Source: Saccoglossus kowalevskii (lineage: Eukaryota; Hemichordata; Enteropneusta; Harrimaniidae). From it: a stretch of DNA of 52,513 nt. Below, piece by piece: positions 1 through 52,513 of this stretch. Below the pieces are notes generated by a model that did no database searches, was not told the origin of the DNA, and was given only the letters and a program-made list of their open reading frames with translations. The position numbers and the translations under genes are program-made. The DNA lies in contig NW_003131866.1 in NCBI RefSeq assembly GCF_000003605.2, positions 228,690-281,202 on the forward strand, read 5' to 3'. Within the stretch, counting starts at the first letter, position 1. Each line of letters begins with the position of its first letter.

Positions 1-82
1 GTTAATGCATGTGTCTTGCCCACAATCCTACTAATAATAGGTGATTGCTGTCATGTTTAATGAATAGTTTGTATTTCAACAG

Positions 83-1194
83 ATCAGTCTCCTGAGGCAC
101 CACCGCCTTATTCATCAGTTGCCCCCACTGCACCTCCAGTGTCGGAAGCAGGTATGTAAGGTCACTTCTCATTGGAAATCTTGCAAATTTGATTAGCTCT
201 TCTGTCATTTAAGATGACATAGCAGAGCTGTTCATGTAGGTGATTGTCTGTCAATTCTGTTTGCCTAGAATTCTACTATTATCCCTTTGAATGCCAGAGG
301 CACCCACGAAATAAACTTTTTAAAAAATTCCCATATTTTTACAAAATGTTTGACCAAGACCCGTTGCCCATGGAATTTTTTTTTCAAATATGTAAAATGT
401 TTTACTAAAATGCTGGTGAAAATTTTAAATTGAATAAAAACCAAAGTTATACTCATTTCAGAAGCGGCTAGTATAATGTGATGGAAAATATCACAATAAT
501 AGTTAGCCAGCTTTCACCTGAATTACAGAAATTTAGGTTGTGTTATTTTACTGCTGTTTTCAGTCTTTGCTTACACATTAATGAGAACTTATATTATTTT
601 TTATCTCAATAAATAACAAAACATGATATACTATATTATTTACCCATAGATGCCAAAGCCAGAGAAGCCATGTCTAATGGTGGTACTGCCTATTACAGCC
701 CTACAAACCCACAGAATGTTTACATGCCACCTGCACCACCACAACAGGTAAGGCATGCACAACTATGGTACATGAAATATCATCCCTGATCTAGTGAATG
801 AAATATTGATATCAAATGTGTGTTTGAACAGTTTGCAAAGAAACACAAATCTTGTGACAGTACTGTTTTCACTATGTAAATGCCTTACACAATATCTTCT
901 TCTCATCTAATATGGCACTTACTGTGGGGGATTGTTAAAATAATGCAGACTAAAAGGTCAATGTTTAAATTAAGGGTTATCCATTAATTCTGACAGCAAC
1001 TGAAACTGCATTACCTCTGACAATGTCCAGTATAATACTGATTAGTATTGTGATTCATATGAGTTGTGTTGTTACAAGTGTGACAGTAAAGCAATGCAAT
1101 AATATGCCATATATTTGTATTTGTTTCCTAGGCGACAGCACCACCACCGCCGTATTCAACAGCTCACAATCCAGAAGACAAGAAAAACCAGTGA
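83..1194 (+). CDS. WBP2: WBP2-like protein, C-terminal exons (5' end off window)
   Basis: Three coding exons are visible at 83-151, 650-747 and 1132-1194 (stop TGA 1192-1194). All have AG acceptors and GT donors and the phases join (phase 2 in, then 1, then 0). The joined tail is proline-rich, with a PPPY in the first exon, AYYSPTNPQNVYMPPAP in the second, and PPPPYSTAHNPEDKKNQ at the end. Vertebrate WBP2 ends in the same pattern: a YYNPGNPHNVYMP-like block, then PPPPY and a final PEDKK-Q. WBP2 is a GRAM-domain adaptor whose PPxY motifs bind WW domains of YAP/TAZ, NEDD4-type ligases and nuclear-receptor partners. At least two PPxY motifs are retained here. The GRAM domain must lie left of the window. 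The gene is convergent with the MXRA7-like gene. WBP2NL is the alternative paralog. Confidence 0.9.
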
Positions 1195-1979
1195 ATTTGT
1201 GGAAAGAGTTTTCATCAGCATTTACAGACACTTTGATGTTCTTTGTCTATCCTGCCATTGCTGGTCTAATAGGATAAACAAATATACAGGACTATGTGCA
1301 AAAAGCGGTCTATGCCATTCATGATTTAATGACAAGTGTTCATGATGGCTCGAACTAATTATTAAATTGTCAATTGTTTAATTTCTATAATTACCACTCC
1401 ACTGCTAGTCTGTTGAATTATTGTCTGTAGAAATTTGGAGTTCAGTTAACCTTGCGTATGGTGCATGATAATTGTAATACGTTTTCTCTGTGGTTGCCAC
1501 CAGTGTCTTTTTTTCTTATCTACAGTTAATTTGCAAAACAAGCTACAAAATATATTATTTAACAATAGATAATACATTGTATATAGCCTAATAGTTGGTT
1601 TGGCTGCTCCTTAACATTGCATTCAGTATTCCAGACAACGAATATGATTTACTCTCGACATGGAAAATTCTTTGAGAAAACTGATTATGTAAATTGTTAT
1701 TGAGTAAATGTACATAATGTATCCATTATAAACAATGTAGACCGGGCTAAAAAACACACCTTTAGGTTTGTTAACATCAAACATTATTTTGATTGTGTTC
1801 TCATTATAAAAACATGGTAAGACGAAGACATAGTAAAAACTGTGCACTAATAATCTTGCAATCCCAATTACCTGCAATCTTTCGTTGAGTTATTTACAGC
1901 ATGGTAGCTGATGGATTTCTCAAATCATAGTTTTAGAACAATTCAACAATCTATGTGTAATGTGCCTCTAGATTGGGAT

Positions 1980-2021
1980 TGTTTTAGTCACAGTCCCTCT
2001 ATAGAGGGACTGTGTTTTAGT
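1980..2021. repeat. Tiny perfect palindrome flanked by 9-bp direct repeats
   Basis: The core 1989-2014 is a perfect inverted repeat (arms CACAGTCCCTCTA and TAGAGGGACTGTG). The 9-mer TGTTTTAGT occurs at 1980-1988 and again at 2013-2021, sharing its first two bases with the palindrome end. This is what a very small foldback insertion with a target-site duplication would look like. A transcribed hairpin in the WBP2 3' flank is the other reading. Confidence 0.5.
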
Positions 2022-2457
2022 GTATATTTTTGTGTGGTGGAGTTGATGTAATTGGTATTGATTGGCTAATATATCAATATTTGCATGTTTTGCTCTTTAT
2101 AACTAGCACTTTTTTTAATGATATTAAAAAAAAAAAACTATTGTACATATTATATTAATTAAAGAGCAAAGTATCTGTATGGAAGTAAAAAAATGCATCT
2201 AATGTAATATACATGCTGTAAAGATATTCAAGCTGCGTCTGTTATTGTGTTTGCTGAAGTATCTGGTAAAATGAAGCATGATTCTAAAGGTGAGAGACTT
2301 GGTGGCATAGGAAACATTCACCATAGTGACCACGTTCCTTCCTTCTCAATACCCCCACATGTTTTTTGGTAGATTCATCCCAAAAGCCATTGATACCTAT
2401 CCTTAGGGACGGAGCTACATGACAGAACGTTCTACATTGCTAAGACGCACACCATTG

Positions 2458-3060
2458 ATGGATGGATTTCGTTCAAACTTGGTTACATATATTAGAAATT
2501 ACAGGTTCCTGATGCACATCATTTATTTTTCAGATCGGATTCAAAATGGCTGTCTGGCGGCCATTTTGTTTTAATGAATGGGCTTCTAGACCCATATCTC
2601 CGACTTGTTTTGACTGATTATATTCAAATTTTAAATATTCATTATACATCATGTCATAGATAAACAGGTATATTGGTTTGAGTATCCTATTCAAAATGGC
2701 TGAATGGTGGTCATTTTTATGCTAAAAAAAATCATCAAATATCTAGCATTTCTGGCATTTATGGATGGATTTCGTTCAAACTTGGTACATACATTAGACA
2801 TTACGGGTCTCTGATGCACGTCTTTTTATTTTTCAGATTGGATTCAAAATAGCTGACTGGCAGCCATTTTGTTTTAATGATTGGGCTTCGAGAGCCATAT
2901 CTCTTAAAAGCTTTGACTGATTATATTCAAATTTTATATGTTCATTATACATCATGTTATATATATACATGTATTCAAAATGGCTGATTTTGAATGCTGT
3001 TCCAGAGCAATATCTCTCAATATGAACAAATATTTGTTTGACGATCAGATACAAATGTCA
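2458..3060. repeat. Two tandem monomers of a B-like interspersed repeat
   Basis: Two diverged copies of a roughly 300-bp unit start at 2458 and 2761. Each begins ATGGATGGATTTCGTTCAAAC and contains a TCAAAATGGC...GGCCATTTTG-type palindrome near 2545-2573 and 2848-2875. The same motifs recur in the cores of the B elements at 6481, 16765 and 31251. No element termini are recognisable, so this is an old internal fragment. Confidence 0.65.
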
Positions 3061-6047
3061 ATAATTTTATTGTTAAAAAAAAATAATATTCCTGACATGG
3101 TTATATTCCAGCTATATTACTATAAACAAAACTATATATCTTAAATTTTATAACTAACTGGGACTGTGCCATGCATGGCTTGTTTAGCTCTAGATGTTTG
3201 TGGGTTTAAAACGACTTGGCCCACGGCACTCGTCACTGGCTAAAAGATTGTAAGAGTACAAAAAATGGCATTGGAGAGTAAAGTTTTGATTTAAAATCTC
3301 TCAGTTGAGTCTCAGTTCACAGTTGCATCAAGTCCCACATGGGCACCAGTGTTAGGATATAGATCCTAGTACTTGTAAAGTAAGCTATTTCGCCAGATTA
3401 CCAGTCTGAGAGTTTAGTGGCACATCTGGAATGCTGCTTATTTCTGAATTGGAGCAAATTTGGATGGTTATGCCCATTGATTTCATTCAATACTCTAATA
3501 TCGAATGATAGTAAGGTAAGTATGAGTTTAAAATTATCCTCAGGAGAAATTGAAGATTTGGAGTAATTTGACTAAATTTTTCATGTACACAATAAAGAGC
3601 ACTGAATGTAGAAAACACACAAAATAAATTTTAATCAAAAATATTATATGAACATGGGTCTTCTCAATATAAACCAGAAAACAATAAAAATGCCACTTGA
3701 GAAGATAAAGTGTATTTTCCTTGGTATTAGGTAAATAATTTTTTTTTGAAGATGTATAAGGTCAGAATGACATCAAAGTAGGTTCAATACTTGGCTGTAA
3801 CAATAATTACAACTAAAAACACTCAGAATTTGCATTGATGTGAAGGGGGCACTTCATTATGGTGTCTGCAAAAAACCTTGTATCTGGTTAGAGTTAATAT
3901 TGCTAAAGAGCCCTCGTATGACCATAACTGCATTATCCATTCTCGCATACTAAACACAACAGATACATTTTATAAATATTTAATATTAATACAAACCATT
4001 TACAACAAAATACAACATTTACAAAGTTTGAAAATTTAAGTATCCATTATTAATAGATCTGCATTTATTAAAAAAAACAATAAGTGTTGCAGCCGACTTT
4101 TAGAAAGGTCATACACTTTCTATCATCTCTTTAAGCTACACTGATATATAGCATGCAGAAGGGAATACAAACCCAAAACTATCGAACCAAATTTTCTCAT
4201 TTCATCAATTGGCAATGTGTTAAATTCAATTAAATTTAATGTCAACACCATCCTTTCTCAGTATAAATTGCCACACATTATTGCATGTAATGTGATCTTG
4301 GCAGAGAGTGCAGTACAAATTACAGTCTCTTGTTTGAATTTGAATCTATATTCATGAAAATTCATAGATAAACAACCTCTAAGGTATACAAAAGAAGATG
4401 CTTGTTTTGTTTTTAAATACTGAAGTTGCTGGAGAGTCTAGAAAAGCTAGAACTGTCTCGCCTCTCATGTCAATGAAACATCAAGCTCTGTCTGCAAATA
4501 AAACACATCCACTTACTGGAGACAAAACTGTAGACATACTTAATAAATGCTTCCCAAGAAACAAGCAATTGACCAGGTCCAGTTGTCACCTATCAATACA
4601 ATACAAGTAGTCACCAAAGTGCTTTGTACAAATCTTTGGTAATATTAAAATGTAAAAATTAAACTACCGATAAGTGAAATATTATTGTGAATGAAAAAAA
4701 GGATCTTTACCAGCAGTGTAGCAATAATGATATCAGCTTACCATTACAAATCGTTGCATTTGAATTATCAATATTGGTTGGGTTGCTTTTTGATTCAAAG
4801 TAACAGTTAATTATAAACATTAATGTACACACACAATATAAAATGGTAAAATATTAAAACTAAAAACACAAATTTAAATATCAGTAGTCACTATCAATAA
4901 ATGATTATTAATAATATATGCTTGCACTAAGGTACTATTATGTTCAATGTACGTTCCTCGTTTAAACAAAATTTGTCTATGCATTCAGTTTTAGAATAGC
5001 AGAACCAGGATTTAGATGATTTCTTAGCTTTAGAATTTGGCCATTTGAATTGGATCACAAGTGCATGTGCATATGTATGCCAAGATGAATGATATTATGT
5101 GTCATCAGTCAAGACTTGTCAACTTTATTGCATCTTTAGAAATTCTATCCGTATATAGCAATAATAAACAAAAAAAAAACTAAATAACAATGAAATAAAA
5201 TTATTAGATATGAGTCAAGAAATACATTCAGTTAACCAAACTTGCTACCAGTCGATTTTGAATCCGATCTGCAAAATGAAGTACATCAAGGTCCCATAAT
5301 GTTGAATGCATGTTTGAATGATATATGAGAAAATTATATACAGGGTACCCACTTAACATTTCAATTTTCTCTAGAATTGTAAAAAATCTTAATTCACTGT
5401 AGTTTAATTGTTTTTGAAAGAAAACACATTAACAGGATAGAAATTGTTTTCTTGTTTTTTCTTCTTAAATTAATAAATTTTTTAATCATTTGAAGTGCTG
5501 TTTCAAAATAATAAATGGAGATGGCATGTGTGAAAGTTACAGCAACAGTCTCTGAACGTGGGAAAAACACATACTGTATTTGCTCTACCGGTATTAGTAA
5601 CATGTGTGCTTACATAAAGAATGTTCATGTATTTAAGATCAAAACAAGTAATATTTAATTTATCTTGTGTAAAATAAATGCAATACTTGGTTTTTTTTTT
5701 CCTTTATTGGAGATGCACTTTTGATAGAGCAAATATAGTATATGCAGCTTGCAACACAGAAAATCATAGACAACATCAGAAAATAAAAACATGAGAGAGA
5801 ATAATAAAAATTCTCTCAACTCTATGCATACACATAACATTTCATTTACTGTGTGGAACAAGAGTAAAGCACCTTGTGCATTTCCACAAAAATATTTCTC
5901 AGGCTTTTGCAAAGTTTACCTTGAAAAATAACTGACATTACAGATTAAAAAAAATAGCAACTACCCCCCGGTAGTTGTATCATAAAGTCATGTACAAATA
6001 GTTGTTGGAATGGGTGAGGTATAAGAAAATCTGGTGCAGAAGTGGCT

Positions 6048-9000
6048 TTATGCATAAAGTTTAAACTGCTCATTGACTTCAGTCACCGAGTCAACACCAA
6101 ACTTATCTTCACTTTCTTTCATCAAGGAATAAATTGCTGCCAGTTGACGACGTTGAGTTCTGTGGTTAAAACAAATAGCAAAGGTCATTGAATCACAATA
6201 TTACCGGCATCGAATTGTATCCAAGATACATGTACTGTTGACCAACTTAAACTTTGGAACTCTGAGGACACACAATTTCAAAGTCAAAATTGTCATAAAG
6301 ATACCATACTACCTAACAAAGTTGAGAAAGAAATATCTGGTCGGCATATTGGATATACTAAACAAAATATTTAATTCTTTGTACTTGTATACATATGTAT
6401 ATATCATCTGTGCGACACTTAACTTCAAAACTTCAGAAAAATAGTAACTCGGAAATTAGGAATTGATGCAACTATAGACAAACAAGTCATTGAAAATGAC
6501 ACAGTTCCCATTAAATTTTTGAAAGTTCTCTTTGTGCTCGTCATATTAAAGCGGAGGGGTTGTCGCGAGCGTGTCCTTGAAACTTGAGTTCCGTGTAGTA
6601 GTAATATGGCCAAAAATAAAAACAGCCGTTATTCGGCCATCTTTGATCTGATTATGAAACACACTGATATGTATGATGTATGTGCCAAATACAAATGAAA
6701 ATGGTACATAAATTGTGGCAATATAGTAGTGAGGCCAAAAAGTCAGATGGCTGTCAATCGGCCATCCTTGACCAGATTTTGAAACAAATTGTCATGGACA
6801 TGCATCCTAACATGTATAAAGTACATGTATGTGCCAAATTTGAATGAAAACTGACAGAGCACGTCCAAGATACCGCATAAAAAAAACAAAAACAAGATGC
6901 CTGCCAGACAACCATCTTTGATCCAATTGCGAAATAAATTGTCATGGACATGTATCCTAACATGTATAATCTATGCACCAAGTTTGAATGACAACTGACA
7001 AAGCATATCCAAAATACAACATTTGCAAAAAACAAGATGGCTGCCAGTCAGCCATTTTGAATCGAATCGCTAAACCACTGCATGTACACTGCACTGCACA
7101 TGCAAAGAATGAACGAAATCGGTCCAAGGGATTGTGAGATATGACTCCGGACGAAGGCACCGACGCACAGACAGACGGACGGAGATCGAATTATAAGTCC
7201 CCGTTTTCGGACTTTGTCCGAACAGGGACTAATAAATAAGCTTTACTTACTCTCTTTCTTCTTCAATCTGATTAGGGGTCATTTTTTTCTCAATCTGTTT
7301 TGTAATATATTTAGCTCTTGCTTGTTTCACTTTGCCCTGTATATGTTCAGTATATCCAACAGGATCAGAAATGGCAGGATGTTCAGCTTGTATTAAGGGG
7401 TGGATGTCAGATGAATCAACAATTCCATCATCGTTGTCTCCTTTTCCAGTTTTCATAGTTTCTTCTCCCTTCTCATCAACAACCTCTTTTTCTTCAGTAC
7501 TCTGAAATATAATGATAAACAGCTACCTAAGTAAAATTATATTTGTATATGGTTCTGTATTTTATGTAAGATCATCATGGACGATGAATTGTCCATACTG
7601 CCCGTAACAGGATATGAATGATACAGTTTCACAGATTGTGTGCGTTTAAGTGTTGAAAATATTCTGCTGTCACATCACACATATTGAAATTTCTGAAATG
7701 TGCATCATCACAGCATGGTGTCACAAATAGGTGCAGAGATTGCGTCATACAAGGACAAGAATTATTGGGATACTGTAAAGGGGGTAATTATTCACTGGGT
7801 TTTAATTTAGCTTATTTCGCTGACTGGAAAAATGCGCTAAATTAAAACACAGTGAATATGTAAAATTTAGCATAGAACACATTATCTAAATGACGAAACC
7901 GTGAATTTAAAACCCACTGAATATGTCTAAAATGGTAAATCAGTGAAATTTAAACCCAGTGAAAATTAGTCATTTTACAGTAACACAGACAAATAGATAA
8001 ATAGAATCACATTGATGAGTTCATCCACATGAAATGGATGGAGGTATGTAAATGTTCCAAATTAGAAGCACAAACAACTACTAAAAAATGTCTAGTGTTT
8101 GAGAAATGCCCCAACAACTTTGTTATTTTGTGACAGTAAAATAATGACCATACAGAGATAAATTGAATACATTTTCTGCTCATGTTTATGTCTGGGGCAC
8201 GAGGAGATGATGAATTTTTGGGGGTTTGGTTGCCATATTTGATACAAGAGGTACAAATTACCACAATTTTGGGTATTTGTTTTTCATGAGTGCTTCAACT
8301 TATCAACTTGACATTCTGTATAAAACATGTATGGCCAAAGTTTCATCTTGGATGAGAAAATGTATGTGCAAAACAAGGTACACACCAACTTCAGACACTT
8401 TAATACAGTAATTAATCAAGACATTGAAATTGCATTGTCATCAATGGAAGCTTGAGATATATATATAAAAAGGTAAAGGGAGCATAGAGCTCTATTTATG
8501 TTAAGGCAAACACGTACAGTTATATATGCTTTCAATTTGTTACCGATAAGGTAATTTGACAAATGCTCACAAACACACACCACACATGTCTGTTAAATAT
8601 GCATAAAGTATGTATATATATATTAATAAATAATTATGTTGAATTATGAGATAAATAAACGATGAGGATTTTTCAAATTAATAAAATGTGGATGTAAGAA
8701 TGTATTGATTTATTTTCAAATACCAGTTACACATATGCAAATTATAGTTATATGTTACTGACCAGTCAGTATGATGTGTATGTGGTTGAATAATCATGTG
8801 TTCAACAATACATGAGGATTCTCATTATATTCTAACTGCAGGGTATATCAATTCACCTACAGTGTAACAATACAGATACCAAAATTTGCACTGCAGTCTC
8901 CTTGACTGGTGTACAATGAATGATTTAGCTACTGAGCTATTCTCCCTAGGTATTCTCATAAACCAAATTAAAATGTTCGTTAACATGCTTGTTAACAAAA

Positions 9001-12000
9001 ATACTGTTTCACTGAAAACGTGTCAAAGGTCATGAGACATGAGCAGTGTTTGGGGGAAATTTTGTCCATTTTCAGGCAGTCATTTTATTAAAACACAGCA
9101 GAGCAAGTAATGTTTTTTTCCTAGAACACAGAACTAAATTATGACAGAATGAATATTGATGCTTAATCACTGTTACCAGTGAATATTAAATCAGCCCTTC
9201 TGTATATGACAAAACATACACCTTATTTAGGTCACAGTTGTGTAACGGTTATGCTATTTTACTTTATATCCTTGTTGAACCCAATTGAAACATATCATAG
9301 GAAATTAATTGAAAAAAAAAACACCAATCTTTTGAACATATTCTGTTCTCAGAATGACCCAAAAAAGGGAACATTCAAGTTTATTATAGATAAATTCTAG
9401 ATTTGTTTAATATCAGTTTCATATTTTTGTGTTCATCGATTTTATGTTCTAGTGATAAATGAGTGTCAATCAAAAATTCTTCTATATTTAACTGGATGAT
9501 ATTTGATTTGGTGTATGTATACGAAAATTAATAAATTAAGCAATAAATTATTCATGTATTTCACGCAAGGGTATCATAAATAGGAACTAAGTAGATTGAA
9601 TATAGAAATTTTAATGTAATCAGGACTCTGCACTCAAATTAATTTCTATCCAGCAAATAATGTTCACGAAACCAAAAAAAACAAAAACATGACTAGTTAT
9701 GCATACTACAATTCAGAGATTAATGTTGTACTATGATATAATTAAATTATTTTAATATTTTATGTAATTAAAATTGTTAATGATCCTTTTAAACCTTTTG
9801 AAGATATAGAAGGAACATGGCAGTTTGATAAAAAAATGTATGGCAAACACAATTACCAGTGATACTACCATGACAACAAAAGACTGAATCAGTAGGAAGC
9901 CAAATGAATAGAGTTATGATGAGAAACCATGGTGAAAAATTAATGAAACAAAAACTAAATAGGTCCCATCTTTTTTTTTTATTTTAAAAATTTATTCTCA
10001 TTAACAAAAACAATCTTTATTTTGTTTTGTTTTCTATTCAAAAAGTCAGGCATATAACATCTAAATAATAACCATAAAATAATAACATAATAATATGTTT
10101 TGTCATTATTCCTATTTTGAATGAAAACTTGAAATAAACAAAATGTCCAAAACTGCATTAAAAAGTAACAATATTGTTTACTGGGATAATACCATCATCA
10201 TCATACCACTCATGAGTGTGAATCAGACACATTGAATTAACGTTGAAAAAACAAAACAAAACAGTACTTTATGACAGACCCATATATGGTCATTATGTGT
10301 GACCTTCTTGCCAGCATTTCTTATAATTTAATTGATGCACCATAGCAACATTAACCAGACTAACACCTAATTATTAAAACATAGTGTAACTATCACAACC
10401 TTGCCCATTGAGAATCTATGAAAATCAAATTGACCAATATCTCGCATAACACATTGGTGATAATCTGACACTGATATAAATTAAATAAATGAAGAGGAAT
10501 ATATTAATATTTGAATGATGACATTTTGTACATTTAATACTACATGTACTATATTAATCTCAAGGTCCCTTATAGAACAATACAACACGAATTGCATAAA
10601 ATCACCAAATGTACAGCAAAATATCTAAGCAACATTTTGGCGAAAAAAAAAAGGACAGAATTCTTGCTGGGAAAAAAATAACAACTCATCTTCTGGTGGA
10701 AAAAACAATTTAAACTACATCTGCAGTTACTTCATTATCTAAGTTACAGATTTACAGTATAATCCTGACATCTGGTTTTCTGACCAGCAGTGTCTTCATT
10801 TCTGGATTTATTTCTATGTCAAAACAAATGTGTTATTGTAGCTAAATTTTCACTGAAATCTTAAAAATCACACAAGCTAGTCACACTAAAATTGAACTGG
10901 ATTGTTACATATATTTTCTAGTGATTGATAAGATTTACAAGTTTGAAAATGATCAAATAAAAATTGATTGTAACCAAAGGAGAAGACAATTCTAAGTTAC
11001 ATGTTCATGAATACCTTTAAAAAACCAAGCTAATCATACCATAATTAAACTTGGGCAAGATTTCATACTGATTAATATGATAACCAAGTCTGAAGATGAT
11101 TTGATACGAATTGTACAAATTGTTGTAATAAATAAAAAACAAAGTTATTGACAATGAGACAGATATTTTCCCCCTCATATACCTTTTTCTTCGCATTAAC
11201 ATTAAGGGAAAGCCAATCTGATTAAAATCTGATGTAGTGTACAGGCTTTAATTATTTTGGCTATAAACTTATTTTAATTTTATTTTTTATTACTTTTGTT
11301 ATTAATGCCCTTTTATTTCATTATTTTACTTTGATTTTGATTTTGTAATTTTTTTTTATTCCGCCCTACCTACGAGACCCACTATCGCCGATTTTAGTCA
11401 ACGAATCACAGACCTCGTTCTATAGCGCACATGATGACGTCACCGGGCAGAGTCAGGTGGCAAACACACATAAAATGGCGGATTATACCGACGTAAGCGA
11501 TCGTGAATAACACGGCTTTTCGGTAAGTTTATCATTGTCAAATGCAACGAAAGTCATTTTTATGTTAATATTGTGGCTCGAATGGTTCGACTATAGATCG
11601 TTATTTCGCATAGTTATTCTGGGAGTGACGATTTTGTTTCCACCGGTTCGACCGAACACCAGTGTCTTTTTCCAGTCGCCTGCCCTGGAGACAGGTGATG
11701 TTTTGTTGACGGTTGGGCCAAAATCGTCTACGGTATTGAAGCTGTAAATATTCATCAAATTGTATCAACATTTTGTACATTATACAATAACTCTTTATTA
11801 AAGTAATTGAGCTGATTTGGACTGGAATAAGATATTTTTTATTTGGAACACATCGCAATTGATTAGGAAATATTTGTTTGCTCCAATTTCTGCATCGATG
11901 CCGTGGGCCGGTGACCGTTATACAATTTAAAATCAGTTTGCATTGTTTACTATAGCTGTTTACAGTGTTTTAATCATTACGATTTACTTATTTTTTTGCT

Positions 12001-15000
12001 TACATTCTAGATAATTATGCTCAGTGATGTAAAATTGAAGCGATGACTGAATGAACAAACCTAGGCTGGCGAAGATGTATCTGGAAGTGTACACATTTGT
12101 TGGAAGTGAAAAAAATATTCAATGTAATGACAAAAATTGTAAAATGCTGTGGAATTTCTTTTGCATATAAAAATATACTAGCAATTTTCTATTAATGGTT
12201 TATTCAAGTGGGCAAAATATAATGTACAGAAAGATTGCCCGTATACACTGAAAAGTAAGCAACCGACAGCCTGTATAAAAGGGGGGCTGTGATTGGCTGT
12301 TACTTACGCGAGATTTGAACGGGACTTACATAGGCGTCGGATCAGATGTAGGTAGGGCGGAATTAAAAAAAAAATCACAAAATCAAAATCAAAGTAAAAT
12401 AATAAAATAAAATGGCATTAATAACAAATATAATAAAAAATAAAATTAAAATAAGTTTATAGCCAAAATAACTAAAGCCTGTACACTACATCAGATTTTA
12501 ATCAGATTGAGGGAAAGCTAGCCATCTCAAGAGGAAAATTATTTATATATCAGGTATATGAAGGCAGCCAATTCATACGTGATAACAACATTGACATGTA
12601 AATAAACAGAGTACCCTAAGCAAGTATGCAAGGCTCTGAAATAGTCCATTATAATCACTATGGCAACTAGATCATTAAGCATGAATGCTATGATAGTCAA
12701 GCCTACAATTTTTCATGAGATCAGAAAGAGTCTTTTCATGTGTAGTACCATATTTTTATTTAGCCACATATATTTTTACTGGATTTATTAAAATTATAAT
12801 GATTTTCTAGGCCTCATTAAAAATATTATGCTCATACTAAATTGACTGTAATAAAGGAACTAACTTTTAACATTAGATTTGATTTTTGCTCAAAACATAA
12901 ATTTGGGTTGAGTCATTTATAATAAAATGACATAAAAAACACTTGGAGGGGGGGGGGGCACTAGATTTTATTTTTGCTCATTATTTGAAAACAAGCAGCC
13001 TATCAGCTGAGATAGCTCTGCTGTTAGCAATGAATATTTTAATTTTGCGGTTTTTAACAAGAAGTCGAAAATATCACTTTTTACTAAAAATGACAAAAAT
13101 ATTCCGCAAAATTAGAGAATTAAAGATATCATCATGAAATAAACAAATCTGAGAGAGGCCCACCCAATGTACATATACACCAAGTATCAAAGCATTCAGG
13201 CTTGTAGTTTTCAAGAAGAAGTCGAAAAAGTAAAACATTGACACGGATGACGACGACGGATAATCACTCATATGATAAGCTCTGCTCGACAAAGTCGACA
13301 GTATTTTAAAGTACATAACAAGCATAGTATACAATATTCATAACCTATGTCATATGAAAGATACATACTTGCTTTAATTTTTCCGACTTCTTGGATACTG
13401 CTGTTTCTGTTCCCATACTCGCTATTTGTCTTTTTGTGTGTTGCATCAGTAGAAAAAATGTTGATATTATGACCACAAAAAGTGCCACAACACCAGACAG
13501 CAGATATGAAAATGGACTTGTTGTTATGATATCAATAAGTGAATCTAACAAAGAAAAGAAATGATTCATTATTTAATTAACAAGAAGACTGATCCTTTCA
13601 AATCTTGTTTCAATCAAGTGAACAAAACAAAACAAGAATCTGTAATACTCGATGTGACATAACAAAAATCCATGAATGCATTTTACTAATCTTGCATTAT
13701 TCAATAAATAATCATTGGACAGTCAAATTAATTTATCACTCGTCTATGAAATTTGAAGTTATATAGTTCTTGCAGCCCAAGCTTGTGAGTATAAGTTTAA
13801 TAGCGTTACGACCAAAGACTGCAAATCCAGTCAATAAACGTTTTATCACATACCTTATACAATGTAGGTTACCGCGGTAAATTAAAAATAAATGCAATTG
13901 TTTACTACTACTACTAGCTTTTAATTTATTTCAGTACTAATTTTATTTCTGCCATTTATTCAAATGTTCACAGTGTGGATTGCTGTTTGTTCCTGAATCT
14001 ACAACATCAGATGTGCAACTGTTCTAACCCTTTGAAACCAGAACCGTGACCAGATAGTTGCATGTATTTTTAGCCAATGTGATTGCTATTTTATAAAGAC
14101 AATCAAGCCCCACATTAACAGCAAAATTCTAATACAAATTTTAGGTCTGGTCTGGTCTGGCTGGAAGTTTGTAACCCTTCAAATATCTAAGAGTAATATG
14201 GTCACACAAGCTGTGCTTTTATACATTTTACAAAGTAATAACTAAAACATGATTAGATTCATTAACAACAATATACAAACCTTTTTTCAACCTGTTGTAT
14301 CATAGTGTTACTTTTTGGAAATATTACTGATACCGGTAGTTTTCAAAGTTATAAATTAGTTCATTGGGAAATTGGCCACTATTCTTTCACATTTCTAATT
14401 ATCAGCACAATGTGTAAAGAAGATGGAAAACGAGAACAATAATTCTACCTCAGAACTTAATTTCAATATCATCCAGCTATTGAGAAAGCGTTTTTAACCT
14501 CTGTATTATTCTTTTTTTTATCATTCCACTAAATACAATGTTACGTTGCAGTAACACTGTCATCCCAACCCCACCACCTCAAGTGATACAGAACAAATAT
14601 GGGAGATTAGATTGGTTTCACCAGCAAATTTTAACCAGGGGTGAACCATTGACATGTTTGTTGTTCCTACATCACTGTATCTGAGCATGACAATTTTCAT
14701 ATAGTTTTCCTCTGCTAAAATCTATCCACTATTTCCTAAATTTGCCTGATGTACTTTAGCTATTCGTATTCTACCATTGATCTCACAGTAAATATTTGAT
14801 CTTGTATACCTAAAAGTACATTATCACACAGTATAACATGGAAACAGAGATTTTCCTGACACATTAAATATTTATTAAACCAATTTCCTTGTGCATCATT
14901 GACACATCAGCAAATCATATAGTGATATACTTTGATAAAACACATCTTACTATAGTTACAAAACAGGACTCAAAATTCAGATCACGATCATCACCTAGAT

Positions 15001-15983
15001 GCCTCATTTGAATGCCTCAATCCCCTTCATAATATAGTGAAATAATTTTTTCATAATTTTAATCAGTCCATTTTTACAAATTTTGCCCTCGAAAATCAGA
15101 ATGTTGAAAATCAGAATGGCAAAAGACAAACAATAAGTTGTATAGAAAAAATATTACCATATTTTCTTTAAAATGAGAGTTATATTAGCTATGGACAAAA
15201 TTAGTCATATTTTAATAATAATCTAATATACAACAAATACAGTTGTTGGTGTATGTGAGCTTTGATTGAAGAAGCAATTTAATAAAGCAAATATAGTGAG
15301 GTAATGCACACATTATTATTACAGAAAAAAATAATTACTGTAAATGATTTGTGAAACATATAAATAAAACCAACAACTTATGATATGAATATATAGATGA
15401 ATCAAATGCCAATATAGTAATAGTAATATTTTATTATAACAATGCCATAATTAATTTCATATTAAAATTTATAATTATTCAATTATTCATAATGCCAATA
15501 TTAATTTCATAATAACATTTATAATTATTTAAGGATAGTAATTTGTTTACAGAAAATTATGACATTTTGTCAGGCAACTCTTCATTCTTAACCGATTATT
15601 GCTACCTCTCTTTCAAGAATATACTACAACTGAGTGGCACGCAGTACTGGACAAGGTCAATAGTCGCCTTGTCGTCCAGTTTCGATAGGATTTGTCATTT
15701 TATTATTACATATGAACAAAATTGAATTACTGAATATAAGAGTTAACTGTCCTGTATGTGACTTTTAATGGAATAATTATTTTTTACAGAAATTACATTT
15801 GTAGAAGAATGTTCTAGATCGATCGAAACGATTGGCCTAAAATGTTACTTTGTAAAATCAAGCCAGAGTCAAAATCACAAACTGGCTCGCTAATCATTGG
15901 AAAATTAGAACATGATGAAACGACAGAATCTTATTAGAATTATCAAAATCCGCTACTTTGGTCGACTTACCTACGAAATCCAT
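6048..15983 (-). CDS. MXRA7: MXRA7-like single-pass membrane protein
   Basis: Four coding exons on the minus strand: 15983-15971 (MDFV), 13544-13369, 7501-7251 and 6159-6048 (stop 6050-6048). All have AG/GT boundaries and phases 1, 0 and 2 join cleanly to give 183 residues. Residues about 17-38 (YLLSGVVALFVVIISTFFLL) form one strong transmembrane helix close to the N-terminus. A charged, acidic linker follows. The conserved module is at the C-terminus: IEEERETQRRQLAAIYSLMK and then VTEVNEQFKLYA, matching the vertebrate MXRA7 ending (EELEEEQR-QK-QLAAIFKLMK ... VQEQLRLY). The protein's function is poorly defined in any animal; the name comes from expression in matrix remodelling. The start is the first ATG of the only plausible first exon, next to a promoter shared with TRMT1. 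Introns are long, and intron 2 (7502-13368) carries several transposons. Confidence 0.88.
6481..7232 (+). mobile_element. Family B HINE-like element, copy B1
   Basis: Left end AACAAGTCATTGAAAATGAC (self-complementary TCATT/AATGA) at 6481. The core has repeated KATGGC...GCCATYTTG palindromes and ATTTGAATGAAAAC-type monomers. A short GACGGACGG microsatellite lies near 7165-7183. The right-end palindrome at 7197-7230 (AGTCCCCGTTTTCGGAC / GTCCGAACAGGGACT) ends in CTAA. It has no coding capacity. It lies in MXRA7 intron 3. Confidence 0.7.
7773..7980. mobile_element. 208-bp MITE with TA target duplication
   Basis: Inverted termini CTGTAAAG...TAATTATTCACTGGGTTT at the left and its complement at the right (7940-7980), flanked on both sides by TA (7771-7772 and 7981-7982). 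AT-rich and noncoding, it fits a Tc1/mariner-type miniature element. It sits in MXRA7 intron 2. Confidence 0.6.
7983..11204. other. MXRA7 intron 2, AT-rich filler
   Basis: About 3.2 kb of AT-rich intronic DNA with poly-A/T runs and short microsatellites (for example ATCATCATCAT near 10196). Open frames here are short and low in complexity, and I recognise no gene or RNA. Confidence 0.5.
11214..12509. mobile_element. Mutator-like non-autonomous element with about 160-bp TIRs and 9-bp TSD
   Basis: The left terminus 11214-11373 and right terminus 12350-12509 are inverted copies with only a few mismatches over about 160 bp, both starting CAATCTGATTAAAATCTGAT and ending at CCGCCCTACCTAC. The direct repeat AGGGAAAGC is immediately outside at 11205-11213 and 12510-12518. 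Long TIRs and a 9-bp duplication are the signature of Mutator-like (MULE) elements. There is no transposase. The interior is clearly more GC-rich than the surroundings and holds promoter-like motifs (see the separate entry). The small direct repeats plus nearly identical TIRs suggest fairly recent movement. Confidence 0.8.
11380..11640 (+). promoter_or_regulatory. Promoter/first-exon-like segment inside the Mutator-like element
   Basis: The interior contains a CRE-like TGATGACGTCACCGG (11432-11446), a YY1-like AAAATGGCGGA (11473-11483) whose ATG opens an 11-codon frame, and a strong donor TTTTCG|GTAAGT (GT at 11522). This order (CRE, ATGGCGG, donor) looks like the promoter and first exon of a housekeeping gene. 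It could be a captured host fragment or the element's own promoter. I cannot name a source gene. Confidence 0.35.
12988..13302 (+). mobile_element. Family A HINE-like element, copy A1
   Basis: 5' end AAAACAAGCAGCCTATCAGC followed by the stem GAGATAGCT (hairpin), a shortened core containing the TTTTTACTAAAAATGACAAA and AGAGAGGCCCACCCAA monomer motifs, a GATGACGACGACGGA microsatellite (13248-13260), and a decayed 3' palindrome (GCTCTGCTCGACAAAGTCGACAG). Same family as copies at 27378, 37218 and 50902. A 10-G tract (12949-12958) is just upstream. Confidence 0.7.
13910..15970. other. MXRA7 intron 1, no gene seen
   Basis: AT-rich intronic DNA. A direct duplication of about 50 bp lies at 15445-15540 (two copies of AATGCCA-ATTAATTTCAT followed by TTTATAATTATT). 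No conserved coding sequence or RNA gene is visible. Confidence 0.45.
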
Positions 15984-16202
15984 GTTTAGTTGTTGTCAAA
16001 CACCCAGTGCCAAGTAGTGTCTGAGGTACACTGAAAATGTCACCAAAACAATATCATTATATTTCGTCTGTAGTCTCAGTAGTGTCACGACGTCACTTCC
16101 GCTTATTACCCACAGTGCAAACTGTTTACAAATGGTAGCGCTCACATGGATCAGCCTGATATGCATGAAGTTCTCGAAGAGTGGTTATACAATTAATTTC
16201 AG
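15984..16202. promoter_or_regulatory. Probable bidirectional promoter of MXRA7 and TRMT1
   Basis: The MXRA7 start codon (15983, minus) and a candidate noncoding TRMT1 first exon ending at TTTCAG|GTAATT (16202) face away from each other across about 150-200 bp. Between them are a CRE-like GACGTCAC (16089-16096) overlapping an ETS-like CACTTCCGC (16094-16102). Both motifs are common in TATA-less housekeeping promoters. The first-exon assignment is an inference. An ATG at 16132 would open an upstream frame in that exon. Confidence 0.5.
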
Positions 16203-16764
16203 GTAATTTGCGTAATATACGCCACTACACTGATTTATTTGGCATCTAAAAACTGTCGAGCCTTAACGCTAGCATACATTTTTTTATTTAACCTAAATGC
16301 ATTAACGTTACGTGCGTGCTTGTTAAAAATGGATTTTTTACACGTAATTTGTATGCAGATTAGTAAATATTTATTTTTACGTAAACAAGTCGAAGTTGGA
16401 ATGTGCCCATATTTATGCGACACAGGAGTGGGTGCGAATATTTTAATGGCCTGGTTGTTGAAGTGCGCCCTCATTTGAGGGATTGTGTTTGGACCAGTCT
16501 GCAGTGTACTTTCCTAAAATTGCTCAATACAGTCTCACGAAATTCTTTGTAAATGTTTTTATATTTTACGGATATATTGCTTATGTGAAAACAAAAATTG
16601 GGGTAAAAAACTAAATATTTGATATAAACGCGTGTATGTGGATTACTGCAGAGTTAATACAAGCATGGTCCTTCATAATACAAGAGACTCTATGTGAAAA
16701 AAGTAAAACACGACCTGTTCAGTTATAAAAAATGTTTGAAAATTTTTTAAACTCAGGATAATTA

Positions 16765-17817
16765 AACAAGTCATTGTCAATGACACGTCCCCGTTCCGTT
16801 CATATTTGAGTGACATATACATTCAAAGCAGATCATGACCGAAATACACCTACATATGTACAACACATTGTACTAAATCTGAACAAAATCCATCCATGCA
16901 TGACTGAGATCCGGTTCCGGAATTGTGAAAATACGTGATTTTGATGTATTTTCGGCCTTAAAATGGCCATCATTCAGCTATTGTTAATCAGATCATGAAA
17001 CAAATGCACATATCTTTTTATTTGTAACATGATGTACCATGTGTGTGTGAAGTTTGAACTTGATCAATCCAGACATGTCTTGGATACGGATCCAGAACTG
17101 AATTCTTTACAAAATGGCCGCCAGTCGGCCATTTCGAACTTGATCCGAAAAAAAAAAGACGTGCATCAAGGTCCTATTATGTTTAATGTTTGTACCAAAT
17201 TTGGACAAAATCCGTCCATGCATAACTGAGATCCGGGTCCGGAATGGTGAAAATGTGCGATTTCTATGCATTTTTGGCCTTAAAGTGGCCGCCATTTGGC
17301 TATCGTTAATGAAATCATGAAACAAATGCACATACATATTTGTGACATGATGTACCTTGTGTGTGTGAAGTTTGAACTCGATCAATCCAAGCATGTCTCA
17401 GATACGGATCCAGAACTGATTTCTTTAAAACAAAATGGCCTCCAGTCGGCCATTTCAAACCCGATCCAAAAAAAAAAATGACGTGCATCAAGGTCCTATT
17501 ATGTTTAATGTATGTACCAAATTTGAACAAAATCCGTCCATGCATAACTGAGATCCGGGTCCGGAATGGTGACAATGTGCGATTTTGATGCATTTTCGGC
17601 CTTAAAATGGCCGCTATTCGGCTATCGTTAATCGGATCATGAAAAAAATGCATGTGCATATGTCCCATATAATGTGTGATGTATGAGTGAAGTTTGAACT
17701 TAATCGGTCCATGCATGTTCGAGATACAGGTGATCACGGACGCACGCACGTACGCACGCACGCACACAGGGCAAAACATAAGTCCCCGTTTTCGGACTAT
17801 GTCCGAACGGGGACTAA
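16765..17817 (+). mobile_element. Family B HINE-like element, copy B2
   Basis: 5' end AACAAGTCATTGTCAATGAC (16765) followed by CGTCCCCGTT, which complements the 3' palindrome. The core has two well-preserved monomers of about 310 bp (16900-17220 and 17220-17540) plus a partial one, each with a GATCCGGxTCCGGAATxGTG start and an AAAATGGCC...GGCCATTTC palindrome. An ACGC microsatellite follows at 17735-17765, then the 3' palindrome 17780-17815 (AGTCCCCGTTTTCGGAC / GTCCGAACGGGGACT) ending CTAA. It has no coding capacity; the long minus-strand frame here is repeat DNA. It lies in TRMT1 intron 1. Confidence 0.78.
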
Positions 17818-18067
17818 AAATGAGTCTTTAACTACATTTTGAAAAAATGAAAAAGGTGTTCAGACTTATTTGTAAAGATCGGAATTATGTGACAATAGTT
17901 TCATATACATACTGTTTGACCCATATGAAATGGCTGATTTGGGATTCTTAATGAAAAATGTCCATTGCAAATAATAATCATGATTGTGGTATTTTTTTTT
18001 GCAGATTATATATGCAGAAAATCTGTCTATTTCTTCTAATCTTGTCAAACGAGACCTGGACTTACAT

Positions 18068-18229
18068 ATGTTGTCTGCAGTGGCTAAAATTCCTAAAAAG
18101 TTGTTCACAATATGCTTACAACAAAAAATATTTAACAGAAGAATCAACTGTACCAGAAATCTTACCTGCTCATATAAAAAAGTGTTTTCCAAATTGTCAC
18201 GAATATTGCAAAAAGTGCCTGAACGAAAG
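18068..18229 (+). other. TRMT1: Putative mitochondrial presequence of TRMT1 (upstream in-frame start)
   Basis: Exon 18005-18369 stays open upstream of the family-conserved start region. The ATG at 18068 adds 54 residues starting [20 protein letters not shown]. They are rich in K/R, have only one acidic residue and carry hydrophobic stretches, as in a mitochondrial targeting presequence. Its context is weak (C at -3, T at +4), whereas the inner ATG at 18230 has a strong context (A at -3, G at +4). Leaky scanning could therefore give mitochondrial and nuclear/cytosolic forms; TRMT1 is known to act in both places. An out-of-frame ATG at 18012 complicates this. Confidence 0.5.
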
Positions 18230-21200
18230 ATGGCTACTCAAAGTCCAGAAACACAGACAATCAATGGGAAAGAGTACTATACTGTGACTGAAGGAAAAGC
18301 TGAAATTCTTTTTCCATCTTCAAATGAAGTATTTTATAATCCAGTACAAGAATTTAATCGAGATTTGACGTAAGTAACGGGCGTGGCTTGAAATCTTTTT
18401 CTGTGATAAATATTTTATATTTTTTTTAATTTTTTGTCAGTCTTGGAGTTGAAACAATTTTAACCAGTTTTGCCACATTTATTAATTCATTTATATAACT
18501 AATGTAACTTATTCAAACAACACCTAGGTAGCATTTATATGCCACTATCATAAATATGTTGGAATAAAAAAAATACAGTGAGACAACAACTCTAAAAAAC
18601 TGGTTGTCAAGTGAGACAACCACTCTAAAAAACTGGATGTCCAGTGAGACAACCAGTCTAAAATATTTCATATTTCAGAACCCTGTGGACTAAATCCTTT
18701 CATTATTTGCATGTGCCTAGTATTTTATTAGGGACATATGCAGTGAATTACTGATTCAATCCAAAATGGCTGACTGGCAGTCATTTTGTTTTTGGAAAAT
18801 GTGGTATCTAATGCATGCTTAGTCAGTTTTTGTTCAAATTTGGTACATACATTATACATGTTAGGATACATGTCTTTGGCAATTTGTTTCATGATCGGAT
18901 AAAAGATGGTTGACTGGCAGCCATTTTTTTGTTGTTGAAAATGTGGTATCTTTTGCATGCTTTTTCAGTTTTTGTTCATATTTGTTGTGTTCATGACAAT
19001 TTGTTTCATAATCAGATCAAAGATGGCCGACTGGCAGCCATCTTGTTTTTTGACCTCACTATTATATCTCCAAGGTTTATTAACCATTTTCATTCATATT
19101 TGGCATATACATCATACATATTGGAGTACATGTCCACAATCACAATCGGTTTAAAGATGGTACTTTATTTTTGGCATGAATAATATTTCCCCTAATTTCA
19201 GCTGGGACTATGTCGATAACAGTGACTTAATTTGGATCAGTATATCATGTATTAACAATTAGAGAAGAAATTAACAAAAAACTTACTTTACGAATGTATT
19301 TTGATGCTTTATATTTCTGCGTCTCTGTTCTAGGATTGCTGTTATTGGGTTATATGCCGAGGAGTTTTTAAAAACACAAGACATACAAGGTAATGAATTG
19401 AAAAGCCACTAGGGAATGCACGTACACTCACTGTTTTGGTAACTATCTACCCTCGTGATGTAAATAATGTGGTATTGCCCTCATAACAATCCATCGATGA
19501 GTTGAACACATTGCATGCTTCTCAGAGATTATCATTTTATCGTTTTAATACTCCTGAAATAGAGTTAAAAAATTTAACTATGATTACTCAGTGCAGTAAC
19601 TGGGAAAGTTTATGTGTTAGTTCCACGGTTCTAAAACAAAACCAAAGAAAATTCAGAAAGTGCACATTGCAGATTAACATAGAGCAGCACAGAGTCTCAT
19701 CGTCAGTTCAGTTTTTCCCACGAACAATAGCTCTTAATTGAGCTCACTTTTATTGTCTTGTTAGAACTGGCATACCGAAATGAGTAGTTATGAATATAAG
19801 AGTAAATCATTCAAACGAACATTGAATACAATGGCGTTTTGAGCGCTTATCCCGAGCTAAGCATTCACGCACATTTCATTAGCTCCTGCTAAGGAACTGA
19901 ACCGGGTCTTAAAGTCATCGTGTTTAAATTATTCTTTGTTACTGGCTGCTCACTATCCCAAAATATATCTAGTTTTTGGATTATGAACTTAATTTGAATG
20001 TATTTTCTTATCAAAGGCCTTCAAAGAAGAGTTTATATTACACAATGTGGAAACTCATTGTTTCCATGGTGACAAAAGTTGACTTCGTCATATACCGTAG
20101 TAAAGATTTCAAAAGATTAATATATTACACATTTTTATGGCATTTTAGTGAAGTATCCTGGTGACAAAGATGAAGAAACTCAAAACAAAGAATCAATTAA
20201 TAGGAAATCAACTGAAAAGTTGCATGATACATCAAATGTAAAAGCAGCCAATCAGAAAGATGATACATCAACTGTAAAACCAACCAATCAGAAAGATGAT
20301 ACATCAACTGTAAAACCAACCAATCAGAAAGATGATATATCAACTGTAAAACCAACCAATCAGAAAAATGATACATCAACTGTAAAACCAACCAATCAGA
20401 AAGATGATATATCAACTGTAAAACCAACCAATCAGAAAAATGATACATCAACTGTAAAACCAACCAATCAGAAAGATGATGACAAACACATAAAGACATT
20501 ACAACCTGGAGAATTGTGTGAGGTGAGTGAACATTTAAAGTTGCATTGTTAAAAATCTAAGTCATGTTTTAGGTACATATCTGAACCATACATTATTATT
20601 GGCATAAAAATATAAATTTGTAAATACTTTTTAGTTTTTGCAATGTGCACAATCCCCACTAGTTCAAAAACAGGCTGATACAAGGATGAGCATATATCAT
20701 GCTAATTTGGAGAAACTGTTTTATCTGTCAAAAACGTTTTATTTTTTGGTATTTATTTTTTTCTAATCGATTATAAAAATGCATTAATCTTTTCAGGAAG
20801 TGTTTGAATATATATTTGAATATGGTTATTACCGTTTGTACTCTTCAGGGTGGACGCAGAAACATTCACACTTGATCAAAATATTTTTATCACACATATA
20901 CTGTATTAGTGCAATGCAAACAATTAATACTTTATTTTCATCAAATCCTATTGAGTTTCATAAAAATGACGATGTCTTACTCGAGAAATATTATTTTGGT
21001 TCTGTTCATTCCTCATGTGACCTCTCAGATTTGTTGATTTCATGATGATAACTTTAATTCTCTAATTTCTCTTAATATTTCTGTCATTTTGGGTTAATTA
21101 CAAGACTATTTAAGTATATCTGGATATTCGTGTTGTCTTGAAAAAGGCTAGACTGATTGATTCTTTTCTCATGTAACTCAACTACTGTAAAAACTTTGTA

Positions 21201-24200
21201 TCTGATGTGTGGTTTAATGGTTAGTGTGTCCACCAAGCACCAAGGAAACTGCAGGTTTGACTTCCTGTTGTCGGCTGCACACTCGACAGAGTACATACTG
21301 CCTACTTGCCTACTTGACATTCAGGGTTGGAAATTGAGACGTACAATCAGGAAGAGGTGGGAGGCTTCAGTGCTTGTAAAAAAGCACAGCATTCATGTTG
21401 CAATGAGGAAGGTTACCACAGGATGTCAGAAACTTACTCTCATTCCAGATCTTTTATTTGGTTCTATGTCTGTTGATATGCGTAATTATTAAAAAAAAAA
21501 AAAAAAAATCTGGATGATACATACTTATATTGGTAATCATATTTCAGTCGTACTGCATTGACATAAATATGACATATGAACCCCTTTGGTAGACATGTAT
21601 ATAGATATGTTGATATGTAATCTGTAGTTAACATTGAGATTAACTTTCAGTAAAAACACACGAGATCTCATGTGCATTGTCAGTGCTTGATGATAGTCAA
21701 CTATGGTCATGTTTTACATTCACCTCATAGAGCCTGTGTGTCAACTACATGATATAAACATACATTTTTTCTCAAACAGGGTCGGTGATGCCCGTTTTTT
21801 ATTATTAGTAAAAAACCCTTCCAGTGTATCAAAAATTGTGAAACTGTATCGAAAAACCTTTTGTCTTGCAGGTTGTGTGACTAAGAACTTGGCGTACAAT
21901 TTATTTATTGTATGAAATATAAAATGTGTTAAATAATAAACTACCCGGTAATTCTGGAAGATATAAATTCCTGTTTACATACACCGCTATTATGAGTTCA
22001 ACACAACCGGTCACTGGTAGCATAGTGGTTGTCGCATCAGACTAATGATTGGTAGACCCAAGTTCAAATCATTCCTTAGGCTGAACATCAAACGTGTCAA
22101 CCCCTACCCTGGGTGAGTGCGCCACAGACTCAATGGGGAAGGCCAATTCCACAGGACGAGATTCATTCACTAATGAATGCGACTTGGTTAAAGTCCGCAG
22201 GTGCTTATGTTCGACCGAGCCTGGTTGACGCCATTTGATAAAGAGATGGCCACACAGCCCTGTCATGTAGTTCAACACAATTTATCCAACACTTCTTCCC
22301 ATATGATGAGTAATGGTTGTATTTTCTAAAATGATTGAACCCAAGAAACATATTTACTAAATTGATATCATTCTTTATATAGTGCATCTAGTGCCACAAT
22401 TTAATAATGTTATGATATACAGCATATACATGTTTATTTTTAATATTTCACAGGCAGGTATCTCTATCCTAGAAGGTTTGTCAGCATCTGGTCTGCGGTC
22501 TATCCGATTTGCTAAAGAAATTGCTGGTGTCAAACAAATTGTTGCCAATGATTTTGCTGCAGAAGCTGTGGAATCCATTAAAAATAACGTCAGACATAAT
22601 AAAGTGGATGGCATGGTAACCGCCAGTCATGCTGATGCTGCGTAAGTGCATGTCACTCAACTTTATAACCATATTTATTTCAAAAGTTAGTCAATTGTTA
22701 TTATTGTCTTGTGTGGAATTTTTCTGTCCCAGACTGACCATTTACTGACATGTTTTGTTTTTACTACCTTTCTTCTTTTTCTTTTTCTCCCATAAGGTTA
22801 TTAATGTATCAACACCGAAATCCCTATGATCGCTACGATGTCATTGATTTAGATCCGTATGGGAGTCCATCACAGTTTTTAGATTCAGCAGTACAAGCTG
22901 TAAAAGACGATGGAATACTATGCATTACATGTACAGATATGGCTGTCTTATGTGGTAACCATGGTGAAACCGCATATTCAAAATATGGTGGTATGGCTCT
23001 GCATACAAAATATGGTCATGAAATGGTATTGTATATTTAAATTTGTGTATATTTTAATTTGCTTGCAAGTAACGAAAATACAATGGATTATTCATATTCA
23101 TATCATGGTTATTCATATTCTATGGGTAGTACATCACCCTTCAAATTCTATACATGTAGGTAGTGTTTCATTTTTTATATCCTGTGGGCACTGTGTCACC
23201 TTTTATATCCTGTGGGTAGTGTGTTGCGTATGTCTAGATCACATTCAAACTACACACATATATACTGCATTTTGTGATACATGTGCATGTCCAATTTGAC
23301 AATTTGATTCAAGATGAGCACAAGGTGGCTATTTTTGTGCTCAAAATTCATCACCATAAAGCATTTCTGCCATTCTAGAACTGGATTTCAGTCGTGAATG
23401 TAAAAAGACCATGATGCCAGTCATTTTGTTTTTCAGATGGTCTGAAAATGGCTGACTGGCAACTATTCTTTTTTTATCGAATATTATTCTGGAAGCCATC
23501 TCACTGACATGCCTTGACCAATCACTCTCAGACTTTTTACATACATCAATCCTCATGTTGATAATCAAATTCAGAATAACAGAATGACAGCCATTTTAAT
23601 AGTAAAATGCACATCATTTTGTTTTTCATACAGTGTATCAAATTTAAAATTTACACATACATCGTACTTTGTGTATCTCATTTGTTTCAAGTTCTGATTT
23701 ATTTACCAATAGAGACTGTCATCTAAGGACATGGCTTGCTACCTTTATGCTTTGTTTCTGTTCTTTTATGTTCGCATAAACACTTTGATACATTTTTCTT
23801 TTCAGGCTTTAAGAATTGTGTTGCATTCTATTGAATCACATGCAAACCGTTACCATAGATACATAGAACCATTACTGTGCATCAGTGTTGATTTCTACAT
23901 ACGTCTATTCATAAGGGTTCATACAGGGCAAGCAGAAGTCAAAAAATCAGCAAGGTAATTATCGTTATTCAATTTTGTACGAGATCAACCAATTATCAAG
24001 AAGACATACATGTATGCAATATATTGGGTTGATTACTTATGGATTTGTATAATGAGTTGATGAGGTATAGTCTGTCTTTAAAAGTTCTTGTATATTATAA
24101 ACTGTTTATTTCATGAACCCTTGTTAAAAATTTGTTAATGTTCTTATATTGACCAGGAATACAATTTATTACAAAATGAATAAATTGTGTGTATTTTTTT

Positions 24201-27200
24201 CCATGAATTAGTTACTTCTTTAAGGCAGTTTAAGTCAAATTCAAACTTGCACTACTGAGCATGTTTTTGAGCATATATGTAATGCATTATAATTTTAGTA
24301 TATAATGAAAAAAAAAATATCACACTACAAGCAGTATTTTAAAATGTTTTAACAATGTTTTATAATACTAGTAAACATTTGCAAGCAAAAATTCTTATCA
24401 AAATATTATTTTTCACCACCAACCAAGATGAAATTCATTGCATTGCTACAGAGTACTTACTTGTATATTTTATTAAGTTTGGGTAAATATTTGTTTAAAA
24501 GTTTTCATTTCAGAGAAACTGAAATGGAAGTATAATTTTAAGTATATGTATCTTGTAATTTTAAAGTGACCGTGTGTAATTTTGAAATGTAACAGTACTT
24601 TAGGCCGGTGGCCATATAGTGCGGAATAAATAATAATAATATACAATAATAATATACTGATACATAACAGATTGATACAATAGTGGTACATACAATTTTC
24701 TTATTTTCTTTTTATGCCCGAACATGTATCACAATAAATATACACTCGAAGGTATTCACAAATACATGTGCTAGCATCTCTATTCAATAGTTAGAATGTT
24801 ATTACCGTTATGTTGAGCAAAGTATGTGATTTTGAAACCAGAATACATGTACATAGTATCAACAATGTCTAAGTTAAATTCTTGTTTTTTTTAATTTTTC
24901 AAGTTTAAATATACACATATCAGAAACAACAGTTATTCCTTATAAACCAGTTTGGTATATTTTGCATTATCTAAATATAAAGAGAGGTTGGCAGATGAAA
25001 TTGTATGTCTTGAAGGTATATTGTTTCAAGTTCAAGCTGTAGTTTATAAATTAACATCTTGCAAAATTCTATGTAAAACAATTTATTTTCAAAATGAAAA
25101 CAACAGTTTAAAGTGTGATTGACCTACATGTACTAGAGACATTTTTGTGCTTTAAAATTGAACATTTTTGGCCTACATTTATCTCTATTGCAGTTGTTCT
25201 AATAGCAAATATTGACATTAATTTTCTAGAATCATCCAAATAAAAAATTAGTTCTTTAAAAGTATATTTTTTCACTCAGAAATCAAAATATACATTATTT
25301 TTTTTTATTGACATTGTTTTATATATCTCAATATTGTCTTTGTGAAAATTGAATATATTGTAATGTTGTTGCATTGCAGTAAGCGTGCCATGGTCTACAA
25401 CTGTGTTCACTGTGAAACCTACCATTTACAAAGAATGGGCAAATGTATACAGACAGAAAAAAGGTGAATGTACTTTTAAAATATGTCATCATGTAGCACA
25501 TTTTATCATCTCTCTCTCTCTCGTGTTCTTTTTCTCAATTTTGACACTAGAGGGAGGCTATCTTTTCTTCTCCCTAACATCAAATATTGTGGATAATCCG
25601 GGGGGGGGGGGGTCACTTTATATACTGTTACTACCCCATGTGCGTTCCAAATTTAGCTGGAAAGCGGGGTGTTTTTCACCTTCTAAAGCGGGCCCGCGCG
25701 GGAAGCAAATAGGCCCCCTTTTAATTTGCTAATGTCTGCAATAGGCCCCCCAGAAATAAACTCACAGGGTTGCTGCGCCCGCTGTAGGCCCCATCTTGCA
25801 ACAACCACTCCTATACACTGCCCTAGGCCCCGAATTGGCGGACCCATTGTCCCGACCAGGCCGCAAACGCCCGCCTGAACGTTCCCACCGAGACTTTCCT
25901 GCCACTTCCAACACGAGCATACAGAGGAGGCTTATTGTAATCGAAGAAACAAAACGGAATGAAACAAAACGGGATAACACACACAATAAAAATTAAACTG
26001 TATTCAGTGAAAATGGGTTTTATACGCACAATATTTACAAAATATTTGCTGTTATCCCATTTCACTTTGTTTCGTCGATTACAATATGCGATATATAGAA
26101 AGTCATACCCCGGAGTCATCCCCACTTCTTTCACGCCTCGTCCTCATTCGCATTCAGATCCTGCTTTTTTCATGCCAAAGTCACTCGGAGCTGAACATAA
26201 AATTGCATAATGGTATCTGATGGAATAAGAATTCTGGCAAAGTTGTGTGCATTGTAATGATCATATTCACACTCACGTCAATAGCTCTGATCTTTCTTCA
26301 TCAAACAACGAATGACACCAACAGGAGTTGCATACACAGTAACTTGTTTGAGTTGATCACACTCCACTTGAGTGCAAACACGGCAGAGAATCCTCGCAAT
26401 AGGGGGTAGTATGTTGTCATTATACATGTATGTCTGAAATAGGGGGTGTTTTTTCTTCAATATGTCTGCTCTAGGGGTTACTAAATTAATATTGCATCCG
26501 CAATAGGGGGTATGGTTTGCCAATGTGCTGCCTGCACTAGGGGCCTATTATTTTTAATATTGAGTGACCCATGTTCGCCATAGTTCCAATGTATGTCTCC
26601 CCTCAAGTGGCAGAATTTACATTTTCGTGTTTCTTTTGTTTTTAGTTTGAAATACTGTCCTGCTAGCGGACCTCCAGTTGGATCATCATGTGAACACTGT
26701 GGTGGAAGATTCCAGGTAATCTGACTGTATTTTTGTGTAAAATAATAATAGTAATATTTGCATGAAACCATATACTCTCTCACTCTGTTTCACTAGTTCT
26801 TTTTTTGTGAGCTTTCATGATTGCCTTAAAATATTTTAAAAAAAATAATACATTTAGATAAAAATATATGAAAAATAATAAACACCATATCTCATGCATG
26901 CCTGGACTGATTACGTAATACATATCTCATATATGGCTGACTGGTGGCTATTTTGGTCTGACTTGTCTATATACATCATACACAACTTTTTTCGGTTTGC
27001 TAAGAGAAATATGGCACAGGAAAATACTCATCTTTTAGGAAAAAAATGTGACGCTGGTGTGCAATGAGATGATTTCATTATAGTTACCTGAGTAAAACGG
27101 CAAGTGAAATAATATTCAATGGGGGTTGGGGTGGGTGTCTGTGATTCAGGCATTCTCAAAAAGTTACAAGCATGCTAGTATAACAACCTATACATCATCT

Positions 27201-30200
27201 GAAAGCTTAGATATATGCGAATACAGTAGTGCATATGCTGCACCAATATTTAAGGAATTACCTGCTGACCAATTTCGCTATTGCAGTTTTATTTGACTAT
27301 TCTGACTTTAAAACACATGAATATCTAAATTACACAAGACATTTCTATACTGTAGACAGAAAGAATGCGTCATATTATTAGCTCCACTGTTGACTTTGTT
27401 GAATGGAGCTCTTCATATGAGTGATTGTCAGTTGTTGTTCGTGGCAACTTTTTACTTGTTGTATATATACCTTAGATAGACCTCACTTAGATTTGTTCAT
27501 TTCATGATATCTTTAATTCTCTAATTTTAATATTTTGTAATTTTTGGTAAAAAGTTATATTTTTGACCTCTTGTTGAAAACCGCAATTGATTGATTTGAT
27601 ATTATATATAAATCTACTACAGACCTCACTCAGATTTGTTCATTTTGTGATATAATATCTTCAATTCTTTAATTGAAATGTGCATTATTAACCACAGAGC
27701 TATCTCAGCGAGGCTCCTTGTTTTTATTATGTGCCTTTTAGCAACCATCAAATAATTAAGACATGCTACTGACAATCTTATTGGATAAATTTGACACGCT
27801 GTAATTAGAAAACTAAAGCATATATTGTACATTTTCACAAAATAATGCTCACAAAAACACATAGATCCGGAAATCCTGCAAAGTGCAAAATCATTTTTAG
27901 ATTTCTTTGTCTTCTGAAATTGTCCTTCAGGAAATATGGCATATGCAATACCATATTCATCTATATCCAAGCTTAAATGGTAGAGACTACGTCATAACAG
28001 TGAATTGTCATGATTTATTCTTTGCTACATAGATTGGTGGACCCATGTGGGCTGAACCCTTACATAATATGGAATTTGTTACAAAATTATTAAGAAGAGT
28101 GGAAAGGAACCCTGGGAGATTTTTAACATCAGACAGAATTATTGGTTTATTGAATGTTGTGAGTGAGGTAAGGTTTTTTTTTGGATACGAGAAAATTTTC
28201 TTAGTTTTGGTTGCTTTTAGTATTATTTATACAGACTGTAATTGTGTTTGTCTCATTATAGGAGTTACCAGACTGTCCACTGTATTATATTGTTGGTAAA
28301 ATGTGTAATGTATTACACTGTAGTTGTCCGTCACTGATCCAACTAAGGTAAATGACCAATATGTATAGTGTTTTAATTTTAATATTTTCCATATTTTCAA
28401 TCCATGTACCACTTGACCAAAATTATTTGTAATACACATAGTACTTGCTTGGCCAAAATTACTTGTAATCCATGTAGTACTTGGCCAAAATTACTTGTAA
28501 TTCATATGTAGAACTTGGCCAAAATTACTTGTAATCTATGTAGTACTTGGCCAAAATTACCTATAATCCATATGTAGAACTTGGCCAAAATTACTTGTAA
28601 TCCATATGTAGAACTTGGCCAAAATTACCTGTAATCCATGTAGTACTTGGCCAAAATTACTTGTAATCCATGTAGTACTTGGCCAAAATTACTTGTAATC
28701 CATGTAGTACTTGGCCAAAATTACTTGTAATCCATGTAGTACTTGGCCAAAATTACTTGTAATCTATGTAGTACTTGGCCAAAATTACTTGTAATCTATA
28801 TGTAGTACTTAGCCAAAATTACTTGTAATCCATATGTAGAACTTGGCTATAATTACTTGTAATCCATATGTAGAACTTGGCCAAAATTACCTGTAATCCA
28901 TGTAGTACTTGGCCAAAATTACTTTAATCTATGTAGAACTTGGCCAAAATTACTTTAATCTATGTAGTACTTGGCCAAAATTACCTATAATCCATATGTA
29001 GAACTTGGCCAAAATTACTTGTAATCCATATGTAGAACTTGGCCAAAATTACTTGTAATCTATATGTAGTACTTAGCCAAAATTACTTGTAACCCATATG
29101 TAGAACTTGGCTATAATTACTTGTAATCCATATGTAGAACTTGGCCAAAATTACCTGTAATCCATGTAGTACTTGGCCAAAATTACTTTAATCTATGTAG
29201 AACTTGGCCAAAATTACTTGTAATCCATGTAGTACTTGGCTAAAATTAAATGTAATCCATGTAGAACTTGGCCAAAATTACCTGTAATCCATATAGTACT
29301 TGGCCAAAATTACTTGTAATCCATATGTAGAATTTGGCCAAAATTACTTGTATTTAATGTATGCATGATGTATTTAATTTTTATATACTCCAGGACATCT
29401 AAATAGTTTTGTATTTTTGTACTGTGCCTTTGAATTTTTTAAATAATTTCTTTTGTAGATCTGCAATACTGCATGCTGGGTATGAAGTTTCCCTATCGCA
29501 TGCCAGTCCAGAAGCGATTAAGACCAGTGCACCTAGTGATGTTATATGGGATATTATGAGAGCATGGGTGAGTCAACTCCAGTCCTACAAATATTAAACC
29601 TGTACATTATATTTTTTGTGTGAATATTTTTGTCCTTTTTGGTAAAATTGCTATTTTCTACTTTTTCTCAAAAATTACCAGCTTAATTTGTTTGACATTT
29701 GGTATGGTTATCAACAAGATGATAACAATTGTGATTGCCATGGCAACAAGCACCCTGTTTATAAATAACCATGATATTGTGGTAACAATAAACATAACGA
29801 ATAATGTATTGTATTGAACATTATATAATTTGTTTTGAGAAAGACACTCAAAATGTAGCAGAGCTATTTTCACCGAGAGGTCACCTGTCTACCTGTCTAC
29901 TTGTCTGACTTGTCATACATTTGATTATAGGTCAAATTGCACCCTGTGAAGCAAGAGAGACTGAAAGAGGGCAACCCAGCAACTAAAATACTTAGTAAAG
30001 AACCAAGGTGAGACTTATTTGGCTTTAAAAATATATCAATTGCTCATGTATTCATTCTAAGCCTGCTTTACATGTAATAAGTAAATTGGCATCATCTGAG
30101 AATAATTGAGACTTACTGTAGTACATGACATGCATTCTACTATTGTAGTTGAGTCTCTTATAACTTGGAATTAATCTGTGCTTGTGTACTTGTGTCGACA

Positions 30201-32841
30201 AATGTCTAATAGCAGTTTGGAATTAATCTGTACTTGTGTAGACAAATGTCTAATAGCAGCTTGGAATTAATCTGTGTATATTATTTGTAAACTTATGCTG
30301 ATTATATAGTAACATATTTTCTCACTAGTGTCTGCAGAATGTGTATTGAATCGCTTTGTCATTTGTCAGTGTCAACAAAAAGTAACATTGGTGTTGAATG
30401 TTACCAGAATATATACTAAATAAATAAATATTAATATTTTTTGAGTTTTTCACTTCTTGTATAGATGACGAGGTGACACTACATTTTACAACAGAACTAT
30501 TTCTTATCGTTGATTTCATATGTGCTCTTATCGCTAGTTGTAAATTTCTTGTATTTCTGAGGTCATTATTTATCTTTCAGCATTGAAGTTTCATTCACAA
30601 CATTACCCAGTGCAAATCCACGATCCAGAAAGTTTAAACTGGTTAGGTTTCCAGAAAACCCTCAGAAATATTGGGGGCCTAAAGCTAGAGCAAAGAGAAA
30701 GTAAGTTATGACTTGAGAACTATTCTTTCGTTACATCATTATTTTGAACCTGAATCCAGTCCAGTGGACAGTAAATAAATTTGCTTTCTACATGTAGCTA
30801 TAATTCATACTACATGTATCTTAATGTGTCTGCTATTGTCACATTAAATGATAAAGGTTTTCTTTGGCAGAGGTGGCAGTGAACCTATCATTGAAAAAAG
30901 AGCAAGATTACAAGGGAAACGAGGACCAGTTGAGGGCTACATCGAGAGGGACTTGAAAAGTTATCCTTGTAAAAGATTTAAAAAGGTATTCAGATAAATG
31001 CACTAATTTCTTGAGTCACAGGAAGTTTTTTTGGAATCAGTGCATAAGCCCTTCTGATATAGAAACACAGCTTACTGTGGGCCACCTTTGATGTTCAAAA
31101 CTAAAACATGTAAAATACTCCCTCATGCCCCTCAAATAGTGTTCTTTACAGTCAGTGGATGCGATTGATGGGAGGAAATGGAACAGTGTTTGGGGGACAA
31201 AACAAGTTCTCTCGCTTTCATCAATATCTTGACAGTTATTTGTGTGCTTATTCGTCCCCGATCGGACGAAGTCCGAAAACGGGGACTTATAATTCGGTCT
31301 CCGTCTGTCCGTGTGTCTGTGCGTCTGTCCGGAGTCATATCTCAGAATCCCTTGGACCGATTCCGTTCATTCTTTGCATGTGCCTAGTACTTTATGTGGG
31401 ACATATGCACATGCAGTGGTTTAGCGATTCGATTCAAAATGGCCGACTGGCAGCCATCTTGTTTTTTGAAAATGTTGCATTTTGGACATGCTTTGTCAGT
31501 TTTCATTCAAACTTGGTACATAGATTATACATGTTAGGATACATGTCCATGACAATTTATTTCACATATGGATCGAAGATCGTCGACTGGCAGCCATCTT
31601 GTTTTTTGAAAATGTCATATTTTGGACATGCTTTGTCAGTTTTCATTCAAATTTAGTACATAGATCATACATGTTAGGATACATGTCCTAACCGTCTGTG
31701 AGTTCCTGAGTCTGTCTGACCATCCGTCTATGTGTTCGTCCGTCCATAGTCATATTTCAGAATCCTGTTGACCGATTCTATTCATTCTTTGCATGTGCCT
31801 AGTACCTTATGTGGGACATATGCACATGCAGTGGTTTAGCAATTTGATTCAAAATGGCCGACTGGCAGGCATCTTTTTTTTTTTTTTTTATGCAGTATCT
31901 TGGACGTGCTCTGTCAGTTTTCATTCAAATTTGGCACATACATGTACTTTATACATGTTAGGATGCATGTCCATGACAATTTGTTTCAAAATCTGGTCAA
32001 AGCTGGCCGACTGACAGCCATCTGACTTTTTGGCCTTTCTACTATATTTCCACAATTTATGTACCATTTTCATTCGTATTTGGCACATACATCATACATA
32101 TCAAAGATGGCCGAATTACGGCTGTTTTAATTTTTGGCCATATTACTACTACCGGTACACAGAACACGTGTTTTGATGAAAATAAACAATCTGTTGTATA
32201 CGCCACTTGGAACTCAAGTTTCAAGAACACGCTCGCGACAACCCCTCCGCTTTAATATGATGAGCACAAAGGGAACTTTCAAACATTTAACGAGGACTGT
32301 GTCATTTTCAATGACTTGTTCTATGAAGATTACCTCTGATCACGCCATCCCCAGATGATTGCCAATGTTCTTGTTGATGAAATCAGCCAGTCAAATTTTC
32401 ATTAAATAGCGAACACTTTAATACGTACACAACACATAAATGTACCGGTATATTTAGAGGTATCATATATAAAAACAGGCAATGTGAATGTATATAACAT
32501 CGTGACTGATGTCTTTGAATAGTATTATGTGGAAAATTGTGTCACATGTATTTGATCATTTCGCATGTGACATCAATAGAATCTTGTCACACTTGTCATG
32601 CATTGTGTTGCTGGCATTATTATCAGTGACAGTTAACCCTAATATTAAAGAAACAAAAACAAAGATTTGTGCAAACTTTATGCATAATTATTGCTTTTAT
32701 AGACTGGGATGGCTATATTCAATAAATAAATAAATCAATAAAACCCATTTTGTTTTATTTCAGGGAAAGTGTGATCTTGGAGATAGGTGTAAATATTCTC
32801 ATGCTGATTCTATGTGCCATAGCAGAGATAACGAAGTGTAA
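18068..32841 (+). CDS. TRMT1: TRMT1, tRNA (guanine(26)-N(2))-dimethyltransferase
   Basis: Coding exons: 18068-18369, 19334-19389, 20149-20522, 22454-22641, 22797-23025, 23806-23954, 25380-25463, 26646-26715, 28033-28167, 28262-28347, 29459-29567, 29931-30007, 30581-30700, 30871-30985 and 32764-32841. All borders are GT/AG and the phases join to 723 residues (669 from the inner ATG at 18230). The enzyme uses S-adenosylmethionine to dimethylate G26 of nuclear and mitochondrial tRNAs. Seen here: family start [23 protein letters not shown]-binding [13 protein letters not shown] (about 251-263); catalytic DLDPYGSP (324-331); two CxxC pairs (441/444 and 476/479) forming the zinc site; family block [16 protein letters not shown]-terminal CCCH finger C693-x7-C701-x5-C707-x3-H711. 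Odd feature: exon 3 of the list encodes a 12-residue tandem repeat. Identification is firm; the N-terminus is less so. Confidence 0.95.
18560..18665. repeat. Three tandem copies of a ~33-bp unit
   Basis: The unit is about GTGAGACAACCACTCTAAAA followed by AACTGGxTGTCxA. Three copies lie in TRMT1 intron 2, the last one degraded. Confidence 0.7.
18720..19170. repeat. Family-B core fragment
   Basis: Three monomers carry palindromes of the AAATGGCTGACTGGCAGxCA type at 18770, 18905 and 19023, with TTTTxGTTCAAATTTGGTAC and ACATGTTAGGATACATGTC linkers like those in B3. No termini are recognised. Intronic in TRMT1. Confidence 0.65.
20226..20500 (+). repeat. TRMT1: Coding 36-bp minisatellite in TRMT1
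   Basis: About seven units of 36 bp encode [12 protein letters not shown]-like 12-mers in frame. The units vary at positions 5 and 7 in the order DD/T, DD/T, DD/I, ND/T, DD/I, ND/T and a diverged end, so a two-unit block was itself duplicated (72-bp higher-order period). It sits between the conserved VKYPGDK segment and the start of the methyltransferase domain, a region of low conservation in the family. The reading frame is kept. Confidence 0.92.
21200..21510 (+). mobile_element. tRNA-derived SINE with poly(A) tail
   Basis: An A-box-like GTGGTTTAATGGTTAGTG (21211-21228) and a B-box-like GGTTTGACTTCC lie at tRNA-like spacing, followed by an unrelated body and an A18 tail at 21492-21509. ATCTGATG at the 5' side (21200-21207) and ATCTGGATG after the tail may be an imperfect target duplication. 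Lies in the TRMT1 intron after the minisatellite exon. Confidence 0.65.
22005..22270 (+). mobile_element. tRNA-derived SINE (second type)
   Basis: The head CTGGTAGCATAGTGGTTGTC (A box) and AAGTTCAAATCATT (B box, about 22068-22081) are at tRNA spacing but cannot fold as a tRNA cloverleaf. The body includes CAACCCCTACCCTGGGTGAG and ends near a CCATTTGATAAAGAGATGGC hairpin. It differs from the SINE at 21200. No clear tail or target duplication. Confidence 0.55.
23280..23700. repeat. Degraded family-B-like repeat
   Basis: TRMT1 intronic fragment with GAAAATGGCTGACTGGCAAC (23445-23464) and related linkers. No termini. Confidence 0.5.
23955..25379. other. TRMT1 intron, no additional feature seen
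   Basis: AT-rich intron between the exons ending KKSA and starting SKRAMVYNC. Only microsatellites such as AATAATAATA (24628-24652) are seen. Confidence 0.5.
25600..26570. mobile_element. Foldback-type element with TAGGCCCC/TAGGGG arms
   Basis: The ends are GGGTCACTTT (25611) and its inverted partner TGAGTGACCC (26561-26570). The left arm has four TAGGCCCC motifs (about 25710, 25740, 25783 and 25823) and the right arm five TAGGGG motifs (about 26399, 26438, 26472, 26502 and 26538), so the arms are opposite in strand. A second inverted pair lies in the middle: TTGTAATCGAAGAAACAAAA (from 25935) against the region ending CGTCGATTACAAT (26048-26085). The GC content is much higher than the flanks. 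It lies in a TRMT1 intron. No transposase. Class uncertain. Confidence 0.5.
27378..27725 (-). mobile_element. Family A HINE-like element, copy A2
   Basis: The minus-strand 3' palindrome lies at 27378-27412 (TTAGCTCCACTGTTGACTTT / GTTGAATGGAGCT). The core has AGATTTGTTCATTT and TTTTTGGTAAAAAGTTATAT monomer motifs. The 5' hairpin GAGCTATCTCAGCGAGGCTC with CTTGTTTT closes it at 27725. More diverged than A4. Sits in the TRMT1 intron before the IGGPMW exon. Confidence 0.68.
28400..29352. repeat. Minisatellite, ~32-bp unit, about 30 copies
   Basis: The unit is about TAGTACTTGGCCAAAATTAC followed by TTGTAATCCATG (31-33 bp), with sub-variants (GTACTT/GAACTT; CATG/CATATG). Groups of variant units recur in the same order (for example around 28797-28935 and 29045-29190), which points to duplication of multi-unit blocks. 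It fills the TRMT1 intron between 28348 and 29458. Confidence 0.93.
30150..30275. repeat. Short tandem repeat of a ~58-bp unit
   Basis: GGAATTAATCTGTxCTTGTG...GACAAATGTCTAATAGCAG occurs two and a half times in a TRMT1 intron. Confidence 0.65.
31251..32320 (-). mobile_element. Family B HINE-like element, copy B3
   Basis: The minus-strand 3' palindrome at 31255-31290 (GTCCCCGATCGGACGAAGTCC / GAAAACGGGGAC) has a mutated CTAA end (CGAA). Next come a GTCCGTGTGTCTGTGCGTCT microsatellite and three or more core monomers with CAAAATGGCCGACTGGCAGC palindromes (31435, 31570 and 31850). The 5' end is GTGTCATTTTCAATGACTTGTT, closing at 32320. The far end is a close match, in reverse, to the left end of B1, including a GCTCGCGACAACCCCTCCGC segment. 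It lies in the last TRMT1 intron. Confidence 0.75.
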
Positions 32842-32978
32842 CACTGTAGCTGTCCTACCAAGATACAGACCCCCAGCCTCCTTTTTGATTTAAACATACA
32901 CATACCATACCCACCCCAACATACATGCCTGATTGGAGATGCCGAAGTGTAACAACATTGGGGGAGGGAGTGTATGTG

Positions 32979-32984
32979 AATAAA
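32979..32984 (+). terminator. TRMT1: Candidate TRMT1 poly(A) signal AATAAA
   Basis: The first AATAAA after the stop codon, 138 bases downstream. The GT-rich DNA needed for cleavage is only moderate, so a further downstream site is possible. Confidence 0.4.
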
Positions 32985-35708
32985 CTAGTTATTGCCCTAA
33001 TATAACCTTGTTTTATCACATTCAAATATGAAATGAGTAAGGTTTTTTTGTTGATATGAAACGTGTTTTTATTCATAAGTATACTGATGTCTTGTTTCCT
33101 TTATTCCAACTGATTCCTGTGAGACCTGTATATACTACACACCAACATAATGTTCTCTTTGGTTTTCACAAGGTTTGGTAAAGTTTAGATGGGTCTTTGA
33201 GTTAATGTGCTTGAGATCCATACATGTAATGTCACTGTTAATTCCTACACCGAGCAGCATGCTTAGCTCACTGTGAACATAATTTAGCTTACATTCCTCA
33301 AATGCTGAGCTTTATACAGAACAAGAACAGGGTGTGGTTTTATTTATCTCTCTAAGCCCAAAAGGTTTGATGCTATTTTTTAGCTTCCCCAATGTGTTTG
33401 GACAAACAATTTTAATTGTGCATGTATTAGTTTTTGGCAGTATATTGGGCATTGTTTATGAGATTAAGGGTATTAACTTGTACAGAGATGGAGATTATGG
33501 TAATATTGATTGAAAACCATTAGAACCTACCATGAATGTAATACCTGTTTATAAATGTTATGAAAAATGTCACTATGCGTTCAGGCTCAAGGCATGAATT
33601 AAGAATCTTTTAATTTAGCTAGTGTCAACTTGATGTTGAATTAGCGACAGCTTAAATTACCGGTAGCAAAATTACAGATTAGCTGAATTACTGGTATCCT
33701 AAATAACATGCTGGCCATAGTTCCAAAGATCTACTAAACCACAAATATGTTAATGGATGCAAATATTGTTTTACTGAACTGTGCAGTTTGGTGCAGATTC
33801 CGTTCAGGCATTCTCAAGGTGCTGTTTGTTTTCTCAGTCAGGGTGTTGCCAAGGCACCCCCCTAGTGAATGCAAAGTTGTCACCCCCTGGATCTCAACAG
33901 TACACAGTTACAGTACACTCTAGCATTCCTGAAGTCGTTGGGGGGGGGGGGTGTAGTCAGCATGGGCAGGTTGTAGTTAGAGACAACCCAACAATTATTT
34001 TGGGATGGGTGTAATTTGCCCCCGGCCGAACACTGCAACAGAATCAGGCTTCTCAGGCCACATTGCACACCAGAGCAATACTGCGGAACACTCACTCGGC
34101 GCAGACATTCCAAGACAGCCCAGTACCTTGACCTCCCAGCCAGTCAGGTGCAGGGAGGCACTAGTTTAGTGGACCATGAATTTTGGCAATTGCACTTATT
34201 TTCATGATTATGGGTGCTGTAACTAATTCATCTACAGTTGTCTAAACAATTGATATCCACTCTTGAGATGGCAGTAAAGGGCGATATTCAAACGTTTACA
34301 CAGTCAGGGCAATGTTGCGTAGCTCAACCACTTGAGATGTAACATAGCTGAACACAGAAATTTTTGCTGGCTCAAGCAAAATGCTCTGATAAATGCTGTA
34401 ATGTAAACACAAAGGGTGAAATGGCTAATCATACTACTGATTGTCCATCATCCGCATCAACTTTTTAGAGTTTTTATAATGATGGTACTTCTCAAAGCAG
34501 TACTGATAATTATTCACAAGCTGCATGCTCATCAAAACAATCTAGCATTTGGACTGTAGAAAAAGAGAATTTAAGTTTTCATAGATCTGTTCAGAGATGC
34601 ACTCAATACTATCGCACTGACAGGGTCTTGGTACCCAGAGTTTGATTTGTCTCATGTTGTAACAAGTAGGATCCAGTTAATCAAGGCCATTAACAATTCC
34701 TGCAATTAATTTTCAAAATCTAATTACAAAGGGTATGTTGAATGCTTTGTCATTTGCTCATGAATCTGAAGGAACAACGGCGGGGGTGCAACATGCATGC
34801 CTAGGTTCTAGAAAACGTCAGATTACTAGAACTATGTACCCAAAATAGATGTAAACTTATTGTAAAGATGGCTAAGAAGATACCAACAGCCAGTTTTGGG
34901 TTGACTTCCGTAGACGTTTCCTCGAACAGAGACCCTAAACTGACTGTACTGCAAATTTTAAGTGGTTTTCTGGCAGCCCAAGACCTATGGAATTCACATG
35001 CACCTGTACATTTATTAACAGCATTTTACTTTTTGCCACAAACCATTCACAGCTTGTTGATCTAAAAATGTATCATTTGTTTCTTTTACTAGCGAGGAGA
35101 AAGTCCTCTCACGTAAATGGCTATTGAACAAACTTGTACTGTTTGAAACCAAGAGTAGTTTTCTAGTAAATGCTGAACGAAAACCACTATCAAAACATGG
35201 AATAGCATCAAACCAAAAACTACCATTAGTGTTGCCTTAATACTGCGAACTTTAGGTTGCTTTTCTATAATTCTCATCGTGGGTTGTGTTGCGCAACTCT
35301 TTTGTTCAGACAATTGGACCCAGATTCATGTACGCATCAGTGAACTACATAGAACAAACTCCCTCTTCCTTTCCTAGACCAAAGATGGCATTTTCCTAGT
35401 GAATGCAGACAAAAATTTGTCTATCTGATGCAGCTACAAGGACGTTAATGGACCATTTGGGAAGTGGGGTGTTAAGGTCCCCAGAAATATAATGTAGTAC
35501 TGCAGATTTGGAAAGTTTGATTTTTTTGAGCAAGCCACATCTTAGACTGTAGAAATTGCACCAGATCCATGTACACATAGTAAACTACACATTACTTTCA
35601 ACCACCTTAGCTTACACACTAGTCACCATGGATTCACAACAGTTCATTGATCTGAAAATAGTTGAAATCCAGGGTGTTGCTGCTTAAATTATTAAAATGT
35701 GTCAATTT
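32985..35708. other. Intergenic DNA with broken unassigned coding-like segments
   Basis: Between TRMT1 and RPL10. Segment 34380-35065 (+) reads as protein-like stretches interrupted by stops and frame changes (for example RSVQRCTQYYRTDRV; KKIPTASFGLTSVDVSSN) but matches no family I recognise. Segments 35095-35345 and 35355-35600 are diverged copies of each other, sharing GAACAAACT, TTTTCCTAGTxAATGC and CCAGATxCATGTACxCAT in order. This may be an old transposon or pseudogene. Confidence 0.3.
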
Positions 35709-35710
35709 TA

Positions 35711-36928
35711 CAGCAATTCCAAGCACTGATTTGACGCTGAAGTAGTGCTAGATGTTGATAACTTACTACAATAGGTTACACACTTTTTCACATTTACACA
35801 AGTTGTTACAAATAATGCAGACAGCATGTCTACAATTTGAAGCCCACCAGAAGGAANNNNNNNNNNNNNNNNNNNNNNNNNNNNNNNNNNNNNNNNNNNN
35901 NNNNNNNNNNNNNNNNNNNNNNNNNNNNNNNNNNNNNNNNNNNAAAAGTGGCGGTACATTAGTTTTGAATTTCTCCTCCAATAAGTGAGCGAGGCTCTCA
36001 ACTTAATTTCATACTTCAATTTGCATCATGTTATTTCAGTGAGAGGGCGCATAAAGTGGTGGCACTGTAAAGCGTTAGTTACCCGTAGAGTTATTTTACA
36101 GAACCAACTGATCATGACAGAATTATTGATCAAAGTGCATTATTCCTACTATGGAAATATTCGTATCACGCCGATGTATATAACTGTAAGCTGCCTGCAA
36201 CAAATGTCTAATGAAGACTTCATCCACTATATCAATAATGAAATTGAATACATGAGTAGAATGGGTGTTATTCGATTATTAGTTCTCGTCGATGAGAACC
36301 ACAAGGTTGATGTACATGTACCACCAAATAATCCCTTTAAAAAACCTACCACTTGCAACACACGATCACACGTCCGGAGAGTAGTTTTTGTCGAATTTCC
36401 CATCCGTAAATGCGCAGTCGCAATGTTTCATAATATTCAACAGTCTATAACGTTGTGTTTTTTAGTCGCAGATTGGTAGGATACTTTCGGTGGTAACACA
36501 CAGTTTGACGATATAAGCTGTCTGCTTTGAAACACTATTTCGATCTCCAATCTCAGCAAATGACAGTCCACGAAAATACAAATCGACAACTCTAGATCTT
36601 GTTCTCACTTCAACTGATTTTTCGACTCCTTGCTTCTCCATCGTGGTGTTCTAAACAACTTGGACAAATGCCGATTTGTAGACACGCAATCAACACGATG
36701 ACTGTCCAAAAGTGACTGAAAGACAGACGTGCTGCAAAGTCTAGGTGTACCTAACTTTGTAGCAAAAATAGAAAACATTGTGGGTAATATGTCAATCATT
36801 CCTCTGATTTGCAGCTGATGTTTATATTTCCAATTACAACTCATGTAAATTTGAAAACAAAGTGCGTAACCTATTGTAGTAAGTTATCAACATCTAGCAC
36901 TACTTCAAATCAGTGCCTGGAATTGCTG
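35711..36928 (-). mobile_element. Tc1/mariner-like element with ~70-bp TIRs and TA duplication
   Basis: The left end 35711 and right end 36928 are inverted copies starting CAGCAATTCCAxGCACTGAT and continuing through AGTAGTGCTAGATGTTGATA to the GTGxGTAACC region, with a short indel. Both are flanked by TA (35709-35710 and 36929-36930). On the minus strand, 36605-36510 encodes a helix-turn-helix-like segment, RVVDLYFRGLSFAEIGDRNS, followed by VSKQTAY, resembling the DNA-binding domain of Tc1/mariner or PAX-type proteins. The rest is interrupted. An assembly gap (35857-35943) lies inside. Confidence 0.6.
35857..35943. other. Assembly gap (87 N)
   Basis: A run of unknown bases inside the Tc1/mariner-like element, next to its left TIR. 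Its true length is unknown. Confidence 0.98.
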
Positions 36929-37217
36929 TAAATAACTTTCCTTGAGCTGTGTGTCAACAAGGGAGGAAGCCTCCATCACAGCCCTGTTAATACACTACAA
37001 ATGAAATGTCTGCATTTATATGCTACATTTTGATCAAGTTGCAGTTGTTCTAAATGGTCATCTATCCAACAAAGACATTGATATGGACTACAGCAGCCAG
37101 ACAACCTAAATTAAGCTTGAACCCAATTGGATAGTGTTTATTCAGTTGACCAACAGGAATAATTTTCCAATCACAGGTCCCGCAACAAACATTTGAATTT
37201 GGTCAGCCAGTCTAATT

Positions 37218-37697
37218 AAAACAAGCAGCCTATCGGCTGAGATAGCTCCGCACATTTCAATTAAAGAACTGAAGACACTAGAAAATGAACAATATGTATA
37301 GTATCAAAGCAATCCGACTTAGTTTTTAACAAGAAGTCGAAAATATTACTTTTTACCAAAAATATTCACCAAAATTATAGAATTAAATATATTACAAAAT
37401 GAACAAATCTGAGAGGTCCACATGTAATACCTATACATGTAATATCAAAGCAATTGTGGTTTTTAACAAGAAGTCTAAAATATTACTTTTTACCAAAAAT
37501 ATTCACCAAAATTAGAGAATTGAAGATATCAACATGAAATGAACAAACCTGAGAGAGGTCTACCCAAGGTACATATACACCAAGTATCAAAGCATTCAGG
37601 CTTGTAGTTTTCAAGAAGAAGTCGAAAAACTAAAACATTGACGCGGACAATCACTTATATGATAAGCTCCGCTCGACAAAGTCGACAGCAGAGCTAA
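37218..37697 (+). mobile_element. Family A HINE-like element, copy A3
   Basis: 5' end AAAACAAGCAGCCTATCGGC with the GAGATAGCTCCGC hairpin, then two to three core monomers (AAGAAGTCGAAAATATTACT and AATTAxAGAATTxAAxATAT motifs). The 3' palindrome GCTCCGCTCGACAAAGTCGA / CAGCAGAGCTAA ends in CTAA at 37697, followed by a poly-A run. Just downstream is a 13-G tract (37807-37819). Confidence 0.75.
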
Positions 37698-38139
37698 AAA
37701 AAAAAAAAATCTGAATGCACCTCATGCCAACAGGTGTTACCCATATTCCAAGTTTTAACAGAATCGGCATTAAATCAGCATTAAATCTAGGTTTTTAGGC
37801 TATTTGGGGGGGGGGGGGGTGTTAATCCATGAACTTCTGAGAATGTGGATGAATAGAACCAAGTACATAAGCACCTCAACTGAACAGTAAGTACGAGGAC
37901 TTAAAACAAAAGCAAGTCTTCTCTACTTTCTTCGTAGATGTTTCGAGCAAAAACTGTCCGCTACCAAAACTTGAATGATAACGACAAACCAAATAGTATT
38001 ACTATACGAAGGCAGTATAGGCCTAATCCCAGCAATAGAAGCCTGTACGAGGATGGGGCGAGGCAACCATATACAATTAAACTAAGCTTAGATATTTGGA
38101 GGAACAAAAGACTACTGACAAGAATGTACTTTGTCACAG

Positions 38140-38145
38140 TTTAAT
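38140..38145 (-). terminator. RPL10: Candidate RPL10 poly(A) signal ATTAAA
   Basis: The minus-strand hexamer ATTAAA lies about 35 bases past the RPL10 stop codon, consistent with the very short 3' UTRs usual for ribosomal protein mRNAs. Confidence 0.45.
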
Positions 38146-38179
38146 AAGCACTGCATTTTCAATTACAAATCAGGTCATT

Positions 38180-41100
38180 TTATGCAAATCGTTGTTTCCA
38201 TGCTTTCAATGGACCCGCATTCTTCATATATTTTGCTGTGACACCATCTGGTAATAGTATGCCTTCTTCACGCATCTTTTCATACACTCCACGCTCCCAT
38301 TTTGTGAATCCCCATTTTTTGGAGAAAATAATCTGAAAGGCAAAACATAATACAGAATTTGTCTTGAAACATTTGAGAGTGATTGTTAAAATAACTGCTG
38401 TCTTCAGAGGGATGTCATTTTATAATGGTCTCATTTTGAAAGCATCTTGCACAACTTGATTTTGTTGTATTCTGCTCACTCACAAGATTACATATGCAAT
38501 GCGAATGCATACAACACTTTGCCCCAATAAATAAAAGTCAGCAATTACCTTCTGGCGCCCAGGGAACTTGAATTTTGCTCTCCTTAAAGCCTCAACAACA
38601 TGTGATCTACTACTATCCTTTGCTCGGACTGACATAATTGGTTGGCCAATTTTCACACGAGCAACTGTTCCTTGTGGTTTACCAAATGCACCACGCATAC
38701 CTGTCTGGAGCCTGAAATAGAATATTAATTTTTACAATCATGTCCATTGATAGCGTAGATTAAACTGATTAACAAGTTGTTTCATTGTGATATTGTTCAC
38801 AATATCAGCAATACAATCCCACATCTTAAAAATTGCACTTGCTATTTACACCAAAATTGAAATTTGTTAGATTCCCAAATTTGAAGATAATGCACATTAT
38901 TATACATTTGTCACCATAACGTCATAAGTTACAGTGCCGTAATTTTGTGGTATTGCAGTGGGTATTTAAGGCAGTACAAATTCCAAATATGGAGCAATTA
39001 CACGCATCGGCATCCTCTAATAATAACAAACATGGCAGCTCCCAGGGTTTGACTGGACTTCACACACAAAGAAGTCTGCTAAATCTGTTCTAAACTTTAT
39101 GGATTTCAGCATTCCCATGATGTATTCTTGGGAGGAAATGTATAATAAAGTTATTATGATACTGCAAAGTATGCACTCTGCCATAGATCATTCAAATACT
39201 GAGTTGCTATAAAGATTACCATGAATAAGATTGGAATCACTACATACATAATTATTTCTTCACAGAAATAATCATCTAGAAGTTTCACATCTTTGAAGCG
39301 AGTTTTCAATTAGTATTTATAAAAGCTCTATAATTGTATTTCAATAGCCGAGACAGATTCCTGTGAATCTTAATTTTCAAAAGTTATTTACTTTGATGAA
39401 GAAATAAATGATTTGTTGTAACATTTTATTTACAGCTTGCATATATTTGAGTGCAATTTTTCTTCCAAAATGTGGATGCAACATTTTGCCTGTTATGTGC
39501 ATCTTTGTGATAATTTTAGACTAAACAGACAATTTTCTAATCTTGATTCATAGGAGTGCTTGCATTGATTAACTGACATCTTCTATTTTGTTAATGTGCA
39601 TTAGAAATTACTCCTTAAGTAAACTGTTCCCCCTCATGCACAGCAGTAACTAGAGGTCCATCCAAGGTACACTTGTATCAAGTATCAAAGCAATTGGACT
39701 GGTGGTTTTCAAGAAGATGGAAATGTAATTTGTTGACAAATGGACGACAACTGACAATCACCTATATGAACAACTTTGCTGTTATCGTAGAAGCTAATAA
39801 AACTAGATCAGTCGAAGATGGATATCTTCCAAGTTGCAGGCAGCCGTCAGTATTGCCCGCTACCCTAAAATGCTTTGGGGAGAACAGTAACAAATTTAAG
39901 ATTAATATATTCATAAGAAACTGAATTCAACACACCTATCAGCACCAGCACACGATAACATTTTATTGATGCGTACAACATGGAAAGGATGTACTCTCAT
40001 TCGGATATGAAAGGCATCTTTACCACAGTTCTTTACCATGTATTTGTTAGCACAGATGCGTCCGGCTTCAAGAGCTTCTGATGAAAGCTGTTCAAACTCG
40101 TCAGATACCATGTGGATACACAGTGGAAATTCATCAACACGTGCTTTCTTCCGTCCCAAGTCAAATATACGAATCTTTGAATCTGGACAAGGTAAAAGTA
40201 GTGGCAATGTTATACAAGAGGTACAGTAACAATTTTGCCAATATGTCCAAGAAATACTAATTTTACGTGGCAAAAATATCAGGTAACTAGTGGAATGTAG
40301 CCAAGGTAAAGACATTTAATTTGCATTTATTCCAGAAACTATTAGATATTAACTCACCAGGCACACCCCGACAGAAACGAGACTTTGGGTACGGTTTGTT
40401 CTTACAGTACCGATAACTGAAAGATAAATAAAATAAATGTATAGAAGATATAAAATTGATGTTCATAGACCATTTCCATAGAAATAACATTTATAAAGTT
40501 CTGTTGAATCGTTTTGGACGGTATTGAACAGCCTTGTCATAAACTTTTAAATTGCACAAGACACTATTAATAAAAAAAAAAAAAAAAAATGTACAGTTCT
40601 AGGGGAATTGGTGTTGAAATCTGTTGGTCTATAAGGATGTTCAAGGGCTTCAAGTAAAGTTTCAGCTTCGAGTTAAATTATTAATAGCAAGATACTCAAA
40701 ATGGTAGTAGCATATATCAAAAGTAGCCACATTTTTGTGGCTCCAGGCACATGTTTTGGTGGTCTGGATTATTACTGTATTTGCTCTATTCAAAGCACAT
40801 CAATAGAAGTGAATATAAACCCAAAAATCACATTTATTACCTGTATATACACACTGAATCATTAATGAGCTAATAGATGTTTCAAATTCATCTTTTGTTA
40901 ATTACACATTTTGTGACTTGTTTTTTATTTTTTAGATTTGCTGAATATCCAGTTTTGAAAACTTTGTGTAGCCGTGTTTACATTGAAACAACGATAAAAA
41001 TGTATGGCCAGCCCTAATTTGCAGACATGTTTTCTAAACGTCAACCATTTTTGGCTTTGAAGGTCCATGCAATATCCCAATTGTCATCAAAACACTACAT

Positions 41101-41794
41101 TGGTGCTGCTAATATCAAACAAAACACCCCTGTTCTACCACACTAAATGTCGCAGTTCTTCATTTTAGTCATCATTCAACAAATTACAACTTGCACAATT
41201 ACAAAAAACATGCTGATGAAGAATGACTTGCAAATTTTCTGGACGATATTGATGTCAGACAACCACTCAAATTGTAAACTTTCTGAAATGTTTTGGCAAG
41301 TACTTTTGTAGCTAAAAGAAAACATGGCATTGCACATACTAACTTCTAAACTATGAAGGCTAACTTCATTCAATCCCCCCCCCCCCTTCAGTAAAAAGCT
41401 CAAGTTGTAAACACTGAACATTTTCTACGAACTACTACATATGTACCAATATTATAACTGATGAATTACAACTCAAACGAAAACAAATATTGTTTAACTA
41501 GATTTTCATGAATAAAACGATTTACAAGATTATTGTTACAGTTTCAGAGCTGACCACGTCGCCTGGTTCGATCATTTACAAATTGAACGATGTACTTAAA
41601 TGAATGGTATTTATTGACCGGTGGTTATGTGTCGCCTATTTTAATTTAGCGACATGGAAATGAAACTATAATGCTCCTAGTATAGTAACTTGATTATAAA
41701 TGAAAGAACGGACAGCAGCGGCGGTACGTTACGTATGGTTGTTATCTGTTACCGCAAATGTGTGTACTTACCAGCGGGCTGGTCGGCGGCCCAT
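38180..41794 (-). CDS. RPL10: Ribosomal protein L10 (uL16)
   Basis: Five coding exons on the minus strand: 41794-41772 (MGRRPARC), 40416-40358, 40182-39936, 38711-38549 and 38332-38180 (stop 38182-38180). All splice sites are canonical and the phases join to 214 residues, the same length as human RPL10. Family blocks are intact: [59 protein letters not shown], then [20 protein letters not shown] (the loop reaching the peptidyl-transferase centre) and [15 protein letters not shown]. Only the last 35 residues diverge from vertebrates. The product is a 60S subunit protein between the central protuberance and the L7/L12 stalk, added late with NMD3-dependent export. The gene is head to head with SNX29. 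No snoRNA is convincing in its introns. Confidence 0.97.
39640..39790. repeat. Fragment of family A in RPL10 intron
   Basis: GAGGTCCATCCAAGGTACAC, ATCAAGTATCAAAGCAATTG and GTTTTCAAGAAGATGGAAAT match the A-element core in the same order, and GACAATCACCTATATGA matches the 3'-subterminal part. Termini are lost. Confidence 0.55.
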
Positions 41795-41803
41795 CTTGAC
41801 GGT

Positions 41804-41996
41804 TCTGTGAAGGAATAATAACACAAAATCAGGAAAACCACGTTAAATACGTGCACCAGTGGCAAAATAGTTAATTTAACAATCGAAAAATAGCAATTTC
41901 AACCAAATCGGGTTAACAACGACGGCGATGACGGCCGATAATTTCGGCACGACATAAATTGTACCAATAACATGGCGACTTACTTTGAGCGAAAAG
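41804..41996 (-). promoter_or_regulatory. RPL10: RPL10 TOP start and tiny noncoding first exon
   Basis: On the minus strand a pyrimidine tract TTCTTTTCGCTCAAA is followed at once by a strong donor GTAAGT (GT at 41983-41982). The coding exon begins at 41804 after CCTTCACAG, ten bases before the ATG. With a cap at the C of CTTTTC (41996) the first exon would be 13 bases and the whole 5' UTR about 23 bases. This is the standard plan of animal ribosomal protein genes: a TOP motif for mTOR/LARP1 translational control with the first intron right behind it. Confidence 0.65.
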
Positions 41997-42416
41997 AACG
42001 AAATCTCGAACCTTGGTCAAATATCTGATGTAATATCGACAGCGGGCGCTTTAAATACTAAATTATCCTCGTTCGCGAAAACATTAATCCCTCACATTAA
42101 ACATGATGTAATAAATTTGTCGTGCACTGTCTACGCACATTATTGTGATATCAGTGTGTTTATTGTAAAATTAATTTGGTTTATAAATCTACAATTTGTG
42201 CTCTTATTCATATGTCAATTTGTCACTTGACCCGAAAAGGCTAGCAGCGATCACATGACCCTGGCAAATAAGACAAAATGGCTATTTGACCATCGCTCGC
42301 CTCTCTGTTCGTGCCCTGTCACTAATATTAGTTGTAACATGGTGTTGTAAAACTATAGAAATTGGAAACTAGAGGTTCACTGGTCAGGATCGTTCCACCG
42401 AACATAAAACAAGAAA
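41997..42416. promoter_or_regulatory. Probable bidirectional promoter of RPL10 and SNX29
   Basis: About 420 bases separate the predicted RPL10 cap (41996, minus) from the SNX29 start codon (42417, plus). No clear TATA box is seen at either side. An AAAATGGC YY1-like motif lies near 42275 and an ATCACATGACC E-box-like motif at 42249-42259. The SNX29 transcription start is not placed. An open frame at 42017-42230 is not conserved-looking. Confidence 0.45.
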
Positions 42417-45400
42417 ATGAGTAAGTTGCACATTTAGACAAGTCAACAATTAATATAATCATAAATCATGTACATTTGTATGTCAACATCGTAGTGCAAC
42501 AATTTATATTAAATCACGTAATATATTTGGATTTGTCAGCATGTACATTAATTTTACGTATATTCTATGAGACAACAATGACTCGACACATATTAGAACA
42601 ACGCGATGAAGCAATATTAAATTATTAAACATTAATATTGATTGTAATTACACATTAATGTACGTGTAATGTATCAACTATGTATCAATCATATTCATTT
42701 TTGTATTACAAATTGCCAGGGTACCGATCATTTGAGCTTTTTCGAATCGGTTAAAATTTTCAGAGATTTCATGCGAAAAAAACACTTTAAGAACTTAAAT
42801 GTTGGAATTCCCCTCCGAGGTCAGAACAGGGAGCTGTAATCTCATTACAGCTCCCTGGTCAGAACTATCTTGAGCAATAAGTCTCTGTCAATTCCTTTTG
42901 GCCAATATTTGCTAATATGTTTTAAATCTAGACAATCTTCCAAATTCTTGGATTTTCAGTCATTTTTATTGTTAATTTGTTTGTGTGTGGGTGTATGTGT
43001 GTGTGTGTTTTTTTTGCCTTGTCATGTCTCTTTGCCATGATTTTGTGAATGTATTCATTATCATGCATTCCAATGGATGTTAAGCGATGAAATAAAATAA
43101 AAAAAAAGAATAAAGTAGCAGTTAAACAACAAAACAGATAAAAAATTATAGTCATATGCTGTGATTAATACCCCCACATTGTATAAGAATAGATTGATTT
43201 GAATTCATTTGGAATATAGGGGGTGGATTCTTCTTAGCAAGCCATTATTTTGTTACGGAAACGCTTCCCCTTCCTGAGCTGAGATATCAAATGGTATATG
43301 TAGTTGTATCATGTTCTTTTTTTCCCTACAGGCGATGATATTTTTTCCAATGAGAGACAACATCTTTTAGATAGATTACTAGATGCTGTTAAGCAATGCC
43401 AAGTTCGATTTGGTGGACGTACTGAGTTAGCAACTGATAGCGACAGTAGAGTCTCGTGTCTGTGTGCGCAGTTTGAAACAGTATTTCAACATGGGATGAA
43501 AAAAATTAACAAACCGTTCTCAGTTTTCAAGTAAGTCAAATTGAGAACTGTTAAAGTAATACAAGTTTGTGATTCAAATGAAAGTCATGCTTTTGTTTTA
43601 CACCAAGTAAAAAAACGTATTGTAAGATAGATTGTATTTTTCTGTCAATTAAATTACGATTCTATTTTCTGTGGATAAAACAGATTATTCCTGTTTATCC
43701 CTATTCTACCCGCTGTTCTTTGATGGTGCGACTGCATTGACCATATCACCATAAAAACAGTGTCCAGGTCACAGGATTAGCACAATTCCTCAAATTAAAA
43801 TGGCGAGAAAATGTTGAATTTTGTTTCTTTTTGCTTTCGGTCTGTTCTGGTTTTATATTAAATAAATCTTGTTTACCATAAGAATATATTTCCTTCACTA
43901 TTTTAAGACAGCTATTGTTTGTTTAATTTATCGTTCATTCAGTTTTATTCACAGTTGTTCATATTTTTAGTGAATCATTGTTGATCAATCACAGTTAGGT
44001 GGTTTTACAATATTTTACACTTTGCTTTAATTGTATTGTAGCACACAAGAAAAAAAATATATACATGTGTTTTATATGTGAATATTAATATTATTCGTTT
44101 TCTTGATTCAGACAAGTAACCGGAATTACACTGCCAGATATCCCCGCTATCAAACCAGAAAATGAACAAGGTCAGTTTAATATAACAATTTTAAGTTTAT
44201 TCTGAATGATAGTTATTGTATTCACTGTAGTTAGAAGCATATTCAGTGTAAATTTAAAAAGATATTTGTATGATGTTTTGCAACATTTTGTTTATTTTCT
44301 AAAATAGAAATTCATACATGTAGTAGTAGCAAAATGTTTGTCATGCGTTGTCGTCGTCCAACATCACCATTTATTTATTTTCATTTTCATTGATTTTCCT
44401 TTTACATCACATTCTTTTTTGTAAATGTTATCAATATAGGACACCGATTAATTTGTTGTTAACTTCAGTGTTTAATCTTTTAATGAATTTGATAACAAAT
44501 ATCTACTAGAACTTTTCTTGTGTTGTACCATATTAAAAGGACAGTTGTGGTATTAATTAGGGCTAAACCATTCAGTAAAATAGGGAAGGATGTGCAGTCA
44601 TTATTTCTTGCTATTTGACTAATCTAATCAGGTTGATTGGAAAATGTTGTTGAAGTTCATGATAAATAAAGTGTTGACTTTGTGATTATAAGGTTTGACT
44701 CATTCAAATTAAATTAACAGCATCGTTAACTTCAACACATACATGTATGGTGCTGTACATAATGCTCAGAGGAACTCTGCAGAATATGCAAATTTATGCA
44801 AAAAAATCATGAGCTGTTCAGCAAGGTGCCTCGTTTTTGCCAGCAGACTGGACTGATTGAAAAATCCATTGTTTTACTCCAAATAAAATAATGAATGCAT
44901 TTGAGATGTATTATTTGGCTATGATCTGAATAAAAACAAATATTCTAACTATAGATGAACAGAATAAAATAAAAACTTGTACATTGAATTTTGAATCCCT
45001 GTAAAATCAGAGGTCAGAAGTTCAAATACATGTATGTGTCGGTGACTTTTTCCCTGAATCAGGTAATAGTAATACTGTCTCCATGATTGCATTTACGTAG
45101 ATTTCACAAAATATCGTTGCTGCATCTTGTTGCTTTGTCGACTTGTGTTATATCTTGTACCGAAATCAATGAAAACAATTATTTCCCAATAAAAACAAAT
45201 TATAGTAGACTGCACTGAAATACAAACTCACACTTTGTCTACAAAACAGGGATACCTGGCCCTAAATTGTTTCTTTAAAAAGTCATAACCTTCATATTTC
45301 ATATTCATATGCGGTGATCTTTTCTATTTTTTTGTAGTCTATCTTCCCATCTTATGCTGTAATCTGCCCGCCCTTACATATACAGGGCAAGCCATATGTA

Positions 45401-48400
45401 ATTTAACTATGTTTTTTGGAACAAAATTGATGTAATTCCCATTGGCTAATGGTTTATATTATGTGAATAATAACTTCAAGGATTTAATGGGGAAATTTAT
45501 TTTGGAAAGTATTCATTCTGACGATTAAGAAAGTGGGTGTTTTTAGGAATTGGGGACCTTTTCAATAGTACAAAAGTCTAGTTGAAGTACATGCTTAGAA
45601 CACTTGTATAGTAAGTGACTATTGTACAAAGAAAACTTGACCTTTATAAGAAACATCAATGATAAGATGCCCAGATTCTTATAAAATCTAGTCCTTAAAA
45701 CTTGTCTTTATTGGACTGAGGCTAAGTATTTGAAACCTTTCAATTTTCCAATATATTTATAAATCTGGAAAGGGATGTGTCACCTGACTGACATTGTTAC
45801 AAATGAGCTGACCTCATTCTGCAGTAAAAATATATGTATAAGGCTTAAATTGATTATTAGCTGGGTTTTATTTTTGCTTTTTTTTTTATTCGTAGCTATA
45901 GTATATGCATGTACCGGGGGTAGTTCACTATAGAATGAATAACTGTCTTGACAAACTACTAATTTTTAAATCTAATGAATATCCCTGCAATGTCAAATTT
46001 GCTTAAAACCAGTTTATTTTTTAGTTGTAAAGTATGATCAATTATGAATGAGATCAGTTTATGAAATTGTATGTATTTTCTAAGCTCCTTTGAATTATTT
46101 ACTGTTTGATCATATAGATTGTCAATAAAATTATCATATAAAAATAAAACATGTACAAAGTTCATGTAGTGATTGTTAACCAGTATTTTTTCTGTTGACA
46201 TTCTAAACCAATCTGCCATTGTGGTAATACTCTATTCCTGTCTATTATTCTTCTCAGCTGATTATAATATTCAAATTTTTAATGATTATTTTATCAGTAA
46301 TTATGTTTTTTCTTCAGATTTCTGGCTTCTAATAAAAGAACATCTCAATAAACATGAACTTGAAAGATACATGACTCTAAAAGAAATCAATACAGATACA
46401 GGCCGTGGTAGAGCATGGTTGCGCTCAGCGCTCAATGAACATTCGCTAGAGAGATACATACATATGATATTAGCAGATAGAACAATTATTAAGTAAGTAA
46501 CATTTTGTTTTGAAAAATACCTTTAGTATGCACAGAATTGTTATTTTGATTTATGTTCATTTCATAATGGAATTCAACATGCAGCAAGGCTTTGTAAAAC
46601 GGTCACTAGCAAGGTGCATCAAGTTCAGAGATCTGACCTGCATGCTACAATTTAGAGCAACAGTGATGTTGAGAACTCGTACGAGTTTTGTGGGAATGAC
46701 TTCTTGCATGTGGGGAATTGTTCCCCAAGCGTCCCTCCGCTAATATTACAAGCACCATGTAAAAGGTCACCTTTTTGGTCCCATATAGCATGTACCCAGT
46801 AAAGCCTAAGCCTCAAGTGGTGGACGGATTTGGTAAACTTATGATCGATTCATCACCTCCATCTGTAACCCTGGTCATGGACGCTTTGGAAGTAGGCTAC
46901 GGAGCCCATCTCATGTACAATTGGGTGAAATGTCACATAAACATACTTGAGATGTTAGTACTCAAGCAAACACTAGTCCATTTCCTGATAGAGGTTCAGA
47001 ACAAGAAAATGCTAGTCGGCTGTGACAACTCATCGGTAGTAATTTATAGTCATAAACCATGGGGGACAAGATCCCAGGGCTAAACCAGCAAGTTGAAGAT
47101 ATGTTACTGTGGTGCAGCGAGATTTAAGCTTGTCACCTGGCAGTGGTCAGAAATAGTGCAGTCGATGTGACATTGTGGAAGCAAGAGGCAAGTCTCTCGG
47201 GTATGGCAATCAGCCTGGTCATCCTGTGGGGAGAGCCAGTACCATAAAATGCCTACTGCTATTATTAGGGTTATTTGATGAATTTGAAGCAGAAAATATA
47301 TTTTCATGAAACCAAATGTACATTAGAATTATATTACGAATAGGCTTATAAAACTGATACAACAAAATGAACTACATGCTCAATTTATGACTGTCCTTGA
47401 ACCCTAAGGTCAAAGTTCAATTTCTGTTTACTAAATTTTAAGATGAAGGGATGCTGTGACATTTTATCAAAGATTAGACAATCTGTGATTATATACACAG
47501 ATTGGGGAGACAGACCAGCAACACTGGCCAATTGCACAGGTTATGTCATCTCCAAAATATGCTTTTTCTCTTATAGACAGTATTATGAAGACTGGTCATT
47601 TCTTTGGGACGATGAAAGGTCTAGTATGTTACCGATGATGGCTGCTGGACTTGGTTCTATTCTCTTTGCTATTAACATAGATAACGAAGAACTTAATGGT
47701 GGTAGGCAGGTATGTATCTATCTTGTGTATATACGCACAGCTCAAAACGAACTTAATGGTGGTAGGCAGGTATGTTTCTATCTTGTGTATATACGCACAG
47801 CTCAAAACGAACTTAATGGTGGTAGGCAGGTATGTATCTATCTTGTGTATATACGCACAGCTCAAAACGATAAAATCTATTCATACTTCCAGGTTAAAAA
47901 TACTCGTCCATTAAAGAATTACTTTAAATTGTTTAATAAATCTAATCTGAAAATATGCTTAAATGATATTTTGATTTGTTCCCAGATGTCTCACTTGCCT
48001 TGTTTTACAATAAGCATGAAATTCATGTGACCAAACAAATCACCGTTTCTTTTAGATGTAAACATAACAAAATTGTTGCATACAGCAAGTACAATTTTCA
48101 ATTTACAATGTTTTGCCATATATTTGGTGTATTTATAATTATTTATACTAAAAATACATGAAAAACCAAGATTAATAAAAATAAATGCAATAAACTCTTA
48201 ACAATAAAATTGTCATCAGTTTATGTGTCTACTTGACTTGGCTTTTTAAAAAACATGTTTACATACACAAAATGTGGGTGCAAAAAGGATCACGGTATAA
48301 AATAATATGTAAAATATTGTTTTTATTCATTCAACTTTTATCTGATATACATTGTATTGTTAAGAACTCACGATTCTGATTTTTTTTTGCATCATAAATT

Positions 48401-50537
48401 ATATTCTTTCTATTTGTTTAGTGCATCTTCTAAAGCAGATTTAAATATAGTTCACTTCACATTGAGTAATCTTCAATTTTGTTTCATTTTTGTCAGAAAA
48501 ATCACAAAGCAAGTGGATAATTAACCTGTTTTTGAAATGTCAATACATGTATTTACTCGATTACAAACTTTTACTATTTCATTAGTTGCGTTCTCGCACA
48601 ACTCCTTAGCATGGGCGATGACATCAAAAACGTTAGTTTGTGCTAAGAAAATGTTTGCAAGAAACACATTTTGCACACTTTATATGTATTTTTCGGTAAT
48701 TTTGTTTTAACCAATAAGTTATTATGTTGGCTATAAGTTTTGATGAACAATCTTAATACTTAAAATAATACCAGTATGCAGGATTATTTTGTGAACTGTG
48801 ACTTTCGCAATCAATGTGTTAATTAATATCTCACTATACAGTGTGAGCATTCATGTTGTTATTGGATCGATCATTGCTATGGATGTAATGAACATTGTTT
48901 TATTATTTTGCAGTCGTCTTCTGCACACGGTTCACCATCACATCAGAGTCGTTATGCGAGTCGTGTCATGGATGAACCACAACCAGTCTATCCCGGGGAT
49001 GTGTTAATTAATGGTAAGATTTTTGAATTAAGGCGTGACAGAGGTTTGAATCAAGGCTGAAAGAGTTTGCATCCAGGCATGACAGGTTTTGAATCAAGAC
49101 CTGAAAGAGTTTTGAATCAAGGCATGACAGAGGTTTTGAATCAATATGTGACAGAGGTTTTGAATCAAGGCATGACAGGTTTTGAATCAAGGCGTGACAA
49201 GTTTTGAATCAAGGCATGACAAGTTTTGAATCAAGGCGTGACAAGTTTTGAATCGAAGTGTGACAGAGATTTTGAATCTTGGGCTTGACAGGTTTTGAAT
49301 CTTGGGCTTGACAGGTTTTGAATCAAGGCAATACAGAGGTATTTGAATCTAGGCATATTGGGGGTTTTGAATCAAGGCATGACAGGTTTTGAATCAAGGC
49401 ATGACAGGTTTTGAATCTAAGCATATTGGGGTTTTGAATCAAGGCATGACAGAGGTTTTGAATCTAGGCATATTGGGGTTTTGAATCAAGGCATGACAGG
49501 TTTTGAATCTCGGCATGACAGAGATTTTGAAATTGGGCATATTGGGGTTTTGAATCAAGGCATGACAGGTTTTCAATCTGGGCATATTGGGGTTTTGAAT
49601 CAAGGCATGACAGGTTTTGAATCGTAGTATAACAGGTTTTGAATCTAGGCATATTGAGGGTTTTGAATCAAGGGATGACAGGTTTTGTGAATCTAAATTG
49701 CCAGTATCTGCAGATCCTACCAAAATGACAGCCTCACTTCTACTTTCTCAAAATTTGTTTATATTATCAATGTGAACTCTGCATCTAAGCATCCATACAA
49801 GACAAGTTTAGAGCAAGGTGATATCTCAAGGTTTTTTATGAAAAGTGAAAAAGTTTTTCTAATAATTTAGAACTTTGATTTTCTGTATTTTACAGAGGCT
49901 TCAAAAGAGAAAAAAAGAGAAAAGAAGAAAAAGAAAAAGAAGGGGTCGATTTCAATCGTGTCATTTGATGGCAGTACATCACGATCATATGGTAATTCCT
50001 ACTCGGTATCTTTGGGTTCAGATACCGGATCTGTTGATGACAAAACTAGGAACATTGATGAAGGTATTAGCACTGTGATTGCTGCTACACATTCAACTAC
50101 ACAAGGTTTTGATGTGACTAATACTCAAACTACACAACTACCATTTGCAAGAACGAACAGTGATTGTGCGATTCGAGAGATGTCAACTTCATATCAAACT
50201 AAAACTCCTCCTCCGACACCATGTGACCCATCGATTCTATCACAGGTCAGCAGTTCCGAGAATTTATCAAAAATGGTCTATGTGAGTGAGAGATTGGCTG
50301 CACAACTTGAAAGTGACGTGAATTCCCGAAATAACCATGTTACTACATCACATATCACAACAAGTCTGTCATCAGAGCTTGCAAAAGCACATATTGGTAA
50401 TCAAGAAGGTGATGATGCCAGTTCCGGTCAATCTGGCGATTTATCTGGTGAGGTTTCCAGAACTGGTTCATCAGCTGTGTTACATACTATCGATGATGAC
50501 AACAATGCTGATCTATATCCTATATCACAAGATTTAG
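42417..50537 (+). CDS. SNX29: SNX29 (RUN-domain sorting nexin), 5' half
   Basis: Seven exons: 42417-42420 (ATG A), 43332-43530, 44112-44170, 46318-46492, 47577-47709, 48914-49013 and 49896-50537. Phases join to about 437 residues and then leave the window. The start MSDDIFSNERQHLLDRLLDA, then VKQCQVRFGGR and RVSCLCAQFETVFQHGMKK, opens the RUN domain, which continues through KEHLNKHELERYM, GRGRAWLRSALNEHSLERYI, YYEDWSFLWDDERSSMLPMM and AAGLGSILFAINIDNEELNG (to about residue 188). This matches vertebrate SNX29 block by block. A lysine-rich [20 protein letters not shown] follows, also as in SNX29. The family adds a coiled coil and a PX domain, presumably beyond 52513. It is thought to act in endosomal membrane traffic. 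Exon 7 either splices at 50538 or reads to a stop at 50564. Confidence 0.93.
42819..42865. repeat. 29-bp palindromic insertion flanked by 9-bp direct repeats
   Basis: GGTCAGAAC at 42819-42827 and again at 42857-42865 brackets a 29-base perfect hairpin (arm AGGGAGCTGTAAT, loop CTC, arm ATTACAGCTCCCT). Removing the hairpin and one direct repeat restores plain sequence. This has the form of a minimal foldback insertion. It lies in SNX29 intron 1. Confidence 0.6.
44171..46317. other. SNX29 intron 3, no additional feature seen
   Basis: AT-rich DNA with short repeats only. No conserved coding sequence, SINE head or element terminus was recognised. Confidence 0.45.
46600..47275 (+). pseudogene. Degenerate DIRS/Ngaro-type retroelement fragment (RT end and RNase H)
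   Basis: Conceptual translation across frames gives the end of a reverse transcriptase (GMTSCMWGIVPQASLR), then an RNase H-like domain: VTLVMDALEVGYGAHLM, HINILEMLVLKQTLVHFL, LVGCDNSSVVIY and GTRSQG. This order (D-A-GWGAH, HIN-LE, DN-TVV-Y, GGTRS) is typical of DIRS1/Ngaro tyrosine-recombinase retrotransposons. Frameshifts and stops break it (for example before 46745 and after 47083), and no tyrosine recombinase or termini are seen. It is a dead 5'- and 3'-truncated copy in SNX29 intron 4, same strand as the gene. Described only; not reconstructed. Confidence 0.7.
47689..47868 (+). repeat. SNX29: 60-bp tandem triplication across an SNX29 exon/intron border
   Basis: Three 60-base units start at 47689, 47749 and 47809, with one base different in the second. 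Each holds the last codons of the RUN-domain exon (GAACTTAATGGT...) and its splice donor GGCAG|GTATGT (GT at 47710, 47770 and 47830). Because 60 is divisible by three and no stop occurs, use of the second or third donor would add 20 or 40 residues in frame (ELNGGRQVCIYLVYIRTAQN per unit). Confidence 0.95.
47869..48913. other. SNX29 intron 5 remainder
   Basis: AT-rich DNA with no recognisable gene, element terminus or RNA. Confidence 0.45.
49025..49692. repeat. Minisatellite, ~20-24-bp unit, about 30 copies
   Basis: The unit is about GTTTTGAATCAAGGCATGAC followed by AG, with variants TCTAGGCATATTGGG and AGAGGTTTTGAAT. It begins eleven bases after the SNX29 exon 6 donor and fills most of intron 6. 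Minus-strand open frames over it are by-products of the repeat. Confidence 0.92.
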
Positions 50538-50741
50538 GTGATTATTGCTTCTTCTATATAATCTAGAAGAAAAACTTGAACAAATACAAATGTTGAATGA
50601 ATCACATCTTTTCTGCTACAAGTTGTATAGTTTCTGTGATAAATTCAATTCAGAATCAATGATTAGGAAATGATGTGTACATGGTTGGTTAAGATTGGCA
50701 TGCTGTTGAGGCTTTTACTTTAGGGGCGATTCATATATAAA

Positions 50742-52080
50742 AATAATGGTAGCAAATAGGTGTCAACGCGATCTAGTCTAGGTGTCAACCGGCGCACGCC
50801 GCCCGGTACTCAACATTACAGTCGGTCAGTGTACGCGGATTACATTGCGAAGGTCGCAAATAAAAGCAGCTTTAACTACTATTTCCATGTAGTGCTTTTT
50901 GTTAGCTCCGCTGTCGACTTTGTCGAGCGGAGCTTATCATATGAGTGATTGTCCGTCGTCGTCATCCGTCGTCGTCGTCGTCGTCGTCCGTCGTCCGTGT
51001 CAACGTTTTACTTTTTCGACTTCTTCTTGAAAACTACAAGCCTAAATGCTTTGATACTTGGTGTATATGTACCTTGGGTAGACCTCTCTCAGATTTGTTC
51101 ATTTTGTGATGATATCTTTAATTCTCTAATTTTGGTGAATATTTTTGTCATTTTTGGTAAAAACTGATATTTTCGACTTCTTGTTAAAAACCGCAAGTGC
51201 AATTGCTTTGATATTACATATATAGGTACTACATGTGGACCTCTCTCAGATTTGTTCATTTTGTAATGATATCTTTAATTCTCTAATTTTGGTGAATATT
51301 TTTGTCATTTTTTGGTGAAAAGTGATATTTTCGACTTCTTGTTAAAAACCGCAAGTCCAATTGCTTTGATACTACATATATAGGTACTACATGTGGACCT
51401 CTCTCAGATTTGTTTATTTCGTGATGATATCTTCAATTCTCTAATTTTGGTGAATATTTTTTGTCATTTTTGGTAAAAAGTGATATTTTTGACTTCTTGT
51501 TGAAAACTGTAAGTCCGATTGCTTTGATATTACATATATAGGTACTACATGTGGACCTCTCTCAGATTTGTTCGTTTTGTGATGATATCTTCAATTCTCT
51601 AATTAATTTATTTTGGTGAATATTTTTGTAATTTTTGATAAAAAGTGATATTTTCGACTTCTTGTTAAAAACTGTAAGTCCGATTGCTTTGATACTATTC
51701 ATATTGTTCATTTTCTAATGATGTCTTCACTTCTTTAATTGAAATGTGCATTGCTAACAGCGGAGCTATCTCAGCCGATAGGCTGCTTGTTTATTATTCA
51801 TTCAAGTGTTTATATCAAAAAGATTGTTCAGTCATTCACATAGAATCGATCTTTGCTCTTCACACTGCACAGGAAACGTGACAGCACAATAATTTAATAA
51901 ACGACCATGACCAGCCAGCACACTCCACATACCATGTGAAAATTATTTTTTGTTTCAGTAAAATTAGTATGAACCCATGGTCTGCGATTAAAGAATCATA
52001 GAATTATAATTGTAGTCAGTAAAAACGGGTGGTCACAGAAGGATCACAGATCGCGTTGACACCTATTTGCTACCATTATT
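50742..52080. mobile_element. Element with perfect 33-bp TIRs, carrying a nested A element
   Basis: 50742-50774 and 52048-52080 are perfect inverted copies, beginning AATAATGGTAGCAAATAGGT and continuing GTCAACGCGATCT. Between them are a GC-rich stretch (50775-50860) and the complete A4 element, with about 250 bp on the far side. Without A4 the element would be roughly 450 bp. No transposase is seen. The target duplication is unclear, and B4 begins right at its right edge. Confidence 0.6.
50902..51793 (-). mobile_element. Family A HINE-like element, copy A4 (best preserved)
   Basis: Minus-strand element. The 3' palindrome at 50902-50936 (TTAGCTCCGCTGTCGACTTT / GTCGAGCGGAGCT) is followed by a GTCGTCGTC microsatellite (50950-51000) and about four core monomers of about 150-165 bp (each with TTTCGACTTCTTGTTAAAAA, GGTACTACATGTGGACCTCT and TTGGTGAATATTTTTGTxAT). 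The 5' hairpin GAGCTATCTCAGCCGATAGG with CTGCTTGTTT closes at 51793. Noncoding. Monomers are more alike here than in other copies. Confidence 0.82.
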
Positions 52081-52513
52081 AGTCCCCGTTCGAACGTAGT
52101 CCGAAAACGGGGACTTATGTTTTGCCCTGTGTGCGTCCGTGTATCCGTGCGTCCGTGATCACCTGTATCTCGAACATGCATGGACCGATTAAGTTCAAAC
52201 TTCACTCATAGATCACACATTATATGGGACATATGCACATGCATTTTTTTCATGATCCGATTAACGATAGCCGAATAGTGGCCATTTTAAGGCCGAAAAT
52301 GCATCAAAATCGCATTTTTTCACCATTCCGGACCCGGATCTCAGTTATGCATAGACGGATTTTGTTCAAATTTGGTACATACATTAAACATAATAGGACC
52401 TTGATGCACTTCATTTTTTTGGGGGGATCGGGCTTGAAATGGCCGACTGGCGGCCATTTTGTTTTAAAGAATTCAGTTCTGGATCCGTATCTGAGACATG
52501 TCTGGATTGATCG
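52079..52513 (-). mobile_element. Family B HINE-like element, copy B4 (cut by window end)
   Basis: Minus-strand 3' palindrome at 52079-52116 (TTAGTCCCCGTTCGAACGT / AGTCCGAAAACGGGGACT), a GTGCGTCCGTGTATCCGTGC microsatellite, then core monomers nearly matching B2 in reverse, including CATTCCGGACCCGGATCTCA and GAAATGGCCGACTGGCGGCC. The 5' end lies past the window. Confidence 0.75.

Follow-up and report, generated by a model that had tools for sequence, protein, structure and literature searches.

Repeat families with unrelated cores share one end architecture and a TTW^T insertion target in Saccoglossus kowalevskii

How repeat families with no similarity in their cores come to carry the same ends is the question raised by a 52,513-base stretch of Saccoglossus kowalevskii DNA (here, the window; 34% G+C, 87 N). 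A preliminary description had placed two such families, A and B, at eight positions and likened them to Helentron-associated elements (HINEs). Copies are indeed present at all eight, several of them decayed or shortened, with four on each strand in the 5'-to-3' sense of HINEs; a further family, C, was recognized beside them. We are highly confident that A, the two types of B (B1 and B2) and C are all HINEs, non-autonomous elements of the Helentron/Helitron2 type that transpose by a rolling circle. The features are as follows.

16767..17817, minus strand: intact B1 element, 5' TTAG at 17817 and 3' CTTG at 16767
17778..17817, minus strand: B1 5' end, TTAGTCCCCG..., subTIR and inverted repeat forming a hairpin (DNA fold)
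17739..17768, minus strand: B1 GTGC-type microsatellite, adjoining the 5' end on its inner side (direct reading)
16868..17652, minus strand: B1 tandem monomers, period 322, 2.4 copies (repeat finding)
16767..16796, minus strand: B1 3' end, subTIR (GAACGGGGAC) followed by GTG, the TCATTGACAATGA palindrome and CTTG
50902..51789, plus strand: intact A element, from the TTAGCTCCGC hairpin at the 5' end to palindrome and CTTG at the 3' end
51013..51697, plus strand: A tandem monomers, period 158, 4.3 copies (repeat finding)
37222..37697, minus strand: shorter A copy, both ends present
12992..~13310, minus strand: decayed A copy with an eroded 5' end (outer limit approximate)
27378..27720, plus strand: decayed A copy
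31251..32318, plus strand: B2 element, B-like ends, core partly different
6483..7232, minus strand: shorter B2 copy
52079..52513, plus strand: B1 copy, truncated by the window end
2445..3182, plus strand: family C, B1-related monomers, 3' end GGGACTGTG-CCATGCATGG-CTTG; left limit arbitrary

Repeat finding in the window showed long inverted matches linking the repeat copies. The cores of A and B are unrelated, as first described (best blastn E values, 0.40 for A against B1 at 16765 and 0.033 for A against B2 at 31251), and B1, B2 and C are mutually related (E values of 4e-13 to 4e-51). By blastn within the window, B1 (16765 and 52079) and B2 (6481 and 31251) share their ends and differ in part of their cores, so that family B comprises at least two related types. 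For the accompanying idea that cores had been exchanged, comparison of A with B gave no evidence, yielding two unrelated cores only. No 5' end of family C was found.

The window and the fetched loci hold other features besides these families. Inverted repeat arms of 144 nt at 11214-11357 and 12366-12509 are 96% complementary and lie 1,008 nt apart; they are perhaps another transposon or foldback. A 36-bp tandem repeat (20224-20480, 7.1 copies) sits inside a 143-amino-acid open frame, and a 60-bp tandem repeat (47689-47870, 3 copies, 98%) lies within an open frame of 209 amino acids. Long minisatellites at 28399-29352 and 49017-49695 have unit periods of 34 and 22 and higher-order periods of 230 and 114, respectively. 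By eye, we take the open frame at 39911-40315 to be a ribosomal protein L10-like piece and that at 22738-23040 to be a TRMT1-like piece. Locus L064 carries an uninterrupted open frame of 766 amino acids (5668-7965), presumably, again by eye, resembling a 7-transmembrane receptor.

Unrelated cores within a single end architecture are confirmed for A and B. The modules are shared as first described, and their 5'/3' orientation is the reverse of that first given. In published descriptions of HINEs and Helitron2, the 5' end has a subterminal repeat that folds onto its complement, and in HINEs a microsatellite comes next; at the 3' end another subterminal repeat precedes a short palindrome. By that convention the palindrome running to CTAA is the 5' end (TTAG...), and the AACAAG side, read as arm, hairpin and CTTGTT, is the 3' end. 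The 5' end thus runs TTAG, subTIR folded as a hairpin, microsatellite (CGTC in A, GTGC/GTCC in B1) and monomers, and the 3' end runs subTIR, short palindrome and CTTG. The palindrome directly before CTTG is CAGCCGATAGGCTG in A, TCATTGACAATGA in B and CCATGCATGG in C. HINE subTIRs measure ~11-15 bp; that of family A, TAGCTCCGCTGT, is 12 bp long, with its 5' copy near the terminus and its 3' copy internal; that of B1, GTCCCCGTTC, has 10 identical bp, or 12 with one mismatch, and the A and B subTIRs differ.

An inverted repeat complementary to the 5' subTIR, forming the 5' hairpin, is present in A, B1 and B2, and as DNA these 5' ends fold more stably than shuffled sequences (z = -6.5 for A, -6.3 for B1 and -2.7 for B2; -15.6 kcal/mol for B1, 17778..17817). 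At the other terminus, the palindrome (~4 bp from the end) follows the 3' subTIR (~20 bp from the end), yet it is weak as an isolated fold, and the 3' ends alone are unremarkable (z = -2.1 for B1, -1.0 for A, -1.6 for B2 and -0.5 for C). A structural scan blind to family, looking for TT plus a hairpin arm and for that arm inverted ahead of a CTTG-terminated hairpin, matched the two intact elements in the window (one appears twice in its output); 60 copies of the window resampled by a first-order Markov model gave no match. Designed with the elements already in view, the scan tests chance rather than discovery; it misses decayed copies and B2.

These ends recur throughout the 572-Mb assembly (4,830 contigs). 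Searches found at least 44 genome matches for B (16765 as query) and at least 53 for A (50902 as query), both lower bounds because 40 candidates were scored for each against first-look totals of 3,056 (B) and 3,746 (A). The B-type 3' end occurs at 495 sites with at most 2 mismatches, and its reversed control at none. We looked upstream of 20 of these 495 sites, taking the first exact matches in contig order with contig C236 left out. B1 sequence is present at all 20; a 5' end was found at 13, giving element lengths of 718-1596, and at 7 it was not. Five of these 7 enter long N stretches and one (L060) lies at a contig end; for L065 neither accounts for the absence. Very long open frames upstream of B 3' ends proved to be mostly N runs and were set aside, and L067 was rejected as a composite element because its unmatched middle is an N run.

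For the target site, 20 further loci per family, mostly full-length matches, were fetched with their flanks; together with one window copy per family they make 42 copies, with constant CTTG ends and, save in one A copy (L048), constant TTAG ends. In B1, the limits at 16767..17817 are sharp ends common to full-length genome copies (90-96% identity). The insertion rule, at first reported as not settled with T as the 3' flank base in several copies, now reads as TTW^T with no A at +2. Upstream of TTAG, T occupies -3 in 41/41 copies and -2 in 37/41, and -1 is T or A in 38/41 (27 T, 11 A and 3 G), one A copy (L048) being excluded for want of a 5' end. Downstream of CTTG, +1 is T in 42/42 and +2 is A in none of 42; both positions carry a mild bias for T because the BLAST queries included T's after CTTG, and the counts are confined to BLAST-found copies because pattern-chosen loci were selected by a TT ending. 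A wider count over all loci fetched agrees, its 3' side being biased for TT by the choice of loci. The rule is stricter than the TT published for Cg_HINEs and for Culex and Drosophila Helentrons. Related published targets are T-rich in mite HINEs and WTT in the DINE-1 of D. yakuba (PMC2374699, PMC4067079), and Helitron-1N1_CRe is described as inserting between TTTT and T/C without duplication (PMC3627910).

Two alternative readings bear directly on these ends and this target. Tandem monomers dominate the cores, which would suit satellite arrays that lack transposase ends and were dispersed through recombination or via extrachromosomal circles; fixed ends and a target rule that holds in 42/42 copies on the 3' side make this scarcely credible. 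Canonical elements of the Helitron1 type are likewise of the rolling-circle kind and have a 3' palindrome near the end. They are described, however, as having a 5' TC, a 3' CTRR, no 5' hairpin and insertion at A^T, against the TTAG hairpin, CTTG and TTW^T found here; TTA^T would also be an A^T site, but A stands at -1 in only 11/41 copies. We consider this reading very unlikely and dropped it on the ends and the target.

Empty sites were sought by joining the flanks of 39 insertions (20 B and 19 A) and matching them against the window and loci L009-L048; within that set 35 of the 39 queries had no spanning match. Four span the joint. In L025, a B element interrupts an A copy in its 5' hairpin region, and the site is intact in other A copies (GAGCTTA^TCATATG); in L038, an A element lies inside another A (CATTT^TCTAATG). 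Both join exactly and without duplication. In L037, where A lies in an A monomer, a one-base gap is needed and no duplication is visible, nor is one in L011, which gave a single weak match (to L048). The clean empty sites thus hold no duplication longer than one T; a one-base T duplication would not show, since the element starts with T and the target contains T. Foldback or MITE elements mobilized by a DDE transposase would account for the terminal palindrome and inverted repeats, but only one side has its inverted repeat at the terminus and the two clean empty sites lack the fixed-length duplication of such elements; on those sites we dropped this highly improbable reading.

What does match is the published anatomy of HINEs: subTIR, inverted repeat, microsatellite, tandem repeats, 3' palindrome, a T-rich target and no duplication. 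Together with the empty sites, this bears out the initial HINE/Helentron-like assignment. Sharp TTAG...CTTG ends, TTW^T insertion and many dispersed copies are established for A and B1, and B2 and C join this group through their ends in the window. Elements of this kind, which depend on a helper, have already been described in oysters and flies. A close likeness by description is to the Cg_HINEs of Crassostrea gigas, with subTIR, inverted repeat and microsatellite on the 5' side, central satellite-like repeats, 3' subTIR and palindrome, a T-rich target and no duplication; a subTIR with one mismatch, as in B1, is usual there, and the target is given as TT rather than TTW^T (PMC7492417). That report describes 11 elements, among them some whose modules are all unrelated in sequence, and its group 3 already combines unrelated cores with one end architecture (PMC7492417). 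Since the comparison is with descriptions rather than consensus sequences, A or B may itself be a Cg_HINE or a close relative.

Other published systems are comparable in part. DINE-1/HINE elements have subTIRs, an inverted repeat, central repeats, a 3' stem-loop, a GTCY microsatellite, a TT target and several subTIR types per genome; autonomous Helentron partners were found there, whereas we found none here (PMC4067079, PMC2374699). In mite HINEs the 3' subTIR is placed ~38-60 bp and the palindrome 8-35 bp from the end, against ~20 and 4 here. Helitron2 elements are described with a 5' hairpin made by the ATIR and a 3' ATIR directly before the 3' hairpin (PMC3627910), and our elements agree in the 5' hairpin, the 5' T and a 3' ATIR ~20 bp from the end (published, ~20-30). 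Helentrons are separated from other Helitron2 elements by an endonuclease, a distinction that the non-autonomous copies here cannot show. The bivalve elements Pearl, DTC84 and MgE, with short arrays of ~160-bp central repeats, are comparable in architecture, again by description (PMC7492417, PMC11136912).

For the helper of these elements, a Rep protein might be sought in the same genome, ideally one bounded by the same ends, as the preliminary description proposed. A PF14214 profile search of the genome gave eight Rep-domain matches at seven places, all above the cut-off, and no link from these places to A or B ends was found, one 5' side being read. At C2261 motif 2 is YRVEFQQCGSPHTH, and at C3364 it is YRVEFQHRRSPHIH; in both, the usual RG is changed and the S is present that Thomas et al. 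give for Helentrons. Motif 2 is near the Helentron form at these two of the four Rep places read and departs from it at C238 and C651, and the PF14214 score of C3452 equals that of C238. A Pfam search of sequence pieces gave DUF6570 and Helitron_like_N, with DUF6570 upstream in C2261. Over the ~2.3-2.5 kb upstream of C2261, the one 5' flank read among the seven places, there is no TTAG hairpin and no A- or B-type end, and this stretch had no blastn match among the fetched loci. Two motif-2 expressions, run in six frames on the window and the loci then fetched, found nothing. In the oyster report, likewise, of 10 autonomous C. gigas elements carrying a Helentron-type motif, not one could be related to Cg_HINEs (PMC7492417).

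Shared ends and a shared target suggest a single enzyme, or closely similar ones, at work on several families. A Rep-helicase acting in trans would nick at the 5' TT and peel off one strand; transfer would stop at the 3' palindrome and CTTG, and the freed strand would be joined to a TTW^T target. The monomers would be cargo and need not be related. Against the HINE explanation as a whole stand the failure to tie a helper to these ends, the weak folds of the 3' palindrome, 3' structures nearer the end than in mite HINEs, the restriction of the empty-site comparison to the window and fetched loci, the mild query bias for T, and the difference between the A and B subTIRs. The last of these (AGCTCCGC.. 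and AGTCCCCG..) favors a variant of that explanation in which each family has its own Helentron helper, TTAG/CTTG and TTW^T being old features common to the enzyme clade rather than signs of one active enzyme. A published rule assigns elements sharing fewer than 11 identical bp of subTIR to separate families, by which A and B are different families and perhaps have different helpers; in D. willistoni, three DINE-1 subtypes with different subTIRs are described, with unrelated cores under a shared architecture. We give separate helpers slightly less than an even chance. The initial claim that one machinery mobilizes both families is, with the ends, the target and the cross-family joints in its favor and the subTIRs against it, plausible.

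Those joints were seen where one element abuts another. At L026, the 3' CTTG of a family C copy is followed at once by the start of a B element, and at L013 an A-like 5' end directly follows a B 3' end; at L012 a few bases separate a C-like 3' end from B, and such pairs are not always exact. The CTTG|TTAG pattern, RCTTGTTAGYYCCSS, occurs at 49 genome sites, against 5 for its control: GCTTG (27) or ACTTG (10) joined to a B 5' end, ACTTG (6) or GCTTG (1) joined to an A 5' end, and 5 others. Some of the 49 may be chance flanks ending in CTTG, since insertion at TTG^T occasionally occurs. With a longer pattern specific to C-to-B joints, the search found 20 sites with at most 3 mismatches, 12 of those with at most 1, and none in the control; 10 of the 27 GCTTG-to-B joints are among them, and this confirmation covers C-to-B joints only. 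Random choice among TTNT sites would give 0.006-2.6 joints for assumed copy numbers of 500-10,000.

We tentatively propose, as a possibility we do not favor strongly, that resident HINE 3' termini (palindrome-CTTG^T) are preferred landing sites for other HINEs, across families, because a shared Rep recognizes them all. Families would then chain head-to-tail with no base between, forming composite units that bring unlike monomers together. The joints may instead be copies of a few composites that arose by read-through past a 3' terminator. Use by one family of another's sites fits a shared helper and separate helpers alike, and tandem insertions of Helitrons have been reported previously (PMC5148889).

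This analysis adds two clean empty sites, the TTW^T rule and cross-family joints, with no claim that the rule or the joints are new to the literature. The class gains a four-base target rule where oysters and mites have been described as TT or T-rich, and a named genome in which to look for the helper still missing for such HINEs. Through the joint counts one can test directly whether a single enzyme serves several families, and how satellite-like arrays of different origin become neighbors.
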